Assembly (NCBI GenBank): GCA_014654165.1
Contig: JACWDK010000002.1
Coordinates: forward strand, 1 to 64,000
Source of the DNA: Pelagibacterales bacterium SAG-MED13
Lineage (GTDB): Bacteria; Pseudomonadota; Alphaproteobacteria; Pelagibacterales; Pelagibacteraceae
Direction: 5' to 3'
DNA length: 64,000 bases
Under the pieces are notes generated by a model, which was given only the letters and a program-made list of their open reading frames with translations, searched no databases and was not told the DNA's origin. The translations under genes were made by a program, and so were the position numbers. The stretch's first letter is position 1; every line of letters begins with the position of its first letter. Below are positions 1-64,000 of this stretch, one piece after another.

Positions 1-318
1 TAATAAACTTTTATTTGATTGATAATTAGACCATGCGCTAGCAACATCAGTTTGGTTTTTTTTAGTCATATTATCAAGTAGTAAATTTTTTCGGATTTCA
101 GAGCTTTTATTTTTTTTTAATGAAGCAATATTTTTTCCACCTGAGAAAAATGGCCATGAAACTGTTGCTTTAAGAGTATCCTTCTCCCTCTCATCATAAG
201 TGGAACTTAAATCTTCAGTTTTTGATCTATCAAAAGATAAAGTTGCTGATGGTGCTAAATCAGATCTAGCACTTATAGTGTCTTTTTTTGCTCGTTCATA
301 TTCTAATTTAGCAATAAT
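1..318 (-). pseudogene. tolC: TolC-family outer membrane efflux protein, internal fragment (runs off the window at position 1, broken near 312-322)
   Basis: Reverse-strand translation, absent from the ORF track: ...[107 protein letters not shown]; TolC-like coiled-coil and beta-strand pattern. Confidence 0.7.
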
Positions 319-565
319 TAAATCAGGAGCATGGTATGCATATAAAGGTGAGAAAATAGGACAAGGAAGAGAAAATGCCAAAGTCTATTTAGCCCAAAAC
401 CCAAAAGTTGCTGCAGAAATAGAAATGGCAATTAGGGAAAAAGCAGGTGTGATTTCAAAAAAAATTGAGGGAAATCCATTAAGTCCTGAAAAAATTGAAA
501 AAGAGAAGAAAGTAGCTGAAAAAGAAGAAGCAGATAAGGAAGCTACTCCTTCTAAAAAGAACTAG
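318..565 (+). pseudogene. recA: RecA recombinase, C-terminal fragment only
   Basis: [41 protein letters not shown] is the RecA C-terminal signature; the Walker A/B core is absent upstream. The N-terminal ~40 aa of the listed 200..565 ORF is antisense tolC. Confidence 0.85.
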
Positions 566-590
566 AATTAAAGGTCATCTTTAAATTATA

Positions 591-613
591 AAGGCGCTTA
601 TTTTAAGCGCCTT
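591..613 (+). terminator. Hairpin downstream of the recA remnant
   Basis: AAGGCGCTTA-TTT-TAAGCGCCTT perfect inverted repeat. Confidence 0.65.
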
Positions 614-672
614 TACCCCTTATATTAGAAACTTTTTAAGAATACAAATAAGTGATAAATTAGAAAAGAATC

Positions 673-1731
673 ATGAATAATTTAAAAGTTTTAGATCTAT
701 TTAGTGGATGTGGGGGTTTGAGTCTGGGGTTCAAGCTTGCTGGTTTCAAAATTGAGGGAGCGATAGATCACGATAAAGATTCAATTGATACTTTTAAAAA
801 AAATTTTGGAGCTGGAAAATTTTTTGTAAAAGATATTAATAAAGTAGATAAGAAATTTATAAAAAAAAATTATAAAAATATTGATGTAATTATTGGCGGT
901 CCACCATGCCAAGGTTTTTCGAATGCAAACAGATGGCATAAAAATTATAGTGATCCAAGAAATTTGTTATTTTTAAAATTTATAGAATTTGTAAAATTAA
1001 TTAAACCAAAAATGGTTTTGATTGAGAACGTTTCAGGGATTTTATCGAGATCAAAAGGAGAGATAATTAACAATATAAAGGAAATATTAAATAAAAACGG
1101 ATATAAAGTAGACTATAAATTACTTAATGCATCAGAGTTTGGAGTTCCACAAATAAGAAAAAGAGTATTTATAGTTGGAAACAAATTAAGTTCTTTAGAG
1201 TTTTTTGAAAAATTAAAAAAACACAAAAAAGTTACCGTAAAAGATGCTATTTCAGAACTTTATGCTTTAGAGAAAAAAACTGAAAAAAAATTAAACGGTA
1301 AATTAGACAATGATTACATAAAATATTTAAGAAAGAAAAATTCATTGGTTCTAAATCATGACATTGTTTATCCAGCAAAAAGCACCATAGAAAAGATTAA
1401 ACATGTCAGACAAGGTGAAAACTGGCAGAGCATCCCAGTTAAGTTATTTAAAAACAATAGAAACAATCGTCATTCATCAGCTTTTAAAAGACTTAAAGAA
1501 GATGATTTTTCCGTTACTATAGATACCGGAAATGCTCACAGTAATTATTTCCATCCTATATATCACAGGATACCAACTCCAAGGGAAGCTGCCAGGATTC
1601 AATCTTTTACAGACAACTTTGAATTTATTGGATCAAGAACAAGTCAGTATCGACAAATAGGAAATGCTGTACCTCCATTATTATCAAAAGAGATAGCCAA
1701 AATCTTTAAAAAAGTTATTTTAAATAAGTGA
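673..1731 (+). CDS. DNA (cytosine-5) methyltransferase (M1)
   Basis: C5-MTase motifs: DLFSGCGGLSLGF (I), GGPPCQGFS (IV, PCQ), ENVSG (VI), QIRKRVFIVG (VIII), RIPTPREAARIQSF (IX), QIGNAVPPLL (X). Confidence 0.95.
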   Translation: MNNLKVLDLFSGCGGLSLGFKLAGFKIEGAIDHDKDSIDTFKKNFGAGKFFVKDINKVDKKFIKKNYKNIDVIIGGPPCQGFSNANRWHKNYSDPRNLLFLKFIEFVKLIKPKMVLIENVSGILSRSKGEIINNIKEILNKNGYKVDYKLLNASEFGVPQIRKRVFIVGNKLSSLEFFEKLKKHKKVTVKDAISELYALEKKTEKKLNGKLDNDYIKYLRKKNSLVLNHDIVYPAKSTIEKIKHVRQGENWQSIPVKLFKNNRNNRHSSAFKRLKEDDFSVTIDTGNAHSNYFHPIYHRIPTPREAARIQSFTDNFEFIGSRTSQYRQIGNAVPPLLSKEIAKIFKKVILNK

Positions 1732-2759
1732 AAAAAATAATCGATCTATTCTGTGGTGTTGGCGGTCTATCATATGGTTTTAAAAAAAATAGTTATAAAG
1801 TTGTGGCAGCAGTCGATCATTGGAAAGATGCATTGCTTACTTATAAATATAACTTTCCTGAAATAGAAATTTTTAATCAAGATATTAAAGATTTTAATAA
1901 AAATCACTTAAACAACATTATTAAAAAAAATAAAAAAATAGATGGTGTAATAGGTGGACCTCCATGCCAAGGTTTTAGTACAGTTGGAACTAGAAAAGTT
2001 GAAGATAAAAGGAATCATCTTTATCTTGAATTTTATAATACAGTCAAAAAAGTAAATCCAAATTTTTTCATTATTGAAAATGTAAGTGGTTTTTTAAATT
2101 TAAGTGAAGGTATATTTATTCAGGATATAATTAAAAGATTTGGAAATAATGGCTTAGGTTATAAGATAAATTATAAATTAATTAACTCATCCTCTTATGG
2201 TGTACCACAAAATAGAAAAAGAGTATTTATAATAGGTACTAAAAATAAAGAATTTGAATTTCCAAAAGAGAATAATAAATTTATTTCAAGCTATGAAGCA
2301 ATATCTGATTTAAATTTTAAAATTAATTCAAAAAAAGGAAATGGTGTTTATCAATATCCAGTTGAAGCAAAATCAATATATCAAAGACAAATGAGAAAAA
2401 ATTCAAAAAGAATAATAAATCATGAAAACACTAACCACGAAGATCAGACTATAAATGTAATCTCTAAAATAAAAGATGGAGGCACTATTCACGATTTAGA
2501 TAAAAAATATTGGGAAATTAGAAAATATAATAAAACATTTCAGAGGATGAATAGTAAATTACCCTCACTAACAATAGATACAGGTCATAGAAATTATTTT
2601 CATTATAAAGCTAATAGAATACCAACAGTAAGAGAATGTGCTAGATTACAATCTTTTCCTGATGATTTTGTATTCAAAGGATCAAAAACAAGTCAGTATA
2701 AACAAGTAGGTAATGCAGTACCCCCTTTACTCTCTGAATTATTAGCAAAAAAAATATAG
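1728..2759 (+). CDS. DNA (cytosine-5) methyltransferase (M2)
   Basis: Motifs DLFCGVGGLSYGF, GGPPCQGFS, ENVSGF, QNRKRVFIIG, RIPTVRECARLQSFPDDF, QVGNAVPPLL; GTG start overlaps the M1 stop (GTGA). Confidence 0.95.
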   Translation: MKKIIDLFCGVGGLSYGFKKNSYKVVAAVDHWKDALLTYKYNFPEIEIFNQDIKDFNKNHLNNIIKKNKKIDGVIGGPPCQGFSTVGTRKVEDKRNHLYLEFYNTVKKVNPNFFIIENVSGFLNLSEGIFIQDIIKRFGNNGLGYKINYKLINSSSYGVPQNRKRVFIIGTKNKEFEFPKENNKFISSYEAISDLNFKINSKKGNGVYQYPVEAKSIYQRQMRKNSKRIINHENTNHEDQTINVISKIKDGGTIHDLDKKYWEIRKYNKTFQRMNSKLPSLTIDTGHRNYFHYKANRIPTVRECARLQSFPDDFVFKGSKTSQYKQVGNAVPPLLSELLAKKI

Positions 2760-2790
2760 AATACTAATTTTATATTTATTAAGATGATTT

Positions 2791-4197
2791 ATGTCGACAC
2801 CAATTGATGTACTTAATAATTTTTATATAGAAAATAAAAATATATTGCTCCCTGATGATGAAAGAGGGAGAGGAAAAATATCAATTAATCCAGGAAAAAA
2901 AATTTACAGACCTATTAGTAGACATATCCATGAGTTATTTGATCAATTTGAGAAAAAAAATATTTTTGATTTAAAAAAACCAAACAAAAAAGTTTTATGG
3001 GCTACGGAGGGATCTTCTACTTGGTCTCAAAAAAGAAGGACGATGAGTGGTTTTGGAATAATTAACGAAAATGAAAAAAAAAATCCACAAGTTATCTCTC
3101 TTAATAATGAAGGAAAGAGATTGAGAGATTTATATTTCAAACGTAAAGAATTTGATAAAAATAAAATTCCAGATTTTCTTAAAGAATCTTTTTTAAATCA
3201 TATTAAAAAAACTAATCTTAATAATATTAATTTAATGACCAATACTATTTTGTGTGCGCTCAGACTTGCTGCTACTGAAGGATATTATTTTAGTTTGAAT
3301 ATAGGATCGACTAATGAATTCAAATCATTTGGTGGATATAAACTTATCAAAAGTTTTTACTTACAATATTTTAATCATACGCAGGAAAGTGGTGACCTTT
3401 TAGATTGGGTTCGGGGTATACTTCAACCACTTGGTATTATTGAAAAATCTGATCTAGAAGCATCCAAAATTTTAGATATTGATGAGGCGTCTGGAAAAAA
3501 AGTTAAGGTTTTTTCTTTAACAAAACAAGGTATAGATTTGATCAACTCTTTAGATATTTTAAAAGGGAAATTTACTAAAAGTATTAGTAAAGTTAATGAA
3601 AAGAAAAAAATTATAATTACAGAGTATCTCTCTACAGAGGAACACGAAAAGAGACAACAACATTTACCTTCACAAGCAGATATAAAGATTACGCGTCTTA
3701 ATACAAATATTAATTTTCAAAAAGAACATTACAACAAGACTGTAAATTATAAAAAATCTAACCCATCTGATAGTAAGAGAGCAACAGAAAAAGCTACACA
3801 AATACACAACTATACCCTAAGCAATGCAGGAAAATTTATTGAGGAAAACGGGTGTATACCTGAAGAGATAAAAAAACAAGTAGATCTACTATTTGTAAAG
3901 GATGATCTTTATCATGTATTTGAAATTAAAAGTTTTAAAAGAAATCCAAGAGATAGAATTAGAGAGGGTATTGCTCAATTACTTGAATATAGCTTTATTA
4001 ATAAAAAGAAGATTTTTAATAAAAAAAAATATGTTCTTCATTTACTTTTTTCAAAAGAAATAAATGAAGGCTTAGATAAATATCCTTACATCATTGGATT
4101 TTTAGATTCATTAAATATAAACTTATGTTTTATGAAGGATAAAAAGATTGTTTGGCATAAGGATTTTAAAAATAATGATCCTTTCCTAAAAAATTAA
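2791..4197 (+). CDS. Putative type II restriction endonuclease with PD-(D/E)XK-like C-terminus
   Basis: VDLLFVKDDLYHVFEIKS...GIAQLLEY fits D...(D/E)xK...Q of the PD-(D/E)XK fold; co-directional, 31 bp after two C5-MTases. Confidence 0.65.
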   Translation: MSTPIDVLNNFYIENKNILLPDDERGRGKISINPGKKIYRPISRHIHELFDQFEKKNIFDLKKPNKKVLWATEGSSTWSQKRRTMSGFGIINENEKKNPQVISLNNEGKRLRDLYFKRKEFDKNKIPDFLKESFLNHIKKTNLNNINLMTNTILCALRLAATEGYYFSLNIGSTNEFKSFGGYKLIKSFYLQYFNHTQESGDLLDWVRGILQPLGIIEKSDLEASKILDIDEASGKKVKVFSLTKQGIDLINSLDILKGKFTKSISKVNEKKKIIITEYLSTEEHEKRQQHLPSQADIKITRLNTNINFQKEHYNKTVNYKKSNPSDSKRATEKATQIHNYTLSNAGKFIEENGCIPEEIKKQVDLLFVKDDLYHVFEIKSFKRNPRDRIREGIAQLLEYSFINKKKIFNKKKYVLHLLFSKEINEGLDKYPYIIGFLDSLNINLCFMKDKKIVWHKDFKNNDPFLKN

Positions 4198-4216
4198 AAA
4201 GCTATATATATAAAAT

Positions 4217-6883
4217 ATGGCTGGAAAAACCTTAAATCAAATAAGAGAAACATTCTTAAAATATTTTGAAAAGAATGATCATAAGATTGTTGAGTCTAGC
4301 AATTTAGTGCCAAATAATGATCCAACCTTAATGTTTGCCAATTCTGGAATGGTTCAGTTTAAGAATGTATTTACAGGTTTGGAAAAAAGAGATTATCAAA
4401 GAGCTACCACATCACAAAAATGTGTTAGAGCAGGTGGAAAACATAATGACCTTGAGAACGTCGGTTACACACCTCGTCATCATACATTTTTTGAGATGTT
4501 AGGAAATTTTTCATTTGGTGATTATTTTAAAGAACAAGCAATTCATTATGCTTGGGACCTAATTACTAAAGATTTAGGAATAGATAAAAATAAACTTTAT
4601 GTAACAGTATTTAATGAAGACGATGAAGCATTTAATTATTGGAAGAAAATAGCAGGTTTAAGTGACGATAGGATTATAAGAATTTCTACATCAGATAATT
4701 TTTGGTCAATGGGAGAAACTGGTCCTTGTGGCCCTTGTTCAGAAATTTTTTATGATCATGGTGAACACTTAAAAGGAGGACTACCAGGCACCAAAGATGA
4801 AGATGGGGATAGATTTATTGAAATTTGGAACCTAGTTTTTATGCAATATGAACAAGTAACAAAAGATAAAAGAATTGATCTTCCAAAACCATCTGTTGAT
4901 ACTGGTATGGGTTTAGAGAGAATTGCTGCACTATTACAAGGAACACATGATAATTATCAAACTGATCATTTTAAAAAATTGATTAATTCTATTTCAGATG
5001 TAACAAAGGTTAATCAAGTGGGTAATAACATTTCAAGTTTTAGAGTTATAGCTGACCACTTAAGAGCAAGTTCATTTCTTTTAGCAGAAGGAGTGCTGCC
5101 ATCAAATGAAGGACGTGGATATGTACTTAGAAGAATAATGAGAAGAGGAATGAGACACTCCCATTTATTAGGGTCAAAGGAACCAATTTTTTACAAAATA
5201 TTTGACTCACTTAAAAATGAGATGTCAGGAAATTATCCCGAACTAAAAAGATCTGAGTCTTTAATTAAAGAAACTTTGAAAATGGAAGAAGAAAAGTTTT
5301 TAGTATTATTGGATAGAGGAATAAAAATTTTAAATGAAGAAATTTTTAAAATAGATAAAGTTTTGCCAGGTGAAGTAGCATTTAAATTATACGATACCTT
5401 TGGTTTTCCTCTTGATCTAACTGAAGATATTTTAAAAAATAAATCCTTAAAAGTAGATCATAATAAGTTTAATGACCTAATGAAAAAAAGTAAAGAATTA
5501 GCAAAAAAAAATTGGAAAGGTTCTGGGGATAGTTTTGAGGAAGCTATTTGGTTTTCTGTAAAAGATAAAATTGGACCTACAGAATTTTTAGGTTATGAGT
5601 CTAATCAATCTGAGGGAGTAATATTAAATCTTTTAAAAGATAATAAGGAGGTAAAAAAATTATCAACTAATGAAAAGGGTGTAATCATAACAAATCAAAC
5701 TCCATTTTATGGAGAGTCAGGAGGTCAATTAGGTGACCAGGGTACAATAGTTTCTGGAAATTCTGTATTCGAGGTTGATGATACACAAAAAAAACTTGGC
5801 GATTTGTTTGCTCATTATGGATCTGTAAAAAGTGGTGAAATAAAAATAAAAGATGTTGTAGAAATGAAAATTGATGTTGCAAGAAGAGATAATCTTAAAG
5901 CTTACCATTCAGCAACACATTTACTTCATGAGTCTCTAAGAAAAACATTGGGAAAACATGTTATGCAAAAGGGTTCATTAGTTGCACCTGATAGACTCAG
6001 ATTTGATTTCAGTCACATGAAACCAATAACAATTGGTGAACTAGAAAAAATAGACAAATTAGTTAACAAGTATATTGAAGCAAATACTGAGGTTATAACT
6101 AGAATTATGACCCCAAAAGCAGCAATTGATAAGGGTGCTTTAGCATTCTTTGGAGAAAAATATGGTGAAGAAGTAAGGGTAGTTTCAATGGGCAAAGAGA
6201 AAGAAACTTATTTTTCAACAGAATTGTGTGGCGGAACACATGTACAAAATACCGGAAATATTGGTAAATTTAGAACAATTAGTCAGTCATCTATTGCAGC
6301 AGGTGTCAGAAGAATAGAAGCATTAAGAGATAAGCAATTAGAGGATTTCATTATAAAGAAAGAAAAATTATCAAATTTATCAACACAGAAGGATGAGGAA
6401 AATATTAAGGAATTATCCTCACAAATAATTAAATTGGGTGGAAAACCAAATATTGAGAATAAAGATCTTAAAGAACTCACAAAAAATCTTACTAGGCAAC
6501 TTGAGCAATTAAGTGTCAGCTCTGTGCTACAAGATAAATCAAAAAATATTATTAATGATGAAAAAATAAATAATATTAAAGTTAGATTTCAAAAAGTTCA
6601 AGATTTACCACCCAAAGATTTGAGAAAATTAGTAGATAGTGGAAAAAAAGAATTAGGTGAAGGGATTGTTATTGTGTTTGCAAATAGTGATAATAAAGTT
6701 GGACTCGCTGTTGGTATAACAGAAAAATTAGCTAATAAATATGATGCAGTAAAATTTGCTAAATTAGGATCAGAAATTATTGGGGGCAAAGGGGGTGGCG
6801 GAAGAAAAGATTTTGCTCAAGCTGGAGGTCAAGATCAAAGCAAAATTGATGAAGCTTTTGAAAAAATAAAGAGTTTAATTTAG
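4217..6883 (+). CDS. alaS: Alanine--tRNA ligase
   Basis: [62 protein letters not shown]-terminal [16 protein letters not shown]. Confidence 0.97.
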
Positions 6884-8089
6884 TTTCTTTTTTAAATTAT
6901 TGTCTATTACATCTAAAAATTGATTGGTAGTCAGATATTTACTTGAAGGGCCGACTAATATAGCTAAGTCTTTAGTCATTGCCCCTCTTTCAACACGATC
7001 TATACAAACCTTTTCTATTGTATTTGCAAAATTAATAAGCTTATCATTTCCATCTAATTTGCCTCTATGAGCTAATCCTCTGGTCCACGCAAATATTGAT
7101 GCTATTGGGTTAGTTGAAGTTTCTTTTCCTTGTTGATGCATTCTAAAATGTCTAGTTACTGTTCCATGAGCTGCCTCTGCTTCCATTACTTTTCCATCAG
7201 GAGTTAATAATGTACTTGTCATTAATCCTAATGAACCATAACCTTGAGCCATTGTATCTGATTGAACATCACCATCATAATTTTTACATGCCCATATATA
7301 TTTACCACTCCATTTCATTGCACATGCAACCATGTCATCAATTAATCTATGTTCATAAGTAATTTTTGCATCTTCAAATTTTTTCTTAAATTCTTTATCA
7401 AATACTTCTTCGAAAATATCTTTAAATCTCCCATCATATTTTTTTAATATAGTATTTTTAGTTGATAAAAAAACAGGCCACTTTTTTATAAGACCATAAC
7501 TAAAACAAGATCTAGCAAAATCTTCAATTGATTTATCTAAATTATACATTGAAAGGGCAACCCCAGGACCAGTAAAATTAAATACTTCGTATTTTATTTC
7601 ATCCTTACTATCCTCTGAAGTCCATTTAACTTCCAATTTTCCTTTACCTGGTACTTTAAAATCAGTTGCTCTATATTGATCACCAAAAGCATGTCTTCCT
7701 ATTACGACAGGATCAGTCCATGAGGGAACTAGCTTTGGAATATTAGAACAGATAATAGGTTCTCGAAAAACTGTTCCTCCGATAATATTTCTTATGGTTC
7801 CATTTGGAGATCGCCACATTTTTTTTAATTTAAATTCTTTAACACGTGCTTCATCAGGAGTAATAGTTGCACACTTAATACCCACACCAATTTTTTTAAT
7901 TGCATTAGCCGATTCTATAGTAATTTTATCATCAGTATTGTCTCTGCTTTTCATCCCTAAATCGTAGTACTCAATTCCCAGATCAAGATAAGGTAGGATT
8001 AATTTATTTTTTATGAAGTCCCAGATTATTCTGGTCATTTCATCACCATCTAGCTCAACTATAGGGTTTTTAACGGTAATTTTACTCAC
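6875..8089 (-). CDS. icd: NADP-dependent isocitrate dehydrogenase
   Basis: [48 protein letters not shown]. Confidence 0.95.
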
Positions 8090-8167
8090 TATATTATATA
8101 TTTATCTTATTAATTGAATTTCGCGATTTTATATACATATTAATGAAAAATTATCAAATAGAAGAAT

Positions 8168-8815
8168 ATGTTTAGTAAGATATTTCCAAAGATACACGCG
8201 GAAGGATATAAGTTTTTAGTTATTGCAGGAATAATAACTATCCTTTTTTATATTTTTAGCAACTTCCTAGGTTTAATTGGATTAATTTTTACAATTTGGG
8301 TTTATTATTTTTTTAGAGATCCAGATCGAGTAATCATAGAGAATGATGATTATCTTGTTAGTCCTGCAGACGGCGAAGTAATTGTAGTTGAAGAAGTAGA
8401 TGGTCCTAAAGAACTTAATTTAGAAAATAAAAAGTTTAAAAAGATAAGCATTTTTATGAATGTTTTTGATTGCCATGTTAATAGAACTCCTTGTAGTGGA
8501 AAGATACAGGAGATTTTATATAAACCTGGAAAATTCTTAAATGCTTCACTTGACAAAGCTAGCGAGGACAATGAAAGAAATTATTATAAAATAATAGATA
8601 ATAATAATAATGAGGTGATAGTAGTTCAAATTGCAGGATTAATTGCGCGAAGAATTGTTTGTGAGTCTAGTAAAGATCAAGACTTAAAACAAGGTGAGAG
8701 AATAGGTATGATAAGATTTGGAAGTAGAGTAGATATTTATTATGAAAACTATGTACCTCTAGTTAAAATTGGACAAAAAGCAATTTCTGGCGAAACCTTA
8801 TTAGCAAAAAAATAA
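8168..8815 (+). CDS. psd: Phosphatidylserine decarboxylase proenzyme
   Basis: FFRDPDRV, SPADGEV, FMNVFDCHVNRTPCSGKI, FGSRVD processing-site-like motif. Confidence 0.9.
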   Translation: MFSKIFPKIHAEGYKFLVIAGIITILFYIFSNFLGLIGLIFTIWVYYFFRDPDRVIIENDDYLVSPADGEVIVVEEVDGPKELNLENKKFKKISIFMNVFDCHVNRTPCSGKIQEILYKPGKFLNASLDKASEDNERNYYKIIDNNNNEVIVVQIAGLIARRIVCESSKDQDLKQGERIGMIRFGSRVDIYYENYVPLVKIGQKAISGETLLAKK

Positions 8816-8816
8816 G

Positions 8817-9620
8817 ATGGAACAACCAAAAAATAATTTAAAGGTCGTAACAGATAAAAAAACTGCTAGGATGATTTTACCGAACATGCTTACTTTAATA
8901 GGGGTATGTATTGGTTTAACTTCGATTAGATTTGCTTTAGATGGAAGATTTGAATTTGCAATTATAGCAATTATATTTGCAGCACTAATAGATGGACTTG
9001 ATGGCCGTATTGCCAGATTAATTAAAGGAACATCAAAAGTTGGAAAAGAGTTAGACTCTTTAACTGATATGATTAGTTTTGGAGTAGCTCCAGCATTCAT
9101 AATGTATTTTTGGAAACTAAATACTCTAGGACGATTCGGTTGGTTACTTTGTTTAATATATGTAATTTGTGTAGCCTTAAGATTGGCTAGATTTAATATT
9201 AACTCAAACCAAACACCTTCATGGAAAGATAATTTTTTTGAAGGAGTACCATCTCCTGCTGGAGGAGTTTTGGTCTTAACACCCTTAATATTAAGTTTGA
9301 GTGGATTTGATTATTTTGAATTGAATTATAATTTAGTTGTTCCAATTTTTTTTATAATCACGTCGTTTTTATTAATTAGTAAATTTCCAAGTTATTCATT
9401 TAAAAAAATAGTTATACCTAGAAAAACAACCATTTTTTTACTTTTTGGTATAGTTTTGTTTTTTGGACTTTTATTGATTTACACTTTTAATGTTATTGCT
9501 TTAAGTATAATTGCTTATCTTCTTTTATTACCAATAAGTTTTATACATTTTCAAAAACTTAAAAAACAACATGAAAATGACAAAATTCAAGAAGATGATG
9601 ATCTTGAAGACGAACTTTAA
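8817..9620 (+). CDS. pssA: CDP-diacylglycerol--serine O-phosphatidyltransferase
   Basis: CDP-alcohol phosphotransferase motif DGLDGRIARLIKGTSKVGKELDSLTD; adjacent to psd. Confidence 0.92.
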   Translation: MEQPKNNLKVVTDKKTARMILPNMLTLIGVCIGLTSIRFALDGRFEFAIIAIIFAALIDGLDGRIARLIKGTSKVGKELDSLTDMISFGVAPAFIMYFWKLNTLGRFGWLLCLIYVICVALRLARFNINSNQTPSWKDNFFEGVPSPAGGVLVLTPLILSLSGFDYFELNYNLVVPIFFIITSFLLISKFPSYSFKKIVIPRKTTIFLLFGIVLFFGLLLIYTFNVIALSIIAYLLLLPISFIHFQKLKKQHENDKIQEDDDLEDEL

Positions 9621-10531
9621 TGAAAAAAAATGTAATTGTTTCTTTAGCTGATGCTAACTATTTTCCCTTATTGGAAGAATTAATAGATTCTATTAAAAGT
9701 TTTAAAGAGAGTGAAAATGTTGCAATCTGTATTTTGGATGCTGGTTTAACAAAAGAGCAAAAAAAAATACTTGTAAAAAAAGTTGATGAAGTAAAATCTG
9801 CAGAATGGGATATTGAAGTTCCTCAACACAAAGTAAAAGAAAAAGAATGGTTAAAAAGTCAGGTATCAAGAGCATTTTTACCAAAATATTTCCCAGATTA
9901 CGCAAAGTATTTATGGATAGACTGTGATGCATGGGTGAATGATTGGAACTGTATTGAATTATATTTCAAAGCTTGTGAAAATGGAAAACTTGGAATTACT
10001 CAAACTATTGGTCCAGGATATAAAGTTACCTCTAAAGTGAATTGGTTAGTTGGAAAATTAGCGATCATTAAATCACAAAATTTTAAACATGCTATGAAAT
10101 CAAATATTGGGTATACAGATGCAAGAAAATTAGCTTTTGCTCCTCATATAAATATTGGAGTTTTTTCTTTAGAACAAAATTCTAAAGGCTGGGAAGTTTG
10201 GCAAAAGAACTTATTGAAAACATTAAAGGCTGGAAATATTTTTGGATCTGAGGGTCTAGCGATTAATATGTCAGTTTATATAGATAATCTTGAAACTGAA
10301 TTTCTACCATTAAATTGTAATTGGATTACAAGTAATTTACTCCCAAAGTATGATGAGCAGAAAAAGACATTCGTTGAACCTTATTTACCTAATTATAAAA
10401 TAGGTATAATGCATTTAGCAGCGGGTATTTGGAAAGATGGTAAGGATATGAGAGTTGATAAAAGTATTCAAATTGAAATTGAAAATTTAGATAATAATAA
10501 AATACTTAAAAGTTTAAGATACAATATTTAA
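9620..10531 (+). CDS. Putative glycosyltransferase (GT8/GT-A-like)
   Basis: YLWIDCDAWVND (DxD-like), overall GT-A pattern. Confidence 0.5.
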   Translation: MKKNVIVSLADANYFPLLEELIDSIKSFKESENVAICILDAGLTKEQKKILVKKVDEVKSAEWDIEVPQHKVKEKEWLKSQVSRAFLPKYFPDYAKYLWIDCDAWVNDWNCIELYFKACENGKLGITQTIGPGYKVTSKVNWLVGKLAIIKSQNFKHAMKSNIGYTDARKLAFAPHINIGVFSLEQNSKGWEVWQKNLLKTLKAGNIFGSEGLAINMSVYIDNLETEFLPLNCNWITSNLLPKYDEQKKTFVEPYLPNYKIGIMHLAAGIWKDGKDMRVDKSIQIEIENLDNNKILKSLRYNI

Positions 10532-11143
10532 TTGAAAAAAAATAAAATTTCAAAAAATTGGGTAAATAAACAAAGACGTGATACATATGTACGTCAATCT
10601 AAAGTAGATGGATATAGAGCCAGATCTGCTTATAAGCTAATAGAAATAAATGAGAAATTTAAAATCTTTAAAGGTGGCATGTGTGTAGTTGATATTGGAG
10701 CAGCTCCAGGTAGTTGGTCACAATATATTTCTAAAGTTGTAAAAAATGGAAAAATCATTTCTGTGGATTTGAAGGAAATGGAAAAAATAATAAGCTCTAC
10801 TCAAATTAAAGGAGATTTTACAGATCCTGAGATTCAAGATCAAATAAAAAATCATTTAAGAAAAAAACCAGATGTTGTTGTGTCCGATATGGCGGTTAAT
10901 ACCACTGGAATTAAAAATATAGACGCTATCCAAACTGGTGAATTATGTATGGAAGCAATGATCTTTACAAAAAGTGTTATTTCTGACAGTGGATTTTTTA
11001 TTTCGAAAATATTTATGGGGAGTACATTCAATGAAATTGTCGCACTGAGTAAAAAAATTTTCAAAGAAGTTAAGGTTTTTAAACCGAAATCAAGCAGAAA
11101 AGATTCTAAAGAAAGTTTTATAATTTGTAAAAAACTTAGATAG
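10532..11143 (+). CDS. rlmE: 23S rRNA (uridine-2'-O-) methyltransferase RlmE
   Basis: YRARSAYKLIEINEKF, VDIGAAPGSWSQY, VVSDMAVNTTG; TTG start. Confidence 0.9.
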   Translation: MKKNKISKNWVNKQRRDTYVRQSKVDGYRARSAYKLIEINEKFKIFKGGMCVVDIGAAPGSWSQYISKVVKNGKIISVDLKEMEKIISSTQIKGDFTDPEIQDQIKNHLRKKPDVVVSDMAVNTTGIKNIDAIQTGELCMEAMIFTKSVISDSGFFISKIFMGSTFNEIVALSKKIFKEVKVFKPKSSRKDSKESFIICKKLR

Positions 11144-11174
11144 ACACTTTAAATTTAAAAGGAATCGTATATAA

Positions 11175-12257
11175 ATGATTATGGTTCCTATAAAAGAAGC
11201 ACTTACCTTTGATGACGTTACACTTGTACCCAAGTATTCTGAAATTTTACCTGTTGAAGTAGATACAAGCATTAAACTAACAAAAAATCTTAAGCTCAAA
11301 ATACCTCTTTTATCCTCAGCTATGGATACTGTTACTGAAAGTAAAATGGCAATAACTATAGCCAAAGCAGGAGGGATAGGTATTATTCACAGAAATTTAG
11401 ACATTAAAAAACAAATTTTAGAAATAAAAAAAGTTAAAAAGCAAAAACTTTTAGTTGGAGCCGCCGTAGGTGCGGGCCCTAGTGAATTTAAAAGAGCAGA
11501 GGCTATATTAAAAGAAAATATAGACATGGTTGTTGTAGATACGGCTCATGGTCATACTAAAAAAGTTTCAGAGATAATTAAATTTATTAAAAAAAAGAAG
11601 AGTAATAAAACAGCATTATGTGCGGGAAATATCGCAACATCTGCAGCAGCAAAGTTTTTATTAAAATTAGGTGTAGACATCATTAAGGTAGGAATAGGCC
11701 CAGGTTCAATATGCACAACAAGATTAGTAGCTGGTATTGGTGTTCCACAGTTAAGTGCGATCTTAAATGTTAGAAATGGAATCAAAAATAAAAATGTAAA
11801 AATTATTTCTGATGGGGGTATAAAATACTCAGGAGATTTAGCTAAGGCTTTTGCAGCTGGCGCAGATGCAGTAATGATAGGTTCTTTGCTGGCTGGAACA
11901 AAAGAAACACCAGGAAAATTAATTAGAAGAAATGGAAAATTATTTAAGAGTTTTAGAGGAATGGGCTCAGTAGGAGCCATGAACAAAGGATCAGCAGATA
12001 GATACTTTCAATCTAAACAAAAAGATTTATCAAAATATGTACCTGAGGGGGTTGAAGGATTTGTAAAATACAAGGGCAACGTAGATGCTATAATATATAA
12101 ATTAATTGGTGGCCTAAGGTCATCAATGGGTTATTTGGGTTCAAAACAAATTAAATATCTCAGAACAAAACCAGAATTTGTAAAAATCACAAAAGCTGGA
12201 TTTTATGAAAGTATGGTTCATAATGTTGATATAGTTAAAAGTGAAGAAAAATATTAA
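11175..12257 (+). CDS. guaB: Inosine-5'-monophosphate dehydrogenase, apparently lacking the CBS module
   Basis: LTFDDVTLVP, SSAMDTVTESKMAI, GIGPGSICTTRLVAGIGVPQ, GADAVMIGSLLAGTKETPG; only 360 aa. Confidence 0.92.
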   Translation: MIMVPIKEALTFDDVTLVPKYSEILPVEVDTSIKLTKNLKLKIPLLSSAMDTVTESKMAITIAKAGGIGIIHRNLDIKKQILEIKKVKKQKLLVGAAVGAGPSEFKRAEAILKENIDMVVVDTAHGHTKKVSEIIKFIKKKKSNKTALCAGNIATSAAAKFLLKLGVDIIKVGIGPGSICTTRLVAGIGVPQLSAILNVRNGIKNKNVKIISDGGIKYSGDLAKAFAAGADAVMIGSLLAGTKETPGKLIRRNGKLFKSFRGMGSVGAMNKGSADRYFQSKQKDLSKYVPEGVEGFVKYKGNVDAIIYKLIGGLRSSMGYLGSKQIKYLRTKPEFVKITKAGFYESMVHNVDIVKSEEKY

Positions 12258-12694
12258 TGAGCAAAAAATATAAATTTATAATAATTTTTTTTATAACAAT
12301 TAATTTTTTTAATAATTCTATAGCTAATGAGAATTTTTTTAAAGAAGGTATAAAATTATATAAAGATAAAAAATATGATGATGCTAGATTTATGTTTGAA
12401 AGAAGTATTGTTTTTGATCCCAAACATTCAAATTCTTATTTATATTTAGCAAAAATTTATAACCAGGAAAAAAATCAAGAAAAAGAGGAAAAAAATTTAG
12501 AAGCAACCTTATTAATAGAGCCAAGTAATGAAGAGGCAATTTTAATGCTAATGAAAATAGCAATAGAAAAAACTAATTATTCGAAAGTAAAAGAGCTATC
12601 GAAAAATTTTGTCAAAGTTTGCAAAAATCTATGTGATCAAAACAAAAGTATTTTAGAGTCTTTAGCAAACTTAGAACCAAAAAATGAGTCTTGA
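12257..12694 (+). CDS. TPR-repeat exported protein
   Basis: N-terminal hydrophobic signal; TPR-like helices ([39 protein letters not shown]). Confidence 0.6.
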
Positions 12695-14246
12695 TCAAAG
12701 TTTAAAAAAAATCTTAATTATAGATTTTGGATCTCAATTTACACAATTGATAGCGAGAAGAATAAGAGAATTAGGAGTTTTTTCAGAGATTGTTAGTCAC
12801 AAAAAAATAAAAAATAAAAATATAAACAATTCTATAAAAGGTATAATTTTATCTGGAGGTCCACTTAATGTCTATGAAATTAAAAGATATTCATTTGATA
12901 GAAAGATTATTCAAAATGGTATTCCAGTTCTAGGAATTTGTTTTGGACACCAGATACTGTCAAAATTGAATGGTGGGAGAGTAAAACAGTCTAAACATAG
13001 AGAATTTGGTTTAGCTAATATATATAAAAAAAATGATAGTTTATTAACTTACAATTTTTTTAAAAAGAAAAATTCACTCAAAGTTTGGATGAGTCATGCT
13101 GATCAAGTTTCAAAAATACCAAAAAATTTTAAAGTGATAGCTTCTAGCCAAAATTCAAAATTCGCAATAGTTGAGAATAAATTAAAAAATTTTTATGGTG
13201 TACAATTTCACCCTGAAGTAACCCACACTGAAAATGGCAAAAAATTAATTAGCAATTTTATTTTTAAAATTTGTAAGATTAAAAAAAACTGGTCATCTAA
13301 AGATCAGAAAATTAAATTGATAAAAGAAGTAAGGGACCAAGTTGGTAATAATAAAGTCATATGCGCTTTATCAGGTGGAGTTGATAGTAGCGTGGTAGCT
13401 CAATTATTAAACAAGGCTATTGGAAAAAAATTATATTGTATTTTTGTTAATACGGGTTTGCTTAGAAAGAATGAGGAAAAACAGGTAATAGAAACTTTTA
13501 AAAAGAAACTAAAGATTAACATTATTTATGTAAATGCTGAAAAAGAATTTTTAATAAGATTAACCAATATTTCTGACCCTGAAAAAAAAAGAAAAATTAT
13601 TGGAAATTTATTTATTAAGATTTTTGAAAGATACGCAAAAAGAATTAAAAACGTTAAGTATTTAGCTCAAGGAACTCTTTACCCAGATTTAATAGAGAGT
13701 AAATCTGTTACAGGAAGTCAAACATCAAAAATTAAGTCACATCATAACGTAGGTGGTTTACCAAAGAATATGAAACTCAAATTGGTAGAACCATTAAAAT
13801 TCTTATTTAAAGATGAAGTGAGAAAATTAGGATTAGAATTAAATTTAAATAAAGAAATTATTTCAAGACATCCCTTTCCAGGACCAGGATTAGCAATTAG
13901 AATGCCGGGTATTATTACAAAAGAAAAAATTAATATTTTAAAAGAAGCTGACTATTATTTTATTAAAGCTTTAAAAGAAGAAGGTTTATATGACAAAATT
14001 TGGCAAGCTTATGCTGCTTTACTTCCTGTCAAAACAGTTGGTGTAATGGGAGACAATCGAACATATGAATACCTATGTTTATTAAGGGCAATAACATCTG
14101 AAGATGGAATGACTGCTGATTTTTATGAGTTTAAAAAATCATTTTCACAAATGATTTCAAATAAAATTGTTAATAGTATTAGAGGTATTAATAGAGTAGT
14201 TTATGATATTACTTCAAAACCTCCAAGCACTATTGAGTTAGAGTAA
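12684..14246 (+). CDS. guaA: GMP synthase (glutamine-hydrolysing)
   Basis: [51 protein letters not shown]. Confidence 0.97.
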
Positions 14247-14247
14247 A

Positions 14248-15027
14248 ATGAATGAAAATATTAAAAAAATTTTAAATAAAAAAAATAATTCTAAACTTGT
14301 CTGTCTCACAGCTTATTCTAAAAACATAGCTTCTATTCTAGATAAATATTGTGATATTATCTTAGTAGGAGACTCTCTTGGTTCAGTTTTATATAATTAT
14401 AAATCTACGAAGAAAGTTACTTTAGATACTATGATTAACCATTCTAAAAGTGTTAGATTAGGAGTGAAGAAATCTTTGATGGTAGTGGACATGCCATATA
14501 ACACATATCGTAATCCTAAAGAGGCCTTAAAAAATGCAAAATTAGTAATGAAACAAACTAAATGTGACGCTATCAAATTAGAAGGTGGTAAAAAAATAGT
14601 TTCTATAGTTAAAAGATTAGTTAAAAATAAAATTCCAGTCTTAGGCCACTTGGGTATTTTACCTCAGACTGATAAGAAATTTACTTTTAAAGGTAAAAAA
14701 TCTTTTGAAAGAAACAGAATTCTTAAAGAAGCACAACAACTTGAAGAGGCAGGAATTTTTTCTATAGTTTTGGAGTGTGTGGAAATAGAATTATCAAAGG
14801 TTATAACTAAAAAACTATCTATTCCAACGATTGGAATTGGTTCTTCGGTAAATTGTGATGGCCAAGTATTAGTAATTGATGATCTGATTGGTCTAACTGA
14901 AAGTAAATTTAGATTTGTAAAAAAATACATCAACATAAAGAAAATAATTGATGGAGCAGTTAAAAAATATAAATCTGAAGTATTAATGAAAAAATTTCCA
15001 AAGACCAAGCATTCTTTCAAAACTTAA
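14248..15027 (+). CDS. panB: 3-methyl-2-oxobutanoate hydroxymethyltransferase
   Basis: LTAYSKNIASILDKYCDIILVGDSLG, VDMPYNTY, AIKLEGG, GHLGILPQ, PTIGIGSS. Confidence 0.9.
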   Translation: MNENIKKILNKKNNSKLVCLTAYSKNIASILDKYCDIILVGDSLGSVLYNYKSTKKVTLDTMINHSKSVRLGVKKSLMVVDMPYNTYRNPKEALKNAKLVMKQTKCDAIKLEGGKKIVSIVKRLVKNKIPVLGHLGILPQTDKKFTFKGKKSFERNRILKEAQQLEEAGIFSIVLECVEIELSKVITKKLSIPTIGIGSSVNCDGQVLVIDDLIGLTESKFRFVKKYINIKKIIDGAVKKYKSEVLMKKFPKTKHSFKT

Positions 15028-15032
15028 AACAA

Positions 15033-16514
15033 TTACCCCATTGTGAATGGATCTTTTAAGGGCTTATTAGATGAATTGTACCATGTTGTTTTTACTCGAG
15101 TATATTCTTTAATAGACTCCATACCTGCTTCTTTGCCATAACCACTATCTTTTATACCACCAAAGGGCGCCATAGGAGATATAAGTCTATAGGTATTTAT
15201 GAAAACAATTCCTGCTCTTATAGCATTAGAAACACGATGTCCTCTTGCAAAGTTAGAAGTATAAACTCCAGATGACAATCCATATTTATTGTCATTCATT
15301 TGTTTAATCACTTCTTCTTCTTCATTAAATTTCATTACAGATAATATTGGACCAAATAACTCATTTTCTGCCACAGGAAGATTATGATTTTCACATTCAA
15401 TTATAGTTGCAGGAAAATAATAACCTTTATTTGAAACAGAGGATCTCTCACCACCACATCTTACTTTTCCACCTTGTTCTATAGTGGCTTTAATATTTTT
15501 TTCTATGTTCTCTAGTTGTTTAAAACTATTTAATGGCCCCATTTGAGTGTCATTTTCCATTGGACTACCTAATTTTATATTTTTTGCTTTATTAATTAAT
15601 TTGTTTAAAAATTCATCATAAATTGAATTTTGTAAATAAAGCCTTGAGCCTGCAATACAACTTTGTCCACTAGCTCCAAATATTCCTGCTGTAATACCAT
15701 TTAAAGCATTTTCTTGGTCAGCGTCTTCAAAAACAACTACTGGACTTTTTCCACCTAACTCTAAGCTTACTTGAGACAAATTTTCTGCTGAATTTTTTAC
15801 AATATGTTTTGCTGTTTCAGGGCCACCAGTGAAAGCAATTCTTTCCACAAGATTATGTGTAGTTAGTGCTTTACCACAAGGCTCTCCTAATCCGGTAATT
15901 ATATTAATTACTCCTTTGGGTATTCCAGTTTTTTCTATTAATTTTGCAAATTCTAAAAGGGTTACTGGCGCAAGTTCTGATGCTTTTATTACCACTGTAT
16001 TACCCATTGCGAGCGCAGGAGCAAGCTTTACAGCGGTCAATAGCATTTGAGAATTCCAAGGAATTATTGCTGCTACAACACCAATTGGTATTCTTGTTGT
16101 AGTAACCTGCATGTCAGGTTTATCAATTGGAACTACAGTCCCCTCAACTTTGTCAGCCAGTCCAGCAAAATAATCATAATATTCTGCAATATAATTAGCC
16201 TGGGTTTTTGTTTCTCTATAAATTTTTCCAGTATCTATAGTTTCTATTTTACCTAGATGCTCTGCATTTTTTCTTAGTTGATCTGCAATTAATCTTAAGT
16301 ATTTTGCTCTATCTCTTGGATGAAGTATAGACCAACTATTTTCAAAAGCTTTTTGCGCTGATTGTACTGCTTTATCTACATCTTTTTCATTAGCTTCAGG
16401 AACTGAAGCCCACACCTCATTGTTTTCTGGGTTAAGAGTTTGTATTTTCTTACCCGATGAGGAGTCTACCCATTCACCATTTATATACATTTTAAAATTT
16501 TGAATTTTTGGCAT
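15033..16514 (-). CDS. Aldehyde dehydrogenase family protein
   Basis: IPWNSQMLLTAVKLAPALAMGNTVVIKASELAP, FTGGPETA, LELGGKSPVVVFEDAD, GASGQSCIAGSR. Confidence 0.92.
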   Translation of the reverse strand: MPKIQNFKMYINGEWVDSSSGKKIQTLNPENNEVWASVPEANEKDVDKAVQSAQKAFENSWSILHPRDRAKYLRLIADQLRKNAEHLGKIETIDTGKIYRETKTQANYIAEYYDYFAGLADKVEGTVVPIDKPDMQVTTTRIPIGVVAAIIPWNSQMLLTAVKLAPALAMGNTVVIKASELAPVTLLEFAKLIEKTGIPKGVINIITGLGEPCGKALTTHNLVERIAFTGGPETAKHIVKNSAENLSQVSLELGGKSPVVVFEDADQENALNGITAGIFGASGQSCIAGSRLYLQNSIYDEFLNKLINKAKNIKLGSPMENDTQMGPLNSFKQLENIEKNIKATIEQGGKVRCGGERSSVSNKGYYFPATIIECENHNLPVAENELFGPILSVMKFNEEEEVIKQMNDNKYGLSSGVYTSNFARGHRVSNAIRAGIVFINTYRLISPMAPFGGIKDSGYGKEAGMESIKEYTRVKTTWYNSSNKPLKDPFTMG

Positions 16515-17297
16515 TTAATTATTAATAAAATTCTTGATATTTATATTAACATCATCTGCACACTCTATACTACAAAGATGTTTTCCATTTTTAATTTCAA
16601 TAAAAATTGAATTAGGTAAGTCTTTAGCTAATTCTTTAGACATTTTTGGAGTAGATCCAGGGTCATTAGATCCAGTCATAACTAAAGTCTTTGAAGTAAT
16701 ATTTTTGATTATTAATGAATTATCGTTGTAATTAGCAAATAATTCGTAAGCTTTAAGAAAGTTTTTATGATCCTTGGGTTCTTTAGTTAGTATTTTCATG
16801 AACAAATCGTAAGTCGAAGGATTGCTTTCTAGATAATTGTCACTAAACCATCTTTTTAGTGCTTGTTTTGATATTGGTTTATTTAGTTTAGCTTGGTTAT
16901 ATCTATCTAAAACTAGTGCTCTTTCAGCCTCAGATCTCTTATAAGTTGCCCCGATTAATATAAGTTTATTAACTTTATCTTGGTATTTTGAGGCAAAGTC
17001 TAAGGCTATTAGAGATCCAAGAGAGAAACCAACAAGATTAATCTTTTCTACTTGAAGATTATTTAGAATTTCATCAAGCTGTTTCGAAAAATCATTGAGA
17101 GTTAACTTTTCTTTTTTGCAAGGTGTTTTTCCATGACCTAACAAATCATATGTAATTATAGAGAATTCATTTAATTTACTAATTTGTGATTGCCACATTT
17201 GATGATCAAGACCAACTCCATGAATAAAAACCAAAGGAGTAGTACCTTTTTTTATAAAAAAATAGTGATTTTGATTTGAATCAAAATTATCAGACAT
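16515..17297 (-). CDS. Alpha/beta hydrolase (enol-lactonase/RutD-like)
   Basis: VFIHGVGLDHQMW, nucleophile elbow GFSLGS, GKHLCSIE catalytic His region. Confidence 0.8.
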   Translation of the reverse strand: MSDNFDSNQNHYFFIKKGTTPLVFIHGVGLDHQMWQSQISKLNEFSIITYDLLGHGKTPCKKEKLTLNDFSKQLDEILNNLQVEKINLVGFSLGSLIALDFASKYQDKVNKLILIGATYKRSEAERALVLDRYNQAKLNKPISKQALKRWFSDNYLESNPSTYDLFMKILTKEPKDHKNFLKAYELFANYNDNSLIIKNITSKTLVMTGSNDPGSTPKMSKELAKDLPNSIFIEIKNGKHLCSIECADDVNINIKNFINN

Positions 17298-17301
17298 TGA
17301 A

Positions 17302-17889
17302 CTATTTTGGATCTAAACCCATTTCTTTCATATCCTGATATCGATCTCCAGTCCTAGCATGTGCTCTTCCACTTGAAGCACCTCCTATTGCAATTACTAT
17401 TTCATCATCAAATGGTGCATCATGAATTGTAAACTCATGAGTTAGATAATAAGGTCTTAAACCTGAGTCAGTTTTATGCATCATAGGTATAGATATTTTA
17501 GAGCCTGCAGGAACTCTTGTGTTTGTAAAACTTAAATAAGATGTTCCACCAACAGCATCTCTAAATTTATTTCCAAATCTTAAGGTATGAATGAATGCTG
17601 ATGCATGTTCTATTTCACCATTTAAACCAACAGTTCCTGCTTTACCATAAGCCAAAATTTTTTCTGTTGATCCAATTTCCTTTATTAATTCTGGAACTAA
17701 AATATCACCAAGTTTTGGAGCCAAATCTAAAATAATTGGTTTTAAATCTTCTACAAAACCTTTTCCAGCCCAAGGATTTTTGAACACAGTAGCTACTGAT
17801 ACTAATAAGACCGGTTCTTTAGCTTTTTTTCCACCCTCTATGAAAGTTTTGTCAACAAACTTTGTAAACTTTCTAACTTCTAAATCCAT
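17302..17889 (-). CDS. AA_synth (DUF1185) family protein
   Basis: FKNPWAGKGFVEDL, AYGKAGTVGLNGEIEHASAFIHTLRFGNKFRDAVGG, GGASSGRAHARTGDR. Confidence 0.75.
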   Translation of the reverse strand: MDLEVRKFTKFVDKTFIEGGKKAKEPVLLVSVATVFKNPWAGKGFVEDLKPIILDLAPKLGDILVPELIKEIGSTEKILAYGKAGTVGLNGEIEHASAFIHTLRFGNKFRDAVGGTSYLSFTNTRVPAGSKISIPMMHKTDSGLRPYYLTHEFTIHDAPFDDEIVIAIGGASSGRAHARTGDRYQDMKEMGLDPK

Positions 17890-19055
17890 TAACTTGCTTT
17901 TTCTATATTAGAAGAGTCTAAATTAATTTTTGGAATTACCTCGTCATTAAATAATTTGATACTTCTCATACAAGCTTTATGATCTATACCGGGGAAGTTA
18001 GACCAAACTTGTAGATTTTGTAAATTTAATTCAGATTTTAATTCATTAATCTTATTAACAACATACTCAGGAGTACCAAATAATAAATTTCTTTTATGAA
18101 GAAAATCATAGTTGAGTAAATCCAATTTATGTTTTGTCTCAGGAAGTTCTTCGCCAGGATCCATGTGATTTCCTAAGCCTCTCCAATGACAAACCCATTT
18201 CATATAATTAATGATATGTTCTCCAGCCATTTTTTCTGCTTCTTCCATAGTTTCAGCAACAAACATATCTCTTACTAAAGATATACCTTCTCCTAATGGA
18301 ACATCTCTATTTTCCGCTTTTGATTTTGCTTCTCTATAAATTTCAAATCTTTTTTTTAAAGCTTTAACAGTTGGTATCCACATAATTGTGTTTAAACCAT
18401 TTTGTGCAGCCCACTCAATTGATCTAGCGCCATCAACAACTTGCCAAATAGGAGGATGCGGTGATTGTTTTGGTTTTGGAACAATACTTATTTTTTTTAT
18501 TTCATTTGTTTTTGTATCTAAAAACTTTTCACTTGGCGGACTCATATCATGTTGCCAAACAAAGTTTGGTGATGGATAAGTATAAAATTCACCTTCGTGA
18601 CTAAAAAACTCTTCTGTCCAAGCTTTTTTCATGATTGTTAAAGATTCTTCGAATAGTCTGAAATTTTTAGCTTGATCTTTAAGATCTGCTTCTTTATTCA
18701 TATTTATTGCTTCTCTTCCATAAATCCCTCGGCCAATACCCACATCAACTCTACCACCAGATAATTGATCCAGTAAAGCTATGTCTTCTGCTAATCTTAT
18801 TGGATTATGAAATGTAATGACATTACAGGCTTGACCAATTCTTATTTGTTTAGTTCTAGCTGCTGCATCAACACCCATCATTAAAGGATTTGTACAAGAC
18901 TCCATTCCTTCATGGTTAAAATGATGCTCAGTATACCAAATTGACTCCCAATTATTTTCATCACAAAAAGTTGTGATTTCTTTAGTTTCATCAAGTAGTT
19001 GATTATATGGCTTGTGATTCCAATTCGTTGTGTTGCAAAAATATCCAAATTTCAT
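17889..19055 (-). CDS. LLM-class flavin-dependent monooxygenase/oxidoreductase
   Basis: WESIWYTEHHFNHEG, CNVITFHNPIRLAEDIALLDQLSGGRVDVGIGRG; luciferase-like fold. Confidence 0.88.
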   Translation of the reverse strand: MKFGYFCNTTNWNHKPYNQLLDETKEITTFCDENNWESIWYTEHHFNHEGMESCTNPLMMGVDAAARTKQIRIGQACNVITFHNPIRLAEDIALLDQLSGGRVDVGIGRGIYGREAINMNKEADLKDQAKNFRLFEESLTIMKKAWTEEFFSHEGEFYTYPSPNFVWQHDMSPPSEKFLDTKTNEIKKISIVPKPKQSPHPPIWQVVDGARSIEWAAQNGLNTIMWIPTVKALKKRFEIYREAKSKAENRDVPLGEGISLVRDMFVAETMEEAEKMAGEHIINYMKWVCHWRGLGNHMDPGEELPETKHKLDLLNYDFLHKRNLLFGTPEYVVNKINELKSELNLQNLQVWSNFPGIDHKACMRSIKLFNDEVIPKINLDSSNIEKAS

Positions 19056-19141
19056 TCGAACCTCCTTAAATAATTAAATCTAAGACGATTGATCCCACTT
19101 TCGTATTTTGTAAATATCGACGAGTTATGTATCGCTCAACA

Positions 19142-19170
19142 TTGACTGTAATTTAACTAGACTATTTAAT
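19142..19170 (+). promoter_or_regulatory. Sigma70-like promoter
   Basis: TTGACT - 17 nt - TTTAAT, 26 bp upstream of the 19196 ATG in a divergent intergenic region. Confidence 0.45.
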
Positions 19171-19195
19171 CAATATATATTTAATCAACAATTAA

Positions 19196-19939
19196 ATGAA
19201 ACTAACTAAAATAGAGCCAAAATTTATTGAAAAACATAACCCAAGGATAGGATTAATAACCTTAGCAAGTGACTTTAGGATTGAAAAAGATTTTAACAAT
19301 ATAATTTATGGTAAAGACATAGATTTATTTTGTAATAGAATTCAAAGTTATAATCCCTTAACAAATGAAACATTAAAAAAAATTGCGGATGATATTCCTG
19401 AAGTTGTTAAGAATATCTTACCTGATCAAAAAATTGATTGTATAGCTTATGGATGTACTTCAGGAACAATTGCTGCAGGATATGCATCTATTTATGAAAA
19501 AGTTAATTTAACAAAACCAAATACAAAAGTTACAACACCAATTACATCTGCAATTAATGCATTAAAAGCACTTAAGATAAATAAATTATCTATATTCACA
19601 CCTTATACAGATGAAATAAATCAGTCAGTAATTAATTATTTTAAAAAAGAAAATATAGAAATCTCTGGACTAACTTATTTTGATATAGCCTCAGATTTAG
19701 ATATAGGAAAAGTTAATCCAGATCATTTATTTGATGTTTTAAGTAAAATAGATTTGTTAAATAGTGATGCATTGTTTGTTTCATGTACTGCGTTACCCGT
19801 GTTATCAATTATTAAAGATTTAGAAAAAAAAATGAGTAAAATTGTTTTATCAAGCAATCAAACTTTAATTTGGGACACACTCAAACAGATTGATTTTAAA
19901 AGTAAAGTTGAAGGCTATGGTGAATTATTTAATAATTAG
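19196..19939 (+). CDS. Asp/Glu racemase superfamily, maleate isomerase/AMDase-like
   Basis: Paired cysteine motifs YGCTSGTIAAG and VSCTALPVL. Confidence 0.7.
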   Translation: MKLTKIEPKFIEKHNPRIGLITLASDFRIEKDFNNIIYGKDIDLFCNRIQSYNPLTNETLKKIADDIPEVVKNILPDQKIDCIAYGCTSGTIAAGYASIYEKVNLTKPNTKVTTPITSAINALKALKINKLSIFTPYTDEINQSVINYFKKENIEISGLTYFDIASDLDIGKVNPDHLFDVLSKIDLLNSDALFVSCTALPVLSIIKDLEKKMSKIVLSSNQTLIWDTLKQIDFKSKVEGYGELFNN

Positions 19940-19942
19940 ATT

Positions 19943-21112
19943 ATGAATTTTACTAGTGAAGAATACAAATCAAGATTAAAAAAAGTCCAAGCTTTAATGC
20001 AGAAAAAAGGTATTGAACTTTTAATCTCACAAGATCCATCTAATATGAATTATTTAACAGGTTATGATGCTTGGTCATTTTATTATGCTCAATGTGTAAT
20101 AGTACATGTAAACGCCGATGAACCAATTTGTTTTGTTAGAAATCAAGATGCAGGAGGCGCATATATAAAAACCTATCTAAAAGATGAAAATATAATTAAG
20201 TATCATGAAAAATATATTCATACATGGCCGTTACACCCTTACGATGCTTTAGTAGATCTTATTAAAGAAAGAAAGTGGGACAAACTCTCAGTAGGACTAG
20301 AAATGGATAGTCATTATTTCACAGCTTATTGTTATGAGAAAATTAAAAAAGGATTACCAAATGCAAAAATTTTGGATTGTGAGCGGTTAGTAAATTGGAT
20401 TAGAGTTGTAAAATCTGATGCAGAAATAAAATTTATGAAAGCTGCATCTCAAATTTCTCAACTAGGAATGAAAAAAGCTTTTGAAGTTATTAGTCCAGGA
20501 GTAAGACAATGCGATGCAGTTTCAGAAATTTATACTACATTAATAAAAGGAACTCCTGATTTTGGAGGAGACTATTCATCAATAGTTCCAATGATACCAA
20601 CTGGAAGAGGTACATCTGCTTCACATTTAACATGGTCAGAGGATAAATTTGTAGAAGGAGAAGCTACAATTATTGAATTATCAGGAGTTAATAAAAAATA
20701 TCACTGTCCTATGGCTCGTACAGTTTTACTTGGGACACCAGATAAAAAAAAAATTGATACTATGAGTAAGACTAATGAAGCTCTCCAAGCAGGAATAGAT
20801 CTGGTTAAAGCAGGAAATACTGCTGATGACGTTGCTCAAGCTTTTTGGAAAGTGTTAGACAAGTATGGAATAGAAAAAACTTCAAGAACTGGATATTCCA
20901 TTGGCATAGGATATCCACCTGATTGGGGTGAGCATACTTTAAATATTTCTAAAGGAGATATGACAGTTTTACAACCCAATATTACTTTTCATATGATTGC
21001 AGTGATGCAATTTGGAAATTGGGGCGTTGAAGCATCTGAAGCAATTAGAGTTACAGATAAGGGTTATGAATTATTTTGTAACTTTTCTAAAGAACTTCAT
21101 GTTAAAAGCTAG
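19943..21112 (+). CDS. M24 metallopeptidase family (Xaa-Pro aminopeptidase/ectoine hydrolase DoeA-like)
   Basis: KKGIELLISQDPSNMNYLTGYDAWSFY; M24 fold motifs, DoeA-like N-terminus. Confidence 0.75.
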   Translation: MNFTSEEYKSRLKKVQALMQKKGIELLISQDPSNMNYLTGYDAWSFYYAQCVIVHVNADEPICFVRNQDAGGAYIKTYLKDENIIKYHEKYIHTWPLHPYDALVDLIKERKWDKLSVGLEMDSHYFTAYCYEKIKKGLPNAKILDCERLVNWIRVVKSDAEIKFMKAASQISQLGMKKAFEVISPGVRQCDAVSEIYTTLIKGTPDFGGDYSSIVPMIPTGRGTSASHLTWSEDKFVEGEATIIELSGVNKKYHCPMARTVLLGTPDKKKIDTMSKTNEALQAGIDLVKAGNTADDVAQAFWKVLDKYGIEKTSRTGYSIGIGYPPDWGEHTLNISKGDMTVLQPNITFHMIAVMQFGNWGVEASEAIRVTDKGYELFCNFSKELHVKS

Positions 21113-21168
21113 TTATTAGGGGTTGATATTTACACTTACAAATGTTTTAAATTCATAATTTTATTTCA

Positions 21169-22248
21169 ATGAATAAAGAATTCGTAAAATTTGATAAAGT
21201 AGACAAAAGTTATGACGGTAAAATACTTGTCGTAAAAGATCTTCAATTAGATATTGAAGAAGGAGAGTTTGTTACTATGTTGGGACCCTCTGGTTCAGGT
21301 AAGACTACTTGCTTAATGATGTTGGCAGGATTTGAAACACCAACCCATGGTGAAATTTATTTAGACGGAAAAGCAATTTCAAGTATTCCACCCCATAAAA
21401 GAGGTATCGGAATGGTATTTCAAAATTATGCTTTATTTCCACATATGACAGTTTATGAAAATTTAGCATTTCCTTTAAGAGTTAGAAAAATTCCTAAAGA
21501 TGAAGCAGATAAAAAAATTGATAAAGCACTATCAATGGTTTCACTACAAGGATTTGCTCAAAGAATGCCAGGTCAATTGTCTGGTGGACAGCAACAAAGA
21601 GTTGCAGTAGCGAGGTCACTAGTATTTGATCCACAACTAGTTTTAATGGATGAACCTCTTGGTGCTTTAGATAAAAATTTAAGAGAGAGTATGCAGTATG
21701 AAATTAAACATATTCATGAAAGTATTGGGGTAACTGTTGTTTATGTAACCCATGACCAAAGTGAAGCACTTACAATGTCAAATCGTATTGCAGTTTTTAA
21801 TGATGGTAAAGTTCAACAACTCTCAAGTCCTGATGAACTGTATGAAAAACCAGTTAATTCATTTGTTGCAGAATTTATCGGAGAAAATAACACTTTCGCC
21901 GGAGAGGTGTCAGATATTTCTAGTGGAAAATGTAAAGTAAAATTAGCTAATGCAGAGATATTAGCAAATCCTATTTCTGTTAAAGGAAAAGGGGATAAAA
22001 CAACTGTATCTTTAAGACCTGAGAGAGCTTTAATTAATCCAAGTGATAAGATGGATAATGTTCACAACGGAAAAATTGAAGAAGTTATCTATCATGGTGA
22101 CCATACTAGAGTAAGAATTAATTTATTAGGAAATTCTGAATTTATTCTAAAAGTACCTAATAGCTCAGCAAATCTTGATATTAAATTAGGTAATGAAATC
22201 AAGATTGGCTGGAATAGTGAAGACGCTAGGGCTTTAGACCCAAAATAA
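21169..22248 (+). CDS. ABC transporter ATP-binding protein, spermidine/putrescine (PotA)-like
   Basis: GPSGSGKTT, LSGGQQQRVAVARSL, LMDEPLGALD, TOBE-like C-terminus. Confidence 0.92.
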   Translation: MNKEFVKFDKVDKSYDGKILVVKDLQLDIEEGEFVTMLGPSGSGKTTCLMMLAGFETPTHGEIYLDGKAISSIPPHKRGIGMVFQNYALFPHMTVYENLAFPLRVRKIPKDEADKKIDKALSMVSLQGFAQRMPGQLSGGQQQRVAVARSLVFDPQLVLMDEPLGALDKNLRESMQYEIKHIHESIGVTVVYVTHDQSEALTMSNRIAVFNDGKVQQLSSPDELYEKPVNSFVAEFIGENNTFAGEVSDISSGKCKVKLANAEILANPISVKGKGDKTTVSLRPERALINPSDKMDNVHNGKIEEVIYHGDHTRVRINLLGNSEFILKVPNSSANLDIKLGNEIKIGWNSEDARALDPK

Positions 22249-22285
22249 ACATCAATTAAATCCTGTAAACTAACAAAAAGGGTTG

Positions 22286-22314
22286 TTGACTCTCATTATC
22301 TAACTTGTTGTAAT
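22286..22314 (+). promoter_or_regulatory. Sigma70-like promoter for the substrate-binding protein gene
   Basis: TTGACT - 17 nt - TGTAAT, 34 bp upstream of the ATG at 22348. Confidence 0.55.
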
Positions 22315-22347
22315 CTGTTTTTATAAAAACGTTTAAACGGAGGAAAA

Positions 22348-23469
22348 ATGAAAACAATTAGTAAATTATTACTAGCCATTTCTTTTGCTATCTCTGTAAC
22401 TACTTCAGCATTTGCAGTAACTGCAGTGTCTTGGGGTGGAGCTTACACGGAGTCTCAAAAGTTAGGTTATGGTGATCCTACTGGTAAAGCCCTTGGTATA
22501 ACTATCAACTGGGTTGATTATTCAGGTGGATTATCTGAGATAAAAGCACAAAAAGAAGCTGGTAAAATTACGTGGGATATAATCGACGTATTTGCAATGG
22601 ATACTATCAATGGATGTGATGAAGGATTATTTGTTGAATTTGATTTTGACAAAGACTTCCCACCTGCACCAGATGGAACTCCTGCAAGTAAAGATTTCTT
22701 TACTGCAATGCCAAGTAAATGTGCTGTAGGAAATATTTTATATTCTTGGAACTACGCTTACAACAAAGAAAATGTTAAGGGTACTCCAAAGACTATCAAA
22801 GATTTCTTCAACACTAAAAAATTCCCTGGAAAAAGAGCTATCTACAAAGGCGCTCTAACAAACTTAGAAATCGCTTTAGCTGCAGATGGAGTTAAACCAG
22901 GAAAAGGTGGAGCAAAAATCTATAAAGCCTTAAACACAGATAAAGGTGTTGATAGAGCTATGAACAAGATCAAAGAGCTTTGCACAGATCCAAAAGGAGG
23001 ATGTGTATTTTGGTCTGCAGGTGCTCAACCACCAGAACTATTAATGAGTGGTGAAGTTGTTATGGCAACTGGTTGGAATGGTAGATTCTTTAACGCGATC
23101 GTTGGAGAAGGTGCGCCACTAGTTCAAGTATGGGATGGACAAGGTCTTGACTATGAGTACTTCGTACAAGTTAAGGGTGGACCAAACGATGCTAATGGTA
23201 TGGCTAAGAAAGCTTTAGCTATGATGACAAGCACAGAGATGTTAGCAGGAAGTGCAAAATATATCGCATACGCTCCTTGGAGAAAATCTTCTATAGCTAT
23301 TATGGAAGCAGGAGAGCCTTGGTATAAAGATGGTAAGACTAATATGGTACCACAAATGCCAACTGCACCAGCTAATACTAAGAATTATTTCTTAGTTGAT
23401 CCACTTTACTGGGCTGATAACGGTACAGAGCTTGGTGAAAAATGGGAAGCTATGAAAGCAGGTCTATAA
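22348..23469 (+). CDS. ABC transporter periplasmic substrate-binding protein (PotD-like)
   Basis: Signal peptide; VSWGGAYTESQKLGY...; lies inside a Pot-like cluster. Confidence 0.88.
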   Translation: MKTISKLLLAISFAISVTTSAFAVTAVSWGGAYTESQKLGYGDPTGKALGITINWVDYSGGLSEIKAQKEAGKITWDIIDVFAMDTINGCDEGLFVEFDFDKDFPPAPDGTPASKDFFTAMPSKCAVGNILYSWNYAYNKENVKGTPKTIKDFFNTKKFPGKRAIYKGALTNLEIALAADGVKPGKGGAKIYKALNTDKGVDRAMNKIKELCTDPKGGCVFWSAGAQPPELLMSGEVVMATGWNGRFFNAIVGEGAPLVQVWDGQGLDYEYFVQVKGGPNDANGMAKKALAMMTSTEMLAGSAKYIAYAPWRKSSIAIMEAGEPWYKDGKTNMVPQMPTAPANTKNYFLVDPLYWADNGTELGEKWEAMKAGL

Positions 23470-23506
23470 TTTAAGTTTTATTAAGCTTAATTATATATTA
23501 TAATTT

Positions 23507-23533
23507 AAGGGCGGTTATTTGATAACCGCCCTT
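23507..23533 (+). terminator. Strong hairpin plus T-tract between the binding protein and permease genes
   Basis: AAGGGCGGTTAT-TTG-ATAACCGCCCTT followed by TTT. Confidence 0.8.
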
Positions 23534-23540
23534 TTTATTT

Positions 23541-24794
23541 ATGAGCTCAGAAACAAAACAAATTTTAACAACAGATGGAATTCCTTTAGAGGTAAGTCTT
23601 AAAAAAGCTGAAAGAAGGAATAAGATTAAAGCCCTCATGCTTGTAGCACCTCTGCTCTTATTTATAATTATCACTTATGTTTTTCCAATTGGAGACATGC
23701 TTATGAGAAGTGTAGATGATAAGATGGTCACTGAAATGCTTCCCAAAACTTTTAAAGCGATGGAAAAATGGGATGGAAAAGAATTACCAGAGGAAGAAGT
23801 TTTCGCAGCTTTTCATTCAGATTTTATAAAGTTAGTAGAAGAAAAACGTGAGGGAAAATTATCTACACAATTAAATTATACAAAAAATGGATTTAAAAGT
23901 ATTATTAAAAAATTAAGAAGAAAATCTAAATCTTTTGAAGAAGGAAACTATAAGGAACAAATAATGGCCGTTCACAAAAGATGGGCTAACGTTGAATATT
24001 GGCAAGCGATTAAAAGAAGAGCTCCAGCATATACTGGTCAGAAATATCTTAAGGGTATAGATATGTTTAAAAATGAGAATGGAGAAATAGTAAATGTTCC
24101 TGAAGATAGACGAATTCATAGAGTTTTATGGCTTAGGACTTTAGAAATAGCATTTTTTGTAACACTATTTTGTTTTTTAATGGCATATCCAATTGCTCAT
24201 TTGTTAGCTACTTTACCTATGAAGTATAGTAACCTACTAATGATCTGTGTCCTCCTTCCTTTTTGGACATCATTATTAGTAAGAACTGCAAGTTGGATGA
24301 TCTTGTTACAACAACAGGGTTTGGTTAATGATTTCTTTGTTGGGATAGGATTAGTGGCCGATGACAATAGACCTGAAATGATGTTTAATAAAACAGGTAG
24401 CTATGTTGCAATGACACAGATTTTGTTACCTTTTATGGTTTTGCCACTTTACAGTGTGATGAAAACTATTTCCCCAAGCTTAATGAGAGCTGGAAAGTCA
24501 TTAGGTGGAACGCCTTTTATAGCTTTTTGGAAGGTTTATTTTCCATTAACTATTCCAGGTATTGGAGCTGGTTGTTTATTGGTTTTCATATTAGCTATAG
24601 GTTATTATATAACCCCTGCTTTGGTAGGAGGAGCCTCTGGTACTCTAATCAGTAATCAAATTGCATTTCATATGAAGAGTACGCTTGATTGGAGCTTCGC
24701 ATCAGCAATGGGTTTAATGTTATTGACTGGAGTTTTAGCGATTTACTGGGTGTATAATAAATTAGTTGGAATAGATAATATTAAATTAGGTTAA
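23541..24794 (+). CDS. ABC transporter permease (PotB-like)
   Basis: Multiple TM helices; permease loop KSLGGTPFIAFWKVYFPLTIPGI. Confidence 0.88.
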   Translation: MSSETKQILTTDGIPLEVSLKKAERRNKIKALMLVAPLLLFIIITYVFPIGDMLMRSVDDKMVTEMLPKTFKAMEKWDGKELPEEEVFAAFHSDFIKLVEEKREGKLSTQLNYTKNGFKSIIKKLRRKSKSFEEGNYKEQIMAVHKRWANVEYWQAIKRRAPAYTGQKYLKGIDMFKNENGEIVNVPEDRRIHRVLWLRTLEIAFFVTLFCFLMAYPIAHLLATLPMKYSNLLMICVLLPFWTSLLVRTASWMILLQQQGLVNDFFVGIGLVADDNRPEMMFNKTGSYVAMTQILLPFMVLPLYSVMKTISPSLMRAGKSLGGTPFIAFWKVYFPLTIPGIGAGCLLVFILAIGYYITPALVGGASGTLISNQIAFHMKSTLDWSFASAMGLMLLTGVLAIYWVYNKLVGIDNIKLG

Positions 24795-24797
24795 AAA

Positions 24798-25652
24798 ATG
24801 GCTTTACCAAAATATACTGAACCACATTATAGAATTTGGCATTATGTTTATTTGACTGTTTGTGCAGCAGTTTTCTTTTTTCTTATTGCCCCATTATTTG
24901 TAATTTTTCCATTATCTTTTAACGCTGAGGAATTTTTAGTTTTTTCTGATGGAATGAAAAGTCTAGATCCTGATGCTTTTTCATTAAGATGGTATAAGGA
25001 CATGATTTATGGAACCAAAAATCCTTGGGGTTTAGCTACAAAAAATAGTTTTATAATTGCAACTTTTGCAACCATTGGTTCAGTTATTTTGGGAACTGTT
25101 GCTGCTTTAGGCTTAAGCAGCAGACACATGCCTTATAAAGGTCTAATCATGGCTGTTTTAATATCCCCAATGATTGTTCCATTAATTATTTCTGGAGTGG
25201 CAATATTTTTCTTTATGGCTAAAGCTGGTTTAGCAGCAACTCATTTAGGCATAATCCTTGCACATATTATTTTAGGGACACCATTTGTAGTAATAACTGT
25301 TACTGCAACTTTATCAGGATTTGATCATAGTGTTACAAGAGCTGCAGCAAGTCTTGGTAGTAATCCAGTTAATACTTTTATGAAAATTACCCTACCATTA
25401 ATTTTACCAGGTGTCATCTCAGGTGGACTATTTGCTTTTGTAACTTCATTTGATGAAGTCGTAGTAGTCTTATTCCTAGCTGGATTAGAAAATACTACAA
25501 TCCCCATACAAATGTGGACAGGTTTAAGAGAACAGTTAAGTCCAACTATTCTTGCAGTCGCAACTTGTCTGATTATTCTATCAACATTAATATTGGTTAC
25601 TGCTGAACTCTTAAGAAGAAGATCTGAGAGACTCAGAGGTATTAACAGATAG
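24798..25652 (+). CDS. ABC transporter permease (PotC-like)
   Basis: AAASLGSNPVNTFMKITLPLILPGV EAA loop, TM helices. Confidence 0.9.
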   Translation: MALPKYTEPHYRIWHYVYLTVCAAVFFFLIAPLFVIFPLSFNAEEFLVFSDGMKSLDPDAFSLRWYKDMIYGTKNPWGLATKNSFIIATFATIGSVILGTVAALGLSSRHMPYKGLIMAVLISPMIVPLIISGVAIFFFMAKAGLAATHLGIILAHIILGTPFVVITVTATLSGFDHSVTRAAASLGSNPVNTFMKITLPLILPGVISGGLFAFVTSFDEVVVVLFLAGLENTTIPIQMWTGLREQLSPTILAVATCLIILSTLILVTAELLRRRSERLRGINR

Positions 25653-25664
25653 TAAGAACATTAC

Positions 25665-27887
25665 ATGAAAATTAAGAACGTAGTAGTGATTGGTTCAGGA
25701 ACAATGGGAAGTGGGATAGCTGCTCATTTATGTAATGCAAATGTACCAGTTACTTTACTAGATTTGAAAACTGAAATTAGTGAAAAAGCAAGAGATAGAA
25801 TTCATAAATCCAGACCACCTTTATTAATTGATAGAACAAAAATTAATAATATTAAAGTTGGAAATATAGATGATAATTTTGATGTAGTTAAGGAAGCTGA
25901 TTGGGTTGTTGAAGCAGTCGTGGAAAGAATTGATATCAAGCATCAAATTTATGAAAAAATATTTAAAGCAAGAAAAGAAGGAGCGATTGTTTCCTCAAAT
26001 ACGTCATCTATTCCAATTAAAGTCTTATCAGAACACTTAACTGATAAAGAAAAAAAAGATTTTTGTATTACCCACTTTTTTAATCCAGTTAGGTATATGG
26101 GGCTTTTAGAAATTGTTAAAAATGAAAATAATGATCTTAATAAAATAAACGAATTAAAAGAATTTTGTGAAATAGAGCTAGGTAAAGGTGCAATTATTTG
26201 CAATGATACACCAGGTTTTTTAGGAAACAGAGTAGGTGTTTATGCTATGCAAATAGCTATGACTGAAGCTTTTAAGATGAAACTTTCAGTTGAGGAAGCA
26301 GATGCTATTTTTGGAAGACCAATGGGAATCCCTAAAACTGGTGTATTTGGACTGTATGACTTAATTGGTATTGATTTGATGGCAGATGTTTTAAAAAGCT
26401 TTATTAAAGAATTACCTGAAAAAGATGAATTTCATGACGTATCAAAAGAAATTCCATTAGTAAAAAAATTAATTGAAACTGGTTATACAGGAAGAAAAGG
26501 CAAGGGTGGTTTTTATAGGATGAATAAAACTGGAACTTCTAAAGTGATGGAGGCAATTAATCTTGAGACCGGGGAATACTCGCTTTCAAAAAAAATTGAT
26601 GTGAAATCAGATAAAATAGATCTCAATGGATTAATAAATAGAAAAGATAAATATGGTGAATATGCTTGGTCAGTAATATCTAAAATAATAAAATACGCAT
26701 CATCTTTAGTTCCAGGTATTACAAAAGAGTTTAATGATATTGACGAAGCAATGAGACTAGGTTTTAATTGGGCCAAAGGTCCATTTGAAATGCTTGAGGA
26801 AATAGGAGTAAAAAATTTCTTTGATAAAGTTGATAATTTTAAAGGGAATAGTTTTTTGGAAAATTTATCTAAGAACAAGAATCAGGATTTTTATGGTGAA
26901 AGACAAAAATATACTAATATAGAAACTTTAGGAAAAGTTAAGAAAACAGCTTCAAGTCTGGATGGAAATGAGTCAGCAAAAATTTATAGGTTTAATGATT
27001 ATAATATTGTTGAGTTTACCACTAAAGCAAATGCTTTAGATTATGACTCTATGGATGCCTTAAAAAAAGCAACTGATAAACCTTTAATTATAATTAATGA
27101 AAGTATGCAATTTTCTGCTGGTGTAAATTTGTCTTACACAATGGAATTTGCTAATAAAAAAGATTTTAAATCTATTGAAAAATTTATCAGATACTTTCAA
27201 GAAACATGTAAACATTTGAAATATTCAAAACATCCTGTGATATCTGCTCCCTCTGGATTAACACTGGGAGGAGGATTTGAAGTAATGGTTCAAAGTAATT
27301 TTGTCGCTTCTCATACAAATATAGTAGTTGGATTAGTTGAAACTATAGTTGGTTTAATTCCTGCAGGTGGTGGATGTAAGGAAATGTTAGCTAGATGGCT
27401 TGATACGGATGAAGCAAAAAAAGATTCAAATTACGCTCCGTTAAAAGTTTTCGACATTATAGGATATGGCAAGACAGCCACCTCTCCAGTTGAAGCAGAG
27501 CCAATGAAATATTTAAGACCAAGTGATAAAAAGATAATGAACAGAAATAGCTTACTAGAAGTTTCCAAGAAAATACTAAGTGAAAATAAAAATTTTAAAG
27601 CACCTGAGGAACTTAAATTTAATCTTCCTGGAAAATCAGTAAGAGGTGAGATGGATAAAATTTTAGAAAAACTTTATAATGACAAGGTTATATTTGAACA
27701 TGGGGTTGAGGTTGCAAAAGAACTAGCTCATGTTTTGAGTGGAGGGGATACCACAATCGACAAAACTTTATCAGAAGATGATTTATTTAAATTAGAATTA
27801 GATGCCTTTATGAGATTAATAGAAACTCAAAAAACTCAAGATAGAATTAAACATACATTGAGCACTGGGAAACCATTAGTAAATTAA
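25665..27887 (+). CDS. 3-hydroxyacyl-CoA dehydrogenase / enoyl-CoA hydratase fusion (FadN-like domain order)
   Basis: N-terminal VVIGSGTMGSGIAAHL, 3HCDH SSNTSSIPI, C-terminal crotonase SAPSGLTLGGGFEV. Confidence 0.88.
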   Translation: MKIKNVVVIGSGTMGSGIAAHLCNANVPVTLLDLKTEISEKARDRIHKSRPPLLIDRTKINNIKVGNIDDNFDVVKEADWVVEAVVERIDIKHQIYEKIFKARKEGAIVSSNTSSIPIKVLSEHLTDKEKKDFCITHFFNPVRYMGLLEIVKNENNDLNKINELKEFCEIELGKGAIICNDTPGFLGNRVGVYAMQIAMTEAFKMKLSVEEADAIFGRPMGIPKTGVFGLYDLIGIDLMADVLKSFIKELPEKDEFHDVSKEIPLVKKLIETGYTGRKGKGGFYRMNKTGTSKVMEAINLETGEYSLSKKIDVKSDKIDLNGLINRKDKYGEYAWSVISKIIKYASSLVPGITKEFNDIDEAMRLGFNWAKGPFEMLEEIGVKNFFDKVDNFKGNSFLENLSKNKNQDFYGERQKYTNIETLGKVKKTASSLDGNESAKIYRFNDYNIVEFTTKANALDYDSMDALKKATDKPLIIINESMQFSAGVNLSYTMEFANKKDFKSIEKFIRYFQETCKHLKYSKHPVISAPSGLTLGGGFEVMVQSNFVASHTNIVVGLVETIVGLIPAGGGCKEMLARWLDTDEAKKDSNYAPLKVFDIIGYGKTATSPVEAEPMKYLRPSDKKIMNRNSLLEVSKKILSENKNFKAPEELKFNLPGKSVRGEMDKILEKLYNDKVIFEHGVEVAKELAHVLSGGDTTIDKTLSEDDLFKLELDAFMRLIETQKTQDRIKHTLSTGKPLVN

Positions 27888-27888
27888 G

Positions 27889-28713
27889 ATGTCACAACTT
27901 ACTGCCGATGAGATTAAACAATACGATAAAAATGGCTATATTGCTCCAATAAATGTACTTACAAAAGAAGAGGCTCTTCAAGCAAGAAAAGAAATTGAAT
28001 TAATTGAAAAAAGAATGCCTGATGAAATAGATAATTCAGGTAGATATAATGTTCACTTGATTTCTCCAAAATTAGATAAGATAGTTCATAATTCAAATAT
28101 TTTAGATTCAGTTGAAAGTATTATTGGTAAAAATATTTTAGTTTGTAGCACTACTTTATTTATTAAAAATGCTTATCAAGAAGGATTTGTTAGTTACCAT
28201 CAAGATGCAAAATACATTGGGTTAGAACCACATAATTGGGTTACAGCTTGGGTAGCTATTACAGATTCAAATGAAATAAATGGCTGCATGAGAATGTGGC
28301 CTGGATCTCATAAGGATCTTAGAGAACATAATCAGAAATTTAATGAGGGAAATTTATTAACTAGAGGTCAAACAATAGAAAATGTTCCTGAAGACCAAAT
28401 TAAACTAATTGAATTAAAAGCAGGACAAATATCACTTCACCACCCAAGAATAGTTCATGGATCTGGAGTCAACAAAAGTGATGATAGAAGAATAGGTTTT
28501 GTTATACAAAGTTATATTGGCACAAATGTCAAACAAGTTCTTGGAAAAAATGGAGTTCAGATTGCAAGAGGTGTTGATAGATTCAAATATCATGAAGTAA
28601 TTAATAGAACTAAATTTTTGATGAGTGAGGAAGGAATGTTAATAAGAAAAAGAGAAAACGATCACTTAAAAAAAATTTTTTATAATGGTTCAAATAAGAT
28701 TGGAAAATTTTAG
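27889..28713 (+). CDS. Phytanoyl-CoA dioxygenase (PhyH)-like Fe(II)/2OG oxygenase
   Basis: SYHQDAKYIGLEPHNWVTAWVAITDSNEINGCMRMWPGSHK (HxD) and LHHPRIVHGSGVNKSDDRRIGF. Confidence 0.85.
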   Translation: MSQLTADEIKQYDKNGYIAPINVLTKEEALQARKEIELIEKRMPDEIDNSGRYNVHLISPKLDKIVHNSNILDSVESIIGKNILVCSTTLFIKNAYQEGFVSYHQDAKYIGLEPHNWVTAWVAITDSNEINGCMRMWPGSHKDLREHNQKFNEGNLLTRGQTIENVPEDQIKLIELKAGQISLHHPRIVHGSGVNKSDDRRIGFVIQSYIGTNVKQVLGKNGVQIARGVDRFKYHEVINRTKFLMSEEGMLIRKRENDHLKKIFYNGSNKIGKF

Positions 28714-29354
28714 TCTAACATTCTTATAGAATTTATAAAATCTGGCCTTAATACATACTGTGATTTGTCTAAATATTTAATTTTTTTCAGAGCTTCTAGT
28801 CCATAAATTACTTTTCCTATTGGAGTATATTCAGTTTCATATAATGGCTCATCTCTAAGAATTATAAAAAATTGACTATCTTCTGTGTTATACTTTTGTG
28901 TTCTCACTAAGGCAACACTACCTTTCTCAAAGCTGAATGGAGTATCTATTTCTGAGTTTATTGTACCCAATCCAGATTTACCAGTTCCAATCTTTCCATA
29001 ATCTAAATTTCCTTTTTTTCCAAATTCTAAGTCTCCTGCTTGAACAAGTGTATCTTTTATTACCCTGTGAAAAGCGATATTATCATACGCTTCTGACCTA
29101 ACTAATTCCTTAAATCTTTTAACAGCCATAGGTGATATATCAGGATAAAGCTCAATTATAACATTTCCACAGGTAACATTTAATATTGCAATATTTTTCT
29201 TATCGCTAAAATTAATTTTTTGTGGATCATAATTTTTTACAAATAAACATTTGTCCTTTATCAAGAAGAAAGAACCAAACGAAAATATTGCTAAAACTAT
29301 AACAAATGTAAATATTATTTTCTCTGACCTTGATGCTTTTATCTTTTTAATCAT
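28710..29354 (-). CDS. Peptidyl-prolyl cis-trans isomerase, cyclophilin type, membrane-anchored
   Basis: VIIELYPDISPMAVKRFKELV, IAFHRVIKDTLVQAGD, GSVALVRTQKYNTEDSQFFI. Confidence 0.9.
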   Translation of the reverse strand: MIKKIKASRSEKIIFTFVIVLAIFSFGSFFLIKDKCLFVKNYDPQKINFSDKKNIAILNVTCGNVIIELYPDISPMAVKRFKELVRSEAYDNIAFHRVIKDTLVQAGDLEFGKKGNLDYGKIGTGKSGLGTINSEIDTPFSFEKGSVALVRTQKYNTEDSQFFIILRDEPLYETEYTPIGKVIYGLEALKKIKYLDKSQYVLRPDFINSIRMLD

Positions 29355-30085
29355 AAAATAAAATTTTGATCAATTTTTAAGAGATTAGTTTTGATAAAAT
29401 CTATTTTCTTTTCTAAAATTGGATCAAGATTATTTAAATTTATTCCAATCATTAAATGAGAAAAAACCTCTGCCATATCTTCAGATGCTGTAGATTTTGA
29501 ATATTCAGAAAAAAAGCCTTTAGTGTTGGTATAAGTATCTAATCCTAGTTTATCTGTGCAAGTAGAGCATTCAGCATATTTAAAATCTTTCCCATTGAAA
29601 CTAGACCAAATTTTTTTATCAAATATATCCTTAAAACTATCATTTATAATGTGAAATACCTCGTGATGAATTACTCGTTCAAAATAATTCTTATTAAATT
29701 TGATATCTAGGATTAAAGTTTTCATTATATTATCAGGAATTCCAGCAGTATTAATTTTTGATATAGATAAATCTTCACACAAAACAATATATTTGAGGTT
29801 AATTTTTTTTAGAAAATTTTGATCATATTTATTTAGATGTTTTTGAATTATTTCATATTTCTGATCAAGATCTTTTCTTTTTGAATCATAACAATTTATA
29901 TTATTATCGACTCCTATTGTGAAAGGTTGTTTGGCATACAAATACCTAAGTTCATTTGGAGTTTTGATGTCGTAAATTTCTAAATTGGGAATCTTTATAA
30001 GGTTGTAAATAGTATCAGCTTGAGCTTGGGTAAAAATAAATAAAGATAGTATAATTAATCTAATTAAGCTCATAAATTTACACAT
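29351..30085 (-). CDS. Exported putative zinc metallopeptidase-like protein
   Basis: Signal peptide; HEVFH (HExxH) with downstream E and SEDMAEVFSHLM. Confidence 0.5.
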   Translation of the reverse strand: MCKFMSLIRLIILSLFIFTQAQADTIYNLIKIPNLEIYDIKTPNELRYLYAKQPFTIGVDNNINCYDSKRKDLDQKYEIIQKHLNKYDQNFLKKINLKYIVLCEDLSISKINTAGIPDNIMKTLILDIKFNKNYFERVIHHEVFHIINDSFKDIFDKKIWSSFNGKDFKYAECSTCTDKLGLDTYTNTKGFFSEYSKSTASEDMAEVFSHLMIGINLNNLDPILEKKIDFIKTNLLKIDQNFIL

Positions 30086-30104
30086 AGAAGATATTCCAAT
30101 TTAG

Positions 30105-31085
30105 ATGAATGTGATACAGTTTACTGTGAAAAAAAAAAGAAATAAAGATCCAATCCAACCTGTTAGTGGTACCAAAGTTCCAAGGTTTGCTGGACCCTCA
30201 ACTTTTGCAAGATTACCTGAGCTTAGAGATGTGGAAAGCTGTGACGTCGCTATTGTTGGTATTCCATTTGATGCTGGAACTAGTTACAGGCCAGGTGCAA
30301 GATTTGGACCACAAAGTATTAGACAAGCCTCAAGACATTTAAGAACAAATTATCATCCAAGTTATGATGTTGAACCATTTAAAGTGCAACAAGTTGCTGA
30401 TGCAGGAGATATTACTTGTAACCCTTTCAATATTGAGGAGGCAATTAAACAAATAGAGGTAGGAGCAGAAGAATTATTAAATAAAGTAGGTGGAATTATT
30501 AGTCTTGGTGGTGATCATACAATTGCATTTCCATTATTAAAAGCTATTAATAGAATTAATAAAGGTCCAGTAGCACTGGTTCATTTTGATGCTCATCTAG
30601 ATACTTGGGACACTTACTTTGGTGCACCCTATACTCATGGTACGCCATTTAGAAGAGCAAGAGAAGAAAACTTATTTTTGGATGATGCTTCAATGCATGT
30701 CGGTATTAGAGGACCTTTGTACAGTAGAGATGATATCAAAAATGATGAAAGTTTTGGATTTAAAATTATTCACTGTGATGAATTTCAAACTCAAGGAACT
30801 GATAAAATTGCAGAGAGAATAAAAAAAAGAGTTGGAAACAATCCTTTATATTTATCTATTGATATAGATGTTTTAGATCCAGCCTTTGCTCCAGGCACTG
30901 GAACACCTGAAATTGCAGGAATGACTTCAAGGGAAATGGTTAATACCATAAGAGGTTTATCTGGTCTAAATTTAATTTCAGCTGATGTTGTTGAAGTTTC
31001 ACCTGCATATGATCATGCAGAGGTAACTTCACTTGCAGCTGCTACAATTGTTTATGAGCTTACAAATTTATTTGCAAAAAAATAA
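30105..31085 (+). CDS. Agmatinase/ureohydrolase family
   Basis: GGDHTIAFPLL, VHFDAHLDTWD, SIDIDVLDPAFAPGTGTPE. Confidence 0.93.
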   Translation: MNVIQFTVKKKRNKDPIQPVSGTKVPRFAGPSTFARLPELRDVESCDVAIVGIPFDAGTSYRPGARFGPQSIRQASRHLRTNYHPSYDVEPFKVQQVADAGDITCNPFNIEEAIKQIEVGAEELLNKVGGIISLGGDHTIAFPLLKAINRINKGPVALVHFDAHLDTWDTYFGAPYTHGTPFRRAREENLFLDDASMHVGIRGPLYSRDDIKNDESFGFKIIHCDEFQTQGTDKIAERIKKRVGNNPLYLSIDIDVLDPAFAPGTGTPEIAGMTSREMVNTIRGLSGLNLISADVVEVSPAYDHAEVTSLAAATIVYELTNLFAKK

Positions 31086-31105
31086 GGAAAGGTTAGGATT
31101 CTGGT

Positions 31106-32539
31106 ATGGAAAATAAAAAAAATTTTTATATTGATGGTAAATGGGTGATACCTAAAAGCAAAGAACACATAAAAGTAATTGATCCTTCTAATGAGAAAGA
31201 ATGTGCTATAATATCATTTGGTAACAAAGAAGATGTTGATATCGCAGTAAAAGCAGCAAAAAAAGCTTATAGCTCATGGTCGTTTTCATCAAAAGATGAA
31301 AGAATAAAATTATTAGAAAAGCTTTATGAAAACTATAAGAAAAGATGGGCAGATATTGCAGAGGCAATTACAATTGAAATGGGTGCACCAAAAGATTTTG
31401 CTACAAAACTTCAAGCCGGAACAGGTGCGGCTCATTTAAAGTCTTTTATAAGATATTTAAAAAATTTTGAATTCGAAAAACCATTGGGCGAACATGCTCC
31501 AAATCAAAGACTAATTTATGAACCAAAAGGAGTTTGTGCGTTAATAACCCCTTGGAATTGGCCAATGAATCAAGTTTGTTTAAAAGTTATGCCAGCGATA
31601 GCATCTGGATGCACGATGGTTCTAAAACCATCCGAACTTGCACCTTTGTCATCAATGATACTTGCTGAACTAATAGATGATACTAAATTTCCAGCAGGAG
31701 TATTCAATTTAGTTAATGGAGATGGAGCTATAACAGGTGATGCATTAACAAGCCATCCAGATATAAATATGATTTCTTTTACAGGGTCAACTAGAGCAGG
31801 TGCTTTGATTTCTCAAAATGCAGCAAAAGATTTTAAAAGAGTAAGTTTAGAATTAGGAGGCAAAGGAGCAAATATTATATTTAAAGATGCTGATCCTGAT
31901 GCAATTGAAAGAGGTGCTTTAAGATGTTTTAGAAATTCTGGTCAATCATGTAATGCTCCGACAAGAATGTTAGTAGAAAAATCAATGTATAGTGAAGCAA
32001 TAGAGAGATTAAAAAAATATACAGAAAATTTTGAAGTAGGTGATCCTAAAAAAGAAGGAGAACATATAGGTCCAGTAATTTCAGAAATTCAATATAATAA
32101 AATTCAATCTTTAATTAAAAAGGGAATAGATGAAGGTGCTAAATTAATTGCAGGTGGTCCTGGAAAACCAAAGGGTTTAGAAAAAGGTTATTTTGTAAAA
32201 CCTACAGTTTTTGCAGATGTTAATAATGATATGGAGGTAGCTAGAACAGAAATCTTTGGACCTGTATTGTCTGTGATACCTTTTGAAACTGAAGAAGAAG
32301 CAATTGAAATAGCTAATGATACACCTTATGGGTTAACTAATTATATTCAAACTAAAGATCCAGAAAAAGTAAAACGAGTTGCAAGAAAGTTAAGATCAGG
32401 AATGGTAGATGTAAATGGAGCTGGTATAGCCGTCGATGCACCTTTTGGTGGTTTTAAACATTCTGGAATTGGTCGAGAGGCAGGGCAACATGGACTCGAC
32501 GAATTTTTAGAAGTAAAATCTGTAGGTGGTTGGAGTTAA
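31106..32539 (+). CDS. Aldehyde dehydrogenase family protein
   Basis: TPWNWPMNQVCLKVMPAIASGCTMVLKPSELAP, FTGSTRAGALI, LELGGKGANIIF, NSGQSCNAP. Confidence 0.92.
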   Translation: MENKKNFYIDGKWVIPKSKEHIKVIDPSNEKECAIISFGNKEDVDIAVKAAKKAYSSWSFSSKDERIKLLEKLYENYKKRWADIAEAITIEMGAPKDFATKLQAGTGAAHLKSFIRYLKNFEFEKPLGEHAPNQRLIYEPKGVCALITPWNWPMNQVCLKVMPAIASGCTMVLKPSELAPLSSMILAELIDDTKFPAGVFNLVNGDGAITGDALTSHPDINMISFTGSTRAGALISQNAAKDFKRVSLELGGKGANIIFKDADPDAIERGALRCFRNSGQSCNAPTRMLVEKSMYSEAIERLKKYTENFEVGDPKKEGEHIGPVISEIQYNKIQSLIKKGIDEGAKLIAGGPGKPKGLEKGYFVKPTVFADVNNDMEVARTEIFGPVLSVIPFETEEEAIEIANDTPYGLTNYIQTKDPEKVKRVARKLRSGMVDVNGAGIAVDAPFGGFKHSGIGREAGQHGLDEFLEVKSVGGWS

Positions 32540-33726
32540 TTAATAGTAGATTGTTTTTTTAAATCATTTAGAAATTTTAAACATTTTTTTAATTCATTGA
32601 GTTCTATAAATTCATCTACTTTGTGCGCTTGTTCTATCGAACCTGGGCCACAAACAACTGTACTCATACCAATTTCTTGAAATAACCCAGCCTCTGTTCC
32701 AAAAGATACAACTTCTCTTGAATTATCTCCAGTGAGACTTGAAACTAGCTCGCAAGCTTCAGATTTTTCAACACGATCAAACCCTGTGACCTCTCCTATA
32801 ACTTCTTTTCGAATATTTGATTTAGAAAAAACTTTTTTCATTTCTGGCAAAAGAAAATTATTTGCATATTCATCAATTTTTTTATTTAAGAAAATGCCAT
32901 CTTCTTTTACAACTGGTCTTGTTTCCCAATTAATATGACATTTATCAGCTATAACGTTATGAGCTATACCTCCAAATATTCCTCCTATCTGTAAAGTTGA
33001 AAAAGGAGGATCAAATATAGAATCTTTAGGAGCTCTTTTTTTGAGCTCATCTCTCAATTCAATTAATTTTGATGCATACCTTGCTGCAAACTCAACAGCA
33101 CTAACACCCTTATGTGGGGCAGAGCTATGTCCTGCCAAACCCTCAAAATAAGTTGTATATTCATAGCAACCTTTATGTGCATCTATGATTTTCATTTTTG
33201 TAGGTTCTCCAATAATACAAATACCATTTTCAACATTTCTTTTTTTAAGTTCCTCGATTAGAATTGGTGCTCCTAAGCAAGCAGTTTCTTCATCAAAGGT
33301 AAATGAAAAATGGATGTCTCTATTTAGATTTGTTTTTGCATAAATTGGTGCAAAAGCTAAAGTACATGCCAAAAAACCTTTCATGTCACAAGAACCTCTA
33401 CCATAAAGTTTATTATCCTTAATTGTTGCTTTAAAAGGGTCGGTACTCCAACTTTTAGAAACAGGCACTGTATCTGTATGTCCAGATAGAATTATTGGTT
33501 TAATACCATTTGTTTTTTTTGCCTTAATAGTTGCAAATAGATTTACTCTTTTCTTTTCACTATCAAATGTCTTAAAAGAAGTTGCACCAATTTTATTGAG
33601 TAAATTTTCACAGTAATTAATCAACTCACTATTATCTTCTCCTGAAATAGTCCTAAAACTTATTAGATCTGATAAAATTTTTACAGAATCCTTGTATATT
33701 TCTTTTAAATTAATTTCTGTACTCAT
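32536..33726 (-). CDS. argE: Acetylornithine deacetylase (ArgE)-like M20 peptidase
   Basis: LSGHTDTVPVSKSWSTDPF, YGRGSCDMKGFLA, FDEETACLGAP, GEPTKMK. Confidence 0.85.
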   Translation of the reverse strand: MSTEINLKEIYKDSVKILSDLISFRTISGEDNSELINYCENLLNKIGATSFKTFDSEKKRVNLFATIKAKKTNGIKPIILSGHTDTVPVSKSWSTDPFKATIKDNKLYGRGSCDMKGFLACTLAFAPIYAKTNLNRDIHFSFTFDEETACLGAPILIEELKKRNVENGICIIGEPTKMKIIDAHKGCYEYTTYFEGLAGHSSAPHKGVSAVEFAARYASKLIELRDELKKRAPKDSIFDPPFSTLQIGGIFGGIAHNVIADKCHINWETRPVVKEDGIFLNKKIDEYANNFLLPEMKKVFSKSNIRKEVIGEVTGFDRVEKSEACELVSSLTGDNSREVVSFGTEAGLFQEIGMSTVVCGPGSIEQAHKVDEFIELNELKKCLKFLNDLKKQSTIN

Positions 33727-33755
33727 TGCTAATAATTAATATAAATACTCCATTT

Positions 33756-34098
33756 ATGAAAGAAGAAATAACATACGATATTTTTGATAAAGTTGACATT
33801 AGAGTAGGAACAGTCATTTCAGTAAAAAAAAATGAAAAAGCTAGAAAACCATCATTAGTAATTGAAGTGGATTTTGGAAAAGAAATTGGCATAAAACAAT
33901 CCTCAGCTCAAATTACTCATTATTACAATGAGGAAAATTTAAAAGGTAAACAAGTTATAGGTGTTTGTAATTTTGCTGAAAAAAAATATTGCTGGAGTGG
34001 TTTCGCAAGTTTTGATTTTAGGTTCAATTGATAAAGAAGGAAAAGTAGTTTTAGTACACCCGTCTCAAAAATCTGAAAATGGTCTTCCTATAGCTTAA
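33756..34098 (+). pseudogene. csaA: CsaA/tRNA-binding domain protein, frameshifted in an A-run
   Basis: VDIRVGTVISV...; removing one A from the A8 run at 33979-33986 restores NFAEKNIAGVVSQVLILGSIDKEGKVVLVHPSQKSENGLPIA*. Confidence 0.8.
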
Positions 34099-34102
34099 TT
34101 TC

Positions 34103-34694
34103 ATGCATCCAGAAATTCTATCAATGGCCTTATTTTGGATAGTAGCAGCATACACCCCGGGTCCAAACAATGTTATAGCTTCTTATTCAGGTTTTAATTT
34201 TGGCATAAAAAAAACATTACCACATATTTTAGGAGTTGCTTTTGGATTTACTTTTCTGATTTTTTTATTAACTATCGGTTTAGTTAATGTTTTCAAAATA
34301 TTTCCTATTATTCAAATTTCTTTAAAATATTTGGGAAGTATATTTCTAGTTTACTTAGCTTATAAAATTTATTTTTCTAAGGTAGATAATGAAAAAAAAA
34401 AATGAGAACCCAGTAAAATTCATTGAAACATTTTTGTTTCAATTTTTAAATCCCAAAGGTGTATTAATTGGAATAATTATTGTTTCTACTTATGTTGAGC
34501 ATGGAGAGAATTATTTGGCATACGCAACCCAAGTTATTTTTTTTGCTTTCCTAGTATCCCTAAGCAGTATCACTTTTTGGACTTTTGTTGGTAAATACTT
34601 AAGGAAATTCGCGACAAATGAGAAATTTATTAAATACTTTAATTGTGTTATGTCACTACTTCTTATTTTAAGCATAATTACTTTTTATATATAA
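34103..34694 (+). pseudogene. LysE/RhtB-family translocator split into two ORFs by a frameshift
   Basis: N-part MHPEILSMALFWIVAAYTPGPNNV (LysE motif); A11 run at 34392-34402; A10 would join ...VDNEKKNENPVKFIETFLFQFLNPKG. Confidence 0.82.
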
Positions 34695-34697
34695 TAC

Positions 34698-37367
34698 ATG
34701 AAACCAGGGACAAAAAATTCATACAATTCATTAACAGATATTAAAATCAATAATAAAGATTTTAAAATTTTTTCATTATCTAAAGCTGAATTAAATGGCT
34801 TAGAGGGGATATCAAAACTTCCAAAATCCTTAAAAGTCTTACTTGAAAACCTTTTAAGATATGAAGATGACCTATCTGTAACTAAAAATCAAATTGAAGC
34901 AATAAAAAATTGGCTCAAAGATAAAAAATCAAAAACTGAAATTGCTTATAGACCTGCAAGAGTTTTACTTCAAGATTACACCGGAATACCTGCTGTAGCA
35001 GATTTAGCTGCGATGAGAGAGGCTGTTAAAGAAAAGAATAAAGATCCAAAAACTATAAATCCACTTTCTGCGGTTGATCTTGTGATTGATCACTCGGTTC
35101 AAGTAGATCAATCAGCAAAATCAGATTCCTTCGATAAGAATGTAGAGATTGAATTTAATAGAAATGGAGAAAGATATTCATTCTTAAAATGGGGGCAACA
35201 AGCATTTGATAATTTTAGAATTGTTCCACCAGGTACAGGAATATGTCATCAAGTAAATTTAGAATATCTATCTAAAGTTGTTTGGTCAGCACAATATAAT
35301 GGCAATGATTATTTATTTCCTGATACTCTTGTTGGCACTGATAGCCACACCACTATGGTTAATGGTTTATCAGTTCTGGGTTGGGGTGTTGGAGGAATTG
35401 AAGCAGAAGCAGGTATGTTAGGTCAACCAATTTCAATGTTAATTCCAGAAGTAATAGGCTTTGAAGTAAAAAATAAAATGCCCGAAGGAACCACAGCAAC
35501 TGATTTAGTTTTAACAGTAGTTAAAATGCTTAGAGATAAAGGTGTTGTAGGTAAATTTGTAGAATTTTATGGGGATGGTTTAAAAAATTTAACATTAGCG
35601 GATAGAGCAACAATTGCAAATATGGCCCCTGAATATGGAGCAACTTGTGGTTTTTTTCCAATTGATGATGAAACTTTAAAGTATCTTAAATTTTCTGGAA
35701 GAGATAATACTACAATTAAAATAGTTGAAGAGTATGCAAAAGCTCAAGGTTTATGGGCTAGTAATGAAATTGAATTTACTGACGCTTTAACTTTAGATAT
35801 GTCAACATTAGTTCCCACAATTTCTGGACCTAAGAGACCTCAAGATAAGGTTTTATTAACAGATGCCGCAAAAAGTTTTAAAGAAAGTTTTAAAGAAATT
35901 ACTAAGAAAAAAGATTTTTCAAACTCTAAAGTAATTGGTACAGACTTTGAGATAAAAGATGGTTCTATCTTAATTGCTGCCATCACATCTTGTACAAATA
36001 CATCTAATCCAAATGTTCTTATTGCAGCAGGCTTATTAGCAAAAAAAGCAGTTGAATTAGGTCTTGAGGTTAAACCCTGGGTCAAAACTTCTTTAGCCCC
36101 AGGCTCTCAAGTGGTTACAGATTATTTAGCAAAGGCAGGTCTAAATGTATACTTAGATAAATTAGGTTTTAATTTAGTTGGATATGGATGTACAACCTGT
36201 ATTGGAAATTCTGGTCCATTAGCAGAAAATATTGTTGAAGCACTTCAAAAAGAAAATATTTATGCAGTATCAGTTTTATCTGGTAATAGAAATTTTGAAG
36301 GAAGAATTTCACCTCATGTCAAAGCTAATTATTTAGCCTCACCCCCACTAGTTGTTGCTTATGCATTAGCTGGTCATATGAATTTTGATTTATATAACGA
36401 TCCTTTAGGTAAAGATAAAAACGGAAAAGAAATTTTTATGAAAGATATTTGGCCATCTAACAAAGAAATTGAGGAAACTTTAAAAACTTCTTTAAGTGCA
36501 GAAATGTTTATTAAAAGGTATTCGAATGTTTCGAAAGGCCCTAAACAGTGGCAGCAAATCAAAACTGAGAAAAGTAGTATTTATAATTGGGAACAAAACT
36601 CAACATATGTAAAAAAACCACCATTCTTTGACAATCTTCCAGATTTACCCGAAGGGTTTAAAGAAATTAAAGATGCAAGACCATTGTTAATCTTAGGGGA
36701 CATGGTTACAACTGACCATATTTCTCCAGCAGGAAACATTCAGAAAGAAAGTCCTACTGGTGAATATTTTATGAAGCATCAAATTTTACCTAAAGATTAT
36801 AATTCCTATGGGTCTAGAAGAGGAAATCATGAAGTTATGATGAGGGGCACATTCGCAAATATTAGAATTAGAAATGAAATGGCTCCTGGAACAGAGGGAG
36901 GATTTACTAAATTATATCCCGATGAAAAAATAATGCCAATTTATGATGCTGTAGTAGAATATAAGAAAAGAGAAACTGATTTAGTTGTAATAGGTGGTAA
37001 AGAATATGGAACAGGCTCATCTCGAGACTGGGCGGCAAAAGGAACTAAGTTACTTGGTGTAAAAGTTGTAATGGCGGAAAGTTTTGAGCGAATACACAGA
37101 TCAAATCTAATTGGGATGGGAATTTTACCTCTACAATTTATAGGAAATATGAATAGATCAAACCTTAAATTAATAGGCTCTGAATTAATTAGTGTAATAG
37201 ATATTGAAAAAGGAATTAATCCATCGGATAAAGTGATGGTTGAGATAAAGTATGCATCTGGTGATGTAAAAAAAATAGAAACATTATGTAGAATAGATAC
37301 TAAAAATGAATTGGAGTATTATAAAAATGGTGGAATACTTCAATATGTATTACGAAATATGATATAA
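34698..37367 (+). CDS. acnA: Aconitate hydratase
   Basis: TDSHTTMVNGLSVLGWGVGGIEAEAGMLGQP, SCTNTSNPNV, GCTTCIGNSGPL, GTGSSRDWAAKG. Confidence 0.97.
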   Translation: MKPGTKNSYNSLTDIKINNKDFKIFSLSKAELNGLEGISKLPKSLKVLLENLLRYEDDLSVTKNQIEAIKNWLKDKKSKTEIAYRPARVLLQDYTGIPAVADLAAMREAVKEKNKDPKTINPLSAVDLVIDHSVQVDQSAKSDSFDKNVEIEFNRNGERYSFLKWGQQAFDNFRIVPPGTGICHQVNLEYLSKVVWSAQYNGNDYLFPDTLVGTDSHTTMVNGLSVLGWGVGGIEAEAGMLGQPISMLIPEVIGFEVKNKMPEGTTATDLVLTVVKMLRDKGVVGKFVEFYGDGLKNLTLADRATIANMAPEYGATCGFFPIDDETLKYLKFSGRDNTTIKIVEEYAKAQGLWASNEIEFTDALTLDMSTLVPTISGPKRPQDKVLLTDAAKSFKESFKEITKKKDFSNSKVIGTDFEIKDGSILIAAITSCTNTSNPNVLIAAGLLAKKAVELGLEVKPWVKTSLAPGSQVVTDYLAKAGLNVYLDKLGFNLVGYGCTTCIGNSGPLAENIVEALQKENIYAVSVLSGNRNFEGRISPHVKANYLASPPLVVAYALAGHMNFDLYNDPLGKDKNGKEIFMKDIWPSNKEIEETLKTSLSAEMFIKRYSNVSKGPKQWQQIKTEKSSIYNWEQNSTYVKKPPFFDNLPDLPEGFKEIKDARPLLILGDMVTTDHISPAGNIQKESPTGEYFMKHQILPKDYNSYGSRRGNHEVMMRGTFANIRIRNEMAPGTEGGFTKLYPDEKIMPIYDAVVEYKKRETDLVVIGGKEYGTGSSRDWAAKGTKLLGVKVVMAESFERIHRSNLIGMGILPLQFIGNMNRSNLKLIGSELISVIDIEKGINPSDKVMVEIKYASGDVKKIETLCRIDTKNELEYYKNGGILQYVLRNMI

Positions 37368-37369
37368 AT

Positions 37370-38014
37370 ATGGATGAAGAGATATCAATAATAAATAGCA
37401 ACACAAGAAATGAAAAAATAAAAAAATTTTTTATAGATTATAAAAAAACAATATTTTCTTTTATCTCAATAATAGTAATTTTATTAATTAGTTATTTTAC
37501 TTTTGGAGAATTTAAAGATAAAAAAAAAATAGACATTTCAAATACCTATAATTCAATCATAATTAATTATTCTGAAACAACAAAAGACAAGACAATAAAA
37601 AAATTAATTGATTTAATAAATAAGAAGGATTCAACATATTCTCCTTTGTCATTATATTTTTTAATTGATAACAATCTTATTGCTGAAAGAAAAAAAATAA
37701 ATGATTTATTCGATGTGATAATTAATAAAACTTCATTAGATAAAGAAATTAAAAATTTAATTATTTACAAAAAGGCACTTTATAACGCAGATGAGAGTGA
37801 CGAAAGTTATTTACTTAATATCTTAAATCCATTGATAAATTCAGACACTGTATGGAAATCCCACGCCCTATATTTAATGGCAGAATACTTTTATTCAAAA
37901 AATGAACTTCAAAAATCTAAAGAATTTTTTATTCAAATTATAAACTTAGAAAATGCTAATCAAAATTTAAAGATAGAGTCTCAAAAAAGACTTAACAGAG
38001 ATTTAAGTGAATAA
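37370..38014 (+). CDS. YfgM-like single-TM TPR protein
   Basis: N-terminal cytoplasmic segment plus one TM, TPR-like C-terminus; immediately upstream of bamB. Confidence 0.55.
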   Translation: MDEEISIINSNTRNEKIKKFFIDYKKTIFSFISIIVILLISYFTFGEFKDKKKIDISNTYNSIIINYSETTKDKTIKKLIDLINKKDSTYSPLSLYFLIDNNLIAERKKINDLFDVIINKTSLDKEIKNLIIYKKALYNADESDESYLLNILNPLINSDTVWKSHALYLMAEYFYSKNELQKSKEFFIQIINLENANQNLKIESQKRLNRDLSE

Positions 38015-39309
38015 GTTTTTTTATTTATTCGTTTATTTAATTTTTTTAACTAATTGCTCATTAAATAAAGATTCCTCATTTTGGACAACACAAAAAATCC
38101 AAGAGCTCGAAGCAAAAAAATTTGAAAAAATTTTTGTTAATCAAAAGGCCTTAGGTAAAGAGTTAAATACTAATCTTAATTTGAATTTAAGCTCTAAAAT
38201 TAGCAATGATAAACTTTCTAAAAGATATTATAACAATAATGGAAGAGAAAATTTTAACGGAACATTAAAAAAATCTTCGAAATACAAATTTTCAAAAATA
38301 AAAAATTTTTATCAATTTGAACCAATAATATTGTTTAATAAGAATAATATAATTTTTTTTTGATAACAAAGGAACAATTTTACAGTTTGATAATCGTTCG
38401 AAATTAATATGGAAGAAAAATAATTATTCTAAAGTTGAAAAAAAATTGAATCCAATATTACAATTTGCCAATGATGAAAACTTCTTGGTAGTTGCAGATA
38501 GTATAGCAAAATACTATATGATAGATTTGAATAACGGAAATTTGATTTGGTCAAAAAATAGTCTGGCACCATTTAATTCTCAAATTAAGATTTTTAAAGA
38601 TAAATTTTTTATTATTGATTTTACAAATACTTTAAGATGTTTTTCTCTCAAAAATGGAGAAGAGATATGGAATATTAAAACTGATACATCTTTAATTCGA
38701 TCTCAAAAAAAACTATCTATAGTAATTGTTGATGATGTAATTTATTTTAACAATTCTATTGGAGATATCAGCGCTGTAGGAATTAATAGTGGAGAGTTAT
38801 TGTGGCAGTTACCCACACAAAGTAATTTAGTATACGAGTCTGCCTTTTCTCTTGAAACATCTGATATTATAACTGATAAGAATTATTTATATTTTTCAAA
38901 CAATAATAATCAATTTTATTCAGTTGATATAAAAACAGGAAATTTTAAATGGCAAAATAAAGTGAATTCTAACTTAAGGCCTACATTAATTGAAAACTAT
39001 TTATTTTCAATTTCAATAGAAGGTTATTTGATTATTATTGATAAAATCACTGGAAATATAATTAAAGTGACTGATGTATTTAATAATTTTAATCAAAAAA
39101 AAAGAAATGAAATAAAACCTACAGGATTTATTGTCGGCTTAAGTAATATTTACTTATCAACAAATATCGGGAGATTATTAGTTATAGATATTAAATCAGG
39201 CAAAACCACAAAAACTCTTAAAATAGCTAATGATAAAATTTCGCGTCCTTTTGCTTTAAAGAATAATTTATTCTTGATTAAAGATGACGCTATTATTAAG
39301 CTTGATTAA
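38007..39309 (+). pseudogene. bamB: Outer membrane assembly factor BamB-like (PQQ repeat) lipoprotein, split by a frameshift
   Basis: LTNCS lipobox; beta-propeller repeats (LNNGNLIWSKNS, LKNGEEIWNIKT, INSGELLWQLPT); T9 run at 38353-38361, T8 would join FFDNKGTILQFDNRSKLIWKKN. Confidence 0.8.
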
Positions 39310-39737
39310 TGTTTTTAAAATTATTGGATAAATTAGGGAGAAAGAAGGTGGTATTTGATAGGGGGCCATCCCACCCAAGATTTGACTTAGCAAAACCATG
39401 GATGAATAGATATTACGTTTTAATGAGAAATAGACCTAAATGGTTTCCGTTTAATATTCTAATTCATGAAATGTTAAGTGATGATCATGGTGAGGGTGTT
39501 CATAACCATACTTTTCCGTATATAACAATTATAATAAGAGGAGGTTACTGGGAAACTTTAAGTAGTGGAAGATATTGGCGTCCGCCAGGATATATTGGTT
39601 TTAGATCTGCAAATAATTTGCACAGAGTTGATCTTAAGCCAGGCACCAGACCATTAACTATTTTTATATCTGGACCATTTGGATTAAGAAAAGGTCCTAG
39701 ATCAGAATATGGAATAGATTTTAAAACAAAAAAATGA
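39309..39737 (+). CDS. Cupin-like conserved hypothetical protein
   Basis: GEGVHNHTFPYITIIIRGGYWE...HRVDLKPGTRPLTIFISG cupin-like strands. Confidence 0.5.
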   Translation: MFLKLLDKLGRKKVVFDRGPSHPRFDLAKPWMNRYYVLMRNRPKWFPFNILIHEMLSDDHGEGVHNHTFPYITIIIRGGYWETLSSGRYWRPPGYIGFRSANNLHRVDLKPGTRPLTIFISGPFGLRKGPRSEYGIDFKTKK

Positions 39738-40783
39738 ATTTAAAAAAATTATTTTTAGATCATTGTGAAGAAGAGCAATATGAGATTAATCAAAATCAGT
39801 TAGATTTAATCAATAATCTTGGGCATTATTATAAAAGTAATTTTAATCAATCTTTTTTAAATAAAATTTTTAATAAAAATGATCATAAGCTAGGTTTTTA
39901 TTTAGTTGGAGATGTTGGAGTGGGTAAAACAATGATCTTAAATTTCTTCTTTAGCAAATTAAAGAAAAGAAAAATGAGACTTCATTTTAACGAATTTATG
40001 ATTAAGTTTCATAATTATATTTTTCAAAATAAAGATAAAGAAAATGGAATTGATAACTTTGTCAAAGATTTAACCAAAAAAACTGAAATACTCTATTTTG
40101 ATGAATTTCAAGTCACCAATATTGTTGACGCGATGATTTTAGGGAGGTTATTTAAAAGAATATTTGAGGAAAAAATTAGAGTAATTTTTTCTTCTAATAT
40201 ATTTATTAATGATCTTTATAAAGATGGGTTACAGAGAGATCAATTTATTCCATTTATAAAAATCTTAGAAAAAAACTGTAATCAAAAGGAATTGTCGATT
40301 GAAGAGGATTATCGTTCGAGTAAAAATATTAGTTTAGAACGGTTTTTATCACCTATCGATAAATCTACAAATTTTATCTTTAATAAATATTTTAGAAAGC
40401 TTACTAAAAATAAGAGACAAACTTTAAAAATTTTGGAGATAAAAGGAAGAAAACTAACATTAGAAAATTTTTACGAAAGAATAATTAAATTTAAATTTGA
40501 TGATTTGTGTAACAGAAATTTAGGATCAGAAGATTATATTGCTATTGCTGATAATAGTGATTTTATTTTCATATCAAATTTACCTGAATTTAGTGATAAT
40601 AATTCCAATCAACAACAAAGATTCATCACTTTAATAGATATTATCTATGAAAAAAAAATTCCATTGATGATTACCTCTAAAGTAAATTTAGATTCTATGA
40701 AATTCTCTAAAAGTATGACAGAACCATTCAAGAGAACTATTAGTCGTTTATATGAACTTACCTCAATGAGTATAATTAGATAA
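39734..40783 (+). CDS. zapE: Cell division protein ZapE / AFG1-family ATPase
   Basis: GFYLVGDVGVGKTMILNFFF Walker A, LYFDEFQVTNIVDAMILGRLF. Confidence 0.9.
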   Translation: MNLKKLFLDHCEEEQYEINQNQLDLINNLGHYYKSNFNQSFLNKIFNKNDHKLGFYLVGDVGVGKTMILNFFFSKLKKRKMRLHFNEFMIKFHNYIFQNKDKENGIDNFVKDLTKKTEILYFDEFQVTNIVDAMILGRLFKRIFEEKIRVIFSSNIFINDLYKDGLQRDQFIPFIKILEKNCNQKELSIEEDYRSSKNISLERFLSPIDKSTNFIFNKYFRKLTKNKRQTLKILEIKGRKLTLENFYERIIKFKFDDLCNRNLGSEDYIAIADNSDFIFISNLPEFSDNNSNQQQRFITLIDIIYEKKIPLMITSKVNLDSMKFSKSMTEPFKRTISRLYELTSMSIIR

Positions 40784-41202
40784 TGATACAAGAATTTTAT
40801 ATTTTTAAAATTAATACCAATGGGCAAAAACTATATGAATTTACTAATCAAACAATAAATTGGGTCAAAAATAATAATTTTAAAAATGGAATTTTAAATT
40901 TGAATATTCAGCATACAAGTGCATCTTTAATAGTTCAAGAAAATGCAGACCCAGATGTACAATCTGATTTGATAAACTATTTTGATAAATTAGTTCCAAT
41001 GGATAATTCTCTATATGTTCATACAACAGAAGGAAAGGATGATATGCCTGCTCACATCAAATCTTCTTTAACCAATAACCAAATAACTTTAAGTTTAAAA
41101 AATGGAAAAATTTTACTTGGAACTTGGCAAGGCTTATATCTATTTGAACATAGATTAGAACCTCAAACAAGAAAGATTGTTTTTCATTTTTTAGGAAGCT
41201 AA
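40783..41202 (+). CDS. YjbQ family protein (UPF0047)
   Basis: IQHTSASLIVQENADPDVQSDL, DDMPAHIKSSL, LLGTWQGLYLFEHR. Confidence 0.92.
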   Translation: MIQEFYIFKINTNGQKLYEFTNQTINWVKNNNFKNGILNLNIQHTSASLIVQENADPDVQSDLINYFDKLVPMDNSLYVHTTEGKDDMPAHIKSSLTNNQITLSLKNGKILLGTWQGLYLFEHRLEPQTRKIVFHFLGS

Positions 41203-41209
41203 AAATAAA

Positions 41210-41671
41210 TTATCGGTATGGATCATAGGCCCATTGCAATATAGCTTGTCTCTGTCTTTTTCTACAATCAAGATCTCCTTTTTCACAGTTTTTTTCTATA
41301 GCTAAAACATGTCTTCTGAAGTTCTTCCATCTTTTAATTTGTATCTCATCAATATTTGGAATTCTTCTGCCATTAGTGAATCTACAGTACCACTGGAACC
41401 AACCTAGTGGATCCTCTTTAAATATCCATCCCTTTTCAATCCAATGTTCTCTAGAAAGTCCTGATATAACTTTAAATCTATTTAGATTTACATCAAAGGT
41501 TTTACTAATCTTAGCATTTTTGAACCATGATTTTGGGTATTCTTTAAAATTCAAACCAAAATATGCTCCTCCAAAAACTCCTAACTCCATCATTCTTTTT
41601 GGAGATATCTCAGGTTTAAAAATTTTATAAAAATCCAAATTATCAATCTTCTTTTTTAAAATTTTTTTCAT
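41210..41671 (-). CDS. Conserved hypothetical protein
   Basis: Intact 153-aa ORF; Trp/Arg-rich (DPLGWFQWYCRFTNGRRIPNIDEIQIKRWKNFRRH). Confidence 0.6.
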   Translation of the reverse strand: MKKILKKKIDNLDFYKIFKPEISPKRMMELGVFGGAYFGLNFKEYPKSWFKNAKISKTFDVNLNRFKVISGLSREHWIEKGWIFKEDPLGWFQWYCRFTNGRRIPNIDEIQIKRWKNFRRHVLAIEKNCEKGDLDCRKRQRQAILQWAYDPYR

Positions 41672-41680
41672 TTAATTTAT

Positions 41681-42808
41681 TCACTGGTTTATAAGTTTTT
41701 GATACATTTCTTTATCTGTATCACCTTCGCAACCAATAAGTAAAACATTCGAATCTTTATTCAATTGAATTTTTTCCTTTATTTTGCCATCCTCACAACT
41801 TGCGATTAAACTGATTACTCCTGGTGCTGAATTTTCTCCAGCAATAATTTTATCATTACCAAAAACTGCATTTCCTAACAATTTCATAGTTTTTGCAATA
41901 TCATCATCAGGTAAACTAATACAATACTTAACTGAATTTTTTAAAATTTCCCATGGGACTAAGGATACTTCTCCACATGACATTCCTCCCATCAAGCTTT
42001 CTTTTTTAATATCAATTTTTTCTATTTTGCCTGTTCTGATGCTTTCCAAAACACATGCTGCGCTATCAGGCTCAACTACTATAGTATTAGGTACATTCCC
42101 CAAATATCTTGCAATACCAGCAACCATTGCCCCCGCCATTCCACCTACACCAGCTTGTAAAATAATATGAGAAATTTTATTTTGATTTATTTGATTAACT
42201 ATTTCCCTCATCATGACTGTATATCCAGCCATAGTATATTTGGGAACCAGCATATAATCTTTCCAAGCTACATCCTGAACTATTTGCCAATTATTGAGAG
42301 TTGATTGTTTAATACATTCAATTAAAGAATTTTCATAATTACCTTTTACTTTAATTACATCTGCTCCTAGATCGGCCATAGCTTTTCCTCTAGCATCAGT
42401 AACGTATTCACTAATAAAAATTTTACATTTTAACCCAAGTCTTCTAGCACCCCAAGCAACCGATCTGCCATGGTTACCTGCAGTCGCAGTTGCAACTATC
42501 ATATCTTTATTTCCTTTAGAAACTTTTTCTACCGCATAAGCACCCCCAAGTGCTTTAAAAGATTTGAGATCAAATCTTTTACTCTCATCTTTATAAAAGA
42601 TACTATTTAAATTTAATTCGTCAGCTAGTTTATTTAATTCTAAAAGTGGGGTTGGAGAGTATCCATCCCATTTAGAAATACTTGAAAAAGCATCATCAAT
42701 TTCTTTTTTAGATAAAGAACTTAGTATTTTATTTTTATTAAAAGAAAAATTTTTATTTTCAATAAATTCAGTGTGTTTCCACAAGTGACCATTAGATAAA
42801 ATTGTCAT
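41681..42808 (-). CDS. PLP-dependent ammonia-lyase (diaminopropionate ammonia-lyase/threonine dehydratase-like)
   Basis: YKDESKRFDLKSFKALGGAYA (PLP Lys), TATAGNHGRSVAWGARRLG, QAGVGGMAGAMVAG. Confidence 0.85.
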   Translation of the reverse strand: MTILSNGHLWKHTEFIENKNFSFNKNKILSSLSKKEIDDAFSSISKWDGYSPTPLLELNKLADELNLNSIFYKDESKRFDLKSFKALGGAYAVEKVSKGNKDMIVATATAGNHGRSVAWGARRLGLKCKIFISEYVTDARGKAMADLGADVIKVKGNYENSLIECIKQSTLNNWQIVQDVAWKDYMLVPKYTMAGYTVMMREIVNQINQNKISHIILQAGVGGMAGAMVAGIARYLGNVPNTIVVEPDSAACVLESIRTGKIEKIDIKKESLMGGMSCGEVSLVPWEILKNSVKYCISLPDDDIAKTMKLLGNAVFGNDKIIAGENSAPGVISLIASCEDGKIKEKIQLNKDSNVLLIGCEGDTDKEMYQKLINQ

Positions 42809-42811
42809 AAC

Positions 42812-44151
42812 CTAACAGTCTAACGTATTATCTCTTTCCCACCTAGTAATTGATTTTGTTTTATCAAAAGTATCTTTTTGATTAAACTCTTTAATTTCAG
42901 AGTTTCTCAACTTAATATAACTATTGATTGTTTCTTTACCAAAAGCTTCATTCATATCTTTATTGTTTTTTAATCTTTCAAGCGATTGATTTAATTCATC
43001 CGGAAGTTTTGGAAGATTTGGATATTTATGGTGATCCTCATACATATTGCAGTTTAATGGTTTGCCTGGATCAATTTTATTTTTTAAACCATCTAGGCCA
43101 GCGGCTAACACACTAGCTTGGAGTAAATAAGGATTAGCAGAACCATCCATTAATCTTAATTCAAATCTACCTGGATCAGGTATTCTAATCATGTGAGTTC
43201 TATTATTGCCAGTATAAGAAATACTACTCGGTGACCATGATGCTCCTGATTTGGTTGGCGGAGCGTTAATTCTTCGATAACTATTTATTGTGGGATTAAA
43301 AAAAGCTGATAGTGAAGATGCATTCTTAATCACACCACCAAGAAAATTGTACGCCATTTTACTTAAACCAAGATCATTGATTTATCTAAAAACTTATTTT
43401 TTTTTCCATCCCAAACAGAAATATGTGCATGACATCCATTACCCGTTAAATTCTCAAATGGCTTTGGCATAAATGTAGCTCTTAACCCGTGTTTTTCGGA
43501 AATTGTCTTAACCATAAATTTAAAAAATGTATGTCTATCAGCTGTAATTAAACAGTCATCATAATCCCAATTCATTTCAAATTGTCCGTTAGCATCTTCA
43601 TGGTCATTCTGGTAAGGACCCCATCCCATTTCAATCATACAATCACAAATCTCCTTGATTAAATCATACCTCCTCATTAATGCTGATTGATCGTAACAGG
43701 GTTTTGATTGAGTATCTCGTGGATCTGCTATTGAGTTTCCATCTGGTGTAATAAGAAAATATTCACACTCAACACCAGATTTCATTATAAAACCTTTTTT
43801 TTTAAGTTTTTTAATTTGATTTTTGAGCATTATTCTTGGAGATGCCTCTACTGGTTTTCCATTCATCCATAGATCTGAAGCTAACCAACCAACTTCTTTA
43901 TTCCAAGGTAGCTGAATAAGACTTTCAGGATCTGGAACACCAAACATATCAGAATCAGCAGGAGACATGTCTAACCATGCAGCAAACCCAGCAAAACCAG
44001 CTCCTGTTTTTTGCATTTCCTGAATTGCTCGTGCTGGAACTAGTTTTGATCTTAATACTCCAAATAAATCGACAAAACTAATTAAAAAATATTTAATTTT
44101 TTTTTCTTTTGATATTTTTGATAAATTTTTTGACATAATTTTAGTTAACAC
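42812..44151 (-). pseudogene. GlnT-like glutamine synthetase paralog interrupted by a one-base frameshift
   Basis: Upstream ORF 43363..44151 (ECEYFL, NDHEDANGQFEMNWDYDD, TGNGCHAHISVWD) and downstream ORF 42812..43357 (NSYRRINAPPTKSGASWSP, RFELRLMDGSANPYL); sequence near 43373-43381 joins DKS(N)DLGLSKMAYNFLGG if one base is added. Confidence 0.8.
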
Positions 44152-44153
44152 AC

Positions 44154-44309
44154 TTATTTAAACAAAGAAAAAATTGCTTCCTTATAATATATTAGATTTA
44201 CAATAATAATTATTACAAATGCAAATATAACACCATATTTAGCTTTAGGGAAAGCAACCCCTCTCATCTTACTAGGTCTTAATTCCTCGTTATTATTTTC
44301 TTCTGACAT
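44154..44309 (-). CDS. Small single-TM protein (51 aa), below the ORF-track cutoff
   Basis: MSEENNNEELRPSKMRGVAFPKAKYGVIFAFVIIIIVNLIYYKEAIFSLFK*. Confidence 0.55.
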   Translation of the reverse strand: MSEENNNEELRPSKMRGVAFPKAKYGVIFAFVIIIIVNLIYYKEAIFSLFK

Positions 44310-44330
44310 CAAATGTTAAAAAATTAAAAT

Positions 44331-44354
44331 AGGCGCTACAATTAAGTAGCGCCT
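44331..44354 (-). terminator. Hairpin terminator downstream of the 44368 ORF
   Basis: AGGCGCTAC-AATTAA-GTAGCGCCT perfect stem; T-rich on the minus-strand 3' side. Confidence 0.75.
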
Positions 44355-44367
44355 ATATATTTTTAAA

Positions 44368-44598
44368 TTACCATTCAGTAATGTTACTTTTATGGTCATT
44401 AGCGCTATGTCTTTTTCTTGCTAATCTTTCGAGTTCATCGCTCTCTGATTTAGAAGTCAAAACATGCCAACCAATCCATATAACAAAGCCTACGATAACG
44501 AGTAGTGTTTCACTTGAACCGGCACCGGGATAAATAGCACCTGCAACCTCTTCTGCAGGCTTATTTAGGTGATCGATCCAGTTTGTAACTGTAGCCAT
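44368..44598 (-). CDS. Small single-TM protein next to amt
   Basis: 76 aa; one TM (TLLVIVGFVIWIGWHVLTS) with charged tail. Confidence 0.6.
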   Translation of the reverse strand: MATVTNWIDHLNKPAEEVAGAIYPGAGSSETLLVIVGFVIWIGWHVLTSKSESDELERLARKRHSANDHKSNITEW

Positions 44599-44610
44599 AT
44601 ATTATCTCCT

Positions 44611-46011
44611 TTACCTGGTTGCCGATGAAACTGCTTTTTCATCACTCTTAGCAGATTCCATCATTTCATAGTCAAGCCCAGCAATTTCTACTTCTCTAGG
44701 GATTCTTAATTTACCCATTCCGTGAAGTACTTTAGCTATGACATAACCTGGTAACATTCCAAGAACACCAAACATTATGATCGCCCCTAAGAATTGTCCC
44801 AACGGGTTAATTGAAGCATAAGTTGTTCCATCCCACATAGCCCCAACACTGTAACCAGATGCCGGATAGCCATTAAGAACAAAACCACATATTACCAGAC
44901 CAATAAATCCAGCATAACCGTGTACTGCAACTGCACCTACCGCATCATCAATTTTGAACTTACGTTCAACCCAATAATGTAGTTTGTATGAAATCACAAC
45001 ACCAATCATACCAATGATCATTGCTTGAATTGGATGATATAAATCATTTCCAGCTGAAGCACATATAATACCAGCTAGTCCACTTGAGTAAGTCCAGAAA
45101 GGATCACCTTTAGCAATCCAATAACCAGCTAATAATCCTCCTGATAATGACATCAAGAAGTTAAAAGTAATACCACTAAGTGTAGTAGGGGTTACGTATA
45201 TGTTTGTAGCTGTCCAATAACTTATTCCTTCCATACCGTATTCCGGTCCAAGGTCAAAGATTGGTATATTACATGCCGCATAAAATCCCCAGAAACCAGT
45301 ATAAATTAAAAATAATCCTACTGTAACTAGCCAAGGATTTCGTGGTCCTATATTTCTTGGTTCACCACTAGATGAAAACTTACCAATTCTTGGTCCTAAA
45401 ACCATCAGAACACCTAAAGCAAATCCACCAGCAATTGCGTGAATTACTCCTGACGCATAAGCATCATGGTATCCTAAAATTTTAAGCATCCATCCATCAA
45501 AGTGCCATCCCCAAGCAGCATCAATTGTCCAAAAAACAGATCCAATTGCTATTGCTAAAATTCCAAATGCAAAGGTTGTTATTCTTTCAATGATTGCTCC
45601 TGAAACGATAGAAGCCGCTGTCCATGAGAATAACAAGAATGCAGCCCAGAAAACTCCACTTATATGGTCTCCTAAATTTACCGCCATGTATTCCGTATTA
45701 GCTAAATACCATTTCGCACTAAATGTACTGTCATCTGTTATAAGCGCAGTACTTTCATTCATTATTGAAGGTGCAATTCCTGGTCCTGTTGGAAAAGCCC
45801 AATAAATCCACCAACCAAACAAAAACCAAGTTACTGTTACTAATGGTATCAGCATTGTGTTTTTCATGAGAGTATGTTGATGGTGTTTGTATCGAGATGC
45901 TCCAACCTCATACATACAGAAACCGACGTGAATTAAAAACATCAGTACTACTGTTACCCAGTAATAAAATTCTGTAAATATAGTTGTAAGAGCACCTAAC
46001 TGATCAGTCAT
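44611..46011 (-). CDS. amt: Ammonium transporter, Amt family
   Basis: ~11 TM helices; DAAWGWHFDGW, HAIAGGFALGVLMVLGPRIGKF, DDAVGAVAVHGYAGFIG. Confidence 0.93.
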   Translation of the reverse strand: MTDQLGALTTIFTEFYYWVTVVLMFLIHVGFCMYEVGASRYKHHQHTLMKNTMLIPLVTVTWFLFGWWIYWAFPTGPGIAPSIMNESTALITDDSTFSAKWYLANTEYMAVNLGDHISGVFWAAFLLFSWTAASIVSGAIIERITTFAFGILAIAIGSVFWTIDAAWGWHFDGWMLKILGYHDAYASGVIHAIAGGFALGVLMVLGPRIGKFSSSGEPRNIGPRNPWLVTVGLFLIYTGFWGFYAACNIPIFDLGPEYGMEGISYWTATNIYVTPTTLSGITFNFLMSLSGGLLAGYWIAKGDPFWTYSSGLAGIICASAGNDLYHPIQAMIIGMIGVVISYKLHYWVERKFKIDDAVGAVAVHGYAGFIGLVICGFVLNGYPASGYSVGAMWDGTTYASINPLGQFLGAIIMFGVLGMLPGYVIAKVLHGMGKLRIPREVEIAGLDYEMMESAKSDEKAVSSATR

Positions 46012-46134
46012 ATTGTCTCCTTATTAGTTTCTAAAACCCTATAAAATTAATAAAGGTGTGACAAATAAAACAATCCTTTAAAACTCAATACAGACGGTGA
46101 GTTTTGAAAAAAGAATCAACTTTAGATTGTGGTA

Positions 46135-46542
46135 TTAAAATTTTAGATATGCTTTTTTTAAATCAACAAGAGGATGTTTAGGAGACATTTGAAATTTTAC
46201 AAGTAGTTCTCTTGCAATCATATCTCTATCCTGTTGATTTTCTGGTAGCTTGAAGGATTTTGGAATTGTTACCCAACCATTTGCATTTCTGCAAAAAACT
46301 GCTGGTCTTCCTTCTTCGTAACCCATGTGTACATCCTCTAACCAATTAAGGTCATCCCATCCCATAGCTTCTACATATTTCTTTAGAAATGGTGTAATCT
46401 TTTTATAATCTGGAAGTAAATTTACGTCGTATCTATAACCGATATGTTGACCTATCATTTTTTCTCTAGCTGTTTCCTTAAAGGTACCAAGCTTCATTTT
46501 TTTTTCTTTTTTTGATTTAGTCTTAGTTTTTTTCTTAGCCAT
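46135..46542 (-). CDS. Conserved hypothetical protein in the glx/mgs operon
   Basis: Lys-rich N-terminus then a compact 120-aa domain; 8 bp downstream of the FMN-domain glutamate synthase gene. Confidence 0.6.
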   Translation of the reverse strand: MAKKKTKTKSKKEKKMKLGTFKETAREKMIGQHIGYRYDVNLLPDYKKITPFLKKYVEAMGWDDLNWLEDVHMGYEEGRPAVFCRNANGWVTIPKSFKLPENQQDRDMIARELLVKFQMSPKHPLVDLKKAYLKF

Positions 46543-46550
46543 AGTTATCT

Positions 46551-47960
46551 TTATATTTTATGATAGTTATCAACACCAACAGTATAGTTAGTTCCAGCCA
46601 AAGGAACTTTCGCTAATGCAGATGCCTCTGATGTTAGTGCAGCTAAATCTTCAGGCTCGAGAGAATGAATGTTAGTTTTTCCACATGCACGTGCTAAAAG
46701 TTGTGCTTCTAAAGTCATTGAATGTAAATAATTATAAACTCTTAATGCCGCATCGTCAGGATTTAATCTAGCTCTTAATTTTGGATCTTGTGTCGCTACA
46801 CCCACAGGACATCTTCCAGTATGGCAATGATAACATTCTCCTGCTTTTACTCCCATTTCTTTTTCAAAATTAGCTTCGGGAATATCTTTGTTACAATTTA
46901 AGGCAATCATCGATCCAGTACCAATCGCAATTGCATCGGCACCTAATGCTAAGGCTTTTGCCATATCAGCACCATCTCTTACACCACCTGCATAAATTAA
47001 AGTTACTTTTCCAGTTTTTCCTACATCATCTAAAGCTCTTCTAGCTTCTCGTATAGCAGCAATACCTGGAATACCAGTGTTTGCTGCTGCAATATGGGGA
47101 CCTGCTCCTGTTGACCCTTCCATACCATCTAGGTAAATAGAGTCCGGATCACATTTGGCTGCCATACGAACATCATCATAAACTTTAGATGCACCAAGTT
47201 TTAATTGAATAGGTACTCTGTTTTTAGTCAATTGTCTTAACTCTTCAACTTTCAATGCTAAATCGTCTGGACCAAGCCAGTCAGGATGCCTTGCGGGAGA
47301 TCTTTGGTCAATTCCAGAAGGTAATGACCTCATTTCAGCAACTTGATCAGTAACTTTTTGACCCATTAAGTGTCCACCCATTCCTACTTTTTGACCTTGT
47401 CCAATAAATACTTCTATTCCATCTGCAAGTTGTGCGTGATGTGGATTAAATCCATATCTAGATTGAATACATTGGTAAAACCATTTTTCTGAATACCTTC
47501 TTTCATCAGGTATCATTCCTCCCTCACCAGAACATGTTGCGCTACCTGCCATTGTAGCTCCTCTTGCTAAAGCAGTTTTTGCCTCATAAGAAAGTGCTCC
47601 AAAACTCATACCAGTAATGTAGACAGGAATATCTAATTCAATTGGATTTTCACATCTAGGTCCAATTACAGTTTTAGTCTCACACTTTTCTCTATAACCT
47701 TCGATAACAAATCTCGTAAGTGTTCCTGGTAAAAAAACTAAGTCATCAAATGTAGGAATCTTTTTCATTAACGCCATTCCTCTCATTCTGTATCTTCCTA
47801 ATTGTGATTTAATATGAATGTCGTCTATAACTTCTGGAGTGAAAATAGCATTATGTCCTAATAAACTTTTATTTCTTTTTCCCTCTTCATGTGCATAAAC
47901 ATCTGCTTTACCACCAACGCCTTTACCATTTGATTTTTTTTTATTTTTTTTCTTTGCCAT
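46551..47960 (-). CDS. glxD: Glutamate synthase-like FMN-binding subunit (GlxD / N-methylglutamate synthase MgsC-like)
   Basis: GMSFGALSYEAKTALARGATMAGSATCSGEGGM, LKLGASKVYDDVRMAAKCDPDSIYLDGMEGSTGAGP, CYHCHTGRCPVGVATQDP. Confidence 0.88.
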   Translation of the reverse strand: MAKKKNKKKSNGKGVGGKADVYAHEEGKRNKSLLGHNAIFTPEVIDDIHIKSQLGRYRMRGMALMKKIPTFDDLVFLPGTLTRFVIEGYREKCETKTVIGPRCENPIELDIPVYITGMSFGALSYEAKTALARGATMAGSATCSGEGGMIPDERRYSEKWFYQCIQSRYGFNPHHAQLADGIEVFIGQGQKVGMGGHLMGQKVTDQVAEMRSLPSGIDQRSPARHPDWLGPDDLALKVEELRQLTKNRVPIQLKLGASKVYDDVRMAAKCDPDSIYLDGMEGSTGAGPHIAAANTGIPGIAAIREARRALDDVGKTGKVTLIYAGGVRDGADMAKALALGADAIAIGTGSMIALNCNKDIPEANFEKEMGVKAGECYHCHTGRCPVGVATQDPKLRARLNPDDAALRVYNYLHSMTLEAQLLARACGKTNIHSLEPEDLAALTSEASALAKVPLAGTNYTVGVDNYHKI

Positions 47961-48814
47961 TAAATTGCTCCTTTTTTCTCAGTAGGTTCTAAATTGTCAT
48001 AGTTCCAAAGTTTTTTACCTGCTACTATTTTTTTCATTTTACTAACATCAAAATTCTCACCAATTTCTGCAACCTTAAGTTTTCTTTTTAACCAGTCTTG
48101 ATCATTCTTGGTTAATTCAGAATCTACTGCATCACTACCATATGAGCCTATTTCTCCACCTATGAAAATTGTCCCATCATACATAGAGTCACCTAAATTA
48201 ATTCCTACGTCACCTAATATTATAATTCTTCCTCTTTGCATCATAAAACCTGTAAATGCACCAGCGTCTCCACCAATAATAATAGTTCCACCTTTCATAT
48301 CGATGCCTGTTCTAGCTCCCACACTACCTTTGCAGATTAAATCACCACCACGTATTGCAGCACCAAAGCATGAACCAGCATTTTTTTCAATTACCACTTT
48401 TCCTGCCATCAAATTTTCTGCACATGACCATCCAACTCTACCATTTATTCTAACAATTGGTCCATCACATGATCCCATTCCAAAATAGCCTAAGCTTCCT
48501 TCAAAAATTAAATTCAATTTATTTAAGATACCCACTCCTAAGCTATGTTTACCTTGAGGATTTTTAATCACTATTGTTCCAAAACCTTGGCTCATTAAAT
48601 TATCAATTTCTTTGTTTGCTTCTGCTGCTGTCATATCTTTTACATCAAGATCTGTTCTTTTATTAAAATCTACATCATAGGTTCCAAAGTAATAAAAATT
48701 TTCAGCTTCATCAGGATTAAAAAATTTTTGTTGGGTTCGGCCTGTTAAAACTTCAGTATGCATGCCCATTGCCTGAGCTTTTGTTTTCTTCTCTGTATTT
48801 TTTAAATTTGCCAT
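47960..48814 (-). CDS. glxC: Glutamate synthase alpha C-terminal domain-like (GXGXG) subunit (GlxC/MgsB-like)
   Basis: GXGXG helix: GAAIRGGDLICKGSVGARTGIDMKGGTIIIGGDAGAFTGFMMQRGRIIILGDVGINLGDSMYDGTIFIGGEIGSYG. Confidence 0.88.
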   Translation of the reverse strand: MANLKNTEKKTKAQAMGMHTEVLTGRTQQKFFNPDEAENFYYFGTYDVDFNKRTDLDVKDMTAAEANKEIDNLMSQGFGTIVIKNPQGKHSLGVGILNKLNLIFEGSLGYFGMGSCDGPIVRINGRVGWSCAENLMAGKVVIEKNAGSCFGAAIRGGDLICKGSVGARTGIDMKGGTIIIGGDAGAFTGFMMQRGRIIILGDVGINLGDSMYDGTIFIGGEIGSYGSDAVDSELTKNDQDWLKRKLKVAEIGENFDVSKMKKIVAGKKLWNYDNLEPTEKKGAI

Positions 48815-49746
48815 ACTTTAACCTCTCCATCGAATGGATCATATGTATCAATTTCTTGCGGTAAAATTGATCTAATTGCTATTTCTTCGGACCCCATAGC
48901 TACTAGATCATCTGACTCATAAAGAACCAATGGTTTTGCAGCCATCGTATCTTTTGCCATACCCAATGAATCTTTTGTTGCTACAAAATAAGTAAAAACT
49001 CCATCTAAACCTGATAAAGACTCCTTCATTCCCTCTTCTAGCGAAGCACCATCTCTCATTTTTTCTGCTAAATAAACGGCAATTAACTCTGAGTCACATT
49101 CTGACATAAATCTCATACCTTTATTTTCCAAAGCTCTTCTATTATTCCAGTAATTTGTAAGTTGACCGTTATGAACAACAGATACATCGCTAAAAGGGTA
49201 ACCCCAAAAAGGATGTGCAGATTTTATATCTACCCCAGACTCTGTTGCCATTCTTGCGTGACCTATCGCATGTGTTCCAACAAGTTCATCTAGATTGTAT
49301 CGATCGCAAACCATTTTAGCATTTCCAAGATCTTTAATTACTTCTAAAGATTTCCCCATAGAAAGAATTTCTACACCTGGAATACTTTCAATTTTCTGTG
49401 AAAAATTTAATAAATCTTTCTTATTATAATCTATTTCATATCGTAGTGAGTAGGGTAGTATTCTTTCTTCCTTAAGAATTTTTGCACCTAGCTCTGAGAG
49501 ATAATTATCTACAATTTTTTTTCTTTCATCATAAACAGATACGTCCTCAGTGACTGATGTACTTCCTTCTCCTACATTTTCACCTACTTTAAATCGCATG
49601 ATGAAATTTTTACCATCAGTATCTCCATACAAAGCATAACCAGTTGAGTCTTCTCCTCTGTGTTTAAGAGCTTGCAACATTCCTTGAAGCTCATGACCTA
49701 CTTTTGAAGATTTTCCTCTGTGTATTAATCCCGCAATTCCGCACAT
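48802..49746 (-). CDS. glxB: Class II glutamine amidotransferase (GlxB/MgsA-like)
   Basis: MCGIAGLIHRG Cys-2 nucleophile, HRGEDSTGYALYG, GHARMATES, VHNGQLTNYW. Confidence 0.9.
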   Translation of the reverse strand: MCGIAGLIHRGKSSKVGHELQGMLQALKHRGEDSTGYALYGDTDGKNFIMRFKVGENVGEGSTSVTEDVSVYDERKKIVDNYLSELGAKILKEERILPYSLRYEIDYNKKDLLNFSQKIESIPGVEILSMGKSLEVIKDLGNAKMVCDRYNLDELVGTHAIGHARMATESGVDIKSAHPFWGYPFSDVSVVHNGQLTNYWNNRRALENKGMRFMSECDSELIAVYLAEKMRDGASLEEGMKESLSGLDGVFTYFVATKDSLGMAKDTMAAKPLVLYESDDLVAMGSEEIAIRSILPQEIDTYDPFDGEVKVWQI

Positions 49747-49766
49747 ATATTTTTCTCTCTAATTTT

Positions 49767-51236
49767 TTAAGGTAGACAATCGAGATAGGTATCTAGATCC
49801 CATTGAGTTGTTGCACCTAAAAATTTTTCCCATTCGTCATTTTTATACCAATGAAATATTTTATACATTTCGTCTGGCATTGCTGATTGAATAACTTTAT
49901 CAGCTGCTAACTGATCTAATGCTTCGCCCAGGCTTAAAGGTAATTTTTTAACATCTTTTCCAGCTTTTTGAGCTTCATAAATATTTCTAGACTCCGGTTT
50001 ACCTGGATCAATTTTATTTGTTAAACCATCATCAAATGCTTTCAATAGACCCGCTCCCATCAAATAAGGATTATGCATTGAGTCTACAGATCTATATTCA
50101 AATCGTCCTGGAGCAGAAACTCTCAAGCCACAAGTTCTATTTTGATAACCCCAGTCTGCATAAACAGGTGCCCAAAATCCTTGATCCCACAATCTTCTGT
50201 AAGAATTAACAGTTGATGATCCGATTGCGGTAAGTGCTCCTAAATGTTTCATTACTCCACCAATAGACAATAAACCTACTTTACCAGGTAACTGAACATC
50301 TTTAGTGTCTGGCATAAAAGTATTAGTGCCACCTTCTACATAACTGAATACTTCATCCATTCCTGGAATAGATTTGTGACCTAATTTATTAATTTTATCT
50401 TTACCTCCTGTCCATAAAGACATATTAGTGTGACAACCACTTGCCGATACTCCCATAAACGGTTTTGTCATAAAGCAAGCAATTAAATTAAATTCCCTTG
50501 CTACTTGTGCACAAATTTGTCTATATGTTGATAATCTATCCGCATTTCTTAAAACATCATCGTACATCCAGTTTAATTCTAACTGTCCTGGAGCATCCTC
50601 ATGATCTCCTTGAATCATATCAAAACCCATTGCTCTTGCGTATTCCATTACTTTCATAAAAACAGGTCTAAGAGATTCAAATTGATCAATATGATAACAG
50701 TAAGGTTTAGAAAATCCTTTGCCTGTGGGTGTACCATCTGGATTTTTTGTTAACCACATCATTTCTGGCTCAGTACCAACTCTTAACTGATAACCATGTT
50801 TTTTTTTAAATTCTTCGGCAATTATTCTTAAATTTCCCCTACAATCTGATGTTAAATGTCCTCCTGGATTTTCTCTTTCTTCCCTATTTCTAAAACAAGT
50901 AACAAATACTCTTCCAACTTTTTTATCCCAAGGTAATTGACAAAATGTTTCAGGATCTGGAATTCCTACGAGCTCTTTAGCTTCAGGTCCATATCCAATA
51001 TAATTATTGTGTCTATCTAAAAATAAGTTTGCAGTAGCCCCATAAACTAATTGAAATCCTTTTTCACAAGTTCTTTCCCAGTGATCTGAAGGAATACCTT
51101 TGCCAACAACTCTTCCTGTAACTGATATGAATTGAAAAAAAATATATTCGATACCAAGCTCATTAATTTTTGCTCTAACCTGCTTTACAAGTTTATCTCT
51201 ACCAGGTTTTTTAACGTGTTTTTCTAGGTCAGTCAT
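49767..51236 (-). CDS. gmaS: GlnT/gamma-glutamylmethylamide synthetase-like ligase (glutamine synthetase superfamily)
   Basis: GTEPEMMWL, GDHEDAPGQLELNWMYDD, SASGCHTNMSLW, NSYRRLWDQGFWAPVYADWGYQNR; operon with glxBCD. Confidence 0.75.
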   Translation of the reverse strand: MTDLEKHVKKPGRDKLVKQVRAKINELGIEYIFFQFISVTGRVVGKGIPSDHWERTCEKGFQLVYGATANLFLDRHNNYIGYGPEAKELVGIPDPETFCQLPWDKKVGRVFVTCFRNREERENPGGHLTSDCRGNLRIIAEEFKKKHGYQLRVGTEPEMMWLTKNPDGTPTGKGFSKPYCYHIDQFESLRPVFMKVMEYARAMGFDMIQGDHEDAPGQLELNWMYDDVLRNADRLSTYRQICAQVAREFNLIACFMTKPFMGVSASGCHTNMSLWTGGKDKINKLGHKSIPGMDEVFSYVEGGTNTFMPDTKDVQLPGKVGLLSIGGVMKHLGALTAIGSSTVNSYRRLWDQGFWAPVYADWGYQNRTCGLRVSAPGRFEYRSVDSMHNPYLMGAGLLKAFDDGLTNKIDPGKPESRNIYEAQKAGKDVKKLPLSLGEALDQLAADKVIQSAMPDEMYKIFHWYKNDEWEKFLGATTQWDLDTYLDCLP

Positions 51237-51303
51237 ATGTCTCCTTAAGAATTTTTAGATTAAAAAGGTAACTGAAAAAAAAACCTATGTCTACTTAGAT
51301 AAG

Positions 51304-52629
51304 TTAGCTCCAAGGAAATGGACTGTTCGAAGTAGGGTGCAACTCACCCTTCTCGTAGCGGTTGAATCTAAATGGCTTTAATAAATCACTCTCTTGACCT
51401 AAAATTTCTTTTGCAACAAGTTCTCCGACGCCAATCATTTTATAACCGTGATTAGCATCTGCTATCATATAAACATTGTCTAAAAATCTATCAAAAATTG
51501 GAAAAGAATCTGGAGTCATACATCCAAGTCCACCAGAAGGTCCTTTTCTATATAAATCAGACTTTCCCTCAAATCTTTTTTGACAATGCGCTAAGGCTGA
51601 ACACCACATATCATTGAATGCTTCAGTTGTTTGATATTCTGGAGACTTTATTCCATAAGGGTCTACATTTACCTCATCGAAATGTTTATCCACTATATAA
51701 GGTGATGTGCCTCCTTGAACACCTAAACCTTCTATATCTGGCTTGTAATAAATTCCCCAAATTTTATCAGTAATTAAGTTTTTTGTTTTATCAGAATATA
51801 ATGGAGCAGTAGAGTCCACATGAATTACAGGAGGTTGTTTGCCGTCATTTGTTTTTAAAAAGTCTGGTTCTACTCCAATAACTCCCTCTTGTAACATCCA
51901 ATATTTCCACATATCAGTCTCATGAAATCTTCCACCTTCATCTTTTATCCATGCAGTTTTTGGAAGTTCAAGCATGTTCCAAAAGTCTCTTACCCATGGT
52001 CCTGCACCCACAACTACTTGTTCACATTCTATTGAACCCCTGTTAGTTTCAACTCCTGTTACTGCTTTACTGTTGCTGCCTCTTTTAAATCCGGTAACTT
52101 TAATTCCTTTAATAATCTCAACTCCATTTAATACTGATTTTTTTTCAAGAGCTTTAATCGAATCTTTGTTAAATGCATACCCTCCCTTTTTTTCATGAAG
52201 TACAGATGTTATCCCTAGTGCTTGCCAATCATCAAACATACCCTTCATGTATTTCATGCAATCTTTTTCACCTTCAATGAATTCTGATTCGTAACCTATC
52301 GCTTTTTGTTGCTCATAAATCGTTGAAACATCCTTATGCATTACTTCTGGTGATATTTGCAAATATCCAACTGCATTGTATTTAAATGCTTTTGGATCAC
52401 TTTCCCAAACCGAGACTGAATGAGCCATTAATTCTCTCATCGCTGGCTGAAAGTAATTATTTCTAACTACTCCACACGCAATTCCACTTGCTCCTGCAGC
52501 TGTATCGTCTTTTTCTAATACTACTATATCGCCAGGATTTTTATATGTTTCTGAAAGTTTCCAAGCAGTACTCAATCCATGAATTCCTCCACCAATTATT
52601 ACTACTTTAGCTTTTGTCGGTAATGACAT
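51304..52629 (-). CDS. FAD-dependent oxidoreductase, DAO/sarcosine oxidase beta-like
   Basis: VVIIGGGIHGLSTAWKLSE, VLEKDDTAAGASGIACGVVRNNY, GPSGGLGCMTPDSFPIFDR. Confidence 0.85.
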   Translation of the reverse strand: MSLPTKAKVVIIGGGIHGLSTAWKLSETYKNPGDIVVLEKDDTAAGASGIACGVVRNNYFQPAMRELMAHSVSVWESDPKAFKYNAVGYLQISPEVMHKDVSTIYEQQKAIGYESEFIEGEKDCMKYMKGMFDDWQALGITSVLHEKKGGYAFNKDSIKALEKKSVLNGVEIIKGIKVTGFKRGSNSKAVTGVETNRGSIECEQVVVGAGPWVRDFWNMLELPKTAWIKDEGGRFHETDMWKYWMLQEGVIGVEPDFLKTNDGKQPPVIHVDSTAPLYSDKTKNLITDKIWGIYYKPDIEGLGVQGGTSPYIVDKHFDEVNVDPYGIKSPEYQTTEAFNDMWCSALAHCQKRFEGKSDLYRKGPSGGLGCMTPDSFPIFDRFLDNVYMIADANHGYKMIGVGELVAKEILGQESDLLKPFRFNRYEKGELHPTSNSPFPWS

Positions 52630-52721
52630 GTTGTGAACTTTATTTTTAGTGAAAGTTAAATATATAATTTTTTATATATATAAAAAATATAAGTAATAAT
52701 TATATTGATATAAATATTTAC

Positions 52722-53072
52722 TCAGAAACTTAGATTTTTCAAGGTTTGAAGATATAGATTAAATTCATCAATAAAAGATTTACTTGGTCTTATAAATTTT
52801 TTTCTTTGATCATTTAAGGCTTTTTCTAAATAAAAGAATCCTTTTTCACAAGCCTCATTAATCATTAGAGCTGATTTAGGTCTGGATGTTTTAAATAATT
52901 TGGTTTTCAATTCCTCAACTGTTAAATGTTCTTCATATTTAAATGCATGCATTACTAGCAACATCATATGATAATGAGATGGTGATTTTCTAAAAAAGTA
53001 ATTACTAGACATGTGAGATAGTTTCATTTGATCTTCCCAAAACTCTAATAAATCTTTAGTAGTTTTAGTCAT
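52722..53072 (-). CDS. Possible MarR-like winged-helix regulator
   Basis: LTVEELKTKLFKTSRPKSALMINEACEKGFFYLEKALNDQRKKFIRPSKSFIDEF resembles HTH followed by a wing (DxRxKxIxPSxxG-like). Confidence 0.5.
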   Translation of the reverse strand: MTKTTKDLLEFWEDQMKLSHMSSNYFFRKSPSHYHMMLLVMHAFKYEEHLTVEELKTKLFKTSRPKSALMINEACEKGFFYLEKALNDQRKKFIRPSKSFIDEFNLYLQTLKNLSF

Positions 53073-55412
53073 TTAAGACCTGACCCTAGTTTTTTTCGGG
53101 TCAAAATGTGGAAAAGGAACTACCTTGGCTGAAATTCTTTTTTGGTGACCATCAATTTTACCAACTTCTACTTCTGTTCCTACTTCAGAATATTGACTAT
53201 CAATTCTACATAAAGCAATGTTTTTATCTAATTTAGTTGATAAACATCCACTTGTAATAATGCCAATTTGTGATCTTCCAAAATGAACACAATCTCCATG
53301 ACCAGAAGGCTCTTTACCAATTAACTCCAACCCTACTAATTTTTTTTGTGGATTTTCCTTTCTTTCTATAAGAATCTTTTTACCTATAAAATCTTCCTCT
53401 TTGGATTTAAGAGGTACTGCAAAACCAATTCCAGCTTCAAATGGATCTTGCTGGCCATCAAATTCATTTCCAAATAAAACTAATCCAGCTTCTATCCTTA
53501 ATTTATCTAATGCTGCAAATCCAGCGGGAATCAATCCTTCATCTTTTCCAGCTTCCATTAGTTTGTCCCAAATTTTTGGAGCATCTTTTGGATGACACCA
53601 AACCTCATATCCTAACTCACCTGTGTATCCAGTTCTTGAAACAATTAAAGGAATGCCTTGAAGTTCTTCTAGCCTACAAATTGTAAATCTGAACCATTCT
53701 AATTCACTAATGGAGGGTTGAGTTGGAGGTGAAAATATTAATTTTTTTAAAATTTCTCTACTTTTTGGTCCTTGAACAGATACGTTGCTAATTTGGTCAG
53801 TTGAATTTTTGATACTTACTTTAAAGTTCATTTTTTTTGCCACTTTTTTCAACCATTCACCAGCATATTCATCCCCACAAATCCACCTAAATCCTGTTTC
53901 ATTTAATCTAAAAAGTGTACCATCGTCAAACATCATTCCGTTTTCATAACACATTGCTGAATAAACAACTTGGCCTACAGATAATTTTTTAACATTTCTA
54001 GTTAAAGAAAAATTCATTAATTCTTCTGCATCTGGCCCAATTATTTCAAATTTTCTTAAAGAGGAAAGGTCAATTAAAACAGCATTTTCTCTACATGCAT
54101 TATATTCTTCAACTACTCCATGTTTAGTATAATCATTAGGTAGCCAAAAACCTCTAGCATCAATAAAGTTTCTAGTTAACTTTGATGTTTTTTCATAAAA
54201 ACCAGAATTTCTAGTTAATTTTTTTTCTGAGTCAGTTTTCATTCTAAATGCGAAAGATTTTGAAAATTGTTTTTTTTTATCATAAGTTCTAACAAAAATA
54301 TCAGTTGGATTCCATGAATTACATGGATCTATGTCACTTGGACAAGCTGTAGTACCTATTGTTAAATCTTTAAGAGCTCTAAACATTACATAATCCCCAG
54401 GTCTAGCATAAGACTCATCAGAGATAACAGAGTTAGATCCAGTTGCTGAAGTGTTAAAAAACAGATTTATAGCATGCCAACCTTTTTGTTTTTGTACTCC
54501 ATATTTATTCATCGAATTTGTTAAATTGTCTGAACAATTAGGATGGCCAAAATAACCAGCGTCTTCATAATATTTTGATGTACAAGCTAAATTGAAAGTA
54601 TCGTGCTTTCCCACTGTATCTCTTATTACTTCAACTAATGGTTCATGGTCTGTATCATAAAATTTCGAAAATAAACCTGGTCCAGGAAATGTATTGCCCA
54701 TGAATGTTCTTGTAGTTTGCCAATCCAGACCTTTTTCAATTCCTTTATCAAGTTTTCTTGTATCAAACGCTACAAAGTCGGAACACTGTCTTCCGGCAGG
54801 ACTAATGATTTGAATATAGTCACCTTCTTTAACCTGATATGAAATACAAGTTTGTCTATTAATATTTTGTTCATAATTAGGGTCATATACTGGGTCAGGA
54901 ATTATAGATAATTCTTTATCGGTATTAATTTTGTTTCTTTTAATGAAAATTGTTAAATCGCCTGAGGGGTTTTGATCACTAACTAACATTTTATTATTAG
55001 GTGCTGCAAATATTGAATAACACTTATCTTTAGATTTCAATTTTATCTTTTCACCACTTGGAGCATCTTTATCAAAGACTACAGAAGATTTTGATTTTTC
55101 TATATCTAAATTTCTTTTTTTTAATTGATAGTTTGTGATTAGAGTACTTTCATCTTTATTTTTTAAAATTTCTTTAATTAAATTAAATTTGTTATTTTCT
55201 TTTAGACCCAAAATTCCTAATTCAGATTTACCCTCCTTATTAAAACAAGTTATTTCACAAATTTGGTTTCCTTCATCATTAATAACTTCGATTTCATCAT
55301 CTGGATAAATTTGAAGACCAGTTAAACCTCCTGCATTAAGCACATGTCTTTCAACCCCAGGTGGTAATACATTTAATCCTGGTTCTTTAATATCTAGAGT
55401 TGTTTGCGACAT
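53073..55412 (-). CDS. tdm: DUF1989-GcvT fusion, trimethylamine N-oxide demethylase (Tdm)-like
   Basis: N-terminal urea carboxylase-associated/DUF1989 region (SPAGRQCSDFVAFDTRKLDKG...GHPNCSDNLTNSM) fused to GcvT (SLRKFEIIGPDAEELMNFSLTRNV, VSRTGYTGELGYEVWC, GLIPAGFAALDKLRIEAGL). Confidence 0.85.
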   Translation of the reverse strand: MSQTTLDIKEPGLNVLPPGVERHVLNAGGLTGLQIYPDDEIEVINDEGNQICEITCFNKEGKSELGILGLKENNKFNLIKEILKNKDESTLITNYQLKKRNLDIEKSKSSVVFDKDAPSGEKIKLKSKDKCYSIFAAPNNKMLVSDQNPSGDLTIFIKRNKINTDKELSIIPDPVYDPNYEQNINRQTCISYQVKEGDYIQIISPAGRQCSDFVAFDTRKLDKGIEKGLDWQTTRTFMGNTFPGPGLFSKFYDTDHEPLVEVIRDTVGKHDTFNLACTSKYYEDAGYFGHPNCSDNLTNSMNKYGVQKQKGWHAINLFFNTSATGSNSVISDESYARPGDYVMFRALKDLTIGTTACPSDIDPCNSWNPTDIFVRTYDKKKQFSKSFAFRMKTDSEKKLTRNSGFYEKTSKLTRNFIDARGFWLPNDYTKHGVVEEYNACRENAVLIDLSSLRKFEIIGPDAEELMNFSLTRNVKKLSVGQVVYSAMCYENGMMFDDGTLFRLNETGFRWICGDEYAGEWLKKVAKKMNFKVSIKNSTDQISNVSVQGPKSREILKKLIFSPPTQPSISELEWFRFTICRLEELQGIPLIVSRTGYTGELGYEVWCHPKDAPKIWDKLMEAGKDEGLIPAGFAALDKLRIEAGLVLFGNEFDGQQDPFEAGIGFAVPLKSKEEDFIGKKILIERKENPQKKLVGLELIGKEPSGHGDCVHFGRSQIGIITSGCLSTKLDKNIALCRIDSQYSEVGTEVEVGKIDGHQKRISAKVVPFPHFDPKKTRVRS

Positions 55413-55451
55413 TTTTTTAATTTAAATCAATATTATATAAATATCTAGGTG

Positions 55452-55480
55452 TTGACTATCATTTTACTTAGGCTCATACT
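55452..55480 (+). promoter_or_regulatory. Sigma70-like promoter for the tmoX-like gene
   Basis: TTGACT - 17 nt - CATACT, 31 bp upstream of the 55511 ATG. Confidence 0.5.
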
Positions 55481-55510
55481 ACTGGACTTAATATTAAGAA
55501 AGGGGAAAAA

Positions 55511-56455
55511 ATGCGAAAATTAATATCTATATTATCAGCAGTGATAATCTCTGTAGTAAGTTTTGCAGGGTTATCTAATGCAGATAGTAAAAAACCTATC
55601 GTTATTCCAACCCATAACTGGTCTAGCCAGATTGTTATGGCCTACGTAATAGGTGGAATAATGGAAGACATGGGAAATAACGTAAAATACGTTAATGCTG
55701 ACTCTCAAGCAGTTTATGAGTCAATCAGAATTGGTGACGTTTCTATATCTCACGAGGTATGGGAATCTGCTTTTGGTAAATCATTTACAACGGCATTAGA
55801 CAAAGGTGGTTTATTAGACTGGGGTGATCATGAGGCTAGAACTCTAGAAGATATGGGCTATCCAAACTGGGTTGCTGAAAAGGGTTTATGCCCTGGACTA
55901 CCAGACTGGACTGCTTTAAAAAATCCTGACTGTGCTAAAAACTTTACAACACCTGACTCTCCAGATGGAAAAGGAAGAATGTTGGAAGGTCCACAAACTT
56001 GGCATGGTGACCTCATCCCTCAAAGAGTTGATGCTTTAGGTTTAGGAGATCTTTGGTGGGTTAAATTTGCTGGAAGTGCAGACGCACTATGGGCAGAATT
56101 GTCTGCAGCTGAAAAAGAAGGAAGAGGAACAATCATCTTTAACTGGACACCAAACTTTACAGATGGTGCTGGTTTTACATTTATAGACTTTCCTCCATAT
56201 ACAGCTGGTTGTAGACCAGAAGATGGTGGAGATGGAAAATGTGGATCTCCAGATGGATATTTGAAAAAGGCAGTTAATGCTGACTTTCCAAAAACTCATC
56301 CAGATGCAGCAGCTATGTTTAAAAAACTTTCTTTTACAACAAGTCAAATTGGTGCAATGGCAGCTTTAGTTGATGTTGACAAAATGACTCACGAAGATGC
56401 AGCGAAAGCATGGTTAAAAAAGAATAAGAAAGTTTGGAAAGCTTTTACTAAATAA
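55511..56455 (+). CDS. tmoX: Periplasmic binding protein, OpuAC/glycine betaine-type, TmoX-like
   Basis: Signal peptide; PIVIPTHNWSSQIVMAYVIGGIMEDMG, aromatic-rich ligand site; near tmoW/tmoV-like and tdm/tmm-like genes. Confidence 0.7.
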   Translation: MRKLISILSAVIISVVSFAGLSNADSKKPIVIPTHNWSSQIVMAYVIGGIMEDMGNNVKYVNADSQAVYESIRIGDVSISHEVWESAFGKSFTTALDKGGLLDWGDHEARTLEDMGYPNWVAEKGLCPGLPDWTALKNPDCAKNFTTPDSPDGKGRMLEGPQTWHGDLIPQRVDALGLGDLWWVKFAGSADALWAELSAAEKEGRGTIIFNWTPNFTDGAGFTFIDFPPYTAGCRPEDGGDGKCGSPDGYLKKAVNADFPKTHPDAAAMFKKLSFTTSQIGAMAALVDVDKMTHEDAAKAWLKKNKKVWKAFTK

Positions 56456-56479
56456 AGTTTAAAGGCTTTATAATCTTTA

Positions 56480-56508
56480 AATCTCTCCCAACAATGTTGG
56501 GGGAGATT
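56480..56508 (+). terminator. Rho-independent terminator after tmoX-like gene
   Basis: AATCTCTCCCAAC-AAT-GTTGGGGGAGATT followed by a T-tract. Confidence 0.88.
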
Positions 56509-56528
56509 TTTTTTTAAGATAAAATTAA

Positions 56529-56990
56529 ATGATTAAATATTTTTTTTATTTACTGATAAGTTTATTATTTTTTAATCAAACTTTTGCTCAAGATGTAAGT
56601 ATAAAAGAAAATATTGATCTAGAGTTTTTTTGTGATCTAGAAAAAAAAATAATCAAGAACTCAGAATATAACTATCAAACTTTTTTAGCTAAAGATTTAA
56701 AAAAAAAAAATTTAGATAAATTTCAAATTTTATCGGAAAAACCAAAGACACTTTTTATAAAAGGTTTATCATCATTTCTTTCGGAGTCATCAAAATTAAG
56801 TGTCAAAATTGTAAATAAGGATGTAGTTTTATTTAAAGCAATTGATCAAAGAAATAATTATTCAGAGTCAGGTATTATCACAAGAAAAACAGGAGAACTA
56901 ATTCATGAAATCACTAAAAATATTAAAAGTGAAAATTCTGAAAAATATATCTCAATTTATTCATGCAAAAAATATGACAAAAAAGTATAA
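56529..56990 (+). CDS. Exported hypothetical protein
   Basis: 153 aa; N-terminal signal peptide (FFYLLISLLFFNQTFAQ). Confidence 0.55.
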   Translation: MIKYFFYLLISLLFFNQTFAQDVSIKENIDLEFFCDLEKKIIKNSEYNYQTFLAKDLKKKNLDKFQILSEKPKTLFIKGLSSFLSESSKLSVKIVNKDVVLFKAIDQRNNYSESGIITRKTGELIHEITKNIKSENSEKYISIYSCKKYDKKV

Positions 56991-57024
56991 TTTTTTTTTA
57001 AATTATTTTGTGTAAAATATTATT

Positions 57025-57402
57025 ATGAAAAAATATTTCTTAAGCATAATTTTAAGCTTATTAATTTCATCAATTGCATTAGCAAGAAGCACAGGATGTA
57101 AAGAAGGAAATTGTGAAAATGGTTTTGGTAAATGGGTTTATACAGATAAAACTACTTACGAAGGAGAATGGGTAGACACAAAAAAAAATGGTCAAGGAGT
57201 TGAAACATGGCCTAATGGGTACATTTATAAAGGTGAATTCAAAAACAGTGAGTGGAGTGGAATAGGTGTTTTAACTTTTCCTGATGGCTCAACTTACGAA
57301 GGAGAATGGGTTAAAGGATTTATGAATGGTAAAGGCACTTTTACTTCATCAGATAGAACCCAGAAATCTGGCACATGGAAAAATGGAAAATTACAAGAAT
57401 AA
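57025..57402 (+). CDS. Exported MORN-repeat protein
   Basis: Signal peptide plus MORN repeats: YEGEWVDTKKNGQGVETWPNG, YKGEFKNSEWSGIGVLTFPDG, YEGEWVKGFMNGKGTF. Confidence 0.85.
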   Translation: MKKYFLSIILSLLISSIALARSTGCKEGNCENGFGKWVYTDKTTYEGEWVDTKKNGQGVETWPNGYIYKGEFKNSEWSGIGVLTFPDGSTYEGEWVKGFMNGKGTFTSSDRTQKSGTWKNGKLQE

Positions 57403-57954
57403 ATGTCAAAAGAAAATTATATAAATAAAATTAAGGAATTACCAGAAACTATAAAACAGTTTGGTGGTTTAGTAATGATACTCTTAATAATAATTTCTTG
57501 TTTTTTTGTTTTAAATATAAAGTTTGGTGGAGGAGATGAGCTAGTAAGAAAGATGAAATTAGAAGAGGAAAGAATTGCCAAAGAAAAAAAATTAAGTGAA
57601 TTAATTTCAAAACTACCATCTGGAATTTTGGTAACTTTTGATGGTACAGATCATTATAAATTAACAGATGAAGTATATGAACAAGTCTGTAAGGCAACAA
57701 AACTAATTCCTCAACGGGCAATTATGGGAGCAAATTTTTTAAATTTCAGAGCTCATGAAATTTACACAATCAATGGAAATAAAATTGATGAAACTTTTGT
57801 TAAATGGGATGTTGAAAAAAATAAATGTTTTGCTGGCTTTACTGTAAGTGGAGATAACGTTGGGGTTAATGAGTCGATAACTGTTAGCGGAGAAGCATTA
57901 AGTTTTTTGAGCACAGGAATTGATACTAGAGTTTATTTTATTAAAAACTTTTAA
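57403..57954 (+). CDS. Membrane-anchored hypothetical protein
   Basis: One N-terminal TM segment (LVMILLIIISCFFVLNI); starts directly after the MORN gene stop. Confidence 0.6.
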   Translation: MSKENYINKIKELPETIKQFGGLVMILLIIISCFFVLNIKFGGGDELVRKMKLEEERIAKEKKLSELISKLPSGILVTFDGTDHYKLTDEVYEQVCKATKLIPQRAIMGANFLNFRAHEIYTINGNKIDETFVKWDVEKNKCFAGFTVSGDNVGVNESITVSGEALSFLSTGIDTRVYFIKNF

Positions 57955-58019
57955 GGGGGAAAATAAAAATATTATGGATTTAATTTTATCTTAATTTCAT
58001 ATAACTTAATCAATAATTT

Positions 58020-59048
58020 ATGTCTGAGCCAGTAATCAAATGTGAAAATGTTTATAAAATTTTTGGAGCAAATGCTCAAAAAATGCTTCAAGACTCAAAT
58101 GGTAATGTTGATGCTAAAACCTTTCAAGAAAATGGTTGCATTGTTGGGGTGAACAATGCTTCTTTTGAAGTTTCAAAAGGAGAGATGTTGGTTGTTATGG
58201 GCTTATCTGGTTCAGGTAAATCAACTTTATTAAGATGTATCTCACGTTTAACAGATGCAACAGGCGGTAAAATCTTCATAGAGGGTCAGGACTTGTTACA
58301 ACTAAATAATAAAGATCTAATAAATCTTAGAAGAAATAAAATGGGAATGGTTTTTCAAAGCTTTGCTTTGCTCCCACACAAAACTGTTGTTGAGAATATA
58401 GCTTTTCCACTTCAGATCAAAGGAATTAAGACTGAAGACAGCATTAGTAAAGCAATGGATATGGTTAAACTAGTTGGTCTTGACGGTAGAGAAAACTATT
58501 TTCCTAGAGAACTTTCAGGAGGACAACAACAAAGAGTAGGTATTGCAAGATCTTTAGCGGTTGAGCCTGATATTTGGTTTTTAGATGAGCCTTTTTCAGC
58601 TTTGGATCCATTAATTAGAAAAGAGATGCAAGACGAGTTTTTAAGACTTCAAGACAAGTTACAAAAAACAATTATGTTTATTACACATGATTTTGATGAG
58701 GCTTTAAAACTTGCTGACAGAATTGCAATTATGAAAGACGGTATAATTGAGCAATTAGATACACCTGCCAATATTGTTTTAAAACCAGCTACGGAATATG
58801 TCAGAAAATTTACTGAAGAAGTACCAAGAGAAAAAGTTTTATTGATTAAGGATGTCATGGAGTCATCCAAAGATAATTTAGGTGACTTAAAAGTCTCAAA
58901 AGATGAAATCATAGAGAGTGTTGCAGAAAAAATTCTTACGCAAGAAAAACCAGTTGCTGTAATTAATGAAAACAATGAAATAATAGGCTCTATTAATCCA
59001 ACCAAAATTATCAATACAGTTTTTGGAGGAAGAAAAAATAATAATTAA
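58020..59048 (+). CDS. tmoW: ABC transporter ATPase, quaternary-amine type (OpuAA/TmoW-like)
   Basis: GLSGSGKST, LSGGQQQRVGIARSLAVEPDIWFLDEPFSALDPL, CBS-like C-terminus. Confidence 0.85.
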   Translation: MSEPVIKCENVYKIFGANAQKMLQDSNGNVDAKTFQENGCIVGVNNASFEVSKGEMLVVMGLSGSGKSTLLRCISRLTDATGGKIFIEGQDLLQLNNKDLINLRRNKMGMVFQSFALLPHKTVVENIAFPLQIKGIKTEDSISKAMDMVKLVGLDGRENYFPRELSGGQQQRVGIARSLAVEPDIWFLDEPFSALDPLIRKEMQDEFLRLQDKLQKTIMFITHDFDEALKLADRIAIMKDGIIEQLDTPANIVLKPATEYVRKFTEEVPREKVLLIKDVMESSKDNLGDLKVSKDEIIESVAEKILTQEKPVAVINENNEIIGSINPTKIINTVFGGRKNNN

Positions 59049-59051
59049 ATT

Positions 59052-61205
59052 ATGGAGCTTTTAAAAAAATATCCAAAAACTTTTCAATGGTTATTCTTAT
59101 TAATTGTTTTCTTTACTTTATGTTTTGCAATTGATGTTCCTGAAACATATAAGTTTATTAGGGGACAAGCAGAATTTATAAAAGACCCAAATCAAAGTAG
59201 TTATATATTTTTAGGTAAAGAAGTTAGATATTATGCTTTTGATGTCTTCTGGAGATTGCCCCCATTGCTAGGATGGTTACCTATTTGGATAAATGATTCA
59301 TTATTTTTCCTAATGAATGAATGGATGCCCATTGAAGTTTGGAATGAAGATACTCAGGAATTCAAATCTAGACCATTAGTTCTACAAATAAGTAGAAATT
59401 TAACTGCCTTTATGACTTTTTTAATAGAATTAATAAGAGAGATATTATTAGGAGGTCTTGAAACTATAGTGGCATTTACTAGTTGGGATTGGATAGACAA
59501 AAACCCATGGGCTGAACTTCCCGGATTACCCTGGACTATTGTTGCAGCAGGTGCAGCATTGCTTTCTTATAAGCTAAGCGGTAAGGGTCTAGCTTTGTTT
59601 GCAGGCTTAACTATGGTTTACATTTCTGTGTTTGGTCAATGGAAACCTTCTATGCAAACTCTTTCATTTATATTAGTTGCTGCCCCATTATCATTTTTTT
59701 TTGGATTAGGACTGGGGATAGCAGCTTTTAAAAGTAAACGTGTAGAAAAAGCTTTATATCCAATATTGCTAGTGATGCAAACAATGCCACAATACGCTGT
59801 ATTAGTTCCTGCATTAGTTCTTTTTGGAGTAGGTGACCATGCTGCTGTAATTATTACTATGGTTGTAGCTATACCACCGATGATATTATTAACTCTATTA
59901 GGTCTAAGAGCAGTGCCCCCAGAGGTTATTGAAGCAGGCAGGATGAGTGGATGTAATAATTTTCAATTAATGTTTAAAGTATTAATTCCAACTGCTAGGA
60001 GAGATATTTTAATTGGAGTTAATCAAGTCATCATGGTGTGTTTTTCAATGGCGGTTATTTCAGCTTTTATTGGAGCAAAAGGTTTAGGATTCAATCTATT
60101 ATTAGCACTAAACCAATTAAATATTGGATTAGCCTTGGAGGCGGGCTTATGTATAAGTTTAATTGCAATTCTTTTAGATAAAATGTCTTTAGCGTGGGCA
60201 AATAAACAAACAGATTATTTTGGTAATCTTACCTTCTATCAAAGAAACAAAAATCTTTTATTTTTTGTTTTTATATTTATCATTGGAATAACATTAGCCT
60301 ATATTGGAACTTTTTTATTCAAAGATACTTTTAATTATTTATTTGAAATTCCACATAACAAAGGGATATCAACTGCTGATTTTTGGAATAAAGGAGTAGA
60401 TTGGATTTTTGACACTTTCTTTGTATATATCAAGGCATTCAACACATGGTTGATACAAGATGTACTTCAGCCAATGAGAGCACTATATTTAAGAATGCCT
60501 GCAATCGCTACAATAGTTTTGGTTGTTGGTGCGGGATATTTGATTGGTGGCTTACGTTCAGCATTGGTAGTTTGTGCTTTAACATTATTTATTGCATTTA
60601 GCCCTTGGTGGGATAGAGCTTTAGTCACGGCATATATGGCAACTTTTGGAGTTATAGTTTCTTGTATCATTGGATTTACCGTAGGAACTTTATGTTTTCA
60701 AAATAAACATTCAGCAAACTTTATGTTGGGCGTTTGTGATATTTTTCAAACGTTTCCGTCTTTTGTGTATTTAATTCCAGTAATGATGTTATTTGGCATA
60801 ACAGACACATCTGTACTTATTGCAGTTATAGTTTATGCAACGATACCTGCTACAAGATATACAATTGAAGGACTAAGAAGTGTTCCAGCTGGTCTACATG
60901 ATGCAGCAACAATGTCGGGTGTAAATAAATTTCAAAGATTGACTAAAATCGAATTTCCTTTAGCATTTCCACATATGATGCTTGGTATAAATCAAACGAT
61001 TGTATTTGCTTTATTCATGGTAATTATTGGGGCGTTTATTGGAACAGAAGATCTAGGTCAATATATATTAAAAGCATTATCAGATAAAAAAGGTGCTGGA
61101 ATTGGATTAACACTTGGTATCTGTGTAGCTTTCATAGCTTTAATATTTGATAATTTGATTAGAGCTTATGTTCAAAAAAGAAAAAAACACCTAGGTATCG
61201 ATTAA
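59052..61205 (+). CDS. tmoV: ABC transporter permease with two tandem BPD_transp domains (ProW/TmoV-like)
   Basis: Two EAA-type loops: EAGRMSGCNNFQLMFKVLIPTARRDILIGVNQ and DAATMSGVNKFQRLTKIEFPLAFPHMMLGINQ. Confidence 0.85.
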   Translation: MELLKKYPKTFQWLFLLIVFFTLCFAIDVPETYKFIRGQAEFIKDPNQSSYIFLGKEVRYYAFDVFWRLPPLLGWLPIWINDSLFFLMNEWMPIEVWNEDTQEFKSRPLVLQISRNLTAFMTFLIELIREILLGGLETIVAFTSWDWIDKNPWAELPGLPWTIVAAGAALLSYKLSGKGLALFAGLTMVYISVFGQWKPSMQTLSFILVAAPLSFFFGLGLGIAAFKSKRVEKALYPILLVMQTMPQYAVLVPALVLFGVGDHAAVIITMVVAIPPMILLTLLGLRAVPPEVIEAGRMSGCNNFQLMFKVLIPTARRDILIGVNQVIMVCFSMAVISAFIGAKGLGFNLLLALNQLNIGLALEAGLCISLIAILLDKMSLAWANKQTDYFGNLTFYQRNKNLLFFVFIFIIGITLAYIGTFLFKDTFNYLFEIPHNKGISTADFWNKGVDWIFDTFFVYIKAFNTWLIQDVLQPMRALYLRMPAIATIVLVVGAGYLIGGLRSALVVCALTLFIAFSPWWDRALVTAYMATFGVIVSCIIGFTVGTLCFQNKHSANFMLGVCDIFQTFPSFVYLIPVMMLFGITDTSVLIAVIVYATIPATRYTIEGLRSVPAGLHDAATMSGVNKFQRLTKIEFPLAFPHMMLGINQTIVFALFMVIIGAFIGTEDLGQYILKALSDKKGAGIGLTLGICVAFIALIFDNLIRAYVQKRKKHLGID

Positions 61206-61212
61206 TCTAAGA

Positions 61213-62544
61213 TTATTTATCTAAAAAAGTTTTTGAAGAATCATCCATAGCAGTTGCCCATGGCGTATGATGAATAGGAGCAACAGAACCAGTTACTGGA
61301 GATGAAAAAGATTTATTTCTGTAAGTTGAAATATTCTCAACTTTATGATGTTCCCACTCTTTAAAGTGTTTTCTTATTAACTCAAAATCAATTTTTGGAT
61401 AATCAGACATTTCATGAAGCTCTTTTGTATACTCTGTTTGAAAATCAATCATTTGATCTGGGTTTTCTAGCTTTTCTTCAATTGCAACCCATTTATTAAT
61501 ATCTTTTTCAACTTCACCATTACCAGGTATTTTGATCTTATTCATAATTACATCTCTTGCATACCAAGCTTGGCAATCAAACATATTAAATGTATGGAAT
61601 TGATCTTGCATACCAAGGTATAAAAGTTTGTGATTATCTTGCCAAACCACTCCTTTATATAATTTTGGTGGATATAACCGGTTTCTAGTTTTTAATTGTA
61701 AATTTTCTTCTAAAAAAGGAAAATGATGAAGATAACCAGTACATAAAATTACAACATCAGCTTCTTGTTCGGTTCCATCTTTGAATATTGCTTTTTTTCC
61801 TTCTAATTTATCTAGATAATGAACTTCTTTCATGCTAACAGGCCATTTAAATCCCATAGGGTTATGTCGATAACCAATGGTAACGCTTTTGGCTCCGTAT
61901 TTATTACACTGAAGCGCAATGTCTTCTGCTGAGTAACTACTTCCTAGCACTATTACATTTTTATTTCTAAATTCCTCAGCATCTCTAAAATCATGAGAAT
62001 GCATTATTCTTCCTGGGAATGTATCCATCCCTTTGTATTCTGGAATAAATGGAACTGAAAAATGACCTGATGAGACAACAACAAAATCAAAATTATCTTT
62101 TAATATTTTATTATTAACTTTATCTTGATAACTAAGCTCAAATTTGTCACTCTTAAAAACAGTATTTATAACTCTGGTATTAAATTTAATCTTTTTTTTT
62201 AAATTTCCTTTACTTACTCTTCCAATAATATAGTTGTATAAAACTTCTCTAGGTGGAAAGGATGGTATTGGCTTTCCAAAATGTTCATCAAAAGAATAAT
62301 CTGCAAATTCTAAACATTCTTTTGGTCCATTTGACCAAAGATATCTATACATGCTGTTAGGTACAGGATCTCCGTATTGATCGGATCCTGTTCGCCAACT
62401 ATAATTCCATAAACCACCCCAATCATCTTGCTTTTCAAAACAAACAACTTCAGGGATTTTTTCACCATTTTTTTCTGCTAATTCAAAAGACCTTAACATT
62501 GATAGTCCACAAGGTCCTGCACCAATAATTGCTACTTTTGTCAT
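61213..62544 (-). CDS. tmm: Flavin-containing monooxygenase, trimethylamine monooxygenase (Tmm)-like
   Basis: VAIIGAGPCGLSMLRSF, FMO fingerprint-like FPGRIMHSHDFRDAEEF, NVIVLGSSYSAEDIALQ, CTGYLHHFPFL. Confidence 0.85.
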   Translation of the reverse strand: MTKVAIIGAGPCGLSMLRSFELAEKNGEKIPEVVCFEKQDDWGGLWNYSWRTGSDQYGDPVPNSMYRYLWSNGPKECLEFADYSFDEHFGKPIPSFPPREVLYNYIIGRVSKGNLKKKIKFNTRVINTVFKSDKFELSYQDKVNNKILKDNFDFVVVSSGHFSVPFIPEYKGMDTFPGRIMHSHDFRDAEEFRNKNVIVLGSSYSAEDIALQCNKYGAKSVTIGYRHNPMGFKWPVSMKEVHYLDKLEGKKAIFKDGTEQEADVVILCTGYLHHFPFLEENLQLKTRNRLYPPKLYKGVVWQDNHKLLYLGMQDQFHTFNMFDCQAWYARDVIMNKIKIPGNGEVEKDINKWVAIEEKLENPDQMIDFQTEYTKELHEMSDYPKIDFELIRKHFKEWEHHKVENISTYRNKSFSSPVTGSVAPIHHTPWATAMDDSSKTFLDK

Positions 62545-62621
62545 TAATCTAATAAATAAAATAATTATTTCTGTATTTTACTAACAAAATGATGACAATT
62601 ACAATAAAATAATTATTCGTT

Positions 62622-63584
62622 ATGAAAAATATCTTAGTTATTGGTGGAGGTGCAATGGGTTCTGCATTTACAATCCCAAGTTTAGAAAATAAAAATAATG
62701 TGACAATTACTGAGCCTTATAGCAAAAGATTTATCAAAGATTTATCATCCAAAAAAAAATTTCACTCTGCTCTTAAAATAAAATTACCAAAACAATTAAA
62801 ATTTAGAAAATTTTCCAAAAATTTATTAAAAGAAAATTTTGACTTAATAGTAATAGCACTAAGTCTTCCAGGTGTTGATTTTATTGGCAAAGAATTAAAA
62901 GATTTAAGAATTAAAACACCAATTTTGGTTTTGACTAAAGGATTAAAATTTGAGAAAAAAAAGAATAAGATTTTAACAATTTCAGAGCAGCTGCAAAAAA
63001 ACTATAATTTAAAAAATATTTCAGTCTTAAAAGGACCTTGTCTGGCAAAGGAATTAGCCAGAAAAAATCAAACTAGTGTAATTATCGCAAATAAAAATAT
63101 CGATATTGCAAAATCTATAGGAAGAAAAATTTCTACAAAATATTATTTAACAGAATACTCCAAAGACGTTGTCGGAGTAGAAGTGTGTTCAGCAATAAAG
63201 AACATATATTCAATGATAATTGGAGCTGGTCAAAGCCTCAATTCTTCATCAAATCTATTTCAAAAAGCAGTTCTTGAAATGAGATATTTAAATAAATATT
63301 TTAAAGGTAAAGATGAAACAATCTTAGGGCTTGCTGGGGTGGGTGACTTATATGTTAGTGCTGCTGGTGGAAGAAATAGTAAGATGGGTAGTTTCTTGGG
63401 AAAAGGATTTACATTTAAAACTGCAAAAAAAAGATTTATGCTCAAAGAAACTGTTGAAGGTGAAGAACTTGCGAGGGAGATCGCACCATTTATATTGAAA
63501 AAAATTGATAGGAAGAAAATTCCATTAATGATTAATTTACTTAAAACAATTAAAGAAAATAAAAAACTTAGGATAAAAGTTTAA
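62622..63584 (+). CDS. gpsA: Glycerol-3-phosphate dehydrogenase [NAD(P)+]
   Basis: [72 protein letters not shown]. Confidence 0.85.
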
Positions 63585-64000
63585 AATAGACCTTCTATAT
63601 CACCATCTCTATTTAGTTTAATGGAGTTAGCTGCTGGCACTCTAGGAAGACCTGGCATTGTCATGATTGCTCCACATACTACAACAATAAATTCTGCACC
63701 AGAAGAGAGTCTTATTTCCCTAATTGGTAATGAATGCCCTGTCGGAGCACCTTTTAGACTTGGATCTGTAGAGAAACTATATTGAGTTTTCGCAACACAT
63801 ATAGGTAATTCACCATAGCCAGCTTTTTCAAAGTTTTTTAATTGATCTCTGATTTTAGTATCTGCGATAACTTCATCTGCTCTATAAATTTCTTTTGCTA
63901 TTGTTTCTATTTTTTTGAAAAGCGGAGTTTTACTTTCATATAAAAATTTAAATTTAGATGTATTCTTCTCACATAAATCTGTTACATGATTAGCTAAATC
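63581..64000 (-). CDS. fhs: Formate--tetrahydrofolate ligase, C-terminal part (runs off window)
   Basis: Own reverse translation, absent from the ORF track: [83 protein letters not shown]. Confidence 0.92.

Follow-up and report, generated by a model that had tools for sequence, protein, structure and literature searches.

The window, a stretch of 64,000 nucleotides from a SAR11 (Pelagibacter) draft genome, carries four genes on its minus strand at 15033-19055, encoding an LLM-class monooxygenase, an AA_synth protein (DUF1185, PF06684), an alpha/beta hydrolase and an aldehyde dehydrogenase (ALDH), here referred to as the cassette. On the plus strand, in divergent orientation to the cassette, are genes for an EutA-like protein, a DoeA-like protein and a Pot-type ABC transporter:

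14248-15027, plus strand: panB (PF02548), at the left edge of the cassette insertion site
15033-16514, minus strand: aldehyde dehydrogenase, TgnC-like (PF00171, 546 bits)
16515-17297, minus strand: alpha/beta hydrolase, TgnD-like (PF00561, 101 bits), proposed to perform the hydrolytic release step
17302-17889, minus strand: AA_synth (DUF1185) protein of the TgnF-type subfamily (PF06684, 212 bits)
17889-19055, minus strand: LLM-class FMN monooxygenase of the "type B" clade (PF00296, 156 bits), proposed ring-opening oxygenase
19196-19939, plus strand: EutA-like protein of the Asp/Glu racemase/AMDase superfamily (TIGR02990, Amdase PF17645), separate module
19943-21112, plus strand: DoeA/EutD-like M24 hydrolase (TIGR02993), separate module
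21169-25652, plus strand: PotA-SBP-PotB-PotC polyamine-type ABC transporter (TIGR01187; SBP match 8jv1), separate module
25665-27887, plus strand: 3-hydroxyacyl-CoA dehydrogenase/crotonase fusion (NF052272), in an operon shared with Pot

The six open reading frames from the ALDH to the DoeA-like gene lie at these coordinates, and profile matches placed them in these families. The four minus-strand genes, described as packed in a preliminary description of this DNA, are operon-like: the LLM and AA_synth genes overlap by 1 nt, the AA_synth and hydrolase genes are separated by 4 nt, and the gap between the hydrolase and ALDH genes is 0 nt. No regulator gene was found within the cassette cluster, and no riboswitch or other Rfam element reached the gathering score in the window. 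An agmatinase gene lies close to these genes and an acetylornithine-deacetylase-type gene at 32536-33726.

We then compared the locus across SAR11. The gene order of the cassette is identical in all 70 Pelagibacter loci with sufficient contig reach (10 of the 80 loci are interrupted by a contig end and were not counted for order), indicating that the four-gene arrangement is far from chance; one variant carries an extra ThDP enzyme gene in the operon. Linkage in relatives holds for the four minus-strand genes and is broken between EutA-DoeA-Pot and the cassette. Two cassette-free loci, L211 and L219, have eutA immediately after panB, which is an exact empty site, and keep EutA-DoeA-PotABCD, while in some genomes the cassette is found 10-57 kb from this unit or among different neighbours. 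AA_synth is present in 42 of 127 near-complete Pelagibacteraceae and DoeA in 89 of 127. In 35 of 53 genomes that contain both, the two lie on separate contigs or at a distance of more than 10 kb. The cassette is thus an accessory, portable module inserted between panB and EutA-DoeA-PotABCD, which is a unit separate from it.

The preliminary description knew of no exact match for this combination and was reminded of RutA/RutD and maleamate-type routes. These routes are not the closest match and gave no equivalog-level hit: the hydrolase scores 81 bits against a RutD cut-off of 238.5, and the RutA model is absent among the best 25 LLM matches listed. The minus-strand set instead matches a known type: outside SAR11, its counterparts make up the ring-opening cassette of the trigonelline (tgn) type, in most cases together with a flavin reductase. 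An Acinetobacter tgn-like locus contains GntR, AA_synth, hydrolase, flavin reductase, LLM, ALDH, permease, porin and SSADH genes. Among 82 other alphaproteobacterial AA_synth loci, 23 are of the TgnF type and 59 of another subfamily; a hydrolase is adjacent in 20, an ALDH in 14 and an LLM in 13 of the former, as opposed to 1, 0 and 1 of the latter (p<=3.2e-8 each). A related Thioclava cassette adjoins a BCCT-family transporter and another, L119, a Rieske protein with weak similarity to glycine-betaine monooxygenase, neighbours which fit a quaternary-ammonium substrate.

As far as it is outlined in PMC7913881 and PMC8269262, the Acinetobacter tgn system (Perchat et al. 2018) shares with the SAR11 cassette an LLM, an AA_synth protein, an alpha/beta hydrolase and an ALDH in one operon-like set; in these accounts TgnF is homologous to HcdD, a DUF1185 protein (PMC7913881), and the trigonelline ring is opened by TgnA/TgnB (PMC8269262). 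Compared with tgn as outlined there, the SAR11 LLM falls in a different clade, the gene order differs, and the cassette comes without a flavin reductase, a GntR regulator or an adjacent SSADH. A TgnF-subfamily AA_synth, a TgnC-like ALDH and a TgnD-like hydrolase with its catalytic residues were found, whereas a TgnB orthologue and a TgnA-type flavin reductase (PF01613) were not.

The AA_synth family divides into two subfamilies distinct by sequence, tree and neighbourhood, and the cassette protein belongs to the TgnF type. It matches the Acinetobacter tgn-type homologue at 53% over its full length and cassette-borne homologues at 53-59%, and its solved homologues are 2qtp and 3byq. The ALDH matches the Acinetobacter cassette ALDH at 50% over its full length, compared to 32% for the SSADH-like ALDH of the same Acinetobacter locus, and conserves Cys286 and Glu252. 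For the hydrolase, which matches its Acinetobacter tgn-type homologue at 30% over its full length, the triad Ser92-Asp212-His240 together with Arg121, Arg132 and Arg149-Trp150 is kept in 93% or more of the 36 homologues compared. Its YKR...R pattern (Arg121, Arg132) is common to SAR11 and Acinetobacter tgn-type hydrolases. As judged from these alignments, the catalytic residues of the cassette enzymes are intact.

The SAR11 LLM matches the Acinetobacter tgn-type LLM at 29% and at 56% that of G211, whose cassette has a flavin reductase. In the tree it forms its own clade (support 100/100) apart from TgnB-like enzymes, and by sequence it is not a TgnB orthologue. We also searched for its flavin supply. 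None of the nine SAR11 genomes examined, of which seven carry the cassette, contains PF01613 (controls positive in 13 of 14). PF03358 proteins occur in 8/8 SAR11 genomes tested, cassette-free ones included, so that no PF03358 reductase is dedicated to the cassette, and a PF00881 nitroreductase occurs in one of eight; neither was retained as a candidate, the first being ubiquitous and hence uninformative. It is possible, with the odds against it, that the type-B LLM represents a new monooxygenase which opens the ring with a regiochemistry of its own and without a dedicated flavin reductase, and that the cassette is an accessory module deciding which SAR11 ecotypes eat N-methylpyridinium betaines.

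Based on these comparisons, we infer, with a probability of roughly 0.55, that the cassette is a tgn-type accessory catabolic set for the FMNH2-dependent opening of an N-methylpyridinium betaine, followed by aldehyde oxidation and hydrolytic release, homarine being the likeliest substrate. This agrees with the gene identities and the ring-cleavage-like catabolism of an N-containing compound put forward at the outset. With FMNH2 and O2, the LLM would break the ring open to an N-formyl-N-methyl-enamide aldehyde, which the ALDH would oxidise to a dicarboxylate; the hydrolase would then take formate off the nitrogen, and AA_synth may play an auxiliary part. For homarine (N-methylpicolinate), cleavage at C5-C6 would yield N-methyl-dehydroglutamate, which could enter the N-methylglutamate pathway probably encoded nearby. 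Surface ocean particles contain homarine at nM levels (PMC8269262), values that were later corrected downwards (PMC10134881). On steric grounds, Heal et al. doubted that the Tgn oxygenase acts on homarine (PMC8269262), an objection which counts against TgnB itself and not against a different LLM. Mgd is said to act in homarine catabolism in a 2026 report (PMC13390433). A second Sox/Mgd-like (SoxD-family) copy occurs in all near-complete genomes with the cassette (8/8) but also in most of those without it (6/9); it is therefore not discriminating, and Mgd co-occurrence was dropped as a substrate marker.

If the cassette degraded trigonelline itself, the LLM would open the ring, the ALDH oxidise the product and the hydrolase free methylamine, formate, CO2 and succinic semialdehyde. 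Three of the four proteins have homologues in the tgn-type set of Acinetobacter, and trigonelline occurs in the sea, with Ruegeria growing on it (PMC8269262). However, the LLM clade differs from the TgnB-like enzymes, no close TgnB-type LLM was detected in 297 Pelagibacteraceae genomes (a search without positive control), SSADH is not adjacent to the cassette, and the samples in question contain far less trigonelline than homarine (PMC8269262), which makes this reading improbable. A non-pyridine cyclic substrate, subject to Baeyer-Villiger oxidation by the LLM, enol-lactone hydrolysis by the hydrolase and oxidation of the released semialdehyde by the ALDH, appears rather unlikely: the nearest solved relatives do include 3,6-diketocamphane 1,6-monooxygenase (LLM) and 3-oxoadipate enol-lactonase (hydrolase), the ThDP enzyme joins the operon in the variant mentioned above, and a hydroxycoumarin cluster also has a DUF1185 protein (PMC7913881), but the YKR...R pattern is missing in the enol-lactonase alignment, and the ALDH and AA_synth are nearer to tgn-type cassettes than to the other families examined.

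We consider it very improbable that all these genes form the single divergent cluster initially described, in which PotABCD would import and six enzymes would degrade one N-containing compound. In 47 Pelagibacter loci EutA does lie less than 400 bp from the LLM, DoeA is more frequent in genomes with the cassette than in those without it (37/42 vs 52/85; p=0.002, uncorrected for phylogeny), and Pot-type transporters flank some other cassettes (L083, L120, L166, L169). Nevertheless, the exact empty sites largely refute such a cluster, as does the broken linkage, and DoeA was near none of the 23 cassette-type AA_synth loci outside SAR11. The agmatinase gene nearby also speaks against it. PotA scores above the TIGR01187 cut-off, and the SBP scores 604 bits against 8jv1, a solved spermidine/putrescine-binding protein, and occurs once per genome in nine SAR11 genomes, cassette present or absent. 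The transporter is the polyamine-type PotABCD of SAR11 (PMC8437039), without notable difference, and is a neighbour of the cassette only; being single-copy and cassette-independent, it was ruled out as importer of the cassette substrate. The dehydrogenase/crotonase fusion (NF052272, 499 bits full-length, cut-off 999) remains with Pot in cassette-free genomes.

The neighbouring EutA-DoeA pair has a reasonable, though less than even, chance of being on its own an ectoine-type hydrolase module with another deacetylase. The superfamily of the maleate-isomerase/AMDase-like racemase of the preliminary description stands, and the protein is more exactly EutA-like (TIGR02990, 183 bits, cut-off 318; Amdase PF17645, 72 bits), with cysteines 87 and 197 in two superfamily-type motifs. 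The adjacent DoeA-like protein (TIGR02993, 463 bits, cut-off 613) matches solved DoeA 6twk with 357 bits and retains the motifs GDY..IVPM.PTG, HLTW and YPPDWGE. Both are full-length model matches, EutA and EutD are likewise neighbours in known ectoine clusters (PMC13188858), and the acetylornithine-deacetylase-type gene could fit this reading. On the other hand, both scores are below the curated cut-offs, the EutE/DoeB deacetylase (TIGR02994) is missing from nine SAR11 genomes, and the pair, outside the cassette, has a polyamine-type and not an ectoine transporter alongside.

SAR11 is the most abundant heterotroph of the surface ocean, and to our knowledge few catabolic routes for aromatic N-compounds are known in it. 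If our reading is true, the patchy four-gene cassette (42/127 near-complete Pelagibacteraceae) would give a marker set, trackable in metagenomes, that is tied to an abundant phytoplankton metabolite. Ferrer-Gonzalez et al. (2026, Nat Microbiol 11:1531) reportedly describe a conserved homarine pathway, with an operon homABCDER that is said to be present also in SAR11. Compared by description, the likeness to the cassette would lie in an N-methylpyridinium betaine substrate abundant in the sea. That paper may already cover the SAR11 locus; should it assign the SAR11 genes, the exact empty site, the separation from Pot/EutA/DoeA, the LLM clade of its own and the absence of the reductase would still be new. 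GMAS-type and MgsABC-type genes lie inside the window, and a SoxA-family cluster just past it, the SoxA-family protein adjoining Fhs and Tmm.

The source genome (G000) is a 1.01-Mb draft, 86% complete, with the window on its contig C12, and the best 80 public-genome matches of the window's AA_synth protein (PF06684, DUF1185) all come from Pelagibacteraceae or Pelagibacterales, with identity up to 98%, which places the genome in SAR11. The genes named in the preliminary description were all found, and its coordinates hold. On the minus strand, the luciferase-like monooxygenase (LLM) and AA_synth genes overlap by 1 nt, a 4-nt gap separates AA_synth from the hydrolase, and hydrolase and ALDH adjoin with 0 gap; panB and the cassette ALDH lie tail to tail with 5 nt between their ends. 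Across 80 Pelagibacter loci retrieved with AA_synth, the order LLM-AA_synth-hydrolase-ALDH was whole in 70, truncated by a contig end in 10 and broken in 0. The four minus-strand genes are one module.

The divergent genes form a separate module, which runs EutA-like, DoeA-like, PotA, SBP (the substrate-binding protein), PotB, PotC, HADH/crotonase fusion and PhyH-family protein. Two other genomes, G207 (locus L211) and G477 (L219), show the order guaA-panB-EutA-DoeA-PotABCD-HADH, in which EutA immediately follows panB, an exact empty site for the cassette. Among near-complete Pelagibacteraceae, DoeA occurs in 89/127 and AA_synth in 42/127, DoeA being present in 37/42 cassette carriers versus 52/85 others (p=0.002, not phylogeny-corrected). 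In 53 sampled genomes with both genes, they lie at most 10 kb apart on one contig in 18, 10-60 kb apart in 23 and on different contigs in 12. Because DoeA is commoner in carriers and never more than 60 kb from AA_synth on a common contig, the region behaves like one common neighbourhood in which the gap between the two modules varies.

The SBP scores 604 bits against the solved spermidine/putrescine-binding protein 8jv1, and each of nine genomes, cassette-bearing and cassette-free alike, holds a single SBP. This match, the single SBP per genome and a nearby agmatinase fit the polyamine PotABCD described for SAR11 (PMC8437039).

30105-31085: agmatinase

AA_synth proteins fall into two subfamilies, ~31-40% and ~49-72% identical to the queries. 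At alphaproteobacterial loci the second, cassette-type subfamily adjoins hydrolase in 20/23, ALDH in 14/23 and LLM in 13/23; the other shows no LLM/ALDH association (hydrolase 1/59, ALDH 0/59, LLM 1/59) and is frequently present as two copies in tandem, with neither LLM nor ALDH (L131, L141, L145 and other loci). Accompanied by a flavin reductase, and in many cases by a GntR regulator, the cassette set is found again in Rhizobium, Shinella, Chimaeribacter, Leisingera and Thioclava plasmids. An unannotated Acinetobacter record consecutively encodes GntR, AA_synth, hydrolase, flavin reductase, LLM, ALDH, permease, porin and SSADH; we infer that it is the trigonelline (tgn) cluster, since TgnF is reported to be homologous to a DUF1185 protein (PMC7913881) and TgnA/TgnB to be the ring-opening oxygenase (PMC8269262).

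Full-length alignments of the SAR11 cassette with this cluster give 50% identity for ALDH, 53% for AA_synth and 30% for the hydrolase; LLM is only 29% identical. A tree of 37 LLMs separates, with 100/100 support, a TgnB-like 'type A' side from a 'type B' side that holds the SAR11 enzymes and those of genomes G211 (56%) and G226 (45%). A PF01613 flavin reductase was found in 0/9 SAR11 genomes, while 13/14 control genomes were positive; since G211 still has a flavin reductase gene immediately upstream of LLM-AA_synth-hydrolase-ALDH, its loss from SAR11 is probable. FMNH2 could come from PF03358 FMN reductase-like proteins, which 8/8 genomes tested encode. Relative to tgn, the SAR11 cassette is a variant with a distinct oxygenase clade and without reductase or regulator. 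Upstream of the G211 cassette, L119:11774-15519 also holds a Rieske oxygenase with weak similarity to glycine betaine monooxygenase, as well as a DAO-family oxidoreductase that weakly resembles L-pipecolate oxidase.

In 13/70 complete Pelagibacter cassettes a ThDP-dependent enzyme is inserted into the operon, and in some a methyltransferase as well. These ThDP-bearing cassettes have DMT and Liv-type transporter genes alongside, with EutA/DoeA/Pot absent within the stretch examined. The enzyme is part of the cassette at loci L050, L057, L061, L068, L208 and L209, which points to a variant pathway with another substrate or end product; the SAR11 form and that of two other alphaproteobacteria share 61% identity.

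Catalytic residues are intact in the hydrolase (Ser92-Asp212-His240) and ALDH (Cys286, Glu252), and the hydrolase residues Arg121, Arg132 and Arg149-Trp150 would suit a polycarboxylate substrate. On the Tgn model, ring opening by LLM would fall between C5 and C6; ALDH would act on the C5 aldehyde, oxidising it, and the N-formyl group would be removed by the hydrolase. With trigonelline, such a route ends in succinic semialdehyde and methylamine. With homarine, its predicted product would be N-methyl-dehydroglutamate, one reduction away from N-methylglutamate. The abstract of the homarine study reportedly lists SAR11 as one of the groups that carry the hom operon; in that case, the cassette locus is probably covered already.

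N-methylglutamate dehydrogenase (Mgd) was shown to act in homarine catabolism by a 2026 report, according to its citation in PMC13390433. Mgd-like genes are present in cassette-free genomes too, and therefore the presence of Mgd and methylamine genes is only consistent with homarine. A SoxA-family cluster lies directly beyond the window end, and the methylamine block comprises the following intervals, which also hold a GCV_T/DUF1989 protein resembling TMAO demethylase and an OpuAC-type SBP with ABC parts.

46551-51236 (-): GMAS-type (glutamine-synthetase-like) and MgsABC-type genes
53073-55412 (-): methylamine block
55511-56455 (+): methylamine block
58020-61205 (+): methylamine block
61213-62544 (-): methylamine block
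Just before the window end: trimethylamine monooxygenase (Tmm; 728 bits, cut-off 675)

Just past the window, beside SoxD and SoxA-family genes, a SoxB-like ORF is in two pieces (L224:5394-6651, on G000:C12); the break is a frameshift or an assembly error. A second type III glutamine-synthetase-like gene (42812-44151, -) is likewise broken, as if by a frameshift, into an ORF at 43363-44151 and another at 42812-43357. An IMP dehydrogenase-like ORF (11175-12257, +) is only 360 aa long, its CBS-domain insert apparently missing. At 41681-42808 (-) lies a diaminopropionate ammonia-lyase-like protein (397 bits against one curated cut-off of 276), unusual company in a streamlined SAR11 genome.
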